A stretch of DNA of 53,806 nt from a virus: the IMG/VR virus record IMGVR_UViG_3300020122_000296, positions 1 to 53,806 of that record, one strand, 5' to 3'. The notes under the pieces were generated by a model. That model did not search any database, was not told where the DNA came from, and worked only from the letters and a program-made list of their open reading frames with translations. A program made the translations under genes and the position numbers. How positions within the stretch are numbered: the first letter of the stretch is position 1; the number at the start of each line of letters is the position of its first letter. This document shows, piece by piece, positions 1 through 53,806 of the stretch.

Positions 1-2
1 CG

Positions 3-734
3 CTCAACCGCCAGGGCCAGGCCGCGGCGCTCGGCTCTCGGATCCCCAACGCAACAGGCCTCGAGGCGGAAAGCTCAGCCAACATTGGCTCTGAGCTCGC
101 CGGCAATCTTCCGGCCGATGTTATCCGCAACCTGCAGCAGGCGGCTGCCGAGCGTGGCGTTGCAGTTGGCTCTCCTGGCTCGCCAAATTCAAGTGCTGCT
201 TACCTCCGAGCATTGGGGCTCAGCTCATTGGATCTGAGCAACATGGGACAACAGAACCTTTCCTCCGCTCTGGCGCGCAATCCCGCGGCGCCGCTCTTTG
301 ACCCCTCACAGCTCTTGATCACTCCGTATCAGGGCGCAACCCTGGGTGCTACTCAAACCCAACTTGGGCTCAGAGAGCAGGAGCTCAGGGATCAACTGAT
401 CCAGGATCGTGCGAACCTCGCGCGGCAATCTGCCCTTGGCGGGCCCCGAGGAGGAGGCGCAGCCGAGGACCCTGGCGCTTATGCGCGCCAGCCATTCGCT
501 TCCGACCTCCAAACAACTTTTGTCGGCGCCAGTCCAACCGCATCGCCTGGACCCGCCGGAAATCTACTTTTCATGAATCCAGCCGGCGCGAATTATGCGT
601 ATCCTCCGACAACCGGTACCGGTACCTATTCGGCAACGGATGCCCAGGGCAACCCCGTCGCACCAGCGCCCGGCGGCTCACTTAATGCCGGTATGGATAC
701 TGAGCAGATGATGAATGATTTAGGGTTTGCCTAA
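3..734 (+). CDS. Virion structural protein, 3' part (wraps to right edge)
   Basis: The frame is open from base 3 with no stop before TAA at 732-734, so the visible start is outside the window. The 243 visible residues are rich in Ala, Gly, Gln, Asn and Pro, with a helical stretch near the start (LEAESSANIGSEL) and a LREQELRDQL segment. A TTG at 213 could be read as a start but the upstream codons look equally coding. The last base of the window plus bases 1-2 form one codon that joins this frame to the ORF starting at 53632. It is immediately followed by the gene at 735. No enzyme motif is seen. I infer a structural or tail-associated protein from its place in the late operon. Confidence 0.8.
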   Translation, partial: LNRQGQAAALGSRIPNATGLEAESSANIGSELAGNLPADVIRNLQQAAAERGVAVGSPGSPNSSAAYLRALGLSSLDLSNMGQQNLSSALARNPAAPLFDPSQLLITPYQGATLGATQTQLGLREQELRDQLIQDRANLARQSALGGPRGGGAAEDPGAYARQPFASDLQTTFVGASPTASPGPAGNLLFMNPAGANYAYPPTTGTGTYSATDAQGNPVAPAPGGSLNAGMDTEQMMNDLGFA

Positions 735-1598
735 ATGCCACAAGATCCTAAAGATGAAGTGAGCGATATTTTGGAGCGAAGTGCTCCAAATGTCGGTTCA
801 ATGTGGATGGTTGGCGAAGAGGATCAGCCGGGAGCAATATCGGCTGCTCCAATGCCGACCCCGGCGCCTGGCGTGCCCCGCTCCTCTTCTGGCGCGCCTT
901 TGCCGCCCCCTGCTCCTCCGGTGCAATGGACTAATGCCGCACAACCTGCAGCCGGCGGCGATTTACAGTCCCAAATCTCGAGCATGCCGTTAGATAAGGC
1001 TACAGCAGCTTATTCGGCCGCTCTCAAGTTTCAGGCGATGCGCGGGTATCAAGCGGACCTGCAGGCGGACAAGCCGCCGGCCGATGCGCTCGCCAAGTGG
1101 GCCCCGCTCATGTTCACGGCGCCAAAAGAAGCCACTCTCGGCCAGGCCGCTACCATGGTCCGAAATGTCCGGCCGCCGGCGCCTGTTATCCGGACTGCCA
1201 ACGGCCAAATCTTTCAGGTGGGCACTAACGGCGCCGTGCCTCTCACCCCTCCGGTAACTCGGCATGATTCGGCCAACCAGATCGACGTGCTCGATTACCG
1301 GGACAAGTTGAAAGAGATGGATACGCTGAGAGCTTCTCTGGCTGAGGATCCCAACGCCAAAGACAAGCCGATGAAGCTGCGCCGGATGCGAGCATTGCAA
1401 GATGAGCTCGACCAAATTCGAAATCGCGCGCCGCAAGTAGCCAATCCGCAACCGGCTCAAGTGCCTCCTCCTACTCGGACCTCGAGCAGCTCACCCAAGC
1501 GCGTTTGGGTGAAGTCCAAGGATGGCCGGACCGGCACGATCCCTGAGGAGCAGCTTGACGAGGCTTTAAAGGCAGGTTACACCCGGGTCAACAGGTGA
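735..1598 (+). CDS. Proline-rich hypothetical virion protein
   Basis: 287 residues, ATG directly after the TAA of the previous gene (no spacer). Residues about 35-75 are Pro/Ala-rich and probably disordered. Residues about 195-235 are charged and helical (DYRDKLKEMDTLRASLAED and following). The C-terminal 35 residues carry a compact motif, VWVKSKDGRTGTIPEEQLDE followed by ALKAGYTRV, of the kind often found at the end of phage proteins. Function is unknown. Position between two late structural genes suggests a virion or assembly role. Confidence 0.8.
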   Translation: MPQDPKDEVSDILERSAPNVGSMWMVGEEDQPGAISAAPMPTPAPGVPRSSSGAPLPPPAPPVQWTNAAQPAAGGDLQSQISSMPLDKATAAYSAALKFQAMRGYQADLQADKPPADALAKWAPLMFTAPKEATLGQAATMVRNVRPPAPVIRTANGQIFQVGTNGAVPLTPPVTRHDSANQIDVLDYRDKLKEMDTLRASLAEDPNAKDKPMKLRRMRALQDELDQIRNRAPQVANPQPAQVPPPTRTSSSSPKRVWVKSKDGRTGTIPEEQLDEALKAGYTRVNR

Positions 1599-1602
1599 TA
1601 CC

Positions 1603-4600
1603 GTGCCAGTTGACTTCCTAGAGGCCCCGCTTCCGGAAACGGCGCCAGAGACGCCGGCTGCTACTCCTCCAATCCAGTTCCAGCCAGGCGGAATCGATTT
1701 TCTGCCCGCCGAGGAGATCGCAAAAAGTGCCGTCAATATCGGTGTTGGGCTCCCTCAGGCCGTTAATCGGCTCCTCACAAATCCGGCTGTAGCAGCATCC
1801 TCCGAAATGGGCCGAGCGGCTGCCCAACAGGAAAGGGCAGATCAGGAACGAATGCAGCAAGCCCGATACATTGCTGGCGCGGGCCCATCGGCCGGTTTGG
1901 CGTTGATACCCCCTGAGGCCACAAAACAGGCTTTGGCTTACGCGCCGACCATTCCCGGCCGGATGCTCAATGCTTTCATGCGGCAGGCGGCCATGGACCC
2001 GGGCACAGGCGTTCACCCGCCGACGCCGCAAGCCTTTGGTGAAACCGAGGCTGAGTATGAGCAGCGGAAGCAGTACCCAATGGGAGCTCCCGGCGAACCG
2101 CTCTACATACCGCAAACGGACAATCCAAGCGACTTTCAGAAATTGGCGATGCAGGCCTCCACCATCAATGACCTGCTTGCCATTCCTATCGGGGTGACTC
2201 GCACCGGCGGCAAAGTGCTACTGGCCAGCATGGTCCCCGGGATTATTGGCCAGGTGAACGAGATTGCCACTGGCCCGGGTGATGCCAGGGATAAGCTCGA
2301 AAAGGCAAAGGCTTTGATTATCCCTGCAGCTATCGGGGTTTTTGCTTCCCGACCTCGAGGCGCTCGCCTATTCCCTGAGCGGCTTGGTCCGGAGGCTGAT
2401 ATCGGTACCCCGGTTTATCCGCCCATGGAATTCAGTGGCGCCGCGCTCCCCGGCAGGCCTGCAGGAGCAATCCCTCGAGGCGGCCCGGCGGGTGTTGGCC
2501 CGGGCTACCCGATTGTCCCGCGTGCGGCCGAACCGGTTGGCCCGCAATTCCCACGCCGCGGCGCGCCGATTGAGGTACCGGGAACGGCCGCCGGACCCGC
2601 ACAAACTGTTCTCGAGGAGATCCGTGCCAATGATGCGCGCACTATTCCACAAATTCAGGAGCTCTTTCCGCAACTCACTCGAGAGCAAGCTCGAGTCTAT
2701 CGCAACCAAGTTTGGGGCGCCGCGGTTAGCGATGTGGGTGTCCGAGTTTCGCCGGCCGTGCCGAGGCCTTCTCCGATGGGTCCTCCCACTCCGAGAGCCG
2801 AGGCGCCGCCGGAGGCTCCCAGGACCCCTACTACTGAGGAGCAAATCGCTGCCCGAGAAGCTCCTGAGGTTGCAGCTCGCCGCTCAGCTCTCGAGCAGCA
2901 GATTATCACCTGGGAGCGAGAGCTCGAATTTGCTCAAAAGCGCGGAGATGCTCGAGCGCAGCAGGCGGCGGTCGATAAACTCCTCGAGCTCAGACGTCAA
3001 TATGAGGGTCCTCAACCACCCGCCAAGCAACCCATCACGCCTAAACAGCCGGTACCTGGCGTGCCTCGAGGCTCTTTCCCGCCTGAGGTACCAGCAACGG
3101 CCGCCCAACCGCGGGAAACTGTCCTCGCAGAAATTCGACGGGCTAACGCTCGAACGCGCGCCGAAATCCAAAAGCTTTTTCCAGCTCGTAACCTCACGCG
3201 GGAAGAAGCTGCAGCACTGAGGGATCAGGCCTGGGGCAAACAACCGCCGGAAGAGCCACCCGCGGCACCGCCGGCAGCGCCAGCACCCAAAGAGCCTACC
3301 CCTCCCGCTCCTGCAGCGCCGTCAGCCGCAAAGCCGGAAATTGCAACGCGCTCAACCAGCCCGAACAATAACCCATTGGGCGATCCGATGGGGACTACCT
3401 ATCACGCTACGCCTGAGGATTGGGCCCAATGGCAGAAGCTGATGGAGCAGCGCAAGGCGCTCAACTCAGACCCGAACAAGACTGTTCAACAGAAATTCCA
3501 GCAGGGCGCCGAGCTCAGCCAGGCGATCGAGGACCTGAAAAACAAATACGGCGGGGCGCCGCCTAAAGAGCCAAAGGTCGGTGCTCCTCCTGTTACCGGT
3601 TCACCGGACGATCTTGTTCCTGCTCTCAAGCCAAAAGAGGGCGAAGTCATTCAGGGCCAAAAGGGCAACGTCCATGATGATATTTACAAAGCTCAGGGCG
3701 ATATCGAAGGCAAGCTGCTCAGAGTTGGGCAACCGGAGCACGGATTCTGGAACTCGAAGCTAAAGAAATTTCAGACGCGCGATGAAGCAGCAGCCTACCT
3801 GGGAGAAAAAGATCCGCTCCATTCCGAGCGGCTTATCGAGCTTCAAAAGAAGGTTGCGCCACCCGAGCCGACTGCAACGCCGGCAGCGGCCGCTCCACCT
3901 GCAGAGGCCCCGCCGGCGGCGCCGGAAAAGCCTAGCACGATCGGGGAAACCCCTCTCGCCGGCAAAACCCTTGGAGAGTGGGAAGCGGTCAAGGATGCCT
4001 CGCAACTTCCCCGAGGGGACGCGCGCGCCGAGCTCGCCAAGTATTTAGCGGTACCCAACCAGCCAAGCCGGATCCTGCAGGCCCTGGCCAACAAAAAGCG
4101 CACCCGCGAGATTCACGCGCCTCCGGCCGAGGTTGCACCGGTTCTATCAGGCGAACTCGCCTTGCGCTTTGGCGATTGGGGTCCTGATGGCAAATTGCAT
4201 TACAGCAATAAAGTAATAGGGGTACCTTCCTTGGAAGATGCCGCCCGTAAATGGAATGAGATTCGAGAGAAGTCAGGAGCGGGAGCAAGCGAATCTCCGG
4301 TTGTAGTGGTCGTTAATACCAAAACGGGTGAACACGTAGCGAAGGTCAGTTACAACGGCAGATTATGGGACGCGCAAGGCAAAGAAATCCAGCCAGAGCC
4401 GAAAACCGCTAAGGCCGAGCCTACCGCACCCGCCGAAGCTCTCCCGCCAACATTGGCCAGTCTTTGGACTGAGTATGACGAAGGCGGGAAGATGACTGAG
4501 CGCGATCTCTTGCAACACGTTCTGAACATGGAGCCGGAAAATCTTCCACCGGCACTTGCAAGAGCAGCGGCCAAGTACCGAGATGCGGTTGAGGAAGATT

Positions 4601-7600
4601 TCAGCATGGCGGGCCGTGGTGATGTTGAGCCTGCTCAAGACCGGTTCATGGCCGAATTTGAGAAAGCGGCTGGAAAGGAAAAGCCGAAAACTGAAACGAA
4701 ACCCGCCGAACCTGCAACACCTACTCCTGTTTCTGAAACGAAACCGCCTGTTAGTGCAACACCGGCGGCAGGGGCAGCCAAAGCGCAAGCCGAGGTCAGC
4801 AAAGTTGCGGCGACCGAAGGCCAGCGACCGGCGAAGGATGTTAAGCAGGATTTGATTGATGGGCTACAACAGGCGCTTATGAAAGCGCCGTCGAAAGAGG
4901 AAATTGACGCGGTTCAAAAGCCGGGCACGAAAACCTTTGATGCCGATAAATGGCCAGAGGACAAACCGAAAACCGTAACGATTGACATTCCCGGCGATGG
5001 TGTTTTCACGGTTCCTAACACGATTGAGGCACTTTCCGAGGTACTGGATCGTGCTCGGAAATTAAAGACAGATGCAGGCAAACCTGAGAAGGTTTCGAAA
5101 AAAGCTATCAAGGCCAGTGAGGGAGCGATTCGAAAGACCGCTGGCACTACGCCTACCCCGGAACAGCCACCCTCTGACCTCGGCCCCACTGGCGGCACTG
5201 GCCCCGGCACTCCATCAGCAGAACAGGGCCCCGATCCGGTTGTGCTCGACCTCAGGACCGGCAATCCGCTCTTCAATTCCCTACAGCGGAAGTACCAGAA
5301 CTTTTTCACCGGGCTCAAGCAGCTCTGGACGCGCCATCCCGCCAAGCTCGATATCATGGGCTTGTCCAACGCGGCGAATAACCTTCCGCGGATTTACGGG
5401 CAGCAGGCCGGAAACTCCCTCAGGCTCGGCGCTACCGAGGCCGATTTGAAAGCGGCGACCATGCTCATGCAGTCGCTCAAGATGAGTGGCGACGGCCTTT
5501 CGGTCGAGGATGCTGAGCGCCTCGGGAAGCTCGAGTTTGCTGACGACCCGCAAGGCTACCTCAGGGATAAAGAGAGCCAAATGTTCACCACGGCCCAACG
5601 CTTCCTCCACCAAGGCAAGAAGCTCGAGGCCGCGGCTGCTCTCGACGCACACCGGGCTTACAAGGATGCCGCGGACAATTTCAATCGCTTGCGTCCCCTG
5701 GCTGAGAGGGCCCGCCAGAAATTCGATCGCCAGTTTGGGCGGGAGCAAGCCTCAGGCCTGGATACCGCTTACGAGAATTGGTACGTGCCTCAACGTCACG
5801 ATCTCGATCTCTTTGTCAGTCCCAATCGGCCGATCGTGCTCGGCGATTCCAAAGGCGGCGGCGGCGCCCAATTCCGCAAAGCCAAGTTTTACGAGGACTA
5901 TGCCAGCGCCATCGAGGCCGGCTGGATCCCTCGCTCTCTCAACATTGCTGACCTGCTCGAGCACCGGGTAGCTTCCGGCGAGCGCATGATTTTCAACAAG
6001 GGCTTCTTTGATCAGATGCGCAGTATCACTGACCCGGTCGATCAACGGCCGGTTGTCATCGATATTCCCCGGCGCACCATTCAAATGCCGGATGGCACCA
6101 CGCGCAGCCAAGAGTCAATCCCGCACGGTTATACCAAGATGGAGGTCAGCCCAGGCGTAAACGTCGCAGTCCATGAGGGCTACTCCAGGCTGGTTAATGC
6201 GCTCACTGCCAGAAGTCAGCTCGCAGAGTCGGCGGTCGTGGGCACGCTGCAGGACATTGCCGCCGTCGAAAAGCATCTGATGCTGGCTCTGGATACGTTC
6301 CACCTGTCGCGCGTGCTCCAGGCCGAATTCTTCCTCACCGGCAAAGTCAGCCTCGGCCAGCGCCAGCGCATCGGCCGCGCTTTGGTCGAATACAGCGCCG
6401 AGGATTTCGACCGGGCAGTCAAGGCCGGCGAACTCACTCAGGAGATGGTTGACTACATGCGCAAGCCGCAGCCCATGGAGGTTCACGGTAAGACGGTTAA
6501 TGTGAGTCCCAAAAACCTCGTCATGTTCGGCGCCAGGCAGGGGCTCAATATCGGCCGCATCGGCGACGCTCTTTACCGCGATTGGCTGCGCAACATGCCG
6601 ATCACCGGCGAGATAAACAAATTCGTTTTCGACAAGGTTTCCCGCAGTGCAATCGCAAATGGCTTTCTCGCCGAATTTGAGCGCGTTGCCAAAGCGAACC
6701 CTGATCTCACCGGCGCCCAAGTGGCAAAGCAGGTCGCGCGCGATATCAACGTCCTCTTTGGCAATCTCCAAAAAGAGAGCATCTTCCGCAATCCTTCCCT
6801 GCGCTCGCTGACCCAAGTGCTTTTCCTGGCGCCGCAGTGGGTTGAATCTCTGGCCAGGCGTGAGACTCGAGGTGTCCTCCAGTTTGGCCAGGCTGCGGCC
6901 GATATCCCCAAAGCCATTTCCGAGGGCCGTCTGCCGCGTTTGGGCACCGTGGGTAAAGGTGTCGGTACCGCCCTGGCCGGCTACTTCGCCGGCACTCAGA
7001 TCCTGAATCTGATAACCCGCGGCAAATTCACCTTCCAGAACCCGGAGGCGGGCCACAAGCTGGACGCCTGGATCCCCGGCGGGCAAAATGGCTTCTTCAT
7101 TTCCCCGCTCTCGGTCTTTGGCGAGATCACCCATGACATTCTGCGCTACGCCGAGACCAAACCCGACTTCGCTACTGCCGTCCAGCAAATCGGGATGAAC
7201 AAGTTAGGGCCGCTCGGTCGGTTCCTCTACGTGCTCGCCAGCGGCCGGGACCCGATGACGGCTGAGAAGCTTGTCGGCACTGGCCGGCGGGCTACCCGCG
7301 CCGCCATGACTGCGGTACCGGTACCGATCACCCTTTCGCAGCCTTTGCGCCTGGCGGGCTCAAAGCTGGCCCCGGGAGTGATATCCCCGCCTGCCCCCGG
7401 CGCCGTCGAGCGACAGGGCCTGGCCTCCATCGGCTTTAAGACTGAGCCGGTCGGCACGGCCCAAAGCCAGATTTATCACTTGGCCGAGAAGTGGAAGAGC
7501 CAGTCAGGCAACGCCAAGTACGAGGCTGAGGTCGAGCGCCGGCTGAAAGAGGACTTTGGCCCAAGTGATTACCGGGATCTGCGCTCTGCTCTTACCCGGG

Positions 7601-7839
7601 ACGATCCAAAAGCGGCGCGCGCGGCGTATCAGGAGCTGCGCAGTGAGGGAAAAACTCCCAAGACCATCCGGCAAACCTTTCAGCATCCCCATCCTTTCAC
7701 CGGGAGCGGCCAGGCCGAGTCCGCTTTCAAGCGCACGCTCAGCGATGAGGACCGGGACCTTTACGATCGGGCCCTCGAGGAGCGCCGGGACCTCTACCGC
7801 AAGCTGCAGGAAATGTTACAATCAACTGAACCAGAATAA
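1603..7839 (+). CDS. Giant virion/ejection protein, 2,078 aa
   Basis: This is the largest gene in the window, with a GTG start 4 bases after the previous stop. The N-terminal ~1,200 residues are Pro/Ala/Lys-rich linkers around small helical modules. One module of about 40 residues occurs twice (near residues 333 and 504): TVLxEIRxxNART, then EIQxLFP, then LTREEA and RxQxWG, which looks helix-turn-helix-like. From about residue 1,220 the sequence becomes ordered and helical, with a hydrophobic GTALAGYFAGTQILNLI stretch near residue 1,790. Size, modular linkers and location at the end of the late operon resemble the internal/ejected proteins or polyvalent-type proteins of short-tailed phages. 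No lytic transglycosylase or protease motif was recognised, so the assignment is by analogy only. Confidence 0.85.
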   Translation: MPVDFLEAPLPETAPETPAATPPIQFQPGGIDFLPAEEIAKSAVNIGVGLPQAVNRLLTNPAVAASSEMGRAAAQQERADQERMQQARYIAGAGPSAGLALIPPEATKQALAYAPTIPGRMLNAFMRQAAMDPGTGVHPPTPQAFGETEAEYEQRKQYPMGAPGEPLYIPQTDNPSDFQKLAMQASTINDLLAIPIGVTRTGGKVLLASMVPGIIGQVNEIATGPGDARDKLEKAKALIIPAAIGVFASRPRGARLFPERLGPEADIGTPVYPPMEFSGAALPGRPAGAIPRGGPAGVGPGYPIVPRAAEPVGPQFPRRGAPIEVPGTAAGPAQTVLEEIRANDARTIPQIQELFPQLTREQARVYRNQVWGAAVSDVGVRVSPAVPRPSPMGPPTPRAEAPPEAPRTPTTEEQIAAREAPEVAARRSALEQQIITWERELEFAQKRGDARAQQAAVDKLLELRRQYEGPQPPAKQPITPKQPVPGVPRGSFPPEVPATAAQPRETVLAEIRRANARTRAEIQKLFPARNLTREEAAALRDQAWGKQPPEEPPAAPPAAPAPKEPTPPAPAAPSAAKPEIATRSTSPNNNPLGDPMGTTYHATPEDWAQWQKLMEQRKALNSDPNKTVQQKFQQGAELSQAIEDLKNKYGGAPPKEPKVGAPPVTGSPDDLVPALKPKEGEVIQGQKGNVHDDIYKAQGDIEGKLLRVGQPEHGFWNSKLKKFQTRDEAAAYLGEKDPLHSERLIELQKKVAPPEPTATPAAAAPPAEAPPAAPEKPSTIGETPLAGKTLGEWEAVKDASQLPRGDARAELAKYLAVPNQPSRILQALANKKRTREIHAPPAEVAPVLSGELALRFGDWGPDGKLHYSNKVIGVPSLEDAARKWNEIREKSGAGASESPVVVVVNTKTGEHVAKVSYNGRLWDAQGKEIQPEPKTAKAEPTAPAEALPPTLASLWTEYDEGGKMTERDLLQHVLNMEPENLPPALARAAAKYRDAVEEDFSMAGRGDVEPAQDRFMAEFEKAAGKEKPKTETKPAEPATPTPVSETKPPVSATPAAGAAKAQAEVSKVAATEGQRPAKDVKQDLIDGLQQALMKAPSKEEIDAVQKPGTKTFDADKWPEDKPKTVTIDIPGDGVFTVPNTIEALSEVLDRARKLKTDAGKPEKVSKKAIKASEGAIRKTAGTTPTPEQPPSDLGPTGGTGPGTPSAEQGPDPVVLDLRTGNPLFNSLQRKYQNFFTGLKQLWTRHPAKLDIMGLSNAANNLPRIYGQQAGNSLRLGATEADLKAATMLMQSLKMSGDGLSVEDAERLGKLEFADDPQGYLRDKESQMFTTAQRFLHQGKKLEAAAALDAHRAYKDAADNFNRLRPLAERARQKFDRQFGREQASGLDTAYENWYVPQRHDLDLFVSPNRPIVLGDSKGGGGAQFRKAKFYEDYASAIEAGWIPRSLNIADLLEHRVASGERMIFNKGFFDQMRSITDPVDQRPVVIDIPRRTIQMPDGTTRSQESIPHGYTKMEVSPGVNVAVHEGYSRLVNALTARSQLAESAVVGTLQDIAAVEKHLMLALDTFHLSRVLQAEFFLTGKVSLGQRQRIGRALVEYSAEDFDRAVKAGELTQEMVDYMRKPQPMEVHGKTVNVSPKNLVMFGARQGLNIGRIGDALYRDWLRNMPITGEINKFVFDKVSRSAIANGFLAEFERVAKANPDLTGAQVAKQVARDINVLFGNLQKESIFRNPSLRSLTQVLFLAPQWVESLARRETRGVLQFGQAAADIPKAISEGRLPRLGTVGKGVGTALAGYFAGTQILNLITRGKFTFQNPEAGHKLDAWIPGGQNGFFISPLSVFGEITHDILRYAETKPDFATAVQQIGMNKLGPLGRFLYVLASGRDPMTAEKLVGTGRRATRAAMTAVPVPITLSQPLRLAGSKLAPGVISPPAPGAVERQGLASIGFKTEPVGTAQSQIYHLAEKWKSQSGNAKYEAEVERRLKEDFGPSDYRDLRSALTRDDPKAARAAYQELRSEGKTPKTIRQTFQHPHPFTGSGQAESAFKRTLSDEDRDLYDRALEERRDLYRKLQEMLQSTEPE

Positions 7840-7852
7840 GAATGCCATTGTT

Positions 7853-8035
7853 ATGCCATTAAAAAAGGGATCTTCCCGCGCCACAATCAGCCGTAACATC
7901 AGAGAGATGGAAGAGAGCGGCCACCCTCACAGAGTAGCTGTTGCCGCGGCTTTGCACACCGCTCACCCCAACAAACGGAAGAAAAAGCGCCGGCACAATT
8001 CTGTTGGCGACAGCTACACCGGCCGTTACTACTAA
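7853..8035 (+). CDS. Small basic phage protein (60 aa)
   Basis: Starts at ATG 7853, 13 bases after the giant gene. The sequence begins MPLKKGSSRATISRNIREME and continues with SGHPHRVAVAAALHTA, then a Lys/Arg run. This pattern (KKGxS..TIS.NI..M...G.P..QAVA.AL) is familiar from a widespread family of tiny basic proteins in phages and bacteria whose role is unknown. The C-terminus is aromatic (TGRYY), like that of its neighbour (KYGYY). It is probably a nucleic-acid or virion-associated protein. Confidence 0.75.
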   Translation: MPLKKGSSRATISRNIREMEESGHPHRVAVAAALHTAHPNKRKKKRRHNSVGDSYTGRYY

Positions 8036-8040
8036 AGCCT

Positions 8041-8253
8041 ATGATCACGAAAAACCCACATGCGAAAAAGACCATGAACCAAGGTTCGATGACTCCCAAG
8101 GTCAACACCGGCGGTCCTGATTGCGTCAGTGCTCCTCAAACCGGCCGCGCCAGCGGCAAGCATCATCGAGCTATGGGAGGCGGCCCGAAAGTCCCCAGGC
8201 AGCGAAAGAAGGGCTTCTCCATGCCCAAGCCGGACAAGTACGGTTACTACTAA
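8041..8253 (+). CDS. Small basic hypothetical protein, last late gene
   Basis: 70 residues, ATG 5 bases after the previous stop. It is rich in Lys, Gly, Pro and His and ends KPDKYGYY, echoing the aromatic tail of the preceding small protein. No domain is recognised. Its TAA (8251-8253) overlaps the stop of the convergent minus-strand gene (8250-8252), so the late and recombination transcripts collide here with no spacer and no visible terminator. Confidence 0.65.
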   Translation: MITKNPHAKKTMNQGSMTPKVNTGGPDCVSAPQTGRASGKHHRAMGGGPKVPRQRKKGFSMPKPDKYGYY

Positions 8254-8498
8254 TCGACTGGCATTAGCAAACCGCGGTCGATTGCGCCCGGCTGGCAAAT
8301 GACCTTAAAGGTAGCGATGCACACTTGCTCGCTCGTCTTGTCCGGCGTGCATTTCTCACAAGTGATTGTCCCCATCTCTTGATCGGTTGCCAGTCGCACA
8401 AACCTCGGCTTTTTCCCCGCAAAGGCATGCGGGCAAATAATGTAGCTACGACTTTTACCGTGGCTTTTGCACTCAACGAATGGATAGCCAGGGTCCAT
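8250..8498 (-). CDS. Small Cys/His protein, putative zinc-binding
   Basis: 82 residues. Metal-ligand-like groups are VECKSH, IICPHAF and ITCEKC, followed by CIATFKVIC. This could be a small zinc finger or zinc ribbon. It is the last gene of the 15.67-8.25 kb minus operon, 42 bases after the stop of the previous gene. There is no clear ribosome binding site and a shadow frame overlaps it, so the start is uncertain. Function unknown. Confidence 0.5.
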   Translation of the reverse strand: MDPGYPFVECKSHGKSRSYIICPHAFAGKKPRFVRLATDQEMGTITCEKCTPDKTSEQVCIATFKVICQPGAIDRGLLMPVD

Positions 8499-8540
8499 AA
8501 AAAGGTTTTGCCAGCGGCTCGAGCCAATCAGCCCAAGCCC

Positions 8541-9005
8541 TCACGCGCTCTGGATACCGCTTTGTGTCTGATCATTGGGTAGTTTCTCGCGTGAGCCCTT
8601 GGAGGTAGGGACTGGCAAAATTTGCGATTTAATCTCCTCCGCGATACATGCACCGCACTCACCGCCTGAATGCTCGTTTCTGTTGAACTGAGGCACAAGA
8701 AGGTGCCTCAGGCACCGGATTGTCAAAACGGAAGCAACACCCTCGTCAAATGCCGATTCTTTACTCGCTACCGCTTGGATGTACTTTGATTGCAGTTCAG
8801 CGGTTACCGTCTCGGCATAGGCCTTCATCCTGCCTACTGTTTTGAGGGCATCCTCTTTCAGGTTTGAAATCTCCTGTTGCGCCTTGCTTAATAGCTCAGT
8901 TTGCCGAATCAGTTGGCGTGAGAGCAACGCGAAGTCGTCATCAGGATCGCTCACCCATTGAAGCGTATCGTTGGCTACTCTTAACGCTGTTTCGAGTTCA
9001 CTCAT
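8541..9005 (-). CDS. Coiled-coil hypothetical protein
   Basis: 154 residues from the ATG at 9005, which overlaps the TGA of the upstream gene (ATGA). The frame is open further upstream, but that part overlaps the fn3 gene and is a shadow. Residues about 28-75 form a long heptad-like helix (LLSRQLIRQTELLSKAQQ, then EISNLKEDALKTV). A later segment has CGACIAEE. No enzyme motif. Possibly an oligomeric accessory or lysis-regulating protein, but no function can be assigned. Confidence 0.65.
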   Translation of the reverse strand: MSELETALRVANDTLQWVSDPDDDFALLSRQLIRQTELLSKAQQEISNLKEDALKTVGRMKAYAETVTAELQSKYIQAVASKESAFDEGVASVLTIRCLRHLLVPQFNRNEHSGGECGACIAEEIKSQILPVPTSKGSREKLPNDQTQSGIQSA

Positions 9006-9484
9006 TGCGGTTGAATGTTCATTAGAGCTCGCCAGTAAACCGGCTGCCCCGAGTTGGTTACCAGAACGGACGGGAGGTTGGTGAGCGTCAACCAGTTGGT
9101 GAAATCTCCGCTTTGGAGGATGCTGACCGAAAGTAGAAAGTTGGTCACCGGCGGCGCCGGCAGATTTGTCCAGAGTGCCTCGGCCGAGTAATCGCTCTCG
9201 AGGAGTCCGTTGGAGGCTGTAACTGCGAAGTGGAACACCCCGGACCCTGGGTTGGTGATCGTGAAGGTGTTGGCGAAGATTAGCGGGTAGAAATTCGTGT
9301 AGCTCCTCGAGGCCCCGCCCTGATAGAGGTTGTACGAAACGACAGTCGGATCCGGTGAGTAATCCCATTGCAGGGTGACTGTTTGCGGGTGCGGTGTTCG
9401 GGGTATCGACCGAATAGAGGCCGGCGGCCGTAGTGTGGCCGCCAGCCCTGCGAGCGCGATTGCCATGAGGGGTGTTAGCTTCAT
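9002..9484 (-). CDS. Secreted fibronectin-III-like protein, Verrucomicrobia style
   Basis: 160 residues. N-terminal signal-like segment MKLTPLMAIALAGLAA. Residues 33-105 read as a fibronectin type III domain (VTLQWDYSPDPTVVSYNLYQ, and later FHFAVTASNGLLESDYS). The C-terminal part (LQSGDFTNWLTLTNLPSVLV and PVYWRALM) matches the style of C-terminal repeats in verrucomicrobial exported proteins (known pattern: NLVNWT...FYRA). Start overlaps the upstream stop by ATGA, with GGAGG almost adjacent to the ATG. Such a protein could act at the host envelope, for example in adsorption exclusion. The role is inference; export and fn3 fold are well supported by sequence. Confidence 0.75.
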   Translation of the reverse strand: MKLTPLMAIALAGLAATLRPPASIRSIPRTPHPQTVTLQWDYSPDPTVVSYNLYQGGASRSYTNFYPLIFANTFTITNPGSGVFHFAVTASNGLLESDYSAEALWTNLPAPPVTNFLLSVSILQSGDFTNWLTLTNLPSVLVTNSGQPVYWRALMNIQPQ

Positions 9485-9741
9485 TCCTCCTTGAACAGGC
9501 GCTCGAAGATCATGCCGGCTAAGATCTCCCTCTGCGATTGACTAAGCGGCGCGCGGTCAACCGGCGGCCGCGTGAGGGTTTTGTCGAATTCGTGAATCAC
9601 CAAGGCTATAGCCTCAACAGTCGAGCCCTGCTCGTAAATTGGCCGCGGCGCCAGTCTTTGAAGCGCGGCGGCAATTTGCTCCGTAGCAAGCGCCTGGCGC
9701 CATTCTGCGCTATGAGCACGATGCTGAGAGCGGCGGCTCAT
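9481..9741 (-). CDS. Hypothetical protein, 86 aa
   Basis: Starts at ATG 9741 inside an ATGA overlap with the upstream gene and ends in an ATGA overlap with the fn3 gene, so both ends are fixed by coupling. Contains helical, charged segments (SAEWRQALATEQIAAALQRL, and LSQSQREILAGMIFERLF near the C-terminus). No signal peptide, membrane segment or known domain. Function unknown. Confidence 0.65.
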   Translation of the reverse strand: MSRRSQHRAHSAEWRQALATEQIAAALQRLAPRPIYEQGSTVEAIALVIHEFDKTLTRPPVDRAPLSQSQREILAGMIFERLFKEE

Positions 9742-10277
9742 TGCGAAATCAGCCGGAAAACCTTTGCCGCCGAGTTGGTGCTCGTTTGGGGCAGCGTAGT
9801 GAAGTCGAACGATGCCCAATTTTCGCCGTCTATCGTCACTACTGGCACGTCATTGGTCATAACCGGCGTGCCGTTGGAGTCGTACGCGACCATGGCAAAG
9901 CCGCCGATCTGGCTCGCAGTAGCAACGAAGGTGTAATCGGTTTGCCAGGCAGATTCCGAACGTCCCACGTCTCGATGCTGGAATGACACCCGGGCAGCGA
10001 ACATTTGATTGCGCAACCTGAGCGGCGGCAGGACGTGCATGTAGCTCGGAGGGCCGATGCCCGGGATCTCGCTAATAGGCGCCTGAGCCGGCGGATCTTG
10101 GTCCGGCGCCGGAATGGCCTGGCACATTCGATAAAGGCCGTAAATCAGCACGCCGCAAACAACAATCCCAATCGCCCCCGCGATGCACGTAGAGGCAGCC
10201 GGCGGCGGCGGGTCGGGCCTGGCGTAGGATGGAACTTGCAGGGCCAGGATCAGTAACAGGGTAACGAGTGTTTTCAT
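9738..10277 (-). CDS. Exported membrane-anchored hypothetical protein
   Basis: 179 residues. MKTLVTLLLILALQVPSYA is a good signal peptide. A second hydrophobic helix, AGAIGIVVCGVLIYGLY, lies at residues 33-49 followed by RMCQ. After a Pro-rich linker the C-terminal half looks beta-rich (YTFVATASQIGGFAMVAYD) and ends VFRLISQ, again in verrucomicrobial style. ATG immediately follows the TAA of the small gene upstream. With the fn3 protein it makes an envelope-directed group inside the recombination operon. Possible roles are lysis, superinfection exclusion or host-surface change; none is shown by sequence. Confidence 0.75.
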   Translation of the reverse strand: MKTLVTLLLILALQVPSYARPDPPPPAASTCIAGAIGIVVCGVLIYGLYRMCQAIPAPDQDPPAQAPISEIPGIGPPSYMHVLPPLRLRNQMFAARVSFQHRDVGRSESAWQTDYTFVATASQIGGFAMVAYDSNGTPVMTNDVPVVTIDGENWASFDFTTLPQTSTNSAAKVFRLISQ

Positions 10278-10454
10278 TTAGTGTAGTTTGAGTTTGTGAG
10301 GCGGGAAGTGCCAGCGATACCCTTGAACCCTTTCGACGTGCGGGCCGACTCGCCACACGGTTACGAGCGACAGAATGAGAGCGGCCAACAGAAGCCGCTC
10401 CCCCAGGCTGAACCGCTCCCATCCAGCCCTAAAGTGTTGCCAGTAAGTTTTCAA
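10278..10454 (-). CDS. Small single-span membrane protein (58 aa)
   Basis: TTG start at 10454 in a TTGA overlap with the stop of the upstream gene; AAAGGAAA lies just before it. The product begins MKTYWQHFRAGWERFSLGER, then a membrane helix LLLAALILSLVTVW (about residues 21-34), then a basic His-rich tail ending KLKLH. TAA abuts the ATG of the next gene. Exact coupling at both ends and a clean transmembrane pattern support a real gene. Holin-like or envelope accessory roles are possible but unproven. Confidence 0.75.
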   Translation of the reverse strand: MKTYWQHFRAGWERFSLGERLLLAALILSLVTVWRVGPHVERVQGYRWHFPPHKLKLH

Positions 10455-10693
10455 TTTCCTTTCGCTAATTCCGCGATGTGCGGAGGGATTTCCTGCTCTC
10501 GGCTGGTGTTGCTCGAGCCGCCGGATGGCGCCGGCGTCTTAGGCCAGGCGTGCCACTGGTAGCAGTGATTGCAGTACCACTTAATCATGATGGGGTTCAT
10601 GCAGAAGGCCGCGGCGGCCGCCGGGGTTTCGAACATGGGCAGGTTTGCATGCTCGCAGATCTCCGGACAGCCTTTGAAGCGCGGCGAGCTCAT
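10451..10693 (-). CDS. Small zinc-finger-like protein
   Basis: 80 residues, start in an ATGA overlap with the YkgJ-like gene. Cys pairs at CPEIC and YCNHCYQWHAW look like a zinc ribbon with an aromatic insert. The C-terminal third is Pro/Ser-rich. It could be a nucleic-acid or protein-binding mini-protein. No family is recognised. Confidence 0.65.
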   Translation of the reverse strand: MSSPRFKGCPEICEHANLPMFETPAAAAAFCMNPIMIKWYCNHCYQWHAWPKTPAPSGGSSNTSREQEIPPHIAELAKGN

Positions 10694-11157
10694 AGAGGGT
10701 TCCCCACGTTACGCCCGTAAGCTTTTAAGAAGATTTCCGCATTGCGCTCGAAAGGCTCAGCGTAGCCTCCTCCGAGAGCCATCACCTGATCCATGAGCGA
10801 GTTGGTTTCCTCGATGGTAAGAGGTTTTTCAGGCTTCAAGCCGTGCGGGCATTGCAGCCGAACATGATTTGATGCGCCATAGACTCGGCAAATGGCGGGC
10901 CGGATATCGTAAACGCTGCATCTGTTTTGTGCGTCCAGTAGCGGACAGTTCAAGCACCTAGTTTTCTTCAACTGTTTCAGGCGGAAGGAGGTCTTTAGCT
11001 TTTCGGGATTTATCCCGGTGCGAGCCACGATACGCTTGAGCTCCAATTTGCTCACCGCTATTGGACCGCAACAATCCGCACAGCCAGCCTTACACTCGAA
11101 CTTTGGAACGGACTCGAGCAGCCGAACAATCTCAGCTAGACGCGCGGTGTTATTCAT
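10690..11157 (-). CDS. YkgJ-family Cys-cluster protein
   Basis: 155 residues from the ATG at 11157 (ATGA overlap with the 44-residue gene upstream). The Cys pattern is that of the YkgJ/CxxCxxCC family (PF03692, from memory): FECKAGCADCC near residue 20, then CLNCPLLDAQNRCSVYDIRP and CRVYG. In family members these cysteines bind Zn or an Fe-S cluster; their biological role is mostly unknown. It sits among recombination genes, so it could be a metal-dependent accessory. Assignment to the family is firm; function is not. Confidence 0.8.
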   Translation of the reverse strand: MNNTARLAEIVRLLESVPKFECKAGCADCCGPIAVSKLELKRIVARTGINPEKLKTSFRLKQLKKTRCLNCPLLDAQNRCSVYDIRPAICRVYGASNHVRLQCPHGLKPEKPLTIEETNSLMDQVMALGGGYAEPFERNAEIFLKAYGRNVGNPL

Positions 11158-11288
11158 TCTTTTACGGGATACTCCGCGGCGCCCTGCAAGTCCATCACTC
11201 CACACGCGCCGCTCTGGCAATGGTGAGTCTCAACCATTGAAACCGGGATCCCGAATTCGCCGCACACCATATTGCGAACGGCTTTCAT
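11154..11288 (-). CDS. Micro-protein, 44 aa
   Basis: ATG at 11288 overlaps the upstream TAA (TAATG) and TGA overlaps the downstream ATG (ATGA). The product MKAVRNMVCGEFGIPVSMVE continues with HHCQSGACGVMDLQ. Three Cys and two His suggest a possible metal site. Recognition rests mainly on exact coupling at both ends in an operon where this is the rule. Function unknown. Confidence 0.5.
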   Translation of the reverse strand: MKAVRNMVCGEFGIPVSMVETHHCQSGACGVMDLQGAAEYPVKE

Positions 11289-11383
11289 TACTCCATTGAT
11301 GGCAGGGTCTTTGCCCCTACGGTGTTACTATCCAGGCACCCGCATAGCCGACACTTATAGAGGATCCGCCATTCCGTTTTCAT
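11288..11383 (-). CDS. Micro-protein with CxxCxC, 31 aa
   Basis: ATG at 11383 overlaps the TGA of the RusA-like gene (ATGA); TAA at 11290-11288 overlaps the next ATG. MKTEWRILYKCRLCGC begins it, followed by a short polar tail. The KCRLCGC group is a typical zinc knuckle half-site, so a partner or dimer may complete it. Very short, so confidence rests on the coupling pattern. Confidence 0.45.
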   Translation of the reverse strand: MKTEWRILYKCRLCGCLDSNTVGAKTLPSME

Positions 11384-11799
11384 TTCAACCTTTCGATTCT
11401 GACGAGGGTACCGGTGGATCCGGAGGTAACGACTTGCAGGACTCGGAAGCAAAGGCGTTTGTCAGCATCGTCAACACCGAGGCTTCTCGCGATACTGTCT
11501 CGGAGAGGTTTGGCGCCAGCGATGAGATTATCTTCATCAAACTCTTTACGGCCGAATCGGATGATTTCAACGAGGATACGTACGCGACTTTTGCGCTTTG
11601 GCTTATCAGCCTCACCTCGCTCCAATGCTTGTACCTGAACGTGTTGGCTGAGGGAATGTTCCAGTCCAGCCAGAGACTGAGCTTTGACGCTGCTATCAAC
11701 TGTTTTTCCAGCAAGAGCCTCGGCGACAATTTTCTGGTTTTCAGGTGACTGGCCGAGCTTGGTGTGTCGGAACGCATCGGGAGTGAGGCGGATAGGCAT
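11380..11799 (-). CDS. rusA: RusA-like Holliday junction endonuclease
   Basis: 139 residues. The core EFDEDNLIAGAKPLRDSIAR followed by SLGVDDADKRLCF matches the RusA fold signature, in which acidic residues (here D88, D90, D101, D110/D111) bind the catalytic metal. RusA-type enzymes cleave four-way DNA junctions late in recombination. A basic KPKRKSRVR strand precedes the core, as usual. It lies downstream of the exonuclease and the annealing protein, which fits a recombination operon. The first 60 residues are less typical. ATG follows the stop of the 55-residue gene by 3 bases. Confidence 0.75.
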   Translation of the reverse strand: MPIRLTPDAFRHTKLGQSPENQKIVAEALAGKTVDSSVKAQSLAGLEHSLSQHVQVQALERGEADKPKRKSRVRILVEIIRFGRKEFDEDNLIAGAKPLRDSIARSLGVDDADKRLCFRVLQVVTSGSTGTLVRIERLK

Positions 11800-11802
11800 G
11801 GT

Positions 11803-11970
11803 TTATTCGAAGTCCCCGGGGTGCTCTTCTCTGTAGCAGTCGATGTAGGAGTCAATTCTGCCAGCGAGCTCCTCGAGGTACTCGAAATAATCGGTTCCTC
11901 TTAGAGGTTTCGCGTTTACGTCGATTGCTCTCATCGCGTCCCTAACGGCTTTTTCAGTGGCTGGTGTCAT
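11803..11970 (-). CDS. Small acidic hypothetical protein, 55 aa
   Basis: Fits exactly between the exonuclease (ATGA overlap at its start, 11970) and the RusA-like gene (3 bases after its TAA). Acidic and helical: MTPATEKAVRDAMRAIDV begins it and later YFEYLEELAGRIDSYIDCYR. No known domain. It could be an accessory of the adjacent nuclease, by position only. Confidence 0.6.
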   Translation of the reverse strand: MTPATEKAVRDAMRAIDVNAKPLRGTDYFEYLEELAGRIDSYIDCYREEHPGDFE

Positions 11971-13193
11971 AATCCGAGAGCTGCTCTTTCTTCCGGGGTG
12001 AGTTTGGCAAGCGCGGCTGCTCGAGGATCCTTCTCGAGGCCGAGGGCCTGGCGCTCTTCTGGCGTGAGCTTATCGAGCGCTGCCTCAGCCACTGTCTTTG
12101 CTGTCGTCTGTATCACCCCTTGCGGCGCTACGGCCGCCGGCGTCACATGCGCTTGGCGAACCGGCGTAATAAAGAACGGTTGGCCTTGTGCTGGTGGGCC
12201 CGCGGCGGGCTGGTTAGGTCCGCGCACCAAAGTTGGAATGCCCTCGGTAACCACTGTCTTACGAGTGCGCTGAGGCCCGTTGGTTGGCGCCGGCAAGAGT
12301 GGTGCCGCGGCGGGGACTGGCTGCGCTGCAGATTGCGTGCTCGCATGATTGACGAATGCTTCAATCTCGATCTGTTGAGCCGGCTTATACCCATTGACCC
12401 ATTGCCAGTGCTTTACCAGCGGAGCAAAGCCTCCGAAGTAGATCTCATCGAGATCCTCCTCATGCTCGCAGATGACAAACTGGCCTTGGTTGACGGTCGA
12501 GATATAGACGTTGCGCCGGATGATCGGCTTCTCTGGCTGGCCGGCCGCGCGCCGCATGAGCTGCCAGGCCTTGGCGTACGCGGCGAGCTGCAGCCGGTGT
12601 TCAGACCAGGCGCCGCCTTTGAGCGGATCCGGAAGGGTCTTGCTCCCTTTGTAATCGGTAATGCTCAAATGCGTTTCGAACTCTTGCATAAGATCGCATC
12701 GGCCGGCATACCCGTCGCCAACCAGGCCGGTTTCAGTGCTGATGACCTCGCCAAAAGCCATGATGGCCTCGAGGGCATCTTTCACCCAGGGGAAGATCTC
12801 CGCATCGATTTCCAAGCCTACTACGCCAGCCTCGATCGCGTCGTGAATTTGGTTGCCCTTGTCCCGGGCGATATCGCGCTCCTGATGCTGCTGTTGCTCG
12901 ACCTGCAGGACGCGAGTAATAAAGACGTCATCGGCCTCGCCTGGCTGGCGCGGCGCCGTCACGACTGCCAGAACAGCTTGCTCAATCATCCAGTTTACCA
13001 GGGCCTCTTTGTGCAGAAGTTTTAGGATCCCGGTGACTGAGGGAAGGAGATTAAGCTTGCGCGCGTCTTTGAGGTTGGTAGATCGCTGCCCTTTCTTATC
13101 GGCACGGTCGACAACGTGACAGGCTTTGCCGTCCGTAAAATACCAGTGCGCTTCGTCTGAACTCTTAACTCTTGCGGCTGTAGGATTGCTCAT
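11967..13193 (-). CDS. PD-(D/E)XK exonuclease of recombination module
   Basis: 408 residues. Nuclease core: LPSVTGILK (50-58), H117 in KGNQIHDA, GYAGRCDL (161-168, with D167), SITDYKGSK (D180, K182 of the D-x-K motif) and QLAAYAKAW (202-210). This is the RecB/Cas4-like or lambda-exonuclease-type fold used to resect DNA ends. The C-terminal third is a Pro/Ala linker with RKTVVTEGIPT (311-321), a motif also found at the C-terminus of the unrelated protein at 39902-40336. It ends in two copies of KLTPEER(Q/A)ALGL. It probably pairs with the Mgm101-like annealing protein encoded upstream. Confidence 0.85.
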   Translation of the reverse strand: MSNPTAARVKSSDEAHWYFTDGKACHVVDRADKKGQRSTNLKDARKLNLLPSVTGILKLLHKEALVNWMIEQAVLAVVTAPRQPGEADDVFITRVLQVEQQQHQERDIARDKGNQIHDAIEAGVVGLEIDAEIFPWVKDALEAIMAFGEVISTETGLVGDGYAGRCDLMQEFETHLSITDYKGSKTLPDPLKGGAWSEHRLQLAAYAKAWQLMRRAAGQPEKPIIRRNVYISTVNQGQFVICEHEEDLDEIYFGGFAPLVKHWQWVNGYKPAQQIEIEAFVNHASTQSAAQPVPAAAPLLPAPTNGPQRTRKTVVTEGIPTLVRGPNQPAAGPPAQGQPFFITPVRQAHVTPAAVAPQGVIQTTAKTVAEAALDKLTPEERQALGLEKDPRAAALAKLTPEERAALGL

Positions 13194-13214
13194 TTTGGTT
13201 TGGTTTGGTGTTTG

Positions 13215-13385
13215 TTAATTGCGGCTGTCATCATGCTTCTTTTGCCGGCGGGCGATCCCTACCGCCAGGCCGCAAACCTTGTGCGCGCTCAGCGGCTTAC
13301 CGCACTGGCTGCAGAGTGCTCCCGGTTTGGAGGTCTGGATCTGCAGGCTCTTAATCTTCTCGAGAAACTCTTCGAATTTGCTCAT
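13215..13385 (-). CDS. Zinc-knuckle mini-protein, 56 aa
   Basis: ATG at 13385 lies 1 base after the TGA of the upstream gene; stop TAA is 21 bases before the exonuclease start. MSKFEEFLEKIKSLQIQ begins it, followed by a CSQCGKPLSAHKVCG metal site, then a basic RRQKKHDD tail. It could bind nucleic acid. Function unknown. Confidence 0.65.
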   Translation of the reverse strand: MSKFEEFLEKIKSLQIQTSKPGALCSQCGKPLSAHKVCGLAVGIARRQKKHDDSRN

Positions 13386-13386
13386 A

Positions 13387-13620
13387 TCACATATCGACTG
13401 CTTTTTGCCGGCGCTGCAAGATGCCCTCTTTCAGGCATGCTCGCAGCCCTTCCGAGAGTAAGCGCTCGGCCGCGGCGGCGCGGCTGGTGCCATAGAACCC
13501 GGTTTCGACTACCCGATCGAGGACTTCAACTGCGGCTTGTGTGGTTGTTATCTGTATAACCACACTGTCAGAACCGCGCCGCGGCATTGAATTGGCCATG
13601 CGTTTACTGTGCCGGTGCAT
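13387..13620 (-). CDS. Ribbon-helix-helix-like small protein
   Basis: Up to 77 residues. ATG at 13620 or 13599 (MANSMPRRGSD) are both possible and neither has a clear ribosome binding site. VVIQITTTQAAVEVLDRVVE followed by TGFYGTSRAAAAERLLSEGL resembles ribbon-helix-helix or antitoxin-like N-terminal regions seen in many small phage proteins. It could repress this operon or bind single-stranded DNA. The fold is a guess from pattern. Confidence 0.6.
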   Translation of the reverse strand: MHRHSKRMANSMPRRGSDSVVIQITTTQAAVEVLDRVVETGFYGTSRAAAAERLLSEGLRACLKEGILQRRQKAVDM

Positions 13621-13625
13621 TGCCG

Positions 13626-15053
13626 TTACATTGGAATATCATCGTCCTGACCGGCCGGGAGCTCTGGTTGAGCCTCAGCTTGGGTGTCCTGGCCGTGCTT
13701 TTCCTCCCACTCGAGGAACGCATCGAGGGCTTCGCGGAAAGTGAAATCCGACTGGGTTGGTTGGTAGGTGGTACCGTTATGCTCTCGAGGAGCTGGCGCC
13801 CAGTTCCTGGCCATTCCCCAAAGCCGCTTTTGGCAGGCCTCATCGCCTTCCTTCATGCCCTTGTAAAGGCTACCGATGTTATCGGGGTTTTGCTGGTACT
13901 CGGCGCGCTTCATCCCAGCCCGCGGGATAGGGCAGATGATATCAAAGAACCACTCCGGATCGCGAGACTTGGCGGCCTCGGCCCCCGGCGCCTTGGAGGT
14001 GGTTGCTGGCTTAGATTTGGGGGGGTCTTTCAGGTCGTGAGGCTTGAAAGCGTGCTCGGCTTTGCCCGTTTGGGTGAAAAGCTGGATTTTCTCCTCGAGG
14101 AGCTTCAATTCATCCCGACTCAAAGGGCAAAACTCGAGCCCTAAGGCCTCTATCGGGTCCGTAGGCAGGAGAGCCGCCGGATTTACCAGGGCCCGATAAT
14201 ACGCAACCGCATGATTTAGAATCGGTTTGAGCTGTACAATGAGCCAGTTAAGCGTTGCTTGGCTGGCAAACTTGGGTTTCTGCTCGACCTTTGCGCCAGG
14301 CGTGACGCCAGTGCTCGCCGCTTGCACGCCCTGAGGCGTTTGGCTTGCCGCCGGTGTGGTTACACCCCCTGCGGCGGCCTGGGCGGTCCTAGAGCTCTTC
14401 TCCCTGAGCTTCCGCCGGGCCCACCAACCATTGCACCAGTCCTTTTTCCATGCCTGCAGGCCAACTCCGAGCTCTTTACAGCACCGGCGCAAGGCGGCCG
14501 TTTTGGCGCCCTCGACGGCATCGCCGTAGTTCTGACTGTTGTTGGAGGGGTAGTACTCCATTTCCCCTACCGCCTCGCCAACAAAGCAGCCCCTGATTAC
14601 CAGCATTGCCTCGACGTAAACCCGGCTACCGCTCACGGCCGGCTTGCGCTCCCTGGCTGGAAGGGTGAAGGGCTCAGCCCATCGATTGCGCGGGACAATC
14701 GCCCATTTGCCCATACCGAAAACACTGGTGAGACGTTCCCTGAGTGCAGCGTGCTCGATATAAATGAGATTCTCTTTGCCGGCGGCGCCAGGCTGGAAAG
14801 CCTCATCAGGGAAATCGGCTTTGAGCTTATCCTCCTCCTCGGGGGTGAGCTCGAGCTCTGAGGCGCGCTCATAGGCTCGCATGGTCAAAGCAGCGACGGC
14901 CTCAACTTTGGCTTGCGCCGCGGTTATCTGTGGCTTGGCTGGTTCAGCCTGGGGCCGGCGCTGCTCAAGGGCCATTTGGCGCGGCGGCGGCGCCTCCTCG
15001 GTTGTGGGTGGGTCCTGATCGATTGTCTCGGCTTCAATGGGCTCGTTTGTCAT
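13626..15053 (-). CDS. Mgm101/Rad52-like single-strand annealing protein
   Basis: 475 residues from ATG 15053; the open frame upstream overlaps another gene and is a shadow. Residues 95-210 carry the core: LIYIEHAALRERLTSVFGMG, then KWAIVPRNRWAEPF, VYVEAMLVIRGCFVGEAVGE and the signature AKTAALRRCCKELGVGLQAW. This matches the mitochondrial genome maintenance protein Mgm101, a Rad52-superfamily annealing protein. A Pro/Thr-rich linker leads to a second helical region (330-450) with Cys/Trp residues. The last residues are GQDDDIPM, very like the SSB C-terminal tip (DDDIPF). It is likely the recombinase that works with the exonuclease downstream. There is no SD before ATG; TTG or GTG alternatives were not better. 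Confidence 0.8.
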   Translation of the reverse strand: MTNEPIEAETIDQDPPTTEEAPPPRQMALEQRRPQAEPAKPQITAAQAKVEAVAALTMRAYERASELELTPEEEDKLKADFPDEAFQPGAAGKENLIYIEHAALRERLTSVFGMGKWAIVPRNRWAEPFTLPARERKPAVSGSRVYVEAMLVIRGCFVGEAVGEMEYYPSNNSQNYGDAVEGAKTAALRRCCKELGVGLQAWKKDWCNGWWARRKLREKSSRTAQAAAGGVTTPAASQTPQGVQAASTGVTPGAKVEQKPKFASQATLNWLIVQLKPILNHAVAYYRALVNPAALLPTDPIEALGLEFCPLSRDELKLLEEKIQLFTQTGKAEHAFKPHDLKDPPKSKPATTSKAPGAEAAKSRDPEWFFDIICPIPRAGMKRAEYQQNPDNIGSLYKGMKEGDEACQKRLWGMARNWAPAPREHNGTTYQPTQSDFTFREALDAFLEWEEKHGQDTQAEAQPELPAGQDDDIPM

Positions 15054-15090
15054 AGGAGGTAACGGGTGTTCGTAACAATATCTTGATAAA

Positions 15091-15366
15091 TCAAACATTT
15101 GGCAGCAAGGGCAGGACTGCGGCGTAGAGCTCGGCGGCGCTCCGCTCCTCGGCCTCCTGCCTTTCGTAGTCGCGCATGATTTCCTCGAGGACCTCGAGGG
15201 CTCGGCCTGGGGCTCCCATGCGGAGGAGCTCGGCCGCCTGGCCGGTAAGGCGCCGGCGCCGCTGTTCAGGTTGCTCAAAGCCGAACACTTCGCGGGCCTC
15301 AGCCAGGCGCGCGCCGATGTTGGCTTTCATCTGATCTCTGATCAATCCCTGCGCTACGGTTGTCAT
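15091..15366 (-). CDS. Hypothetical helical protein, 91 aa
   Basis: Mostly helical and charged: MTTVAQGLIRDQMKANIGAR begins it, later AAELLRMGAPGRALEVLEEI and MRDYERQEAEERSA. The start overlaps the upstream Cys-rich gene by 68 bases, which is unusual here, so a later ATG at 15330 is possible. It lies 37 bases before the annealing-protein gene. No known family. Confidence 0.6.
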   Translation of the reverse strand: MTTVAQGLIRDQMKANIGARLAEAREVFGFEQPEQRRRRLTGQAAELLRMGAPGRALEVLEEIMRDYERQEAEERSAAELYAAVLPLLPNV

Positions 15367-15505
15367 GTGGTTCTTTCGGTTCGTACGTTTCGAGGTAATG
15401 AAATTCTTTTGACCGCGGGTGTGTGGGGCAACGCATTAAAAGGCTGTGCTTGCCCAATGGGCAACCGCACCGTTTACACCTGGGCGCCGCGGCGGGAATG
15501 CTCAT
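15299..15505 (-). CDS. Small zinc-ribbon-like protein, 68 aa
   Basis: ATG at 15505 overlaps the TGA of the ribbon-helix-helix gene (ATGA). The N-terminal half has RCKRCGCPLGKHSLLMRCPT with two Cys groups and His, a likely zinc site. The C-terminal 22 residues overlap the start of the next gene in another frame. It could bind nucleic acid. Family not recognised. Confidence 0.6.
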   Translation of the reverse strand: MSIPAAAPRCKRCGCPLGKHSLLMRCPTHPRSKEFHYLETYEPKEPHDNRSAGIDQRSDESQHRRAPG

Positions 15506-15669
15506 AAGAGTTCCTCGGTTGCTAGTTCCTTCGTCAAAATCACGGTGAGCATTGAGGCTTCTGATCTATTTTCTTGACGCGCTCGGCTTGCCAGTTTCCG
15601 CTTGAGCTTTTCGGGGACCCTGGCGCCGATGTAAACTTTGCCGTTCTTGTCGCTTTGCGCTTTTCGCAT
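15502..15669 (-). CDS. Ribbon-helix-helix regulator, first gene of minus operon
   Basis: 55 residues from ATG 15669. KVYIGARVPEKLKRKLASRA followed by RQENRSEASMLTVILTKEL matches the Arc/MetJ/CopG ribbon-helix-helix pattern: a short beta strand, then two helices with N-R-S-E-A-S at the turn. Such dimers bind short palindromes. Two inverted repeats lie just upstream (15670-15692), over the probable promoter. I infer an autoregulator of the recombination operon. The longer open frame upstream of this ATG would cross those sites and is rejected. Confidence 0.8.
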   Translation of the reverse strand: MRKAQSDKNGKVYIGARVPEKLKRKLASRARQENRSEASMLTVILTKELATEELL

Positions 15670-15692
15670 GGTCTTAGACCGTAAATTAACGG
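15670..15692. promoter_or_regulatory. Twin palindromes, candidate RHH operator
   Basis: GGTCTTAGACC (15670-15680) is a perfect inverted repeat around one base. CCGTAAATTAACGG (15679-15692) is a second one with 4-base arms. They overlap by two bases and sit immediately before the start codon of the ribbon-helix-helix gene. This is the expected place for autoregulation. Binding is inferred. Confidence 0.45.
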
Positions 15693-15707
15693 ACAGCCGG
15701 AAGTCAA
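15678..15707 (-). promoter_or_regulatory. Candidate promoter of recombination operon
   Basis: On the minus strand TTGACT (15707-15702) is followed after 18 bases by TACGGT (15683-15678). The -35 is close to consensus; the -10 keeps only TA...T. It overlaps both palindromes, so repressor binding would block it. Weak alone, better in context. Confidence 0.35.
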
Positions 15708-15777
15708 TAATAAAATGTTGCAAAGTATCGCAGAGTGTGATTGAATCTTCCTCAGCGCGGAATTGAAAGGCCATACA

Positions 15778-17199
15778 ATGCAAGCGACGTACTCACCAGA
15801 GGATAACAAACTAAGGTTATATTCCAGCACCCGGCTCGATCCGGATCTCTATAAGCGGGTCAGGGCCTACGGTTTCATTTGGGCCCCCAAACAGGAACTA
15901 TTTGTGGCGCCGGCGTGGAGTCCTGACCGGGAGGACTTCTTGATCGAACTGTGTGAGGAAATCGGGGACGAGGACACAAGCCTAGTAGCTCGAGCCGAGC
16001 AGCGCGCCGAGCGCTTCGAGCAGTATTCAGAGAACCGGTCCGAGGATGCCAAGAGCGCGCGCGCTGCGGTTTCAGCCATCGCGGACAATATCCCGTTAGG
16101 CCAACCGATCCTTGTCGGCCATCACTCCGAGAGGCACGCGCGCCGGGACGCTGAGAAGATTGAAAACGGCATGCGCCGGGCGATCAAGATGTGGGATCAG
16201 TCCAAGTACTGGACGGATCGCGCCTCCGGTGCCCTGGCGCATGCGAAATACAAAGAGCTTCCCCAGGTTCGAGCCCGCCGGATTAAAACTCTCGAGGCTG
16301 AGAAGCGCGGCCATGAGCGCGCGAAAGCCAAAGCTGAGAACATGCTCAAGCTGTGGGCGGCTATCGATAGCCAAGAAAAAGCGCTAACCCTGGCCGGCTG
16401 CCACCCTGACGCGGGCTGGCTTACTTGTGCCAAGGTTGGAGATCGAACCTATCACGCGTACGACGTCCTAAGGCCTGACGAAGAGCGGTACAAAGAGTGC
16501 CCGGCGATGACCTTCGAGCAGGTCAAAGAGATTGCAGCCAGGCGCTACCCCGCAACCGTAGCCCATTGCGATCGCTGGATTGCGCACTACGTCAACCGGT
16601 TAGCCTATGAACGGGCCATGCTTGCCGAGTCCGGCGGCCTGGCGGCTGACAAATTCAATTTTAAGATGGGCGGCCAGGTGAAGCGCCGCGGGGAATGGTT
16701 TGTGATTCTCAAAGTGAACATGCGCAAAGGTGAGTTGCGGTCTCTGACCGTTGCCGGCCATTGGAAAACGACGATCGCGCTTGAGGAGGTACAAGACTAC
16801 AAAGATCCCGCGGAGGGCGATTGGGAAAAGGCGCGCGCGGTCGTTTTAACTCCTCCGCTGTGCAACTATCCCGGTGAGGGCTTTTTGCACCAAACGGAGG
16901 CCGAATATAAAAGCACCGTCCCGAAATGGTCAGACTTCCCGAAAACCAAAACGATCAAGGCAACCGCTGGCGCCGTGTGTCATCGAGTGCGCAACCAGCG
17001 CAAGCCCGGGGGCAATGCCTGGGAGGGTGTTGGCGTATTCCTGACTGACAAGAAGGAAACGCGGCCACCCAAGCCTGAGGGACCGGCGCCGAGCTTGCCG
17101 GCGCGGGAGCTGCCAGACGTGCGAGCCTATCGGCCGGCGGAAAAGACAGAAGAGGCTAAAAGCTTCGAGGACCTCCGCGGGGCTCTGGCCCATCAATAA
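15778..17199 (+). CDS. DUF3560-family protein
   Basis: 473 residues from ATG 15778, with AAAGG eight bases upstream; the upstream ATG at 15763 lacks this. The N-terminal half is characteristic of DUF3560: YSPEDNKLRLYSSTRLDPDL, GFIWAPKQELFVAPAWSP, EDEDTSLVARAEQRAERFEQ, PILVGHHSERHARRDAEKIE and KYWTDRASGALAHAKYKE. These proteins are common on plasmids and phages; function is unknown. The C-terminal half is less conserved and has a Pro-rich segment. It is the first gene of the plus early block, divergent from the regulator at 15669. Confidence 0.9.
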   Translation: MQATYSPEDNKLRLYSSTRLDPDLYKRVRAYGFIWAPKQELFVAPAWSPDREDFLIELCEEIGDEDTSLVARAEQRAERFEQYSENRSEDAKSARAAVSAIADNIPLGQPILVGHHSERHARRDAEKIENGMRRAIKMWDQSKYWTDRASGALAHAKYKELPQVRARRIKTLEAEKRGHERAKAKAENMLKLWAAIDSQEKALTLAGCHPDAGWLTCAKVGDRTYHAYDVLRPDEERYKECPAMTFEQVKEIAARRYPATVAHCDRWIAHYVNRLAYERAMLAESGGLAADKFNFKMGGQVKRRGEWFVILKVNMRKGELRSLTVAGHWKTTIALEEVQDYKDPAEGDWEKARAVVLTPPLCNYPGEGFLHQTEAEYKSTVPKWSDFPKTKTIKATAGAVCHRVRNQRKPGGNAWEGVGVFLTDKKETRPPKPEGPAPSLPARELPDVRAYRPAEKTEEAKSFEDLRGALAHQ

Positions 17200-17568
17200 A
17201 TGATTTGCTCAGCCTTGGCCGAAACAGCACACACACCCGGCCCGTGGAAATACCACATTGGGCGCGGCATTGATCCAAGATTCCACGTCCAAACGGAAGG
17301 CGGGTATCAAATCGTAGAGACCCCAAAAACCGGTATTGCGTGCGGTATTAGGGAAGCGAATGAAGCCAACGCCCGCCTAATCGCCGCCGCCCCCGAGCTG
17401 CTTGCGGCGTGCAAAGCCGCGCTTGACGGATTACTTCCGTGTAATCCACAAGACCCGGAATTGCTTAACTACGAGACGTGTCCTCCGGGACATAGAAATG
17501 AGTGTGGGCATTGCTTTAGGCGGCGACAGATCGAAGCCGCCATCGCCAAAGCGGAGGTGCAACCGTGA
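17200..17568 (+). CDS. HTPGPW/ANARLIAAAPELL-type phage protein
   Basis: 122 residues, ATG directly after the TAA of the DUF3560 gene. It contains the hallmark pair THTPGPWKY-like (here AHTPGPWKYHIG) and EANARLIAAAPELLAACKAA, a very common small phage and prophage protein of unknown function. The C-terminal part has CPPGHRNECGHCFRRRQIEA, a possible zinc site, and ends with a helix. GTGA overlap with the next gene. Confidence 0.85.
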   Translation: MICSALAETAHTPGPWKYHIGRGIDPRFHVQTEGGYQIVETPKTGIACGIREANEANARLIAAAPELLAACKAALDGLLPCNPQDPELLNYETCPPGHRNECGHCFRRRQIEAAIAKAEVQP

Positions 17569-17732
17569 GTCCGGCACTTGCCAAATTCATTCTGGCCCGC
17601 CCTTGCGGGTTTATCACGGATGACGACCGGCGGGAGCTGCAGGAGCTTGACCGGCTTTTGCCGCTGGTAGTGCGGTGCGATTGCTGCCGGTTTATCTGCG
17701 CGGTTCAAGACCTGCCGATCCTGCGTGGCTAA
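17565..17732 (+). CDS. Small Cys-rich protein, 55 aa
   Basis: GTG start in a GTGA overlap, with GGAGG seven bases upstream. MSPALAKFILARPCGFIT begins it; the C-terminal half has VRCDCCRFICAVQDL, a CxCC...C cluster. Not recognised; possibly metal-binding. Its end overlaps the next gene by 8 bases. Confidence 0.65.
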   Translation: MSPALAKFILARPCGFITDDDRRELQELDRLLPLVVRCDCCRFICAVQDLPILRG

Positions 17733-17919
17733 CGCGACCCGTGACGGCAAATATTGCATGGTCTACGACGTGGGGGCTCGCTACGGATGGTTCGATGGGT
17801 GGTGGGACATGGCCGCGCTCGAACAGCTTTTGGCGAGCGGAAAAGGAATTTATACTACGGCGGCGGCAGCGGGAAAATTGACCGCCGAACAGCGCAAGGA
17901 AATCAACGTCTGGAGGTAG
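17725..17919 (+). CDS. Hypothetical protein, 64 aa
   Basis: GTG start within the previous gene (8-base overlap). Aromatic-rich segment YCMVYDVGARYGWFDGWWDM, then a helical, charged tail ending EQRKEINVW. No known domain. Base composition and the spacing pattern fit a real gene. The 120 bases after it hold no convincing gene. Confidence 0.55.
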   Translation: MANATRDGKYCMVYDVGARYGWFDGWWDMAALEQLLASGKGIYTTAAAAGKLTAEQRKEINVWR

Positions 17920-18042
17920 CCCTTGAACCGACTCAGGCGCGCGCCGAGGCCGCCGCGGTGCAATCCGTTGCCAAGTTCCAAGCCCGCCGGCCGCCGAGCT
18001 CGCCGCTCTTGACCTCCAGCCGGCGCCCGCCATCCTGCCCGG

Positions 18043-18525
18043 GTGCCTCAATGGACTCCTGAACAGGCCAGAGCGTATTCGGCTCAAGCCGCGGCCGCTT
18101 CGGTTCTGGCCCGCAAACGGCGAGCCGAAAACCGCGCCGCGGCCGCCCGGCTTCACCCGGCTCGAAACGGGCATTCTGCCGAGCTCGATTTCAAAGCCGA
18201 GTTACTCGCCGGCGTGCGTGCGCGTGCGCGCGAGATCTTAAACCTTCTGCAAGAACACACCAGCCGAGCCAAACCAGACGCTGCGCACCTCGACAGACTC
18301 GCCTCCGCTCTCGAACGCCTCGCGGATCTCGAACGCGTGCTCGATGGCAGGCCATTGCCAGGAAGCAGGCGCCCGCCTCGCGAGGATGTGCCAAGCGCAA
18401 GGCCTGGCAGTGCAGGAGCTCGCCGCGGGCCTGCAGTGCCGATGCCCTCGCCTCCAGCTCCAGCGCCATCGAGCTCGACCGATGATGATGAGCCGCCGCT
18501 CTATCAGCCGGCGCCGCTCGACTGA
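18043..18525 (+). CDS. Hypothetical basic helical protein, end of plus block
   Basis: 160 residues, GTG start (PQWTPEQARAYSAQAAAASV follows). Basic helix with ARKRRAENRAAAARLHP, then a helical region AHLDRLASALERLADLERVL followed by DGRPLPGSRRP, and a Pro/Ser-rich acidic tail. Similar LDRLA...L.GR..PG.R patterns occur in small phage proteins encoded near packaging genes, so a small-terminase-like or DNA-binding role is possible but not supported by a clear motif. Last gene before the 18.5-19.2 kb gene-free stretch. Confidence 0.6.
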   Translation: MPQWTPEQARAYSAQAAAASVLARKRRAENRAAAARLHPARNGHSAELDFKAELLAGVRARAREILNLLQEHTSRAKPDAAHLDRLASALERLADLERVLDGRPLPGSRRPPREDVPSARPGSAGARRGPAVPMPSPPAPAPSSSTDDDEPPLYQPAPLD

Positions 18526-19225
18526 GCTACCTAAGGAATCTCTTTTCTACGCCGGACCGTCCCCGCCCCCCACCCCCGGGGGAGGCGCGCGCCACTCGTT
18601 TCAATCCCCATTTCCCAGTTTACCCGAGCAGTATTTTACATGCGCGTAAGCCACGCATTGGCAGCGTGTTGCCCACGGACGCAAGGGGGAATCAGCAGTT
18701 TGAACGCAGCGGCTGTTTTTGTGTGAAGCGAGTCTTTAATTATGAGACGAATGTTGGTATGCAAAGGGTTAAACTGACAAAAGCAGCAGCGTTCAGACTG
18801 CGACGGAGAAAGGGGACATCTGGGAAAGTTGGCACTTTTCGAGGAGAGTCCGGAAAAGATCAAGGACAGTGCCAGAGCATTGCTAGCTGCGATTGACTGA
18901 GGTTACATGCGGGTACGGCACTCCCCCTTTCGGGTGTGCACGCAAAAACTGTATCGGCGGTTGGGTCCGGGGTCAGGCTGTCGGACCATTGTTTTTGCAC
19001 TCTGGAATCCTGGCGGTCGGAGGCGTATTTAGTTGTTTCAGCTCTCCTCTTTCCGGTTGCAATCGATAAACGAATGCTAACGGAGGCTTGTCCTGTGTTG
19101 TTGAACCAGGGGCGGCCGTACCTGCTCGGTACCGGCTGAATCGAGGCTTGCCCAATCAAGGGCTACTGTGGCACTCGAACACTCTAACTGGCCCGGGCAT
19201 TTGTTGGCCGGCCCGGGTGTGTCAT
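18526..19225. other. Gene-free convergent region (700 bases)
   Basis: It lies between the ends of the plus block (18525) and a minus block (19226). Open frames exist on both strands, but none has a coupled start, domain or convincing composition. A possible 23-codon frame from TTG 18824 (reading ALFEESPEKIKDSARALLAA) is the most protein-like. A CCCCCGGGGG tract lies near 18,576 and a strong inverted repeat at 19191-19218. A convergent terminator region or origin is possible. Confidence 0.4.
19191..19218. repeat. GCCCGGGC inverted repeat
   Basis: GCCCGGGC (19191-19198) can pair with GCCCGGGT (19211-19218) to give an 8-bp stem with one G-T pair and a 12-base loop. It lies just past the end of the 20.5-19.2 kb minus operon. 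There is no T-run, so it is not a classical terminator. Confidence 0.4.
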
Positions 19226-19408
19226 CTACCCCCGGCCAGTGGCCAGGGAAATCGCTTCGGAAACGGCTTTTCCAGCCGCCAACCAGGCGGCGCGCTCCTC
19301 CGGTGAAAGCTCATCCCAATGCGGAAACTGCTCGCCGTGCGGACCCGCAAAATTCCGCGCCTTGCAATAAGCCCGGTAGGCTGCCATTCCAATTTCTTCG
19401 CTGCTCAT
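19226..19408 (-). CDS. Small phage protein, 60 aa
   Basis: Start ATG 19408 in an ATGA overlap with the upstream gene; the longer open frame is a shadow. MSSEEIGMAAYRAYCKARNF and WDELSPEERAAWLAAGKAV resemble a common small phage helical protein with the W..LSPEER.AW pattern. Function unknown. Last gene of this minus block. Confidence 0.75.
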   Translation of the reverse strand: MSSEEIGMAAYRAYCKARNFAGPHGEQFPHWDELSPEERAAWLAAGKAVSEAISLATGRG

Positions 19409-19620
19409 GGCTGTGATTCCCGCCGTCGAAAAAGTGATTTGAACCGGTCGATTTGGGTGTTCACCCACCCGCGGACATTCACCATCCACCAAGGGCCCCA
19501 ATGCCACCTGGCCCGCCCAAGCGCATACCCGCGGTTCCAGCACTGCTCGGCGGTCAGCTTCTTATCGAAACCAAACTCCTCGCAGGCCGTGTACACCGAT
19601 TCGAAATTCTCATTTTTCAT
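19405..19620 (-). CDS. Hypothetical Trp-rich basic protein, 71 aa
   Basis: ATGA overlaps at both ends. MKNENFESVYTACEEFGFD begins it. A Trp-rich stretch RARWHWGPWWMVNVRGW and a basic tail FKSLFRRRESQP suggest an amphipathic, possibly membrane-associating protein. No family recognised. Confidence 0.6.
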   Translation of the reverse strand: MKNENFESVYTACEEFGFDKKLTAEQCWNRGYALGRARWHWGPWWMVNVRGWVNTQIDRFKSLFRRRESQP

Positions 19621-19973
19621 GGCAGCACGGATCCGAAAGTGATCGTCCCATCATCGTTGACCTTGTATTCGACCTTGAAACTCCACTTGCCGGCGTAGTC
19701 CGCCTCTCGATAGGAAGGCAGATTCGGACAGTTAGTGGCGGTGATCCATTCTGGATTTGGTTCGAAACCCGGCGCCGGATGCTCTCTCTTGAGGAAAATG
19801 AAATCCTGTAAGGCCTTATCGTCATAGGGCTTAATAGCATACCGAAACTCAGCGATGTACAGTCCCCGCCTCCGTCCAACCTTCCACCGGGGATGCCCCT
19901 CGAGCCTGGGCAGAAACGCCATCGGCGCGACGGCGGCCAGGAGCATTGATTTGAGAAAATTCCTACGTTGCAT
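19617..19973 (-). CDS. Exported protein with twin-arginine-like signal
   Basis: 118 residues from ATG 19973, one base after the upstream TGA. The N-terminus MQRRNFLKSMLLAAVAPMA is a textbook twin-arginine (Tat) signal: RRNFLK, hydrophobic core, AxA-like cleavage. The mature part has YIAEFRYAIKPYDDKALQDF and a C-terminal FKVEYKVNDDGTITFGSVLP region that looks beta-rich. Tat export implies folding or cofactor binding before secretion. The frame upstream of this ATG overlaps another gene. Its role during infection is unknown. Confidence 0.7.
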   Translation of the reverse strand: MQRRNFLKSMLLAAVAPMAFLPRLEGHPRWKVGRRRGLYIAEFRYAIKPYDDKALQDFIFLKREHPAPGFEPNPEWITATNCPNLPSYREADYAGKWSFKVEYKVNDDGTITFGSVLP

Positions 19974-19974
19974 G

Positions 19975-20184
19975 TCAGGCGGCTTTGTGGGGTTCGCGGC
20001 GACTTGCGAGGACCCCTTTGACGTAGTCATCGGCGGCCCGGCGCGCGGCGGCTTGCGCCTTTAACTCACAGATAGCGAGCTCACCATCGGTTAGGTCTTT
20101 AGATTTAACCATAACATCGACAACAAGATCCAGTTGCTCACGTGGAACTTTATGGCGATAACTGCTTCGAACTAACTGGTTCAT
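19975..20184 (-). CDS. Hypothetical helical protein, 69 aa
   Basis: ATG at 20184 in an ATGA overlap with the upstream gene. Charged and helical: VPREQLDLVVDVMVKSKDLT, then ELKAQAAARRAADDYVKGVL. No domain recognised. Confidence 0.6.
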   Translation of the reverse strand: MNQLVRSSYRHKVPREQLDLVVDVMVKSKDLTDGELAICELKAQAAARRAADDYVKGVLASRREPHKAA

Positions 20185-20489
20185 GTGCTGGACTCCTGGG
20201 ACTCAGGCACGTACTTCTCCTGTGGAACCATGTCGCTTTTTGCCGCGTCATTTGAGGGGGAAGGAATGGACACGCCTGGCCAAATCGCTCGAGCGTGAGC
20301 GCGCAGAAATATGCCCGGGCCCTTGACGTCAACATCCTTGAGCGCTTCATCAACCAGGCCGGCCGCATGCTGGAAGGCGTCAGCCTGCACCTGCAGGAAG
20401 AAATTGTGCAGGTAGATTCTTTGCTGATCACTGAGCTCAATCGAGGTTTCGGACTGAGCTTTGGCTACCCAATCGGCGGCATCCTTCAT
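20181..20489 (-). CDS. Hypothetical protein, first gene of its minus block
   Basis: 102 residues from ATG 20489 (MKDAADWVAKAQSETSIELS). Mid-part is a helix, RIYLHNFFLQVQADAFQHAA followed by GLVDEALKDV; the C-terminus is polar. The frame continues upstream to 20543 but that part looks unlike protein. No SD is seen. Confidence 0.6.
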   Translation of the reverse strand: MKDAADWVAKAQSETSIELSDQQRIYLHNFFLQVQADAFQHAAGLVDEALKDVDVKGPGIFLRAHARAIWPGVSIPSPSNDAAKSDMVPQEKYVPESQESST

Positions 20490-20991
20490 GGGATTAGGGA
20501 TTCTTCGTGGACAGTAAGAATGCAGGTTGTGAGTGAGAGACACGGTCCTGTCGCTCGCCTGGGGTTACCCCTTTGGCCAACCTGCAAAAGGAATTGCCGC
20601 GTACCCGCATCGCGCAAACTCTGCCGGGGCGGACAATCCCCGGCGTCGGATGTTGGATCTTCAAAGGAGGGCACACGGCAAAAAGCTGGTCGAGGTGATT
20701 CATGCGCAAAGAAAACTGAGCGTGCCGGGATTTGCCCGGACAACACACCCTCGACCAAAAGAGCAGCGCCAGAGCTAAAATCCCGTAGGACGGGTGCACC
20801 GAGTTGCCACAGGTGCCATCTGGCGCGACTGCCTGTTTGCAGGTTGCTCGGCAAAACCAGTGGTAGAGCCGCCCTTGCTTGAGGCCCACAGCGGGCCGAA
20901 AATCCCCTCGATCCGCTTCGTCCGCTTCGGCGCCTACCCTAACGGAAGGATATTTTAAGGCGATCCATGTGACACACGGATGAGGGAAAAT
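20490..20991. other. Gene-poor leader between tRNA-like RNA and minus block
   Basis: About 500 bases without a convincing gene. The best candidate is a minus-strand frame from an ATG near 20702 that begins MNHLDQLFAVCPPLKI and ends 4 bases before the ATG at 20489, but it lacks an SD or family signal. A TAAAAT -10-like box (minus strand, near 20955) has no matching -35. It may be a leader or intergenic spacer. Confidence 0.35.
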
Positions 20992-21122
20992 TGGCGAACA
21001 CGGCCGGAATCGAACCGGCTTTCCCTGGTTACCCGGGTTATGAGCCCGAGGCGGGCGCACAGCTACACACTTACCTAGGCGGTGCGTAGTCTCACGAGAG
21101 CTGTCCATCTCTTGTCGTGCTC
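20992..21122 (-). tRNA. tRNA-like RNA, 3' half Met-like (CAT), unusual 5' part
   Basis: On the minus strand the 3' end is textbook: T-arm GCCGG-TTCGATT-CCGGC, then CGTGTTC, discriminator G and encoded CCA (20992-20994). An anticodon-like arm TCGGG-CTCATAA-CCCGG carries CAT (21042-21040), with three G-C pairs as in initiator tRNA. The nearest 5' sequence does not pair with CGTGTTC. A good partner, GAGCACG (7 of 7 counting one G-T), begins at 21122, followed by a D-arm-like AGAG/CTCT hairpin. Between them are about 47 extra bases with another 8-bp stem. So this is either a 131-base tRNA-like RNA, a degenerate tRNA, or a tRNA 3'-end remnant. Confidence 0.45.
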
Positions 21123-21124
21123 GG

Positions 21125-21158
21125 AAAAAAAGTCCCCCGCTGTTAGCGCAACGGGGGG
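21125..21158 (-). terminator. Rho-independent terminator (minus strand)
   Basis: In the minus direction CCCCCG (from 21157) pairs with CGGGGG ending at 21134, followed after AC by seven Ts (21131-21125). It would end transcripts coming from 21264 and beyond, just before the tRNA-like RNA. Confidence 0.75.
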
Positions 21159-21263
21159 TTTGCCGGCAGAGTGCGACTCGACCGGCGGTTGTATTCGGCG
21201 AGGGAGGCCGAAATCCTTGACGGCTTACCCTCGCCAGCTCGCTAAAGCTGCAATTCATGATCG

Positions 21264-21458
21264 CTATTCCAAACCCAAATCAGGCGACCTGTGAAGCTTT
21301 ATTTTTTTGAGTGCGCTTAACTCGCTGAGGTACAGCGAGATATTTTTCCAGATTTTTCCAGAGCGGCACCCAAGCTCCGGATGCCGTTCTTGCCTTTTTG
21401 GCGTCGGGCAAAGGAATCGACCGCACCTCCAGCATCGCCCTATGTCCTTAACATTCAA
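21264..21458 (-). CDS. Small Cys-rich protein, 64 aa
   Basis: MNVKDIGRCWRCGRFLCPT begins it, followed by HPELGCRSGKIW, giving CxxC...C...C, a likely zinc site. The tail is basic (LSALKKIKLH). It stands alone, 186 bases from the ASCH gene and about 100 bases before the terminator at 21158. Function unknown. Confidence 0.5.
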   Translation of the reverse strand: MNVKDIGRCWRCGRFLCPTPKRQERHPELGCRSGKIWKNISLYLSELSALKKIKLHRSPDLGLE

Positions 21459-21644
21459 GCAGTCCAGAGGATTTCTATTTTGAATAAGAGGAGCATCAGA
21501 CGGCAGCTATAGAGCCACCTGGCCGATGGCTTATAACTGACTCGCCCTCCGGCAATGCCGATCACGGCGCAGATTTCGCGGTTTCGCCAGAGAAGCCAAG
21601 AAAAATGGAAGGCGTGAAATCTCATAAAATGTCCCTGATTTCCA

Positions 21645-21983
21645 TTACTTTTCGTGCCAGAAATAGATCCGGGTAACCCTGGTTTCCGGCGTGCAGTGGT
21701 TTAGTTTGCAAAACATCGCCACAAATTCAGGCGGGGTCATCTCGGGGAAACCCTCCATTTTGACCTCTTCATGGTTGATCCGCTTGAGCGGCTCTTGGGT
21801 GACGTTGATAACCGTAATCGCGTGCAACTTAACGACTTTCTCACCCTTCTTGAGTCCGCGGACCTTGCGCACTCCCATCAGCTTCTCGCCGATTTTGAGG
21901 TACCGCCAGCCAAGCCGCCTCGTCACGGTCTTTGTCCTGGCTTGGAACTGGCTCTCCGTCGCATTGAAGCTTATCAGTCTCAT
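21645..21983 (-). CDS. ASCH/PUA-like domain protein
   Basis: 112 residues. MRLISFNATESQFQARTKTV, TRRLGWRYLKIGEKLMGV and MEGFPEMTPPEFVAMFCKLN followed by VTRIYFW match a common phage and bacterial ASCH-domain family (PUA-like RNA-binding fold). Such proteins may bind RNA or modified nucleotides; the exact role is not known. The start ATG lies inside the preceding gene, which overlaps it in another frame by 143 bases. Confidence 0.85.
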   Translation of the reverse strand: MRLISFNATESQFQARTKTVTRRLGWRYLKIGEKLMGVRKVRGLKKGEKVVKLHAITVINVTQEPLKRINHEEVKMEGFPEMTPPEFVAMFCKLNHCTPETRVTRIYFWHEK

Positions 21984-22200
21984 AAATCATTGGGTGTTGG
22001 TGTCCGATAATGGTTGCTGCTCGAGCGGCGTGCAGGAGGTCAGCGTATTTGGGAAACCTGCCAGACTCGAGGCGGCCGAATTCCCTAAGCCACTCCGAAA
22101 AATGGTACCAGGCAGTGGCCGCCTGATTGGGTGTGAGACTCCAGGCGCGGTTACCGACAAAGAAACACTGATCCTTGCGGTTGAATTTGCGTAGGTTCAT
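21841..22200 (-). CDS. Hypothetical protein overlapping the ASCH gene
   Basis: 119 residues, ATG at 22200 in an ATGA overlap with the upstream gene. The first 85 residues look like a normal protein (QAATAWYHFSEWLREFGRLE, then FPKYADLLHAARAATIIGHQ). The last ~35 residues are polar and low in order and correspond to the overlap with the ASCH start. An ancestral stop near 21,980 may have been lost. Function unknown. Confidence 0.6.
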   Translation of the reverse strand: MNLRKFNRKDQCFFVGNRAWSLTPNQAATAWYHFSEWLREFGRLESGRFPKYADLLHAARAATIIGHQHPMIYETDKLQCDGEPVPSQDKDRDEAAWLAVPQNRREADGSAQGPRTQEG

Positions 22201-22583
22201 CGGCGCTTTGCCTTCTTCTTTTTAGCGCGCGGCACTCGCGGCCATCGGAGCTTGAGCCCGCGGTGTATCGCATACCGCCGAGCCATTTCCAGATGGCGGC
22301 ACAGATTGCAGTATGGGCCGTCGCCGTTCACTTGGACAGCTTTGAAAACGCCTTTTCTTTTGCATGATGGTAAATCGTAGTAGATACACTCATATTTAAA
22401 TCCGCACCTGCAGCAAGTGTGAGTGTGGTCAGTGTTCACAGCTTTTGCTTCATCTCGTTTTTCCAGTAGCGACACGCAGGGCAGCGCCAGGAAATTAACC
22501 AGCGGTGAAGGAAGTGAGCCCACCGAGGCCATTTCCTCATTGAGTCTTGGTGTTGGGCGGCGGCAAGCGATGGTCCAAACCAC
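22197..22583 (-). CDS. Zinc-ribbon-like basic protein
   Basis: Up to 128 residues; a later ATG (MASVGSLPSPL, at 22529) may be the true start. Cys groups CCRCGFKYEC and YCNLCRHLEMARRYAIHRG suggest a bound zinc. The C-terminus is strongly basic (RVPRAKKKKAKRR), so nucleic-acid binding is likely. It starts just after the terminator at 22609-22634, so it needs read-through or its own promoter. Confidence 0.65.
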   Translation of the reverse strand: MVWTIACRRPTPRLNEEMASVGSLPSPLVNFLALPCVSLLEKRDEAKAVNTDHTHTCCRCGFKYECIYYDLPSCKRKGVFKAVQVNGDGPYCNLCRHLEMARRYAIHRGLKLRWPRVPRAKKKKAKRR

Positions 22584-22608
22584 TCAGGGATTTTGCTAAG
22601 CATAGAAG

Positions 22609-22634
22609 AAAAAGGCCCGGCCTCCTACCGGGCC
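22609..22634 (-). terminator. Rho-independent terminator (minus strand)
   Basis: GGCCCGG, a 7-base loop (TAGGAGG), CCGGGCC, then TTTTT (22613-22609) in the minus direction. Perfect 7-bp GC stem with T-run. It ends the transcript coming from 24.7 kb. Confidence 0.85.
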
Positions 22635-22658
22635 CGAGAATCTGTTGGCTGGTCGAAC

Positions 22659-22973
22659 TTAGTATGGCGGCTCGCCGCTGTGACTTTCCTTTTCCCCGTT
22701 CTTGGTCGAGTCAGCCTTGACGGTCTTGATCTTCACATGGGCCCGGCCGAGCTTGTACTCGACCTGGCGGTCGGAGTAAAAGTACTTGGTCAGGCCGTGC
22801 GCTTCCATGGACTCCATCAGGCGCCGCTCGGTGTCTCCGATCTTTCTGCTGATTTCGGCGCGGTCATCGCGGAAGTCTGTCAGTTTGTCGGCCAGGCGGT
22901 CGACATCTTTGAATTTCGGGACCTCGACGCCTTTGCCAGTCATCGGGATCTCTTCCTGTTTCGGTCGTGGCAT
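22659..22973 (-). CDS. Coiled-coil hypothetical protein, 104 aa
   Basis: KDVDRLADKLTDFRDDRAEI, SRKIGDTERRLMESMEAHG and a C-terminal strand-rich part LGRAHVKIKTVKAD. Similar small phage proteins with an N-terminal coiled coil exist, with no known function. It lies 27 bases after the next gene upstream and just before the terminator at 22634. Confidence 0.75.
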   Translation of the reverse strand: MPRPKQEEIPMTGKGVEVPKFKDVDRLADKLTDFRDDRAEISRKIGDTERRLMESMEAHGLTKYFYSDRQVEYKLGRAHVKIKTVKADSTKNGEKESHSGEPPY

Positions 22974-23000
22974 TGCTTTCCTTTCGTTTATGGGTTGCGG

Positions 23001-23429
23001 TTAAAAGAGTGTGTCGTCGCCAAAGTCCCACTTGTCTTTGTGGTCGGTGTAAACCGTGGCGCCGCCCAGATCGTCGAGCAATCCGATTGCTTTCTCGCGA
23101 AGCTCCTTGCGGATGCAGAAGGTTTTGTATTCCTCTTGCCACTGCTCGAGATGGTTTTTCTCGTACTCGTTTTGCTCAGAGGCAGGCTTCTTTATCGCCG
23201 CTTCGTAACTCTCAACCGAGGACGGCCGGCGCAGAGGCTTCAACGCCTCGCAGATCCACCAAAGGTTTTTAGCGGTCTGGTTCGCGGACTCTCCCGGCGC
23301 TACCTCCGCGGAAATCTCGATCTTCCTATTCTCGTAATTGCCGAGGTTGTAGAGGCGGGAAACGCTTACATACTTGACGCGGCCGACTTTGGGAGGCTTG
23401 GGTTTTCGTTTCAGTTTGGGTGTGCTCAT
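23001..23429 (-). CDS. VSRLYNLGNYEN-type phage protein
   Basis: 142 residues, ATG in an ATGA overlap with the PolX-like gene. The N-terminus KYVSVSRLYNLGNYENRKIE followed by ISAEVAPGESA is a pattern seen in many small phage proteins encoded among replication and recombination genes; function unknown. The rest is charged and helical. Basic N-terminal tail KLKRKPKPPK. Confidence 0.75.
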   Translation of the reverse strand: MSTPKLKRKPKPPKVGRVKYVSVSRLYNLGNYENRKIEISAEVAPGESANQTAKNLWWICEALKPLRRPSSVESYEAAIKKPASEQNEYEKNHLEQWQEEYKTFCIRKELREKAIGLLDDLGGATVYTDHKDKWDFGDDTLF

Positions 23430-24004
23430 GGTCGGTTTTCTGGTTCGAGGTACTCGAGCCCGACGAATTCAAAGACGTCGCGCTCGCTTGTGGTTTGATG
23501 GTGAGGCAGGCCGCGCAAGCTCGATAAGCCTGAGCCGCACGCCTCGAAAGTCCAGCCGCGGCGCCGAGCGGCCGAGGAGATATTGATATTGTTCTGCTTC
23601 CCGCCGGTCCGCATGACGAGCGCATTCCACCAGTTGTCGTGAGTGGTGGCAAAGAAGTTGATGGCGATATCTGTTTCGCTGTGCACCGCGTACTTGTTTT
23701 CCTTCCCCCAAGTCGGAGAGCCAATGACACTGTGTCGGTGGCGGATTCTCCCATCTGCAATCCATCGGGCGAGCTCTGCATCAACGAGGTCATCCATCGT
23801 CGAGGCCTTCGCTGAAAACAGGTCAGAGGTTTTGACCCGGTATTTTGGGATGAACAGAACTTCGACGTCCTTTGGAAACGGCCGCCGGCGGCGCACCGAG
23901 CCCACGATCTCAATCCGATCAGTGAACGGGCCGAGCTGATACCGAATCAGGTTGGCGACCTTGGCAACCTCACTAAGGCTGTGACGTATTGGCATTGCTA
24001 TCAT
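23426..24004 (-). CDS. PolX-like (DNA polymerase beta superfamily) nucleotidyltransferase
   Basis: 192 residues. RIEIVGSVRRRRPFPKDVEV gives the GS-x-RR and catalytic acidic pair (D, E) of the Pol beta palm. TDIAINFFATTHDNWWNALV supplies the third Asp. ALVMRTGGKQNNINISSAAR and ERDVFEFVGLEYLEPENR match the C-terminal part of the phage/bacterial short PolX-like family. It is only the palm/thumb part; no PHP or helix-hairpin-helix region is seen. It could fill gaps, add nucleotides, or be an enzyme of another nucleotidyltransfer. ATG 24004 or 23995; overlaps the upstream gene by about 30 bases. Confidence 0.85.
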   Translation of the reverse strand: MIAMPIRHSLSEVAKVANLIRYQLGPFTDRIEIVGSVRRRRPFPKDVEVLFIPKYRVKTSDLFSAKASTMDDLVDAELARWIADGRIRHRHSVIGSPTWGKENKYAVHSETDIAINFFATTHDNWWNALVMRTGGKQNNINISSAARRRGWTFEACGSGLSSLRGLPHHQTTSERDVFEFVGLEYLEPENRP

Positions 24005-24461
24005 CGGTTTTCTCAGGGATTAGGCCGGCAAATCGGCTGTCAACCAGGCGCTCGAAGTAGCTGCGCTTTCCGTCCCAAACGTAGGGTAAAAAGACCTGGC
24101 GCCAATCGGCTTGCTGCATCTGGATCATGCTCATTTGAACCTCGATCCAGTCCTGCATTATCTTCCTGGCGGTTCGCTCGGCTTGCTCTCGGAAGTCTTG
24201 TTTCGCACGCGGCCTTCGAGAACTCGTGGATTTTATATAATTGTTCCAAAGGGCCTCGAGTGCTTTTTCGACGTCCGACGGCACACGAATTGGCCAGGGC
24301 GTGCCTCCGCTAAACGAGATGGTAAACGTCAATGCAGTTACGGTGCCATCCTGGCGGTATTCCTTTTGAATGGCGTGAACCCCGCAACGGATGAGGATCT
24401 GCTCAATCTTGTAGATCGTCTGGCTGACGGGCTGATCGGAGGTGTAATTCTTTAGGAACAT
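23973..24461 (-). CDS. Conserved phage hypothetical protein, 162 aa
   Basis: KNYTSDQPVSQTIYKIEQIL, GTVTALTFTISFSGGTPWPI and then EQAERTARKIMQDWIEVQMS with QVFLPYVWDG form a pattern known from many phage genomes (a small alpha/beta protein, role unknown, often near recombination or replication genes). ATG 24461 overlaps the XRE gene by 10 bases. Confidence 0.8.
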   Translation of the reverse strand: MFLKNYTSDQPVSQTIYKIEQILIRCGVHAIQKEYRQDGTVTALTFTISFSGGTPWPIRVPSDVEKALEALWNNYIKSTSSRRPRAKQDFREQAERTARKIMQDWIEVQMSMIQMQQADWRQVFLPYVWDGKRSYFERLVDSRFAGLIPEKTDDSNANTSQP

Positions 24462-24673
24462 GCTGCATTGAAGGCGCGTAAGAGCTTCTCAGTCCATTGC
24501 TTGCGTCCAAGCTCGAGGTCGGAGATGTACGGACCGCTAAAGCCCATGATGCGCGCAACCTCGCGAACGCTTTTTCCCGCCTTTTCCCGGCGCTTGCGCT
24601 GTTGGGTGCCGATGAAAGTTTGGTCAGGGAGTCGCCCTCGGCCGTTGCACTTGGGGCATTTGACAAATTGCAT
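24452..24673 (-). CDS. XRE-type HTH regulator with N-terminal zinc knuckle
   Basis: 73 residues. CPKCNGRGRLPD near the start is a CxxCxGxG-like metal site. Then a helix-turn-helix of XRE type: RREKAGKSVREVARIMGFSG followed by PYISDLELGRKQW. It is the first gene of the long minus operon and lies directly under the promoter at 24683-24711, leaving only a few bases of leader. It probably controls this operon or its own gene. Confidence 0.85.
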   Translation of the reverse strand: MQFVKCPKCNGRGRLPDQTFIGTQQRKRREKAGKSVREVARIMGFSGPYISDLELGRKQWTEKLLRAFNAACS

Positions 24674-24682
24674 GTGACGCTG

Positions 24683-24711
24683 ATGTAAGCTGCATTTGTT
24701 ACGGCTGTCAA
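24683..24711 (-). promoter_or_regulatory. Promoter for the XRE operon
   Basis: Minus strand: TTGACA (24711-24706), a 17-base spacer, TTACAT (24688-24683). The -35 is perfect consensus. Expected transcript start is about 24676, only about 3 bases before the ATG (24673), so the mRNA may be leaderless. The TGA stop of the HNH gene lies within the -35. Confidence 0.6.
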
Positions 24712-25151
24712 TTATTTAATTTCACCTTGCAGGGGCACCCATGAGCTAAAGCGTGGCAGGATGTGCATAAGAGGATGAATCTCTTCGATTTATAATCAGT
24801 GTGATGCTTATGAAGTTTCTTAACTTTCTGTTTGCAGTTACTGCAACGCCCTGGCTTTGCCGATTCGTACTGCGGCAAAATGTACCTTTGCGCTCGCTGT
24901 CTCGAAAACCCAAACCTTTTCCCAATTTCCTGATAGGTAAGCCCCTTGTCTTTCAACTCAGTAATTTTAATCGCCAAAGAAGGATTTCGAAAACCGCGGC
25001 GCCCACCTGGCTTAAATGCTGGCATCTTCAAATTCTTGCGCACAAACCAGATGCGCCAACTCGAGACTCCGTAATTTTTAAGAGAGGTTTGAATTTGGTA
25101 AGGCCGTTTTCCTGACTTAAGGAGATTGGCTATTTTAAAGTTTAACCACAT
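24708..25151 (-). CDS. HNH homing-endonuclease-like protein
   Basis: 147 residues. A helix-turn-helix (LTYQEIGKRFGFSRQRAQRY) is followed by CSNCKQKVKKLHKHHTDYKS and ILLCTSCHALAHG, giving the zinc cysteines and the HHxD...CH...H catalytic core of an HNH nuclease. The N-terminus (IANLLKSGKRPYQIQTSLKN) is a second HTH-like unit. Its base composition is more A+T-rich than its neighbours, which suggests recent arrival. It lies between the divergent promoter area and the XRE operon promoter, a typical place for a mobile nuclease gene. Confidence 0.85.
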   Translation of the reverse strand: MWLNFKIANLLKSGKRPYQIQTSLKNYGVSSWRIWFVRKNLKMPAFKPGGRRGFRNPSLAIKITELKDKGLTYQEIGKRFGFSRQRAQRYILPQYESAKPGRCSNCKQKVKKLHKHHTDYKSKRFILLCTSCHALAHGCPCKVKLNN

Positions 25152-25229
25152 GGCGAGAGCCTATCTCAGAGTGTAAATGGCAACAACTTTTCCTTGTAAA
25201 AAAATGCCACCTATGCAGAAATCGGAAGA

Positions 25230-27050
25230 GTGGCTACCAAGAGAATCTACGGACTAGAATGGCCTGAGTCGACAGACCCCCTCGAAGTCGAGTTTTTCTT
25301 CATCAAAGCCGGCGGGTACCATAACGAAAACGGGAAGGTTTACGGCCGCGGCAAATTCTACCACACGAAAGCCGCCATCTCCCTGATCTGGCCGGATGAC
25401 GATCACCACAGATGGAGCGACCTAGCGCTAAAGCGAAAATGCGAGAACGATATCGTCGTTTACATGGGGTCGAGCGACTCTGGCAAAACCTACTTTAGCG
25501 GGCGTTACATTCTGGTCGATTATTGGGCTAGTCCGGACAATACCCTCTGGATGGTTTCCTCCACCGAACTGCGCGGCGCCGAGCTGAGGATTTGGGGCAA
25601 ACTAAAAGAGCTCTTGAACCGGGCTCGCGAGCGCTACCCCTGGCTGCCGGGCCGGGTGCTCGAGAGCAAAACCTGTATCACGACTCAGGATATCACGTTG
25701 GATGGGAGCGAAGCTCGAGTGATGACCAAAGGGATCATCTTCATCCCCTGCAAGTCCGGCGAGAATTGGGTAGGCCTGGGAGCTTACGCCGGCATTAAGC
25801 CCACCAAAAACGGCCGCCTTCGCCACTGCGGCGATGAAGTTTCGTTCATGGAGCGCTCGTTTCTACAGGCGTACGCCAACTGGTTTGGAAAACCCAATTT
25901 CGAAGGGATTTTGAACGGCAATCCGATTGAGTTGGATGATTGCCTGTGCGTTGCGGCCGAACCGATGGGAGGATGGGAAACGTGGGAGGATTCGAAGAAA
26001 ACTCAGGAATGGCGCTCAAAGTGGTATGGCGCCTTGGTGATTGCCTTTGACGGCCGGGACTCACCTAATTTCGATTTTCCAGCCAACCTGCCCCCGCGGT
26101 ACGATTACCTTATCAGCCGTAAAAAGACCGATGCGGTTGCCCGGGCTGAGGGCGAGGAGTCACAGCTCTACTGGATGCAGTGTATCGGCAAGCCGCGCCC
26201 AGGTGCTGAGAAATTCAAGATCTTCACCAAACGCGATTGCGAGCTCGCCGGCGCTTTTGACGATGTTATTTGGGAAGCGGCTCCCACGCTCAAGATCGGC
26301 GCGTGCGACGCTGCCTATGGTGGCGAGGGCGGGGACCGGTGCGTGTTCGAGTACATCGAATGCGGCCGCGCGGTCGGAGGGGCCAACATCATCAAGTTTC
26401 ACCCGCCGGAAATCGTCCCCATTAATACCGCTCTTGCTGAGAAACCGGATACTCAGATTGCCCGCTGGTGCAAAAGCCGGTGCGAGGGTTATGGGGTGCC
26501 GGCAAATTGCTTTGGTTTTGACGGCCGCTCGACTCTCGCACTGGCCTTTGCGGCCGTGTGGAGCGCGGAGGTAATCGTTGTCGATTTTAGTGGTCCGCCT
26601 TCGGACCGGCCAGTATCCCAGGAGCATTGGATTTACGATGCCAAAGAGAAAAAGAAGCGGCTCAAACGCTGTAACGAGCACTATTCGAAATTCGTTACCG
26701 AGCTTTGGTGGGCCATCCATTACCTCCTGCGCGGCAAGCAAATCCGCCATCTATCGCATGAGGTTGCCGATGAGGGCAGCAAACGGATCTGGTACCCAAC
26801 CAAGGGCGAGCCGATCAAAATCGAGATCGAGAGCAAGCCCGAGATGAAAAAGCGGGTGCAGCGCTCGCCGGACTTGACGGATGCTCATGTTACCGGCATC
26901 GAAGTAGCCCGCCGGCATGGATTTACGATCGACAATATCAAAGACGCCAGCCTCGTAGAGAAAGAAGATGACTGGCTCAAAGATCAACAGGACCTCCACC
27001 GTAGGCGCATGCAAAAGCATGAGCTGAAGTACCGAAATAACTGGATATGA
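25230..27050 (+). CDS. terL: Terminase large subunit
   Basis: 606 residues, GTG start. ATPase domain: Walker A GSSDSGKT (80-87) and a Walker-B-like LRHCGDEV (D202, E203). Nuclease domain: GACDAAYGGEGG (D360), FDGRS (D431) and SPDLTDAH (D551), the three metal-binding acids of the RNase-H-like fold. The enzyme cuts phage DNA and pumps it into the head through the portal. First late gene of the long plus operon; ATGA overlap with the methylase downstream. No small subunit is recognised next to it. Confidence 0.95.
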   Translation: MATKRIYGLEWPESTDPLEVEFFFIKAGGYHNENGKVYGRGKFYHTKAAISLIWPDDDHHRWSDLALKRKCENDIVVYMGSSDSGKTYFSGRYILVDYWASPDNTLWMVSSTELRGAELRIWGKLKELLNRARERYPWLPGRVLESKTCITTQDITLDGSEARVMTKGIIFIPCKSGENWVGLGAYAGIKPTKNGRLRHCGDEVSFMERSFLQAYANWFGKPNFEGILNGNPIELDDCLCVAAEPMGGWETWEDSKKTQEWRSKWYGALVIAFDGRDSPNFDFPANLPPRYDYLISRKKTDAVARAEGEESQLYWMQCIGKPRPGAEKFKIFTKRDCELAGAFDDVIWEAAPTLKIGACDAAYGGEGGDRCVFEYIECGRAVGGANIIKFHPPEIVPINTALAEKPDTQIARWCKSRCEGYGVPANCFGFDGRSTLALAFAAVWSAEVIVVDFSGPPSDRPVSQEHWIYDAKEKKKRLKRCNEHYSKFVTELWWAIHYLLRGKQIRHLSHEVADEGSKRIWYPTKGEPIKIEIESKPEMKKRVQRSPDLTDAHVTGIEVARRHGFTIDNIKDASLVEKEDDWLKDQQDLHRRRMQKHELKYRNNWI

Positions 27051-27526
27051 TTACCGAGAGAACTGGCCCGTCTATCAATAAAGGCAGAAGCCGCCAAGAC
27101 TACGAAACCCCTGTCGATTTTATGCGTGCAGTGGCCGCAAGGTTTGGCGCACCGGTGCTGGATTTAGCGGCAAGTGATTCGAATGCCAAAGCGCCGATGT
27201 GGATTACTGAGGCGCAAGACTCGCTAAAAGTCGCATGGCACGATGAAGTCTCAGGTGTGCTTTGGCTCAACCCTCCTTACGGCATTATCGGGCCTTGGGC
27301 CAAAAAGTGTTGGGAGGAAAAACAAGAGGGCGCTCGGATTCTGATGCTCGTACCTGCCAGCGTTGGCTCAAACTGGTTCAAAGACTACGTGCACAATCGG
27401 GCACTGGTTTGCTTCCTTTCTCCTCGTATCACGTTCGAGGGAGCTGATGACCCCTATCCCAAAGACCTTATGCTTTGCTGCTACAATTTTGGAGTAGCCG
27501 GTTACGAGTGCTGGCGATGGAAGTGA
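27047..27526 (+). CDS. Phage-type DNA N6-adenine methyltransferase
   Basis: 159 residues. QDYETPVDFMRAVAARFGAP, VLDLAASDSNAKAP and the catalytic motif LWLNPPYG match the phage Dam family (PF05869 from memory), which methylates adenine, often in GATC. ARILMLVPASVGSNWF and FLSPRITFEGADDP complete the pattern. It could protect phage DNA from restriction. Start overlaps the terminase stop by ATGA. Confidence 0.9.
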   Translation: MITERTGPSINKGRSRQDYETPVDFMRAVAARFGAPVLDLAASDSNAKAPMWITEAQDSLKVAWHDEVSGVLWLNPPYGIIGPWAKKCWEEKQEGARILMLVPASVGSNWFKDYVHNRALVCFLSPRITFEGADDPYPKDLMLCCYNFGVAGYECWRWK

Positions 27527-27534
27527 GGCTGCCC

Positions 27535-28218
27535 ATGCAAGTCTCTATCGCCTGCAAACAGTGCGGGGCTCAGGTAGATTTTGAGCCGGACTCGCCGATA
27601 CTCAAAATGGCCAATGATTACGGCACGTTCTGCGATGCCTGCATGGCCACTCAGACCGCCTCGCCAGTCGAGCCGCATGTTCCCCGGATAATTCTCTACG
27701 CTACTATCTGCCCGCCCTGTTTCGAAGATACGCGGATCGCCCGATTGCCCTGCCAGGCCAAGAGCGAGCAAGCTATCAACTGGCACTACGGGCCCGATGG
27801 GCTCAACCTTTGGGGCGAGCCCGGTACCGGAAAGACTCGGACCATGGGGATTCTCCTGCAGGGCCTCTTACAGCGCGGTTACAAAGTGGTTGCGTTTGGG
27901 CCAGGGGATTTCCGCCGGTTATGCGAGTCCAAAAACCACAAGCGAGGGGTGTGGCTTGAGCGGCTCTGTCAGGTCGACGTACTTTTCTTCGATGACTTGG
28001 ACAAAATGAACCTGACCGCGGAGATGGAAAAAGACCTCTTCGCGGTGCTCACTAAAAGGATGGGACGCAAACCAGTCATGATGACCGGCAACGCTACCGC
28101 CAGAGGCATCGAGTACCAATTCCGCCTCGGTGAGGCAATGGTCCGGCGAGTACGGGACCACTGCCGCTCAATCCATTTCGCAAAAACAGACATAGACAAC
28201 CAACCAGTAAAACCATGA
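27535..28218 (+). CDS. DnaC/IstB-type AAA+ helicase loader with zinc N-terminus
   Basis: 227 residues from ATG 27535 (8 bases after TGA). The N-terminus carries ACKQCGAQ, FCDACM and CPPCF, a likely zinc ribbon. Walker A GEPGTGKT (94-101), Walker B VLFFDDLDK (149-157), sensor-like MMTGNATA. This is the DnaC/IstB clade that loads or remodels the replicative helicase or a transposase. No helicase gene is recognised in the window, so it probably works with the host's DnaB-type helicase. An upstream in-frame ATG would overlap the methylase. Confidence 0.8.
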   Translation: MQVSIACKQCGAQVDFEPDSPILKMANDYGTFCDACMATQTASPVEPHVPRIILYATICPPCFEDTRIARLPCQAKSEQAINWHYGPDGLNLWGEPGTGKTRTMGILLQGLLQRGYKVVAFGPGDFRRLCESKNHKRGVWLERLCQVDVLFFDDLDKMNLTAEMEKDLFAVLTKRMGRKPVMMTGNATARGIEYQFRLGEAMVRRVRDHCRSIHFAKTDIDNQPVKP

Positions 28219-28691
28219 GGAAGATTGACGTTGGCCAAGGCTACCACGCGATAATCGATGACGACGATTTCGAGCGCGTGAGTAAGGTAAAATGGTGGCT
28301 TGTTCGCGACCCAAACAACTTCTACGCAAAAAGAAACGTCAAAATCGATGGGAAGTGGACTACCCAAACGCTTCACTCCTTTATTCTGAATGTTCCAAGG
28401 TCGACCCGCATCGACCACAAAGATCACGATGGTCTGAATAACCAAAAGTGAAACCTCAGACCTGCTACACAGTCTCAGAACTGCCAAAACCGAATTCGCA
28501 CTGGCAACCGGTATGGACACAAAGGCGTCTTTCTCGACCCTCGGCACACACGTCCTTTCGGTGCCAGGATAAGTGCGGGCAGAAAGCGGATTTTACTGGG
28601 CTACTTCAGTACGGTAGAACAAGCAGCCAAAGCTTATAACGAAAAAGCGATTGTGCTTTTTGGAAAATTCGCAAGTCTAAACGGGATATGA
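28215..28691 (+). pseudogene. HNH-AP2 homing endonuclease split by in-frame TGA
   Basis: The first 78 codons (MRKIDVGQGYHAIIDDDDFE ... IDHKDHDGLNNQK) form the N-terminal HNH part. TGA at 28449-28451 interrupts it. The same frame then continues without shift to 28689-28691: NLRPATQSQNCQNRI, then GYHKG-like RYGHKGVFLDP, ARISAGRKRILLGYFSTVEQ and AAKAYNEKAIVLFGKFASLN, a clear AP2 DNA-binding domain. The consensus has one residue where TGA stands. Both ends keep ATGA overlaps with the neighbours. So one substitution has split the gene, or the stop is read through. A separate 78-residue product may still be made. Confidence 0.85.
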
Positions 28692-29371
28692 ATGAACCTT
28701 TCAACAGATCACAATTTCCGCCCCAGGGGTGGCAGTTCCTTCAAGCTCAAACAGGCTGGACTAATCCAATGCCGATGGTGTTCAGTTTCGATCGCACGGT
28801 TCAGGAGATCATCAAACACCGGATGGCTAACCCGGCCATTACCGCGCAACACCGGCTCTCGATGGATCCGACTGCTGTTGCAACCGAGCTCGAGAATTTC
28901 ACGCGCGCGCGCCTGGGCATGCCATCTCTAGGAGGAGCCGGCGCCCCAAAAATGAACCCACAACAGCCCTTGCCTCAAGCTGTTGTGGGGGCCATTGAGG
29001 GGCTAAAGCGGACCGCGGCCGGCGCTGGCGCGGTGATTGAATGGCTTGGGAGTGGCGGCCAGGCGGTAACGCCAGGACTCTCTACCAAGCGCGCTGAAAT
29101 CTGCTCGACTTGCCCGCGCAACCAGCCAGGCAACCTCTCTCAGTGGTTTGTCAAAAAAGCCTCGGAGCTGATTCAGCAGGAGCTGTCGCGACGGCTGGAT
29201 TTGCAGCTATCAACGGCTTTCGATGACAAGCTCGGTGTGTGTACGGCTTGCCTGTGTCCCATGAAACTGAAAGTTCACACCCCGCTGGATATCATCGAAA
29301 AGAAGATGCTACCCCAGGTGCTCGCCGATCTTGACCCTCGTTGTTGGATTCTCAAAAAAGACGTCATTTGA
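28688..29371 (+). CDS. Cys-cluster hypothetical protein, 227 aa
   Basis: ATG overlaps the previous stop. The N-terminal half is ordinary; the C-terminal part carries KRAEICSTCPRNQPGN, CTACLCPMKLKVHTP and a final DPRCWILKK, a Cys layout (CxxC, CxxCxC, C) typical of small phage zinc proteins of the AEICxxCPxN type. Function unknown. It heads the glycosyl/methyl cassette. An 11-bp inverted repeat lies inside it (28957-28989). Confidence 0.75.
   Translation: MNEPFNRSQFPPQGWQFLQAQTGWTNPMPMVFSFDRTVQEIIKHRMANPAITAQHRLSMDPTAVATELENFTRARLGMPSLGGAGAPKMNPQQPLPQAVVGAIEGLKRTAAGAGAVIEWLGSGGQAVTPGLSTKRAEICSTCPRNQPGNLSQWFVKKASELIQQELSRRLDLQLSTAFDDKLGVCTACLCPMKLKVHTPLDIIEKKMLPQVLADLDPRCWILKKDVI
28957..28989 (+). 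repeat. Perfect 11-bp inverted repeat in coding DNA
   Basis: CCCACAACAGC (28957-28967) pairs with GCTGTTGTGGG (28979-28989) around an 11-base loop. Not followed by a T-run. It lies inside the gene at 28688. Confidence 0.6.
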
Positions 29372-30087
29372 AGATCCTCCTCTGTTATATCACAGTCACC
29401 GGCGGCGCCAAAACGCTCGAGTACGCTCACCGGTTTGCCTGCACGTACAGCCAGCACCCCCCGGGCTATCCGCACGATCAGGTAGTGGTGTGCAATGGGG
29501 GTCGACCGGCGCCGGAAATGGAATTCATGTACGGGATCCTCAACAATGGTGCACGAATGCTGGTGAGAGAGAACGATGGCGGTTGGGACATTTCGGCGTA
29601 CATCGAAGTGGCCAGGGACCTAGGCCAAGATTACGATCTAATGCTCTGCCTCGGAGAGTCGATTCATTTCCATCGGTTCGGCTGGCTCCTCAGGCTAGTG
29701 GAGGCCTACCGGACGCACGGACCGGGCATGTATGGAGCATTCGCCAGCAACACTGTGCGGGCCCACATCAATACCACTGGCTTTGCCATCTCCCCGAGGT
29801 TTCTGGCCGAGTGGCCAACACCGGTTACCAACCGGCAGGAGCGCTACGATTTCGAGCACGGCGAGAATTCGATTTGGCGCCGGACTCAAGCCGAGGGTTT
29901 TCCAACGATGCTCGTTACCTGGGACGGCTTCTGGCACCCTCAGGCCTGGCGGGTACCGGCAAACATTCTCTGGCGAGGCAATCAGACCAACTGCCTCATG
30001 TACTGCAGTCATACCGATAACTGGTTTGCGGCCGATAAAGAACGGCGAGCTCGCTGGCTGCGCATGGCGGACGCTCCTTTCCGATGA
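29368..30087 (+). CDS. Glycosyltransferase-like protein (G-x-DI-x-A family), copy 1
   Basis: 239 residues from TTG 29368 (TTGA overlap). MKILLCYITVTGGAKT begins a Rossmann-like strand; motifs are VVVCNGG (39-45), ENDGGWDISAY (68-78), GPGMYGAFASN (118-128), FEHGEN, TWDGFWHP and RGNQTN. The N-x-G-x-D-I-x-A box resembles the NxGxDI(G/A)P(F) box of rhamnan-synthesis F-type glycosyltransferases. Two more copies follow (31040, 33001). Substrates unknown. I infer sugar transfer onto a virion or host glycan. Confidence 0.65.
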   Translation: MKILLCYITVTGGAKTLEYAHRFACTYSQHPPGYPHDQVVVCNGGRPAPEMEFMYGILNNGARMLVRENDGGWDISAYIEVARDLGQDYDLMLCLGESIHFHRFGWLLRLVEAYRTHGPGMYGAFASNTVRAHINTTGFAISPRFLAEWPTPVTNRQERYDFEHGENSIWRRTQAEGFPTMLVTWDGFWHPQAWRVPANILWRGNQTNCLMYCSHTDNWFAADKERRARWLRMADAPFR

Positions 30088-31043
30088 AGTACGCAACCGT
30101 ATGCAGTGGTATCGGTGCGCCTGAATGCGCCTGGCAATCTCTTGGTTGGCAGTGCCAGTTTGCCGCCGAGATTGAGCCTTTCCCTTCTACCGTTCACGCC
30201 CATCACTTCCCAGAAGTCCCCAATTATGGCGACATTACGAAATTCAAAGAATGGCCACAGCACACAATCGATGTTCTTGTTGGAGGGACGCCATGCCAAA
30301 GCTTCTCCGTCGCAGGGCTTAGAAAAGGACTGGCTGACCCGCGTGGCAACCTCATGCTCACCTTTCTGGCCATCGTTGGCCGCTATGCTCCCGCCTGGGT
30401 CGTTTGGGAAAATGTCCCCGGCGTGCTGTCCATCGACAACGGACGGGCTTTTGGAGCCTTCCTCGGAGGGCTGGCGCAACTCGGGTATGGGTTCGCCTAC
30501 CGAGTTCTGGACGCTCAATTCTTCGGAGTGGCCCAAAGACGCCGCCGTGTGTTCGTTATCGGATGTGCTGGAGGACAATGGCAGCGTGCCGCAGCGGTTC
30601 TATTTGAGCGCGAAAGCCTGTGCGGGAATCCTGCGCCGAGCCGAGAAGCGGGGAAAAGAATTGCCCCAACACTTGAAAGTCGCGCTAATGCAGGTGGCTC
30701 AGGATGGGGGACAGATTTCCTAGCCGGTGGCGGCATGACAGCCCATAGCCTTCGCGCTGATGGATTCGACGCGAGCGAGGATGGAACGGGGCGGGGCGTG
30801 CCGCTTGTTACTGGTCCGATTGCGGGTTGCTCTAATGGTGGCGGGGCAAACGGCCCTGTGCGCCGATTAACCCCAACCGAGTGCGAAAGACTCCAAGGCT
30901 TCCCGGATGGATGGACGGCGATCCAATACCGAGGCAAACCGGCTGCTGATGGGCCGCGCTATGAGGCTCTCGGAAATTCAATGGCGGTGCCGGTGTTGCG
31001 GTGGATTGGGCAGCGCATTCAAATGGTGACAGACCTCGCATGA
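30084..31043 (+). CDS. dcm: DNA cytosine-C5 methyltransferase
   Basis: 319 residues, ATG in an ATGA overlap. All core motifs are present: I (ATVCSGIGAPECAWQSLGW), IV with catalytic C71 (GGTPCQSFS), VI (WENVPG, 109-114), VIII (AQRRRRVFVIG), IX (RRLTPTECERLQGFPDGW) and X (ALGNSMAVPVL). The target-recognition region lies between VIII and IX. It methylates one cytosine in a specific double-strand site, which cannot be read from sequence. Placed among glycosyltransferase-like genes, not with the Dam gene. Confidence 0.95.
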   Translation: MKYATVCSGIGAPECAWQSLGWQCQFAAEIEPFPSTVHAHHFPEVPNYGDITKFKEWPQHTIDVLVGGTPCQSFSVAGLRKGLADPRGNLMLTFLAIVGRYAPAWVVWENVPGVLSIDNGRAFGAFLGGLAQLGYGFAYRVLDAQFFGVAQRRRRVFVIGCAGGQWQRAAAVLFERESLCGNPAPSREAGKRIAPTLESRANAGGSGWGTDFLAGGGMTAHSLRADGFDASEDGTGRGVPLVTGPIAGCSNGGGANGPVRRLTPTECERLQGFPDGWTAIQYRGKPAADGPRYEALGNSMAVPVLRWIGQRIQMVTDLA

Positions 31044-31702
31044 AACCCGTTTTAGTTTACGCTTACCCCGGCGAGCGCTACCTCGAGCATGCGCTCAAGT
31101 TTGTTGCCACCTACCAGAACGCGCCAGGAGGCATCGAGCACAGCACTTTGATTGTGTGCAACGGTGTGCCAGCGGACGGGTTTGCCAAAACGCTTTTCGC
31201 TTCACTCCCTGAGGTCAGCTTCCTCGAGCACGATAATTCCGGTTGGGATATCGGCGCTTTCCAGAAGGCGGCCGAAAATCTCCCGAATACGGTTGCGGTG
31301 TTTTGCGGCGCCTCGGCTTGGTTTCCGCGGCCGGGCTGGATGGTGCGAGTGGTCCAATCCGCCACACGTCGAGGCCTCGGGATTTTCGGTACCATGGGCA
31401 ACGCCGGCGATGCGCGTTTCAGTGTATCCCCGCACATACGGACTACCGGTTTTTGGCTGAGCACTGAGCTAATGAACAAGTACCCGCTCAGGGTGAAGGA
31501 TGCGGGCTTGCGCTACGCCTTCGAGCATGGCCCCAACTGCCTGACGTCATGGGTCACCGGACAGGGAATGCCCGCCTGGGTAGTCACCTGGGATGGTGAG
31601 TACATGCGTGAAGCCTGGGACCACATTCCAAACGGCTTTCACCGCGGCGACCAAAGCCAGGTCATGATCCGTGACAGACTCTGCGATCCACCCTACTACT
31701 GA
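31040..31702 (+). CDS. Glycosyltransferase-like protein, copy 2
   Basis: 220 residues. MKPVLVYAYPGERYLEHALK, TLIVCNGVPAD (36-46), HDNSGWDIGAF (64-74), PRPGWMVRVVQS, ISPHIRT-like VSPHIRTTGFWLS, FEHGPN and TWDGEY, RGDQSQ. It is parallel to copy 1 along its whole length. Start ATG overlaps the methylase stop (ATGA). Confidence 0.65.
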   Translation: MKPVLVYAYPGERYLEHALKFVATYQNAPGGIEHSTLIVCNGVPADGFAKTLFASLPEVSFLEHDNSGWDIGAFQKAAENLPNTVAVFCGASAWFPRPGWMVRVVQSATRRGLGIFGTMGNAGDARFSVSPHIRTTGFWLSTELMNKYPLRVKDAGLRYAFEHGPNCLTSWVTGQGMPAWVVTWDGEYMREAWDHIPNGFHRGDQSQVMIRDRLCDPPYY

Positions 31703-31703
31703 A

Positions 31704-32393
31704 ATGCGACCTATAGCCGTTTTCTACCACTGCCTTTTCTGCCTCAACACGCCGGACAATGTCCGCGAAAAAGCCCTCGCGATTGTCGACCAGCAAATGC
31801 GCGTGATGAACGCAAGCGGGCTGACCTATGCCGCCAAGGAAATCGTTATCGGCATCAATGGCGGGGAGGAAAGCAAAATCTATGCGGACCTCCTCCTGCC
31901 TCAGAGCGCGCGCAAGGTGTACCACGGCCTCGAGAGTCACGCCGAGAACCTCACGATTGTTGAGATCGAGAAGTGGCTACCGGCTCACCCCGGCTGGAAC
32001 GTGCTCTACTTCCATGCCAAAGGCTGCACGCACGCGGCGGGAGATCCTTACGGGGAAGGAGTGTCCGGCCCTTGGCGCGATACGATGACTAGCCTGTTAG
32101 TGCTCGGTTGGCGCCAGTGTGTGGCGGACCTCGGGGCGGGTTATGAATCAGTTGGCTGCCATTTCCTTCGCGGCCAGTGCGACGGCACCCAACACATTTG
32201 GGCAGGCAACTTCTTTTGGGCTACCTCGGATTTCCTCCGGACCCTGCCGAGCATCTACGCTCGAGAGCGAATCAAAGTGTCCGGCATTGCCGCGGCCGAG
32301 AGCCGTTATGAAGCCGAGGTTTGGATCGGCAATGGGCATCGGTGTCCAACAGTCCGCGAGTACCTGCCTGCCGGCGGGGGAGGAGTCCCATGA
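31704..32393 (+). CDS. Glycosyltransferase-like protein, divergent copy
   Basis: 229 residues from ATG 31704, one base after the previous stop. MRPIAVFYHCLFCLNTPDNV begins it; LYFHAKGCTH (101-110), GPWRDTMTSLLVLGWRQC, VGCHFL and IWAGNFFWATSDFLRTL resemble a family with a Y-x-H-x-KG box and SGNFWW box found in sugar-transfer and capsular genes. It differs from copies 1, 2 and 4 in lacking the DI-x-A box. ATGA overlap with the methyltransferase downstream. Confidence 0.6.
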   Translation: MRPIAVFYHCLFCLNTPDNVREKALAIVDQQMRVMNASGLTYAAKEIVIGINGGEESKIYADLLLPQSARKVYHGLESHAENLTIVEIEKWLPAHPGWNVLYFHAKGCTHAAGDPYGEGVSGPWRDTMTSLLVLGWRQCVADLGAGYESVGCHFLRGQCDGTQHIWAGNFFWATSDFLRTLPSIYARERIKVSGIAAAESRYEAEVWIGNGHRCPTVREYLPAGGGGVP

Positions 32394-33004
32394 ACGAAGT
32401 GTTATTGCTGGATGAAATTGCGCTAAAGCACGGTACCGACAAGGCCTCGAGGCATCCCGTCAAAGGCCATGGTTACACAGCCCATTACGCCGATGTGTTC
32501 TGGCCGTTTCGCGACGAGCCTCTAAGCGTGGTTGAAATCGGAGTCGGAGGCGGCGAGTCGATCCGCATGTGGCTCGAGTACTTTCCGAGAGCTCTTGTTT
32601 ACGGAGTGGATAACGTGCAAGGTACCAACCCCTGGAACACAGTGAGGGGCGGCGCGGATCTCCGCTACACCTTTGTTTACGGCGACCAAAGCGACACGAC
32701 TTTTTGGGAGTGCTTCAAGGTCGATTACGGGCCCACCTTCGACATTATAATTGATGATGGCGGTCACTTCTCCAACCAGATCGTTACGACCTTTGCCGGC
32801 ATGTGGGGCACGATTAAGCCCGGCGGCTTTTATTGCATTGAGGATATCGATTGCGGGTACACCGCAGGGACGATATTTATTCCGCCCGGCTCTCCGAGCC
32901 ACAACGATTTTGTGACGGGATTTGTGCCGTCGATCCAAACTGGCGGTAGTGATATCGATTACCTCCGGATCTCAAACGGCCTGGCCATCTTCCGAAAGCG
33001 ATGA
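32390..33004 (+). CDS. SAM-dependent methyltransferase, macrocin/sugar O-methylase type
   Basis: 204 residues. HGTDKASRHPVKGHGYTAHY (14-33), SVVEIGVGGGESIRMWLEYF (46-65), then GVDN and FDIIIDDGGHFSNQIVTTFA. The HGTDK..HGYT.HY plus EIGVxGGxS pattern is that of O-methyltransferases acting on sugars, e.g. macrolide sugars. It fits a cassette that methylates transferred sugars. Starts in an ATGA overlap. Confidence 0.8.
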   Translation: MNEVLLLDEIALKHGTDKASRHPVKGHGYTAHYADVFWPFRDEPLSVVEIGVGGGESIRMWLEYFPRALVYGVDNVQGTNPWNTVRGGADLRYTFVYGDQSDTTFWECFKVDYGPTFDIIIDDGGHFSNQIVTTFAGMWGTIKPGGFYCIEDIDCGYTAGTIFIPPGSPSHNDFVTGFVPSIQTGGSDIDYLRISNGLAIFRKR

Positions 33005-33720
33005 GAGTTGCCCTCTGCTATCCCTACATTTACAGCAAAGAAGAGGAGCTTCTGCCAACGATCGAGCGATTCTTCGATAGCGGGATTGACTATCCTCCCG
33101 GTGCTGACCACGACTTAGTTCTGGAATTGAGTGAAGCGCCCTTGCGGGTTTGGTCTATTTGGGATGGAGATGGCTTGCGCGCGCCAAACGTAAAGATCGT
33201 TCGCTACTATGGAGGAGGCCGGGATATCGGAGCTCACCAGCACGCCGCCAACTCGCTTGCTCCTGAGATTGACTTTGCTGTATTCTGCAGCTCTCAGGTT
33301 CATTTCCATCGCGCCGGCTGGTTAGCCCGAATTATTGAAGCGCGCACTAAGCATGGGCCCGGTTTGTACGGCGCGATGGGTTCTTTCGAAAATAATCCCC
33401 ACATCCGGACCTGCTTCTTTGGGTGCGATCCTCTCTTCATGCGGAGGTATCCGAATGTTATCAACAGCCGGGAAAAGTCCCTCGAGTTTGAGAGCGGACC
33501 TCAAAACTTTAGCTTGTGGGTCGATGCCCAGGGCGGCTCAGTCCGCATGGTTACATGGAGCACAGAGTTACAGCTCCAGCATTGCCGGGACGTTGAAAAC
33601 GGATTCCGCATTGGCGACCAAAGCAACTGTCTTGTGTGGGATCGCCACACCGAGATTTACGCCAAAGCGGATCCGGAGCTGCAGGCTGGATTGCGCCGCT
33701 CAGCCGATGGCCTAAAATGA
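33001..33720 (+). CDS. Glycosyltransferase-like protein, copy 4
   Basis: 239 residues. MRVALCYPYIYSKEEELLPT starts it; YYGGGRDIGAH (69-79) replaces the box of copies 1 and 2; GPGLYGAMGSFENNPHIRTC, FESGPQ, MVTWS and RIGDQSNCLVW match the other copies. The first 60 residues diverge and lack VCNG. ATGA overlaps at both ends. Confidence 0.65.
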   Translation: MRVALCYPYIYSKEEELLPTIERFFDSGIDYPPGADHDLVLELSEAPLRVWSIWDGDGLRAPNVKIVRYYGGGRDIGAHQHAANSLAPEIDFAVFCSSQVHFHRAGWLARIIEARTKHGPGLYGAMGSFENNPHIRTCFFGCDPLFMRRYPNVINSREKSLEFESGPQNFSLWVDAQGGSVRMVTWSTELQLQHCRDVENGFRIGDQSNCLVWDRHTEIYAKADPELQAGLRRSADGLK

Positions 33721-33857
33721 GTGTTGAACTGAGAGGTGTCAGAGGTTTTCTGATCGGGGTGGCGTTCACCCGCAAAACCAAACTCACTCCTCGCGCCTGT
33801 TTTATTTACCTCGGCTTCTGGCTACTACTAATGATGAGCACTGAGGCCAAAGGATGA
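33717..33857 (+). CDS. Small membrane protein in glyco cassette, 46 aa
   Basis: ATG at 33717 and stop at 33857 both in ATGA overlaps, so the ends are firm. MSVELRGVRGFLIGVAFTRK has a basic part and then ACFIYLGFWLLLMM is a membrane segment. Could anchor cassette enzymes at the membrane. Longer upstream frame is a shadow. Confidence 0.65.
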   Translation: MSVELRGVRGFLIGVAFTRKTKLTPRACFIYLGFWLLLMMSTEAKG

Positions 33858-34540
33858 GCTGGCATAGCCAATTTTCCGAGGACCGCTGGCTCGCAGAAAA
33901 CCGAGAGCTCCCCGCCAAAGGCTATTTCGTTGAGGTTGGCGCTTACGATGGGATTTCCTGCAGCAATACTCTGGCCTTTGAAGAGATGGGATGGGAGGGC
34001 ATGTGTTTCGAACCGGATCCGGAGATTGCCGAGCTCTGCCGCAAGAACCGCAAGGCGATGACCTACCAGACCGCGATCGGTGGAGGCGGTTACATGCAGC
34101 CTTTTTGGGTCAATGACGCCGATAGAGGGACCTCGAGCCTTATCAAATACCCCAATACTCGAGACTACGGTGTTACGGTCAATCCACTCTGGAAATTCCT
34201 CGACCTCTGGCGGCCGCCGAGTTTCGATTTGCTCTCAATCGACACTGAGGGAACCGAGCTCGAGGTGTGGTCAACTCGCGGGCCTTGGAACCCTACTTAT
34301 GCGATCGTTGAGTTCTGGACTCAGCCGCAACCCCCGCGGTTCGAGAGCATCGTAGCGCGCTTTGAGGTTGACGGTTACCGCCTAATCCATCAAACCGAGG
34401 CAAATGCGATCTTCCAGATCGATCCAAAACCAGAACCAGAACCATCATGTATAAGCCACACGTACGTTGCAGGGCATGTGGATACGGCCCTGTACCCAGT
34501 CCCGGCGGAACAAAATGCGGAACCTCCTCCGAAAGATTGA
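33854..34540 (+). CDS. FkbM-family methyltransferase
   Basis: 228 residues. SQFSEDRWL, GYFVEVGAYDGISCSNTLAF (23-42), GMCFEPDP, then FDLLSIDTEGTELEVW (124-139) form the FkbM pattern (SAM-dependent O-methyltransferases of sugars and polyketides). The last 30 residues, after NAIFQID, are Pro-rich and overlap the next gene by 94 bases in another frame, so the original stop may have been lost. Confidence 0.85.
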   Translation: MSWHSQFSEDRWLAENRELPAKGYFVEVGAYDGISCSNTLAFEEMGWEGMCFEPDPEIAELCRKNRKAMTYQTAIGGGGYMQPFWVNDADRGTSSLIKYPNTRDYGVTVNPLWKFLDLWRPPSFDLLSIDTEGTELEVWSTRGPWNPTYAIVEFWTQPQPPRFESIVARFEVDGYRLIHQTEANAIFQIDPKPEPEPSCISHTYVAGHVDTALYPVPAEQNAEPPPKD

Positions 34541-35727
34541 TCCCGGTCTTTGACCTGGGACTGCAGCCTCTGGCCAACGATTTCTGCGCCGAAGAGGAAG
34601 AGCGCGCCGGCTTTGCACCGTTAAAGGTTTTGCTCTGCCCGAACTGCCATCTGGCTCAGCTTTCGGTCACCGTCGATCCTACTATTCTCTACCGCCGGTA
34701 CCTTTACGTCACCAGCACCAGCAAAACGATGCTGGACCATTTCCAGTATCTTTGGGAGCTACTACCTATCAATGAGCCAGTGCCCCGAGTACTCGAGATT
34801 GGCAGCAACGATGGGCTATTCCTTGAATTTATCAAACATCAGGGCTGCGAAGTAGTAGGGGTGGATCCCTCCTTAAATCTGTCGAAAATCTCAGGCGAGC
34901 GCGGGGTTTGCACTTACAACGGATTTTGGAATCAGGCCTTTGCTGAGGCTAACCCGGGGATTAGGCATTTTGAGCCGGATTTCATTTTCGCCCGGCATGT
35001 GTTCTGCCATGTCGACGATTGGCGCGATTTCATCGCCGGCATCGAACTCGTAAGCACGGTCGAAACTCTCACCTGTATCGAAGTCCCTTATGTTGGCGAC
35101 CTCCTCGAAAAGGGAGAATTCGACACTATCTATCATGAGCACACTTCCTACCTCAGCGTAAAATCGATAGCCAAACTCCTCGAGGGAACAAAGCTCAGGC
35201 TGCATCGGATTGAGAAGCTGGCGATTCACGGCGGGGCCCTGCTCGTTATGATCCGCCACAAAGACTCGAAAGATGCGCCGCACAAGAGCGTTTCTGAATA
35301 CTTCCGCAATGAGAACGTGGGGCTCGAGGCTTGGCGGGACTTTGCTGTTAGATGCCAGGGCAAGATAGAAGCGCTCCGATCTGTTGTCCGCAAGGCCAAG
35401 AGCGAAGGCAAGAGGGTAGTCGGTTACGGCGCCTCGGCCAAGAGTACCGTTTGGTTGAACGCCTGTGGGTTCACCCGAAAAGAGATCGACTACATCACAG
35501 ATAACACCATGGGAAAGCTGTACAAGCTCAGCCCGGGCAACGATATCCCGATCGTGAATTCGGACAATCTGCACTACGATCAGCCGGACTTCGCGATCAT
35601 GTTTTGCTGGAATTTCGCCGAGGAGGTCATTGCCAAAGAGAAGATTTTCCTTGAGAAAGGCGGCAAATGGGTGATACCTCACCCAAATATCAAAGTAATC
35701 GATGGGAGCGGTGAAGTGGTCCTGTGA
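34447..35727 (+). CDS. C-methyltransferase of deoxysugar type
   Basis: 426 residues. N-terminal zinc domain with C8, C11, C64, C67 (CRAC, CPNC) and DLGLQPLANDF; SAM domain VLEIGSNDGLFLEFI (115-129); C-terminal domain with GYGASAKSTVWLNA and ITDNTMGKLYKLSPGNDIPI. This three-part layout (PF08421, methyltransferase, PF08484, from memory) is that of the TylC3/NovU sugar C-methyltransferases. They methylate a dTDP-keto-sugar in deoxysugar synthesis. No dTDP-sugar pathway genes are nearby, so the donor probably comes from the host. Confidence 0.9.
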   Translation: MYKPHVRCRACGYGPVPSPGGTKCGTSSERLIPVFDLGLQPLANDFCAEEEERAGFAPLKVLLCPNCHLAQLSVTVDPTILYRRYLYVTSTSKTMLDHFQYLWELLPINEPVPRVLEIGSNDGLFLEFIKHQGCEVVGVDPSLNLSKISGERGVCTYNGFWNQAFAEANPGIRHFEPDFIFARHVFCHVDDWRDFIAGIELVSTVETLTCIEVPYVGDLLEKGEFDTIYHEHTSYLSVKSIAKLLEGTKLRLHRIEKLAIHGGALLVMIRHKDSKDAPHKSVSEYFRNENVGLEAWRDFAVRCQGKIEALRSVVRKAKSEGKRVVGYGASAKSTVWLNACGFTRKEIDYITDNTMGKLYKLSPGNDIPIVNSDNLHYDQPDFAIMFCWNFAEEVIAKEKIFLEKGGKWVIPHPNIKVIDGSGEVVL

Positions 35728-38027
35728 AATTTAGCAAGGTCAACTTGGTCGAACAGGTGGTATGGAATATGCGCCTGGCCGACCTGCCACGCGCGGAAAA
35801 CCGGACCATTATTAACGAGCTCTTCAACGGAGATCCCCCTTTCGATGAGGATACGGCCGAGGAAGATCAGATCCAGATCAACCGCAACGACCTGACCGGC
35901 CCAAACGTGATGACCCAATCCCGCCGGCAGTGGATGCAGGCCCTCGTCACCAAACCGGGAAACAAATTCTCAGTCGCGCTCGACAGCGGCCCGGCCAAGA
36001 AACGCCGGGAGTGGAGCCATGCCATTACCCGCAATGCCAATCGGGTGCTCAATCGTTCACGCTCCTACATGGAGCAAGGCCGAGCAGCCGGCGCCCAAAC
36101 GGTGTTGCATGGCATAGGTCCCTCCATCTGGACAACTCGCCGCGGAGTGCTCTGCAAGCCCTTGCCGATCGGAAGTGTGATGATTCCGAGCGAAACGGAC
36201 GTCGATTTCGAGAACCTCGACCATATTGCGTTTTTCAACGAGTGGACCCCGGCGCAGCTCTCCAAACTGGTTTACGGCAACCGGCGGGATCCAGGCTGGA
36301 ACCTCGAGCTCGTCAAAGCTCAGTGGAAGTACGTAGTAGAGCAGGTTCAGAAGCAGCCCAATGCCACGGCTTTCCAGTACATGCCTGAGCGCATTGAGGA
36401 GCTGATCAAGCAGGACATGGGCTTTTGGGGTTCTGACGCCGTGCCTACCATTGACGTTTGGGACTTCTATTTCCGCCAGGACGATAACGGTTGGTACCGC
36501 CGGGTGTTCCTCGATTGGGGAGTAGAGGCGGGAGTCAAAGACCTACCCAAATCCAAGAATGGTGATAAAAACGATCTGTTTGGAGGATTCCTCTACACCA
36601 GCGGCAAGCGGATTTTCGCGCGGGACATTAACGAGTTTTTCCATTCCCAACTCGGCGATTGCTCGGCTGTTGCCCCATTCAAGGTTCATTCGATTCGATC
36701 GCTCGGCTGGATGCTTTGGGGAGTGTGCGACCTCGAGACTCGGTTGCACTGCAAATTCAGCGAGGCTCTCTTCGAGCAACTCATGTGGTTTTTCCGGGTA
36801 GCCAGCGGAGGCGACCTTACCCGCCTGCGCAAAGCGGACTTCTACCATTTTGGCGTGATTCCCTCGAACGTGGACATGGTAAAGGGCAATGAGCGCTACG
36901 TTCCAGACGCCAACCTGATCAACGCCGGCTTTACCCGGTTCAATCAGTTAATCAGCCAGGCGGCCTCTTCCTTCACTCAGGACTTTTCCGGCGGCGAGAG
37001 CGGTAAGGAAATGACCGCTACCGAAACGATGGCCCGGGTCAATCAGGTCAATGCTCTGGTGTCCGGCTTGCTCACGCTGGCTTACACGTACGAGGAATTC
37101 AAAGACCGTGAAACGATGCGCCGGCTATGCATCAAAAATAATCCGGATCCACTGGCCAAAAAGTTCTACCTGATGTGCATGGAGGATAAGGTTGATCCCG
37201 AAGTACTCGACGTCGACAAAATGGATATTGTCCGCGAGCGCTCGATGGGTGGGGGAAACAAAACCCTCGAGATGGCCATGGTTCAGTTCCTGCAGGGCAT
37301 TCGAAAGAACCTGGGCCCGCAAGGGCAACGCCAAGTCGATCATATTTCCATTGAATCGGTTACCGATGACGCGCGCCTGGCCGAGGACCTGGCCCCGGTC
37401 GAGCAGGAAAAGCACGTTTCCAATTCCGAGCACGATGCGCAGCTCGCTACCGATCGCATACTCCGCGGCCTTCCTTTCCAAGTGCGGCCGGACATGGTTT
37501 TCGAGGATTATGTCAAAGTGTGGCTGCAGGATCTCACGGTGCTTGTCACGCAGAAGCAGCAAGCCGGCGGGATGGCTACACTGGACGAAATCAAAGGGTT
37601 CCAGGCCCTGAGCAATCAGATTACCGAATTCCTCAAGATCATGGGGACGGATCCGGAGCTCAAGGAACGGGTTCGCGAGTACCAGCTCGCTCTAACCAAG
37701 CTGCTCAATCTGGTGAAAGCGATGTTCCAGCGGCTCATGCAGCAAATGAAAGCTCAGGCTCGAGCAGGCGGCAACGGCGAACAAGCCAAAGAAGCGGCGA
37801 AGATCCGCGCTATAGAGCTCGCGGCTCAGGTCAAAGCGAAGAACTCAACCGAAAGCAACGCGCAAAAGAACGCGCAGCGGCAAGTCAGCTTCGAGTTGAA
37901 AGAGCAACAGCAGGAGCGGGAGCACCAAGCCACCATGCGGAGGCTCGACCTCGAGCATCATTACAACCTTTTGACCGATGCCTTACGGGCAGCCGGCCAA
38001 AGTGACAGCAAACCAGAAAACCAGTAA
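35724..38027 (+). CDS. Portal protein
   Basis: 767 residues, ATG in an ATGA overlap with the C-methyltransferase. NVMTQSRRQWMQALVTKPGN near the start, GIGPSIWTTRRGVLCKPLPI, FNEWTPAQLSKLV, GESGKEMTATETMARVNQVN and a long helical, coiled C-terminus (KEQQQEREHQATMRRLDLEH) fit a large podovirus-like portal. It forms the dodecameric entry ring for DNA and docks the terminase. Order is normal except that about 8.7 kb of other genes separate it from terminase. Confidence 0.9.
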   Translation: MKFSKVNLVEQVVWNMRLADLPRAENRTIINELFNGDPPFDEDTAEEDQIQINRNDLTGPNVMTQSRRQWMQALVTKPGNKFSVALDSGPAKKRREWSHAITRNANRVLNRSRSYMEQGRAAGAQTVLHGIGPSIWTTRRGVLCKPLPIGSVMIPSETDVDFENLDHIAFFNEWTPAQLSKLVYGNRRDPGWNLELVKAQWKYVVEQVQKQPNATAFQYMPERIEELIKQDMGFWGSDAVPTIDVWDFYFRQDDNGWYRRVFLDWGVEAGVKDLPKSKNGDKNDLFGGFLYTSGKRIFARDINEFFHSQLGDCSAVAPFKVHSIRSLGWMLWGVCDLETRLHCKFSEALFEQLMWFFRVASGGDLTRLRKADFYHFGVIPSNVDMVKGNERYVPDANLINAGFTRFNQLISQAASSFTQDFSGGESGKEMTATETMARVNQVNALVSGLLTLAYTYEEFKDRETMRRLCIKNNPDPLAKKFYLMCMEDKVDPEVLDVDKMDIVRERSMGGGNKTLEMAMVQFLQGIRKNLGPQGQRQVDHISIESVTDDARLAEDLAPVEQEKHVSNSEHDAQLATDRILRGLPFQVRPDMVFEDYVKVWLQDLTVLVTQKQQAGGMATLDEIKGFQALSNQITEFLKIMGTDPELKERVREYQLALTKLLNLVKAMFQRLMQQMKAQARAGGNGEQAKEAAKIRAIELAAQVKAKNSTESNAQKNAQRQVSFELKEQQQEREHQATMRRLDLEHHYNLLTDALRAAGQSDSKPENQ

Positions 38028-38032
38028 TAACT

Positions 38033-38602
38033 ATGCTAGCAATCCAAATTGAACAGATCCCGAATAATGAGCAACGCTACCCAACCGTAGGAGATTGGTA
38101 CTTTACCCAGGTTACGCCGGCAGGCGAAGCAAACCTGCCTCCCAATGCCCCGCTCAAGACACTGATTTCCTCGCCGGACACTCTAGTCATTCTTCACATC
38201 AAGGTATCAGCATTGCCCGACTGGAAACACACGATGCTCATTGCCGTGCATGAGCTGGTCGAGGTCCTGCTCTGCATCAATGACGGAGTGACCCAGGACA
38301 TGGTTGATCGGTTCGATATCCAGTACGAGGAGCTGCGCAAGGCTGGCGATGAGTCCGAGCCTGGCGATGCGGTTTTGGCCCCCTATCGCAACCAGCATTG
38401 CTACGCTACAGCCGTCGAACGCATGCTGTGCGCGGCCTTTGGATTACCGTGGGCTGAGTATGAAATCGAAATCGGTTCTCTCTACGAGGCAGAAGTCGCA
38501 TCCGGCCGAAACAAAGAGGCGCCGGAAACCTGCAACTCCTGTGACAGCGATCCGGGGTATCCAATGCCGGCGGTAGATCTTGAGCCGCCAAAGGCAGCTT
38601 GA
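38033..38602 (+). CDS. Conserved phage hypothetical protein with HELVE motif
   Basis: 189 residues. TMLIAVHELVEVLLCINDGV, then VLAPYRNQHCYATAVERMLC and AAFGLPWAEYE. The HELVE looks like half of a zinc-peptidase motif, but the second His of HExxH is replaced by Glu and no other ligand is clear. Similar proteins with EPGD..APY..QHCxATxxER occur in phages; function unknown. TTGA overlap at its end. Confidence 0.75.
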   Translation: MLAIQIEQIPNNEQRYPTVGDWYFTQVTPAGEANLPPNAPLKTLISSPDTLVILHIKVSALPDWKHTMLIAVHELVEVLLCINDGVTQDMVDRFDIQYEELRKAGDESEPGDAVLAPYRNQHCYATAVERMLCAAFGLPWAEYEIEIGSLYEAEVASGRNKEAPETCNSCDSDPGYPMPAVDLEPPKAA

Positions 38603-39912
38603 AAGAGCTCTCGGAAATAACTTGCGGATTTATCGATCATGGCGGGCTGTATCAGCCCCTTGCTGAGCGCCTCGCCGAGTCGTACAAGCGGGTTATTTAC
38701 TACGATCCAAACGCCGAGGACAGCGAAACGGTCAATGACGCTGTTCTCGGTGACTCCTTCCCTCCTAACCCTCGATTTGAGCGGGATGATGATATCTGGA
38801 TGCGCAAAAAGGAGCTCGACCTTGTTGTAATCCCTGATTCCAAGCATTGCGGTATGGCGCTGGAGCTGCGCTCCCAGGGTATTCCAGTTTGGGGTTCAGC
38901 CCGGTCCATCTTCCTCGAGCAATCGCGCGAAACCTTTGTTCGAGTGCTCGAGGAGTTGGGCTTGGAAGTGCCGCCCTACAAGCGAATCATCGGAATTGAC
39001 CGGCTGCGCGAGTACCTCAAAGACAAAGAGGATCAGATCATCAAAATCTCGAAGCACCGGCGGACCATGGAAACCAAGAAATGGACCTCCATGGATGAAG
39101 ATGAGGCCTGGCTCGACATGATGGCTGTGCGCCTGGGCGGGGTTAAGAACCTGCAGCCTTTCCTTGCGTTTGAGTCCATCGATACGCCGCTGGAGCTCGG
39201 ATTTGATACCTACCACATTGGCGGCCGCTATCCTCGGCTCATGCTCGACGGGTACGAGGCCAAAGACAACGGGTACCTGGCCGCGCTCAAGCCCTTTGAG
39301 GAGATGCCCGAACAGTCGCGCGCCGTGCTCGAGGCCTTTGCGCCACTGCTCAAGCAGGCCGGGCATGCCAATTTCTGGACGTTTGAAATCCGGGTCAAAG
39401 ACGACCATTTCTACCCGATAGACAACACCCCTCGAGGTCCGATGCCTGGGACTGGCAGCCAAGGGATGCTCTACAAGAATCTGCCGAAGATAATCGCCGC
39501 CGGCGCCGAGGGTGAATTGATCGAGCCTGAGGCCGCCGGCAAATTCGCCGCGGAGGTAGGTCTCTGCAAAAAAGGGTTCGATGTGTCCTGGCGCAGTGTG
39601 CGCGTCCCTGAGGAGCTCAAGCCATGGATGAAGCTTTCCGGTACCTGCAACGTAAACGGCCGCTCTTGGTTCCCTTACAAGCCCCATGATGACGAGGGCA
39701 TTGGCTGGCTGGTAGCGATCGGGGATACGCCGGCCGAGATCATCGATAATATCCTCACCTACAAAGAACTCCTGCCCCCTGGCGTCGAGTGCTCAACTGA
39801 GGCTATGATTGAATTGCTCAGAGAGATCCACAAAGCTGAGGAGCAGGGGATCGAGTTTACGGATGAAGTGGTACCAGAACCCGAAACAGTAGTTACCCAA
39901 GATGAAAGCTAA
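38599..39912 (+). CDS. ATP-grasp (PurD-like) enzyme, possible capsid-modifying ligase
   Basis: 437 residues, TTG start. The N-terminal domain ITCGFIDHGGLYQPLAERLA followed by DLVVIPDSKHCGMALELRSQ, and IPVWGSARSIFLEQSRETFV, EELGLEVPPYKRIIGIDRLR, IIKISKHRRTMETKKW match PurD/GARS-like ATP-grasp enzymes. Later parts: FEIRVKDDHFYPIDNTPRGP. The usual ATP-grasp acidic metal ligands may be changed: the C-terminal half has FEIRVKDDHF and DNTPR where D/E-x-N is expected. ATP-grasp genes beside phage head genes have been suggested to add amino acids or peptides to virion proteins. Role is inference. Confidence 0.75.
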   Translation: MKELSEITCGFIDHGGLYQPLAERLAESYKRVIYYDPNAEDSETVNDAVLGDSFPPNPRFERDDDIWMRKKELDLVVIPDSKHCGMALELRSQGIPVWGSARSIFLEQSRETFVRVLEELGLEVPPYKRIIGIDRLREYLKDKEDQIIKISKHRRTMETKKWTSMDEDEAWLDMMAVRLGGVKNLQPFLAFESIDTPLELGFDTYHIGGRYPRLMLDGYEAKDNGYLAALKPFEEMPEQSRAVLEAFAPLLKQAGHANFWTFEIRVKDDHFYPIDNTPRGPMPGTGSQGMLYKNLPKIIAAGAEGELIEPEAAGKFAAEVGLCKKGFDVSWRSVRVPEELKPWMKLSGTCNVNGRSWFPYKPHDDEGIGWLVAIGDTPAEIIDNILTYKELLPPGVECSTEAMIELLREIHKAEEQGIEFTDEVVPEPETVVTQDES

Positions 39913-40336
39913 AATCCACATTTTGACGGATACTCAGGGCAAAAACGAGCACGTCTGTTTTTGGTGCCCTAACTGCAAAAGCCCGCACGCTATTCCCATC
40001 AGTCGGACTAAACCCATTCCTCCGAGCCACTGGTTTTTTGACGGCAACCTCGAGCAACCAACGATCGAGCCTTCGCTCCGAGTGTTCAAGGGCGACGGTA
40101 AGACTACCGCCTGCCATCTCGTCATGACCAAAGGCCTGATCAATTTTTGCACTGATACGCCGGGCCAGCTTTCCGGGGTTACCGTCCCGGTACCAGAATG
40201 GGATCGCGAGCAGTTTTGGGGTGAAGATGAAGCGCCTGCAGCTCCCCAACAAACGAATGTCCCGCCTCCCCCTCCAGCACCGCCGGCGCCTCCGCGAGTC
40301 CGAAAAACAGTTGTTACCCATGGAATTCCTACGTGA
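39902..40336 (+). CDS. DUF6527-like protein with RKTVVTxGIPT tail
   Basis: 144 residues; start overlaps the ATP-grasp stop by 11 bases. FWCPNCKSPHAIPI, HWFFDGNLEQPTIEPSLRVF and ACHLVMTKGLINFCTDT match the DUF6527 pattern (F.CP.C..H...W.......PT..PS...C H..i..G.i.f). Then a Pro-rich linker and RKTVVTHGIPT (134-144), ending the protein. The same motif occurs in the exonuclease at 11967-13193. Cys and His suggest zinc. Function unknown. Confidence 0.75.
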   Translation: MKAKIHILTDTQGKNEHVCFWCPNCKSPHAIPISRTKPIPPSHWFFDGNLEQPTIEPSLRVFKGDGKTTACHLVMTKGLINFCTDTPGQLSGVTVPVPEWDREQFWGEDEAPAAPQQTNVPPPPPAPPAPPRVRKTVVTHGIPT

Positions 40337-40560
40337 TGGATCCTATTGAACCCTATAAGTCGTTACCTGCAGCAACTGCCCCGCAAGATCCAGTCGCTCG
40401 CTCAGTCGCTCGAGAAAGCGCGTTCACCAAACCCGGTACCACCAGCAAAGGCAAGGGATGGGCGCCAGCCAAAGGTGTGCGCTTCCGCCCCACCAACGAA
40501 AAGGCCAAAGTCCGAAAGCGAAAACTGAAACCGGACCCGCGGCGCGTGCAATTTTACTGA
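40336..40560 (+). CDS. Small basic hypothetical protein
   Basis: 74 residues from ATG 40336; a GTG three bases upstream would give a GTGA overlap. Strongly basic at the C-terminus (KAKVRKRKLKPDPRRVQFY), as are the small proteins at 7853 and 8041. Could bind DNA or RNA. No known family. Confidence 0.65.
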   Translation: MDPIEPYKSLPAATAPQDPVARSVARESAFTKPGTTSKGKGWAPAKGVRFRPTNEKAKVRKRKLKPDPRRVQFY

Positions 40561-40561
40561 C

Positions 40562-40813
40562 ATGAACTCTAACGAGAAGCTGCAGAATAAAGAGAAGCAC
40601 AAGGCTTGGGTCGACTCGGTTGGAGAGCACGCCTGCGACATTGCCTTGCTGCAGCTTGTCAACGAGTACGGCGATATCGGCGATGATTCTACCTCTACCC
40701 AGGTGCACAACCAGATCATCGGCGCCAAGCGCTTGATCCGGATCCTCCTGGCTATCCATTTGCCTCCGAAACCGCCTGAACCGACACACTTCAAAAAATT
40801 AAATCCAGTATAA
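40562..40813 (+). CDS. Small hypothetical protein, 83 aa
   Basis: ATG 2 bases after the stop. NEKLQNKEKHKAWVDSVGEH, then IALLQLVNEYGDIG and IIGAKRLIRILLAIHLP. Mostly helical. It precedes the scaffold, so it may be an assembly factor. No family recognised. Confidence 0.7.
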   Translation: MNSNEKLQNKEKHKAWVDSVGEHACDIALLQLVNEYGDIGDDSTSTQVHNQIIGAKRLIRILLAIHLPPKPPEPTHFKKLNPV

Positions 40814-40819
40814 CCACTT

Positions 40820-42151
40820 ATGGCAGCAGCAGCATCTCCCCCGGCTGCAGCACCGGCCTCCCCGGCCGCTCCTGCAGTAGCACCAGCACCAGCAACACCA
40901 GCAACTCACGTCCAACCGCCGGGCGAACAGCCAGAGTCAGCCTGGCTCTCCGAAGTAGGCGCGGACATTGAGGAATTCGATCGGACTGGAAATCAGCCTC
41001 AGAATCGACCGCGGCAAGGTGCGGCCCCCAAGCCCGCGGCGCCGCCCCCTGATGACGATCTCGAGGTACCAGCGCCGCCAGAAAAGCCAGCCGCGGCCGC
41101 CAGGCCAGGTGAACAGCCGGTACCGCCGGCCGCCGAGGACGAAACCCGTTTGCCGGCGCCGCAACTGCGCAAGGCTCATGCCGAGCTCAAGAAAAAGGTC
41201 AACACCGAGTATGAGCCAGAGCTCCAACGCTTGCGCGCTCAGGTAAAGCAGCTCGAGGAGCGGCCGGCGGCTGAACCGGAAGAAACCAAAACCCGGCTTA
41301 CTGAACTGCAGAAGCGGGTCGAGGAGCAAGAAGCGCACATACGCTTTGTCGACTACCAGAACAGCGAGGACTATCTCAAAAACTACTGGCAACCGTATCA
41401 GGATGCCTGGAACGAAGCGCTTTCAGACCTGAACGAGCTCGAGGTCGAAAACCGGTTCGGTACCCGGCGGCCCGCCACCCAGGCCGATATTAACCATCTC
41501 GCCAGCCTCAAACTTGGCGAGCGGCGCAATGCGGCCAACGCGATGTTTGGTGACTCGGCCGATGACGTCATGGCCCATGTTCGAAAGATCCTCGACCTCT
41601 CACAAAAACAGTCGAAAGCTCTGGCGGATAACAAAGCCAACAGCGCAAAACTGGCTCAGGAACGCCAGAATCAAGCGCTCGATCAGAACAAGCAGCGGAT
41701 CGCTACCTGGGAAAGGCAGAATTCCAGCTTGGCTACCAAGTATCCCGACTGGTTCGCGAAAAACGCTCAGGACCCAACGGGCAGCACGCTCCTCGACAAA
41801 GGTTTCCTTCTGGCCGATCTGCTTTTTGGCGAGGTCAAAGAGCCGCAATGGGGTTTGCTCCCAAAATCCTTCCAAGATGACCTCCGCGCCAATGGTGGGA
41901 AGCTCTCACCGGAAGGGCGGATCCGTTTGCATGCGGTTTTGAGGAATAAGGCGGCCGCGTTCGACCGGATTGCCTACCAACTCAAAGAGGTAAAGGCTGA
42001 GCTCGCCGAGGCTAAGAAAGCCCTGTCTGAATATGAGGACTCAGAGCCACCGGTTGGGGGCAGCGCTCCTCGCCGGGCTGGTGCGCCGGCGGTTGGCTCT
42101 GTCGATGAGGCAAACGCCGAGCTCGAGGCGCTCGACCGGGTAGGCCGATAA
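40820..42151 (+). CDS. Putative scaffolding protein
   Basis: 443 residues. The first 110 are Ala/Pro-rich; 120-180 and 250-310 are coiled-coil (KAHAELKKKVNTEYEPELQR, LTELQKRVEEQEAHIRF, ALDQNKQRIATWERQNSSL); 370-410 helical again (IAYQLKEVKAELAEAKKAL). No protease motif. Size, helix content and position between portal and capsid are those of a scaffold. TAATG coupling to the next gene. Confidence 0.75.
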   Translation: MAAAASPPAAAPASPAAPAVAPAPATPATHVQPPGEQPESAWLSEVGADIEEFDRTGNQPQNRPRQGAAPKPAAPPPDDDLEVPAPPEKPAAAARPGEQPVPPAAEDETRLPAPQLRKAHAELKKKVNTEYEPELQRLRAQVKQLEERPAAEPEETKTRLTELQKRVEEQEAHIRFVDYQNSEDYLKNYWQPYQDAWNEALSDLNELEVENRFGTRRPATQADINHLASLKLGERRNAANAMFGDSADDVMAHVRKILDLSQKQSKALADNKANSAKLAQERQNQALDQNKQRIATWERQNSSLATKYPDWFAKNAQDPTGSTLLDKGFLLADLLFGEVKEPQWGLLPKSFQDDLRANGGKLSPEGRIRLHAVLRNKAAAFDRIAYQLKEVKAELAEAKKALSEYEDSEPPVGGSAPRRAGAPAVGSVDEANAELEALDRVGR

Positions 42152-42489
42152 TGGGCCAGGCCAAAAACAGAGGGAGTTTCGAGCAACGGGCTGAGCAAGC
42201 CGAGCTTCGCAACCGATTGCTCAAGAAACAGATTTTGAGCGGCGATAACCAGCGGCTCAAAAACGCGGTGAACATGCACGGCATTCAGCGGGTAGCGTGC
42301 TCAATGATAGCAACCAGAACCATCCATGAAGTCTATTCAACCAAAGAAAATGAAGATCAGCCGTCCTTATTGGACAGCCAAGCTCAGCCGATCGGGCAAC
42401 CAGATCATAATCAACGTCGAGCGAACAGTTCATCACAGCGACAAAGCCTTGTCCTTAGACCGGGTGGCCTTTTCGTTCCCCGTAAATAG
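42151..42489 (+). CDS. Hypothetical MGQAKNR-type small protein
   Basis: 112 residues, ATG in a TAATG overlap. MGQAKNRGSFEQRAEQAELR is a start seen in many small phage and bacterial proteins. Residues after ~55 lie in DNA also read in another frame by the gene at 42326. The last 40 residues (Gln/Ser-rich) look less protein-like, so the real end function may lie in the first half. Confidence 0.65.
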   Translation: MGQAKNRGSFEQRAEQAELRNRLLKKQILSGDNQRLKNAVNMHGIQRVACSMIATRTIHEVYSTKENEDQPSLLDSQAQPIGQPDHNQRRANSSSQRQSLVLRPGGLFVPRK

Positions 42490-42523
42490 GCGCGTGTTCC
42501 GTCAACCCCTCAAAATCCGATGA
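42326..42523 (+). CDS. Small basic protein overlapping in another frame
   Basis: 65 residues; TGA overlaps the GroES start (ATGA). PKKMKISRPYWTAKLSRSGN and IIINVERTVHHSDKALSLDR look like a beta-rich basic protein. It shares 164 bases with the previous gene in a different frame. ATG at 42350 is another possible start. Which frame is used, or both, cannot be settled by reading. Confidence 0.5.
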   Translation: MKSIQPKKMKISRPYWTAKLSRSGNQIIINVERTVHHSDKALSLDRVAFSFPVNRRVFRQPLKIR

Positions 42524-42855
42524 TTCGTCCATTCAAGGGCAAGGTACTGCTTTTTATCTACCCCTATGAGGACACCAGCGCCGGCGGCATCTTCATCCCT
42601 GAGGACGCTCGAGGCGGATCAGTTTTGGAAAAATCCAAGCCTCGGAGGGCCCGCGTGATGGCTGTAGGAGAATGGAAAACCATTCAAAAAGACGGCAAAA
42701 CATTTCACATTTTGCCCGATTTCAAGCAGGGGGATCTTGTAATAGTCAGCGATTACGCAGGCACCAAAATGAGCCGCGGAGTGGATGAAAACCTACGGCT
42801 GTGCGGTATCGATGACGTGCTTGCAATCCTCAAGGAAGAGCCCAATACTGCCTGA
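42520..42855 (+). CDS. GroES-like co-chaperonin
   Basis: 111 residues. MIRPFKGKVLLFIYPYEDTS, AGGIFIPEDA, RRARVMAVGEW, PDFKQGDLVIVSDYAGTKMS and DVLAIL match the Cpn10 fold: beta barrel with the mobile loop (TSAGGIFIP). Phage co-chaperonins (T4 gp31 type) replace host GroES to fold the capsid protein. It lies directly before the capsid gene. No GroEL gene is present, so it would use the host GroEL. Confidence 0.85.
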   Translation: MIRPFKGKVLLFIYPYEDTSAGGIFIPEDARGGSVLEKSKPRRARVMAVGEWKTIQKDGKTFHILPDFKQGDLVIVSDYAGTKMSRGVDENLRLCGIDDVLAILKEEPNTA

Positions 42856-42876
42856 GTCGATTAGGGAATTGAGGTC

Positions 42877-42913
42877 ACCGCTCTCTGGTTCTACGGCCGG
42901 GGAGCGGTTTTTT
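42877..42913 (+). terminator. Rho-independent terminator before capsid gene
   Basis: ACCGCTC (42877-42883) pairs with GAGCGGT (42902-42908), followed by six Ts (42908-42913). It would cut the late transcript after the GroES gene, so the capsid gene probably has its own promoter in 42914-43115; no convincing one was seen. Confidence 0.75.
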
Positions 42914-43115
42914 GCTCTTGACGGATGCCGTCTAACTGTGCGAAAGCAGCATTGACCGTAAGCAGCCCCGTCAACTGCACGCGCCGCGTTAGGCTACTGG
43001 CGCGCTAATCAGAGTAGCCATTCAGAGCCTCGCCAGCTTCATCGGGTTGTAAGGACCCCGGAACGTCCCAGTACAAAACCGCTCTGCTTCGGCAGGGAAA
43101 AACGATGAAGATTTT

Positions 43116-44681
43116 ATGGCTCTTTCTTGCAGGCAGTTTACAGATTTTCTGAGTCGCCGGACTGAGCATCTGGACGATTACATCATTCGCTCACTTCACC
43201 CCGTCGACACATGGGTAGGCCATGTGGGCATCGGCCGCTTCAAAGCCGAGGACGGTGTTGAACATACTTTCGACCGGTTCGAAAACGTGTTCCCTGACCT
43301 CCGCGGTGCCTGGGAAGATGTTACGGCCGGCTCCTGTGTTGGTCAGCCTTGCGATCCTTCGGTCACAAAAATTGGCCTGGGCTTCACGCGGGACAGCTAC
43401 AAGCTGCAGCGCAAGTCGTATGAAACGGACCTGTTCTGTTTCGACCAAATTCTTTCGGCCGATCGCGCCAAGCAGCAGTTTGCGCACGTCATTCGCACGC
43501 TGCGCCGAGCTTCCTCGCTGATTACCTCCCACCGCTTCCGGACCGAGGGTTTGCGTATCGCCAAATATAAGTGGGCATGTGCCAACAACGGCCTGCAGGC
43601 GATTACCGCCACCTGGGACCCGACGATGACGTTCCTTTCGGTTTCCGCGCTCCCAACCTCGAAGATTGGCGCTCGCCACCTGCAGCGGCGCGTCCAGCCG
43701 CAGATCCGCGAAGGCGCTCTCGGCGAGGATATCAACCGCGGCACTCAGCCCATGCTCGAGTTTGTGACGGATATGGATGAGGTCTGGAATATGGTCGAAG
43801 GCAATCCCGAGCTGACTGACCACTGGCGTTTTCGTGACTTCGCCGATGCGGAGAAGTACCACAAATACGGATGGGTGGGCCAACTCGGCAATTATGGCCT
43901 CCGTGCCGATTGGACCGCGCTCCGGTTCAACGTCCTGGGGCCCGATCCGGCCGTGCCGGGCAACACGCTCCTGCAGCTTGTGTTCCCCTACACCAACGTC
44001 AGCGCTACCGAGGGTTTGAAGGAATCCGTAAACTCGGACTTCGACAATGCCCGGGTGCAGCTCAACTTCATCTGGCACCGCAAAGCGATGACCTCGCTGG
44101 TTCGCGATACGACCGCCATCAATCCGGAAATGCCTTTCGCGATGCGCGATTTTGCCGGGAAATGGCAGTTTGTGATGGACAACATCACTTGCGGCCAGGA
44201 CGTAAACGGCAATCCGATCGCCGTCGACAACACCCGCCGGAACAAGGGCAAATTCATTGCCGATTGGGCGTACGCCACCCAGGCCGAGTATCCCGAATTG
44301 GCCGAGGCCTTCTTCGCTCTACGTGAGCCGGCCTGCATCGTGGATATCCCGCCCTGTGCGAACGATCCGGGGTACCCGCTGCAGAATTACGCAAGCGCCA
44401 ATGCGCTTTGCCCGTCAAACGTGGTGGTCCTCACCTTCACGCCTGTTCTCGATGTTGTGACCAACACGTATGAGGTTGCGCGCGACTCGATCACCTGTAA
44501 CGGGCTCAACGTGCTCAACTCGCCGATCACTGGCACCAGCACCCTTGCGGCGCTGGTAGCTCAGCTCAACTCGACCTCCGGTACCTCCGCTATGGGTACC
44601 TGGGCAGTTGCATCCGGCACAACGATCACGTTGACCGGAAGTGTCTGTCAGACAGTGGCAATCCCCTGGCTGATTGACTGA
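43116..44681 (+). CDS. Major capsid protein
   Basis: 521 residues. MALSCRQFTDFLSRRTEHLD begins it. No N-terminal scaffold domain is seen. It is a dense alpha/beta protein (RRVQPQIREGALGEDINRGT, GWVGQLGNYGLRADWTALRF, NIT, KGKFIADWAYATQAEYPELA) with a Thr/Ser-rich beta C-terminus (about 440-521) that could be an added surface domain. Position after scaffold and GroES, and strong expression context, support a capsid protein. Family by sequence is not certain. Confidence 0.8.
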   Translation: MALSCRQFTDFLSRRTEHLDDYIIRSLHPVDTWVGHVGIGRFKAEDGVEHTFDRFENVFPDLRGAWEDVTAGSCVGQPCDPSVTKIGLGFTRDSYKLQRKSYETDLFCFDQILSADRAKQQFAHVIRTLRRASSLITSHRFRTEGLRIAKYKWACANNGLQAITATWDPTMTFLSVSALPTSKIGARHLQRRVQPQIREGALGEDINRGTQPMLEFVTDMDEVWNMVEGNPELTDHWRFRDFADAEKYHKYGWVGQLGNYGLRADWTALRFNVLGPDPAVPGNTLLQLVFPYTNVSATEGLKESVNSDFDNARVQLNFIWHRKAMTSLVRDTTAINPEMPFAMRDFAGKWQFVMDNITCGQDVNGNPIAVDNTRRNKGKFIADWAYATQAEYPELAEAFFALREPACIVDIPPCANDPGYPLQNYASANALCPSNVVVLTFTPVLDVVTNTYEVARDSITCNGLNVLNSPITGTSTLAALVAQLNSTSGTSAMGTWAVASGTTITLTGSVCQTVAIPWLID

Positions 44682-44696
44682 TGGTGGTTACTGGTA

Positions 44697-44727
44697 GGCG
44701 GCGCCTGGCGGGGTAGCTGGGCGCCGC
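44697..44727 (+). terminator. Strong hairpin after capsid gene
   Basis: GGCGGCGCC (44697-44705) pairs over 8 bp with GGCGCCGC (44720-44727), then TCTTT. There is only a short T-run, so it may be a weak terminator or attenuator, or it may protect the capsid mRNA. Typical place for tuning expression. Confidence 0.55.
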
Positions 44728-44743
44728 TCTTTGGCCGAACATT

Positions 44744-45070
44744 ATGAAAACCTATCCAGACGCCACCGAAACGGAGATGGATGAACTCTATGCTCCGAAA
44801 GAAGGCAAGCAGCCGCCCAAAACGGTTGACGAGCAGGAGGCCGGCGAGATGGAAACTAGCGCCGTTGTCCCGCTCAAACTCGTAACCCCCCAGGACGGAA
44901 AAGGGGTTAAGGTTGGCGATGAGATTATGGTCAAAGTCACCGCCATTAACGGGGATCAAGCCACTATCGCGTATGCGAAGGGCAAAGGTCCCGAGGGTCA
45001 GGGCTCTACCCCTGGCGAGGAAGTGAGCCCCGATCAGGAGCTCGATTCCATAGACAGTTCAAATTATTGA
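44744..45070 (+). CDS. Small acidic head-associated protein
   Basis: 108 residues. N-terminal half acidic (DATETEMDELYAPKEGKQPP), then a beta-like unit VKVGDEIMVKVTAINGDQAT. The tail is polar (GEEVSPDQELDSIDSS). Its place right after the capsid gene suggests a decoration, fibre or completion protein. No known family. Confidence 0.65.
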   Translation: MKTYPDATETEMDELYAPKEGKQPPKTVDEQEAGEMETSAVVPLKLVTPQDGKGVKVGDEIMVKVTAINGDQATIAYAKGKGPEGQGSTPGEEVSPDQELDSIDSSNY

Positions 45071-45073
45071 TTT

Positions 45074-45466
45074 ATGGCCGTTGCTACCATTGCCGCGGCA
45101 AAGTGCGACTTAAACACTTTGCTGAAAAGCTCACCTTGTTTTAACTGTTTGTCCGAACTCGAAAGCCAGGCAGTACTTGTGTACCTGCTCAGCCTGACGG
45201 TTTCCGCCCTTTCTGGTAATGCCGTGCAAACGCCGGCAGTGCTCAGAGCCATAACCGCTTGCATTAACTGCAGCCGTCCAGCAACCGTGTGCGACAACAT
45301 GGATCTGGTTGTTGCGATGCAGGGAGCTCAAAACGCGGGCTCGGCTCTGGCAAGCGCCAGCACGGCCGCGCTTAAGAAAGCCGCAAACCCTTTCCGCAAC
45401 ATGAGCCTCCAAGAGTTGCGCTCAATCGAGATTCTCCTCCGCTGCCAGTTGAACCAGTGGATCTAA
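45074..45466 (+). CDS. Cys-motif fibre/adaptor protein A
   Basis: 130 residues. AKCDLNTLLKSSPCFNCLSE then SQAVLVYLLSLTV is a diverged copy of the small Cys unit found in the next three genes. A second Cys cluster follows (AITACINCSRPATVC), and the end LQELRSIEILLRCQLNQW repeats the helical LLRCQ. It starts a group of structural genes, 4 bases after the previous stop. Role not known; by position, a tail or head fibre attachment protein. Confidence 0.7.
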   Translation: MAVATIAAAKCDLNTLLKSSPCFNCLSELESQAVLVYLLSLTVSALSGNAVQTPAVLRAITACINCSRPATVCDNMDLVVAMQGAQNAGSALASASTAALKKAANPFRNMSLQELRSIEILLRCQLNQWI

Positions 45467-45469
45467 CCG

Positions 45470-45700
45470 ATGGCTGTTTCTTGCGCACCGGCGGATTTAG
45501 TTAAGGCTGCAGCCTGTTTCGAGTGCATTCCCGAATCTATGCAGAAGGCCGTTGAACTGTACCTCCTCGCAGTCATCGCCGGCGGCAGTCTGGACCCGGC
45601 AACGCTAGTGAAGGCCGCCAAGTGCTTCAAAACGTGCATCCCGAGAGAGATGCGCGATGCCGTCGAGGAGTATTTGTTGTGCCAAATTGTGAATAAGTGA
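45470..45700 (+). CDS. Two-repeat Cys-motif protein B
   Basis: 76 residues made of two copies of one unit: SCAPADLVKAAACFECIPES, then MQKAVELYLLAVI, and later ATLVKAAKCFKTCIPREMRD, then AVEEYLLCQIV. Consensus DLVKAAKCFxxCIP...(A/V)xxYLLxQ. The cysteines could form a disulfide. It is only the unit, without the fibre part seen in the genes at 46262 and 47461. It may cap or adapt them. Confidence 0.75.
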   Translation: MAVSCAPADLVKAAACFECIPESMQKAVELYLLAVIAGGSLDPATLVKAAKCFKTCIPREMRDAVEEYLLCQIVNK

Positions 45701-45703
45701 TGG

Positions 45704-46204
45704 TTAACTAGGTCTTTTCCATACCTTGAAATGTCGCACTCTACTGATGACGGATTGGTTAACACCAAACCGACTAGCGAGAGCGCTCTGAACAAGCGAA
45801 GAGGATCTGATTTCCTTAATAGCCGCCCAATCCAACTTGTGGTTGGGCTTACTCTCACCTGCGCAACTCTGCTCTTTTATTCGCCTGTCTCGACCGTTTT
45901 CAACTTGTCCACCCAAGTACAAATGGGCAGGGTGCACACAAAGTTTGTTATCCTTGGCGGGGCAGTCATGCAGCACAAAACTACCCTCGGGAATTGGGCC
46001 ATAATTCAAAATCCAAGAAGCGACGTGCGCCCTAACTGCTCGTTTCGGCTGAGTTCCGCAAACAATGCTGCCGTAACCAGAGCCGTCAATACCCGCCGTC
46101 CAGAGCCAGCATGTTTCAGTTTTACGAACCTTTTCCCAAAAGCGTTGCGGGAAGGTTGGCGAAAGGCCTTGCGAGGCCAAATACTCGGGAGTAATCTCGA
46201 TCAT
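45704..46204 (-). CDS. HNH homing-endonuclease-like gene on opposite strand
   Basis: 166 residues. FWEKVRKTETCWLWTAGIDG, GYGSIVCG, AHVASWILNYGPIP, LHDCPAKDNKLCVHPAHLYL is the HNH-3 type nuclease core; NHKLDWAAIKEIRSSSLVQS followed by ALASRFGVNQSVISRVRH is a DNA-binding HTH. It interrupts the fibre genes on the reverse strand, as mobile homing genes often do. It may be recently inserted. Confidence 0.9.
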   Translation of the reverse strand: MIEITPEYLASQGLSPTFPQRFWEKVRKTETCWLWTAGIDGSGYGSIVCGTQPKRAVRAHVASWILNYGPIPEGSFVLHDCPAKDNKLCVHPAHLYLGGQVENGRDRRIKEQSCAGESKPNHKLDWAAIKEIRSSSLVQSALASRFGVNQSVISRVRHFKVWKRPS

Positions 46205-46261
46205 CGTCAGTTGTTGCCTCGTTGGGTTTACAGGACCCGCGAGGCTCTTTCATTTTAGCTA

Positions 46262-47464
46262 ATGGCTATTTCGTGTCAACCTGCCGATCTGGTCAAAGCA
46301 GCTAAATGCTTCCCTTGCGTGCCAAAGAGCGCGCGCCGATGGGTTAAGTCTTACCTGCTCTGCCAGCTTTCCGTTAAACCGGGTGGAGTTTTAGGGATGG
46401 TTGCCCCCACCGGTTTCCAATTCACTCTGATTACCGGGCCTTCCGCCCAGGCCTCTTGGAACACGCCGCCAGGCAGTGTTACCGCTACCGAAGTCTGGAC
46501 AAGCACAGACGGGATCACTTACGCACTGGCCGCGACAGTCGCCGCGCCAGGAACCACATCGACCTTAACAGCGCCTGCAGTTGGAACGGTCCTTTTTGCG
46601 CAAGCCCGATGGGTTTATGGAAGTAACGGCCCCGGACCATTCTGCAGCCCGGGCGAGACTTTCGGGAACGTCACTGATTGGGCCAACCGAGTAGTCGCAA
46701 ACGGATCCGGGGTGGTCACAACTCAAACAATCAGCGCCATGAATACGTTTTATGGTGCTCTGAATTCAGTTGGGACTTTAATCGCCAAAATCAAATCGAT
46801 GGTTTGTATGACTCCGGCCAGCATTGTCGAAGCGTGCACGCCACTGATTAAAACCTTTGGAAACGACCCTTGGTCGAGAATTGCGGGGCTCAATTACGAA
46901 ATCACTGTCAACGGACTCAGAGCCACCGCGGTAAACGGAGCGCTCGACACAGGAGTAATACCGAGCGCCTGCTTTGCGAGCACGGCAACCGGTGGGTTGA
47001 CTGCTTACGTTTTCACTTCGACTAACAACGACGGCGTAGCGGTAGATATGGGCTCCAATAACAGCAACGCTCAAACCTGCCAGCTATACACCAATTTCAG
47101 CGGAGCTCCAGGCAGTGCTTTTGGCCAAATTTATAATAACTCTACCGGCAGCGTTACTGGCACTGCGCATGGAGCTGGCTTTTGGTGTACCAATGTCAAT
47201 GCGGGACCGACCTCACAGATTTACTACGGTTCTTCGAGCACTGGTTTTACTACCGCCGGCTCTTTGGGCTCAGGCGGTGGTACCCGGCCGACATTCAGTA
47301 TGTTCGCCATGGGCTTGAGTGCCAGCGGCGCGACCGCCGGCACCACGCAAGTTAGGCGTTACTCTTTCTTTGCGATTCACGATGGCCTGACCCAGGCAGA
47401 GGCCCAGGCGCTCTACAACGCCGTTCAAGCGCTCAGAACAGCCCTGGGGGGTGGGTTTATTTGA
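46262..47464 (+). CDS. Fibre-like protein with Cys unit, fn3-like and C-terminal head domain
   Basis: 400 residues. Cys unit at 1-38 (SCQPADLVKAAKCFPCVPKS, then RRWVKSYLLCQL). A fn3-like or Ig-like part follows (45-120: TGFQFTLITGPSAQASWNTP). Then VTDWANRVVANG and a beta-rich region. The C-terminus has SFFAIHDGLTQAEAQALYNA then VQALRTALGGGFI, shared with the next gene. I infer a receptor-binding or head-fibre protein. Confidence 0.8.
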   Translation: MAISCQPADLVKAAKCFPCVPKSARRWVKSYLLCQLSVKPGGVLGMVAPTGFQFTLITGPSAQASWNTPPGSVTATEVWTSTDGITYALAATVAAPGTTSTLTAPAVGTVLFAQARWVYGSNGPGPFCSPGETFGNVTDWANRVVANGSGVVTTQTISAMNTFYGALNSVGTLIAKIKSMVCMTPASIVEACTPLIKTFGNDPWSRIAGLNYEITVNGLRATAVNGALDTGVIPSACFASTATGGLTAYVFTSTNNDGVAVDMGSNNSNAQTCQLYTNFSGAPGSAFGQIYNNSTGSVTGTAHGAGFWCTNVNAGPTSQIYYGSSSTGFTTAGSLGSGGGTRPTFSMFAMGLSASGATAGTTQVRRYSFFAIHDGLTQAEAQALYNAVQALRTALGGGFI

Positions 47465-48423
47465 TCTCGTGTGTTCCAGCCGATCTTGTAAAAGCGGCGA
47501 AGTGCTTCCCTTGCGTACCTAAATCCGCTCGGCGGTGGGTGAGGGCTTATCTTCTGTGCCAGTTTGCGGGCAAGTCCGCTACCGGCGCCAGCGCAACGGC
47601 CGCCTGGGTAGCTCGAGTGATCGCCAATGGCGGCGCCACACCTTCTCAGGCTACGCAAACCGCAATGGCTACTTTCTGGAACTCGTTAAATGCGGCCGGC
47701 TTAATCCCATTGATGATCAATGTCGTATGCTTTGTGCCCGACAATCTGATCGCAGCGATTACTCCTTTCTTCTTCACTCTCGGGCTGGATCCATGGACCA
47801 ATGTTGGCGGGAACTTCGTGCCAGCGGATTTGAGCATTAACGGACTCACCGGCGACACATTAACTAAGGTTCTTGGAAGCAACATCACTGCAACCAACGC
47901 TTTCGTGAATTCAGGAGGGGCCATAGCCGCAGGGACAAGCGGCGGCCTTACCGTTTACACTTTCACGACCGGGCCTGCTGGAACCCAGATTGACATAGGG
48001 GCAAATTTCAACACGGCGCCCCAGAGCTTGGCTCTCTCTGCCATTTTAAGTCCAGGCGTTCAAAATACCTCGCTTTTGGATTTTGTGAATCATTCGACCG
48101 GAAGAGCATCGGGGGCCAACGCTGGATGGACCGGTTTTACTTCTGGTAGCAGGACAAGCGGAAGCGCCTCTTCCATTTACATCGCTAACAGCGTGACTGC
48201 CTTTCAGCAACTCGGAAGCGATGCAAACAATCTGGCAGGTACAGCCTTTGGCGCTGATTCCATCGGTATCTTTGGGTATGGCGCGGCGGGGTCATTTACA
48301 CCGAGCAGCGGCCGTACACTGTCTTTTGCCGCAGTACATCTCGGTCTGACCAGCACTCAAACTCAGGCTCTATTCAATGCCGTCCAGGCTCTTCGAGTGG
48401 CTTTTGGCGGCGGATTTGTATAA
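47461..48423 (+). CDS. Fibre-like paralogue with Cys unit
   Basis: 320 residues, TTG start (TTGA overlap). It has the Cys unit (SCVPADLVKAAKCFPCVPKS, RRWVRAYLLCQFA), then at once the WVARVIANGG region, and the same C-terminus (SFAAVHLGLTSTQTQALFNA, LRVAFGGGFV). It lacks the fn3-like insert of the previous gene, so the pair differ by one domain. Likely duplicated and diverging receptor-binding proteins. Confidence 0.8.
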   Translation: MISCVPADLVKAAKCFPCVPKSARRWVRAYLLCQFAGKSATGASATAAWVARVIANGGATPSQATQTAMATFWNSLNAAGLIPLMINVVCFVPDNLIAAITPFFFTLGLDPWTNVGGNFVPADLSINGLTGDTLTKVLGSNITATNAFVNSGGAIAAGTSGGLTVYTFTTGPAGTQIDIGANFNTAPQSLALSAILSPGVQNTSLLDFVNHSTGRASGANAGWTGFTSGSRTSGSASSIYIANSVTAFQQLGSDANNLAGTAFGADSIGIFGYGAAGSFTPSSGRTLSFAAVHLGLTSTQTQALFNAVQALRVAFGGGFV

Positions 48424-48435
48424 GGTGAATCCCCC

Positions 48436-48702
48436 ATGAGCGAAAAAGATATTTCGCACGTAAACTCTGAAAAGCTGGACCGGATCATTCTGGCCGTGGA
48501 AGGCACAAAAGATTTCCCTGGGATCAGTGGCAGGCTGGCAGCCACCGAGTTAATCCTTTACGGCGAGAAGGGCAAATTGGGACTGGTTCAGCAACACGCA
48601 ATTTTATGGCGAGCTCACACTTGGATACTCATGGTATTGAGCGCGGGAGCTTCTACGATCGCAACGCTCTTGATCGAGCGCTTCGTAAAAGGGCATCCGT
48701 GA
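48436..48702 (+). CDS. Small membrane protein, possible holin-like
   Basis: 88 residues. N-terminal charged helices (NSEKLDRIILAVEGTKD), then WRAHTWILMVLSAGASTIAT followed by LLIERF, one C-terminal membrane helix. XhlA-like holin proteins have similar layout; a lysis role is possible. Gene at 48699 starts inside its stop. Confidence 0.6.
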   Translation: MSEKDISHVNSEKLDRIILAVEGTKDFPGISGRLAATELILYGEKGKLGLVQQHAILWRAHTWILMVLSAGASTIATLLIERFVKGHP

Positions 48703-48776
48703 TCTGGCACAAGTGGCTAGCAGTCAGCTTCGGCATCGGCATTGGGATTATTCTTGGTTGCCTTTTCGGCCGATGA
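48699..48776 (+). CDS. 25-residue membrane micro-protein
   Basis: GTG start in a GTGA overlap. MIWHKWLAVSFGIGIGIILG then CLFGR. A single hydrophobic span with a basic N-terminal part. Too short for proof, but overlap is exact and the context is a membrane cluster. Possibly a holin or antiholin. Confidence 0.45.
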   Translation: MIWHKWLAVSFGIGIGIILGCLFGR

Positions 48777-48792
48777 GGGCTACAACCGATTT

Positions 48793-49017
48793 ATGGAATG
48801 GAGCATTCAGCTTAGCGGCCCCCGGGCCCAGGTCCTGCAGGAGTTGACAGAGATTGTCGAAGTGCCCGCTGAAATCCAAACGATGATCCCCGAGTTGGTG
48901 GCTCACATGCCGCTACCAACGGGCTTGAACATCACCGGCAAGGGAGGAAAGGGAAGCATCGAAAACCTCTCTGTGCTTGGGTTCGACTTTGCGCCGCAGG
49001 ACTCACCTGCCAGCTAA
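48793..49017 (+). CDS. Hypothetical protein, 74 aa
   Basis: Start ATG 48793 (MEWSIQLSGPRAQVLQELT); a TTG at 48742 in the same frame would overlap the micro-protein. Acidic helix EIVEVPAEIQTMIPELVAHM, then a short Gly/Ser-rich tail. Not recognised. Lies in the small membrane/lysis-like group. Confidence 0.6.
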   Translation: MEWSIQLSGPRAQVLQELTEIVEVPAEIQTMIPELVAHMPLPTGLNITGKGGKGSIENLSVLGFDFAPQDSPAS

Positions 49018-49059
49018 AGAGTTGTTGTCTTTTTGTTCATAGGGGCGTACAACCGCCCC

Positions 49060-49536
49060 ATGAAACAAAAACTATCCCTCATTGCAGTTCTGGCGATCTC
49101 GCTGTGTGCCATTTGGTTTGCTGGCTGTACAACTCCCAATCCCAATTACAACCCCAACCAGCCGCCATCGGCATCTAATCCCCCTTTTTCTCCGGATCCG
49201 CGGATTCTCTCGGTGTCCAACGCGGCAGCCCAGCTCAACAGCCAGTTGGCGCCAGTGAACCCCTACTCGGACCTGAGCGGGTGGGCAGTCAAATTGGGAT
49301 TTGGAGCCCTGGGGCTAATCAGTGGAGCCGTGGGATCTTACAAGGATCGACAGGCAATCGTTAATGCGCACGCCGCTACGATTTCCACTCTGGCTGATGG
49401 GATTGTGAAGGCTGGATCCGGCCAAGCCGTGCTCGACCATGCGAGCAGCACTGATAATTTTGCCGCAGTGGCTACGGCTATCAATGCCAGCACTGGCGCC
49501 AACCAAACAGCGGCCGGAACGGTAAAAACCGCCTAA
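49060..49536 (+). CDS. Lipoprotein, possible spanin-like
   Basis: 158 residues from ATG 49060. Signal MKQKLSLIAVLAISLCAIWF followed by the lipobox AGC, then a Pro/Asn-rich stretch (PNPNYNPNQPP). A second hydrophobic part LGFGALGLISGAVGS near residue 90. Lipoproteins near small membrane proteins are typical of lysis cassettes (outer spanin). The hydrophobic middle is unusual for that. The longer frame from 49033 lacks a signal start. Confidence 0.65.
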   Translation: MKQKLSLIAVLAISLCAIWFAGCTTPNPNYNPNQPPSASNPPFSPDPRILSVSNAAAQLNSQLAPVNPYSDLSGWAVKLGFGALGLISGAVGSYKDRQAIVNAHAATISTLADGIVKAGSGQAVLDHASSTDNFAAVATAINASTGANQTAAGTVKTA

Positions 49537-49539
49537 GCT

Positions 49540-51375
49540 GTGGCCAAAGAGACTGTTTTAGCCGATGCCACTTTCGATTTTTCGGGCGGGGTCAACTCTG
49601 ATGCCGTCACGACGATTCGAAGTGATCTGGTTACAAACGGGCTCCAACGCAATCAGCTCGCCTGGCTTTCCAATGGCACAACCCGCGGGGGGGCAATCTC
49701 CCCGCGGCCTGGCTACAACAAGCTGCTCGATTTAATCGCTACCGGGCTCTACCAGGGTGGGATCCTCTACGAGCCTATCCAAGAGGGAGATCCATACATC
49801 ATCTGCAGTGTATCGGGCCACATCATTAAGGCCCTGCTCAGCCCGCCCTACACTGTTACCGATCTCTCGGTTCAGTTTGGCTTAGTCAATCCGGCAACTC
49901 CTCCGGAAGTGTTCTTTGTGGAAGCGGAGGGAATTCTCTGCATCCAGGCTGGCGACTACTTCACTAATCCGCCTGGCACGCTGCCACTCTTTTACCGCTC
50001 GTCATTCGGAGGTCAACCGGAAGTGCTGCGGAGGTCGAACGGCCTTACAGGTAACGTCACCTACCCCAACATTAACGAGATTCCGGCTGCTACCTGCATG
50101 GTCTATTACCTCGGCCGATTGTGGTACGCTCAGGGCCGGAAATGGACCGCCGGCGATATTGTAGGCAATCAGGCCTCCGGTACCGCCCCTTACAATTTCA
50201 CCGATTCGGTTTTCAAGGTGACCGAAAACCCTCTGGCAGTTGGCGGCGATGGGTTTACCGTGCCATCCCAGGCTGGCGTTATCCGCGCAATGCGCTACAC
50301 CGCCAACCTCGACACTTCGCTCGGCCAGGGCCCGCTTTATATTTTCACGCGCAAGCAGGTTTACTCTTTCAATCCTCCGGTCACTCGAACCGCTTGGATT
50401 GCGGCCAATAACAACACTCAGCCGATCGTCACCGTGGCGCAGATCAATAACGGCGCCACCGGTGAGCGTGGGCTTTTCCATGTAAACGGCGATTTGTTCT
50501 ACCAGTCGCTCACTCCTGACGTCAGGACCTTGTTCATTGCAACCCGCTACTTCAAGCAGTGGGCTAACGTGGGCATCTCGAGAAACGTGCAAAGGGCGAT
50601 GCAGTTTGTTAATCGCGCGATCCAGCGCTACTGCCCAGGTGTGGATTTCGACAACCGCGGTCTCAATGGAACCCTACCCAAACAGACGGCCAACGGAGTA
50701 ATCTCTCAGGGCATTCTACCGCTCAACTTTGACGAGGTTTCGACGCTCGAGGAGCAGCGCCAGCCAGTGTGGGACGGAATGTGGGAGGGCATCGATGCTC
50801 TGCAGCTCTTCTCTGGTGACTTTGGCGGCCTGCAGCGCGCCTTTGCTCCGGTAGTCTCTCGCCAGGATGGGACGCTTGATATTTGGGAGCTCACCACTTC
50901 TCAGCGAACCGAAAATGGCGATAACCGGATCCTTTGGTATGCCGAATTTCCGGCGTTCACTTGGTCAGTGGCTGGATGGGAACTATCGCTCAAAGAGCTC
51001 ATGGGCGGCGAGCTCTGGCTCGACCGGGTTTCAGGTGAAATTGAGCTGCAGGTGTTTTACCGGCCGGATGCTGACCCTTGCTGGCACCCCTGGCTCAAGA
51101 CCGCCTTCTGCTCGACTCGGAATTGCGCCGAGGACGTCAACAACCCAATTTGCTACCCGACAGCGATTCAATACTGCGACGGGTACCAGTGGCCTTTTGT
51201 GCTTCCCAAGCCGCCAGAGCCGAGCGGCTGCCAGCCGATGATTTACAAGCGGCCGCGAGATCAGGGTTTCCAGTTTCAAGTCAAAGTGCAGGTCAAAGGC
51301 TATCTCCGGATCCGTGGTATAGTGCTCTATGCTCAAGAGAAGGAGCGCGGGATTTGGGAGGGGCTAAGGTGCTGA
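49540..51375 (+). CDS. Large beta-rich tail/neck structural protein
   Basis: 611 residues, GTG start 3 bases after the previous stop. ATFDFSGGVNSDAVTTIRSD then GLQRNQLAWLSNGTTRGGAI and repeated beta strands (GRLWYAQGRKWTAG, GLFHVNGDLFYQSLTPDVRT, LDIWELTTSQ) resemble phage structural proteins with a beta-propeller-like fold that sit at the neck or tail of short-tailed phages. No enzyme motif. The C-terminus has Cys-rich PDADPCWHPW and NPICYP. Confidence 0.75.
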   Translation: MAKETVLADATFDFSGGVNSDAVTTIRSDLVTNGLQRNQLAWLSNGTTRGGAISPRPGYNKLLDLIATGLYQGGILYEPIQEGDPYIICSVSGHIIKALLSPPYTVTDLSVQFGLVNPATPPEVFFVEAEGILCIQAGDYFTNPPGTLPLFYRSSFGGQPEVLRRSNGLTGNVTYPNINEIPAATCMVYYLGRLWYAQGRKWTAGDIVGNQASGTAPYNFTDSVFKVTENPLAVGGDGFTVPSQAGVIRAMRYTANLDTSLGQGPLYIFTRKQVYSFNPPVTRTAWIAANNNTQPIVTVAQINNGATGERGLFHVNGDLFYQSLTPDVRTLFIATRYFKQWANVGISRNVQRAMQFVNRAIQRYCPGVDFDNRGLNGTLPKQTANGVISQGILPLNFDEVSTLEEQRQPVWDGMWEGIDALQLFSGDFGGLQRAFAPVVSRQDGTLDIWELTTSQRTENGDNRILWYAEFPAFTWSVAGWELSLKELMGGELWLDRVSGEIELQVFYRPDADPCWHPWLKTAFCSTRNCAEDVNNPICYPTAIQYCDGYQWPFVLPKPPEPSGCQPMIYKRPRDQGFQFQVKVQVKGYLRIRGIVLYAQEKERGIWEGLRC

Positions 51376-51376
51376 T

Positions 51377-52534
51377 ATGGCAAATTTTCCGTGTGACAAC
51401 ACAATCATCTGCCCTTGCACTGATAACCCTTTGGGCAATTTCAGCTCCGAGGCGCCGGATCCCTTCGTCTATTACGGCTTTCGGCCGGTTCTTTGGAACC
51501 CCAACAATCCAATCGGCGGGCATCGTCCGCCGGCGCCGCCAATCTACTACGCGGCCGATTGTGCGGGCTTCTGCACGTCGACCCTCTCGCAAGAGGACGC
51601 GGACCTCTGCGCCGCGCGCCAGGCTTTCATCTGTTCGCACACGCCACCTGGGGGCGGGCCTCCGCAGCTCTTTTTTAACCAGCCTCAGAGCTGCTCACTC
51701 CCATGCGGAAACGGCTCCTTTTTCGTGTGGCAAGTGCCCGGCGGGGCTTTCGTGAATGTCAGCCAGGCGGCCGCGGACAATCAGGCCCAGGCCTACGCCT
51801 GCCAGCAAGCCGCTTTGCACGCCTTCTGTCTCAATGACATTCCCAATGAAGCGGAAACCGTCACCGAATACGATGCGACCATTTTCGTAAACGGCGCCGC
51901 GCGCACCCCGGTTCACTTCCTTTTAGTTGCTGGCAGTTTGCCGCCAGGCCTGACGCTGACACCGGAAGGGCCCTTGAGCACATTCCTCCATGGGACCCCG
52001 ACGACAACCGGTACCTTCACTTTCACGATCGAGGCGGTCGATGCCATCGGGGTATTTGTCACCAAGCAGTACACGATAACGGTAACCTCGACCTGTTCTC
52101 AGTTCTGGACCTCCATAGCGGGCAACTGGACATTCCAATTCCAGGGAGCTAACAGCACTGGCTCGATCTCAGGCAATTTGCTGATCGTTTCCGCTTACAC
52201 CAAAAATGGCATCGATCTATTTGGCATTACGATTGCCAATAACGGTGTGAGCCCCCCGCTGAACCCGGTACTCACCGCTCAATTTCAATGCACCCTTACG
52301 GTAGTGCCTTTGGTGATTACAAACATAGGGCCCATCGGTGTTCTGCAAATTCAAATCGATGACGCCAACACCGCAGCAGTGTATTTCACTTTCACTGGCG
52401 CGCCCGGCGCACCTACTGTTTTTAATTTCACTTTGCCGGTAGGAGCAAAGCCCAGGGTGAGTGCTACCGTCACGCTCCAGAGCCCGGTAAACGGTTTCGA
52501 TTCTCAGTTGGCGTATGGGATCACACTCGGATGA
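51377..52534 (+). CDS. Structural protein with Cys-rich N-terminus and Ig-like domain
   Basis: 385 residues, ATG 51377. The first 160 residues have many Cys (TIICPCTDN, CAGFCTSTL, SCSLPCGNGS). Then AGSLPPGLTLTPEGPLSTFL and TPTTTGTFTFTIEAVDA, an Ig-like (He_PIG) domain. The rest is beta-rich with lipocalin-like repeats. Likely tail or surface adhesion protein. Confidence 0.75.
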   Translation: MANFPCDNTIICPCTDNPLGNFSSEAPDPFVYYGFRPVLWNPNNPIGGHRPPAPPIYYAADCAGFCTSTLSQEDADLCAARQAFICSHTPPGGGPPQLFFNQPQSCSLPCGNGSFFVWQVPGGAFVNVSQAAADNQAQAYACQQAALHAFCLNDIPNEAETVTEYDATIFVNGAARTPVHFLLVAGSLPPGLTLTPEGPLSTFLHGTPTTTGTFTFTIEAVDAIGVFVTKQYTITVTSTCSQFWTSIAGNWTFQFQGANSTGSISGNLLIVSAYTKNGIDLFGITIANNGVSPPLNPVLTAQFQCTLTVVPLVITNIGPIGVLQIQIDDANTAAVYFTFTGAPGAPTVFNFTLPVGAKPRVSATVTLQSPVNGFDSQLAYGITLG

Positions 52535-52572
52535 TGCTTGATTAACAGGCGAGGCAGGAGTAAAGAGCGCTT

Positions 52573-53628
52573 ATGCCGAATCGGCCAACCTTCTCGATGC
52601 TGCTCAACAGCCGTTTCCCGAAAGCGATTGGCCTCTGTGCCTCGGACCGATCTGGCGTGGCGGCTGCTGTGAACGAGTGTCAAGAGATTCTCATTGCGGA
52701 TCCGATGGCACCGGAGGAAGGATGGTACGGAAGTTACGTCCATGTGCTCTTCCAAGTGCAACAGGCAAACGGGCAAGCCTACATCGTTACGCCGCGAGAA
52801 ATCGCTCGAATCGACAGGCTGGATATCTGCACCCGCCCGCGCTTCCTCCGCGGCGCGGCCTACGAGTACCTCATGTTCGGCAACGGCAAACAGCCAAAGC
52901 CCTGCCAGACTTCATGCGCTACTACTCAGGGATTTGAACGGGACAACCTCCCGCTGCTTTATCCTTTTCCGTCGAGCGGCCCGCAAGGCATCCGATTCTT
53001 TCCATCGAATAACGCTGACCTGGGAAAGCTCATGCAGCTTCAAGGTACCGATCAGAACGGTAAAACCGTTTACGGTACCGACCCGGTAACCGGCGCGGCC
53101 ATCATTGGCGAGCAAGTCTCTCTGGCGCTGCCCTTCTCGACGGCCGCATTCAGCTACCAGCAGATCACCGGTCTGATGAAGGATGAAACCAACGGCCCGG
53201 TTTTGGTCTATGCCGTCGACTCCCAGGGCAACCAGACGCTTATCTCCCAAATGGCGCCAAACGAAACGGTTGCAAATTACCGGCAGTACTTCCTCAATGG
53301 CCTGCCCTGCAACTGCTCGAACCTGACCTGCAACACCCCGAGTGTTACCCCTATCCAAGTCGACGCGATGTGTAAGCTGGATTATATCCCCGTCGAAAAC
53401 GACAGCGACTACCTCACGATTCAATCGATACCCGCTTTGATTGAGGAGGGCCAGGCGCGCCGCTGGTCGACCATTGACGCGGCTCAGGCATCGAAGAAAG
53501 AAACAGATCGTCACGCTAACGCGCTACGGATTCTTTGCGGGCAGTTAGATCACTATTTCGGCAAGACCACCACTGCGATCGGCTTTAAGATTTTCGGCCG
53601 CAATCGGCTTCGGCCGCAACACGTTTAA
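52573..53628 (+). CDS. Tail/neck connector-like protein
   Basis: 351 residues. MPNRPTFSMLLNSRFPKAIG then CQEILIADPMAPEEGWYGSY and ITPREIARIDRLDIC-like VTPREIARIDRLDICTRP, YEYLMFGNGKQPKPC. C-terminal GLPCNCSNLTCNTPS. The pattern fits a phage tail or neck structural protein in the order neck, tail, internal protein. No enzyme motif seen. Confidence 0.75.
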   Translation: MPNRPTFSMLLNSRFPKAIGLCASDRSGVAAAVNECQEILIADPMAPEEGWYGSYVHVLFQVQQANGQAYIVTPREIARIDRLDICTRPRFLRGAAYEYLMFGNGKQPKPCQTSCATTQGFERDNLPLLYPFPSSGPQGIRFFPSNNADLGKLMQLQGTDQNGKTVYGTDPVTGAAIIGEQVSLALPFSTAAFSYQQITGLMKDETNGPVLVYAVDSQGNQTLISQMAPNETVANYRQYFLNGLPCNCSNLTCNTPSVTPIQVDAMCKLDYIPVENDSDYLTIQSIPALIEEGQARRWSTIDAAQASKKETDRHANALRILCGQLDHYFGKTTTAIGFKIFGRNRLRPQHV

Positions 53629-53631
53629 GTT

Positions 53632-53806
53632 ATGCCAAGCACCCCAGGAATGGCGCCGGTTTTTAATAACTACTTTGCGACCTCCCCTTACTATGGCGGC
53701 GGATACCCAGGCAGCACCCAATTTTCGCCGTACACCTCCGCGAGCGAAGCGACGTCATTCAACCTCGGCTCAGGCGCCAATACTGAGGCGCTTACCGGCC
53801 AAATCA
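53632..53806 (+). CDS. Virion structural protein, 5' part (wraps to left edge)
   Basis: ATG 53632, 3 bases after the TAA of the previous gene. 58 codons (MPSTPGMAPVFNNYFATSPY, rich in Gly, Ser, Tyr, Pro) run open to the edge with one base left over. Together with bases 1-2 this makes the codon ACG, and then the frame of the gene at 3-734. The joined protein would be about 302 residues. Confidence 0.8.
   Translation, partial: MPSTPGMAPVFNNYFATSPYYGGGYPGSTQFSPYTSASEATSFNLGSGANTEALTGQI

Follow-up and report, generated by a model that had tools for sequence, protein, structure and literature searches.

The direct terminal repeats by which CheckV recognizes complete viral genomes ('DTR') are end overlaps that match assembler k-mer lengths, and the templates are circles broken at random places (CheckV, PMC8116208). 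Among described tailed phages, the closest point of comparison for the capsid reported here is provided by the N4-like phages (Schitoviridae), whose hallmark genes include the virion RNA polymerase (N4 gp50) (PMC10654107). Here we analyze the complete IMG/VR virus record IMGVR_UViG_3300020122_000296 (53,806 bp; the whole of it being the window of this study), which is almost certainly a tailed-phage genome in the form of one turn of a circular map, opened by the assembler inside a gene, with no overlap between its ends and with about 3 nt probably missing at the join.

The two ends of the record carry the parts of one open reading frame

At the right end of the record, an ATG at 53632, four bases past the stop (53628) of the upstream gene g52573, begins a plus-strand frame that stays open to the last base at 53806. 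At the left end, a startless plus-strand frame runs from base 3 to its stop at 732–734, and the next gene, g735, begins at 735. When 53632..53806 is joined to 1..734, the result is a frame of 303 codons (302 aa and the stop), hereinafter the seam gene, in which the codon for Thr59 spans the seam: its first base, a, together with codons 1–58, lies in the 5′ part (53632..53806), and the remaining cg through to the stop lies in the 3′ part (1..734). Inspection of the ORFs thus bore out the first-pass annotation, which had described a right-hand ORF open to the last base, a first ORF lacking a start from base 3, and a single uninterrupted ORF of 302 residues on joining; likewise, the run of late plus-strand genes that it placed from 25.2 kb through the junction to 8.25 kb was found to begin at 25,230, cross the seam, and end at 8,253.

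Agreement of frame is by itself weak evidence for such a join, because in this GC-rich DNA three of the six frames cross the seam with more than 100 aa free of stops. The annotation had put the probability of a chance match at one in three; its caution was right, but with several frames open the agreement is weaker evidence still, and both figures would favor a linear fragment whose ends lie in two different genes with frames that match by chance. The termini themselves show no exact overlap of at least 5 nt, no shorter one is apparent in the terminal bases, and the 53,806-bp record has no direct terminal repeat of at least 20 bp.

Related genomes carry the split gene as a single gene

Using the major capsid protein as query we recovered 77 IMG/VR loci (34–81% identity), and 15 related records, 14 of them of 50–57 kb, were examined over their whole length. 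In 14 of these 15 relatives one ORF matches the joined ORF, the exception being the distant G013, and in 13 relatives the BLAST alignments cross or closely flank residue 58/59. For example, alignments running across the seam cover residues 39–182 in G009 (56% identity), 41–195 in G004 (52%), 39–165 in G010 (48%), and 1–228 in G015 (39%); in G008 the BLAST alignment begins at residue 59, yet the ORF extends upstream and aligns there too. The 3′ part taken separately matches one ORF in relatives at 34–60% identity (tblastn). As the seam protein begins with ~40 low-complexity residues that do not align to homologues, the match upstream of the seam is supported by about 20 residues and by synteny. 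This synteny is well kept: the homologue of the seam gene directly follows that of g52573 (52573..53628, plus strand; a 351-aa virion-region protein with a homologue in 17 of 19 other records searched) in the same orientation, and the homologues of g735 (735..1598, plus strand; 287 aa), which is next in most relatives, and g1603 usually succeed it. The single ORFs in relatives and the kept gene order together indicate that the right end of the record leads into its left end. Comparison of the joined ORF with homologous phage proteins, which had been put forward in the first-pass annotation as a check, accordingly favors one gene over two in about 14 relatives.

The lengths and termini of the relatives point the same way. 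Eight of them bear exact end overlaps (104, 110, 123, 123, 123, 127, 127, and 127 nt), and two further ones, G011 and G013, imperfect overlaps. The eight with exact overlaps measure 52.2–56.6 kb, with which the 53.8 kb of the present record agrees, and on a common map the seams of the overlap-bearing relatives are scattered at 0.35–0.85 of the circle. Relatives of the same size are thus circularly permuted versions of one another with end repeats of the assembler type. A linear fragment ending in two unrelated genes is contradicted by the homologous single ORFs, the synteny over the ends, and a length equal to that of overlap-bearing relatives, and we consider it the least probable of the readings weighed here, to the point of being negligible. 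On the same three grounds, the complete phage genome with a circular map that the annotation proposed as probable is supported.

Further searches were directed at the seam itself and at its neighbors. A search with a DNA pattern spanning the seam matched two contigs, both unrelated, and yielded no further contig of this species that bridges the ends. Scans of viral contigs with single proteins found nothing for the 3′ part of the seam gene, g52573, or the terminase large subunit (TerL), and for g735 recovered one relative that was already known.

The record is one residue short at the seam

Around the seam the record reads ALTGQI-T-LNRQGQAAALGSRIPN, whereas relatives read AVTQYINQLNRQGQQAALRARIPG and similar, one residue longer. 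The seam lies in a 27-residue stretch with the same spacing in all 13 aligned homologues, and the record alone is one residue short. We slid the last 14 residues before the seam against the homologues at 18 offsets: these residues fit directly upstream of the seam, with a score of 8.2 for one residue missing (best of the 18), 0.4 for the next best offset, and −15.5 for none missing. Among 33,122 decoy 14-mers drawn from the record, none reached 8.2 at the one-residue offset, and 77 did so when the score was maximized over offsets. The spacing of the aligned proteins therefore suggests that about 3 nt (one codon) are probably absent between base 53806 and base 1. The smooth junction peptide described in the first-pass annotation is indeed in frame and free of stops; the join is nonetheless not exact, as every aligned homologue has one additional residue there.

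The short spacing could also mean that the circle is closed exactly and that the seam protein is truly one residue shorter than in relatives. The in-frame, stop-free joined sequence and the common occurrence of indels elsewhere in this protein are consistent with such a deletion; yet it would fall in a stretch of constant length in 13 of 13 homologues, and the sole gap coincides with the seam. Moreover, two other relatives that lack an end overlap are also short at their own seams: in G008 the seam cuts the g52573 homologue, which falls short by ~20 nt (estimated from the alignment), and in G010 it cuts a DNA methylase frame, short by ~10 nt (estimated from the usual spacing of methylase motifs). 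We hence regard exact closure as unlikely, and infer that the residue was lost in assembly rather than deleted in the phage. With no overlap between the ends and ~3 nt probably missing at the join, tests based on overlap would not flag this record as complete.

Circular map and virion DNA

A few bases apparently missing, together with the fact that G008, likewise devoid of an overlap, has its seam only ~1 kb away on the map, could also be taken as signs of a genuine terminus of linear virion DNA, such as a cos site with a lost overhang. Against this, the seam falls inside a conserved coding helix, relatives are continuous at the same DNA with their own seams all round the map, and the seams of G010, G012, and G014 lie elsewhere. 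A physical end is accordingly highly improbable, and we return to a circular map opened by the assembler. The assembler would have cut this map at an arbitrary point in a virion-region gene of ~303 aa, leaving no repeated k-mer, and the map itself might stem from a replicative form that is circular or concatemeric, or from permuted virion DNA. A circular map alone does not distinguish permuted virion DNA from other kinds of ends that would yield a circle on assembly. Such a map would be expected from permuted headful packaging, as well as from DNA that circularizes or becomes concatemeric in the cell. The scattered seams of the relatives are compatible with headful packaging, but they also reflect random cuts by the assembler.

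Virion, packaging, and recombination genes

The neighborhood of the seam gene is that of a virion block. Upstream of g52573 lie the tail/virion genes g49540 and g51377 (49540..52534, plus strand), whose order is conserved in relatives and the latter of which codes for a He_PIG Ig-like domain (Pfam). Downstream of g735 lies g1603 (1603..7839, plus strand), which encodes a giant protein of 2078 aa; its last ~870 residues are 52–60% identical in four relatives (tblastn), and the remainder is proline-rich and variable. The seam protein itself is mostly of low complexity with a helical center, and the structure predicted for a homologue was of low quality (pLDDT 48) and largely disordered, with no fold match in PDB. 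Its place among virion genes ahead of the 2078-aa giant suggests that it is likely a virion or DNA-ejection protein. Further upstream in the late run, four consecutive genes (45074–45466, 45470–45700, 46262–47464, and 47461–48423) start with a similar cysteine-containing motif (e.g., CxPADLVKAAKCFxCxPxxxR) and then diverge; this resembles an attachment domain duplicated among virion surface proteins. In several relatives whole virion blocks are inverted with respect to the capsid gene: G011 and G014 carry the g52573-to-g1603 block on the opposite strand, and G013, G015, and L027 have TerL and portal there, joined by the scaffold gene in G013 and G015. These arrangements may reflect either recurrent inversion or assembly error.

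The head and packaging genes, all on the plus strand, begin with TerL (25230..27050), assigned by a weak match to PHROG 2 (E 6.9e-4) and 32–56% identical in relatives. A probable portal protein (35724..38027; 767 aa) is suggested by its size and its position between TerL and the capsid gene; it had no database family match, and is 45–65% identical in close relatives. Between terminase and portal, the late run contains several genes resembling sugar or small-molecule methyltransferases (32321–35727), of the Methyltransf_24, FkbM-type Methyltransf_21, and C-methyltransferase Methyltransf_13/14 families. A probable scaffolding protein (40820..42151), with a coiled and charged sequence, is encoded just upstream of the capsid gene, a place kept in most relatives. 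Between this and the capsid gene sits a gene for a GroES-like co-chaperonin (42520..42855; PHROG 3188, Pfam Cpn10), in a position retained in several relatives. The major capsid protein (43116..44681; 521 aa) was assigned from its place and predicted fold. On the minus strand, genes at 11967–13193 and 13626–15278 code for a PD-(D/E)XK exonuclease adjoining an Mgm101-type (Rad52-like) recombination protein, and from this adjacency they are probably a phage recombination pair.

An uncultured lineage and its hosts

The record represents a tailed phage whose lineage is uncultured: tblastn against 50,697 phage records gave no match for TerL, portal, capsid, g52573, g1603, or the protein encoded at 40820, a search of plasmids with the capsid protein gave none either, and most proteins of the record are without a match in phage, plasmid, or family databases. 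We tentatively suggest, as a possibility somewhat short of even, a family-level uncultured lineage of 50–58-kb phages in which the capsid is N4-like, no virion RNA polymerase is detected, and whole virion-gene blocks have been inverted repeatedly with respect to the capsid gene. As for hosts, three capsid relatives (L167–L169; 36–40% identity) are found on short contigs of metagenome-assembled genomes (MAGs) labeled Pedosphaera, Nitrospiraceae, and Actinomycetota; these could be host hints or binning errors and, being spread over three phyla, are too little to name a host.

Comparison with N4-like phages and with genomes closed by terminal repeats

Any likeness to the N4-like phages would lie in the predicted fold of the capsid protein. 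In a Foldseek comparison with PDB, the nearest structures to the model were the N4 and DEV capsid proteins (E 2.8e-6, probability 1.00), with TM-scores of only 0.32/0.40 and a mean pLDDT of 66 for the model. The difference lies in a genome of ~54 kb in which no virion RNA polymerase was detected. The giant g1603 was considered as an N4-type virion RNA polymerase and set aside, as sequence searches gave no support: PHROG, Pfam, and PDB sequence searches returned no match. With the capsid, portal, and TerL proteins also unmatched by tblastn among phage records, the Schitoviridae hallmark genes were not recovered from this genome by sequence.

Closure of the record is a sound but ordinary assembly result, useful rather than surprising: it adds an essentially complete genome for an uncultured phage lineage, and a record without end repeats becomes usable as a complete genome. 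It also illustrates a way to recover complete genomes missed by the end-repeat test, namely to ask whether the two genes cut at the ends are one gene in relatives, with the reminder that joining in frame is not the same as joining exactly. Compared with the CheckV 'DTR' complete genomes, the present record differs in having no overlap, and so none of the repeat of at least 20 bp by which those are detected, and in probably having a gap of ~3 nt in its place; it is like them in being a circular map cut at a random place, as its relatives show.
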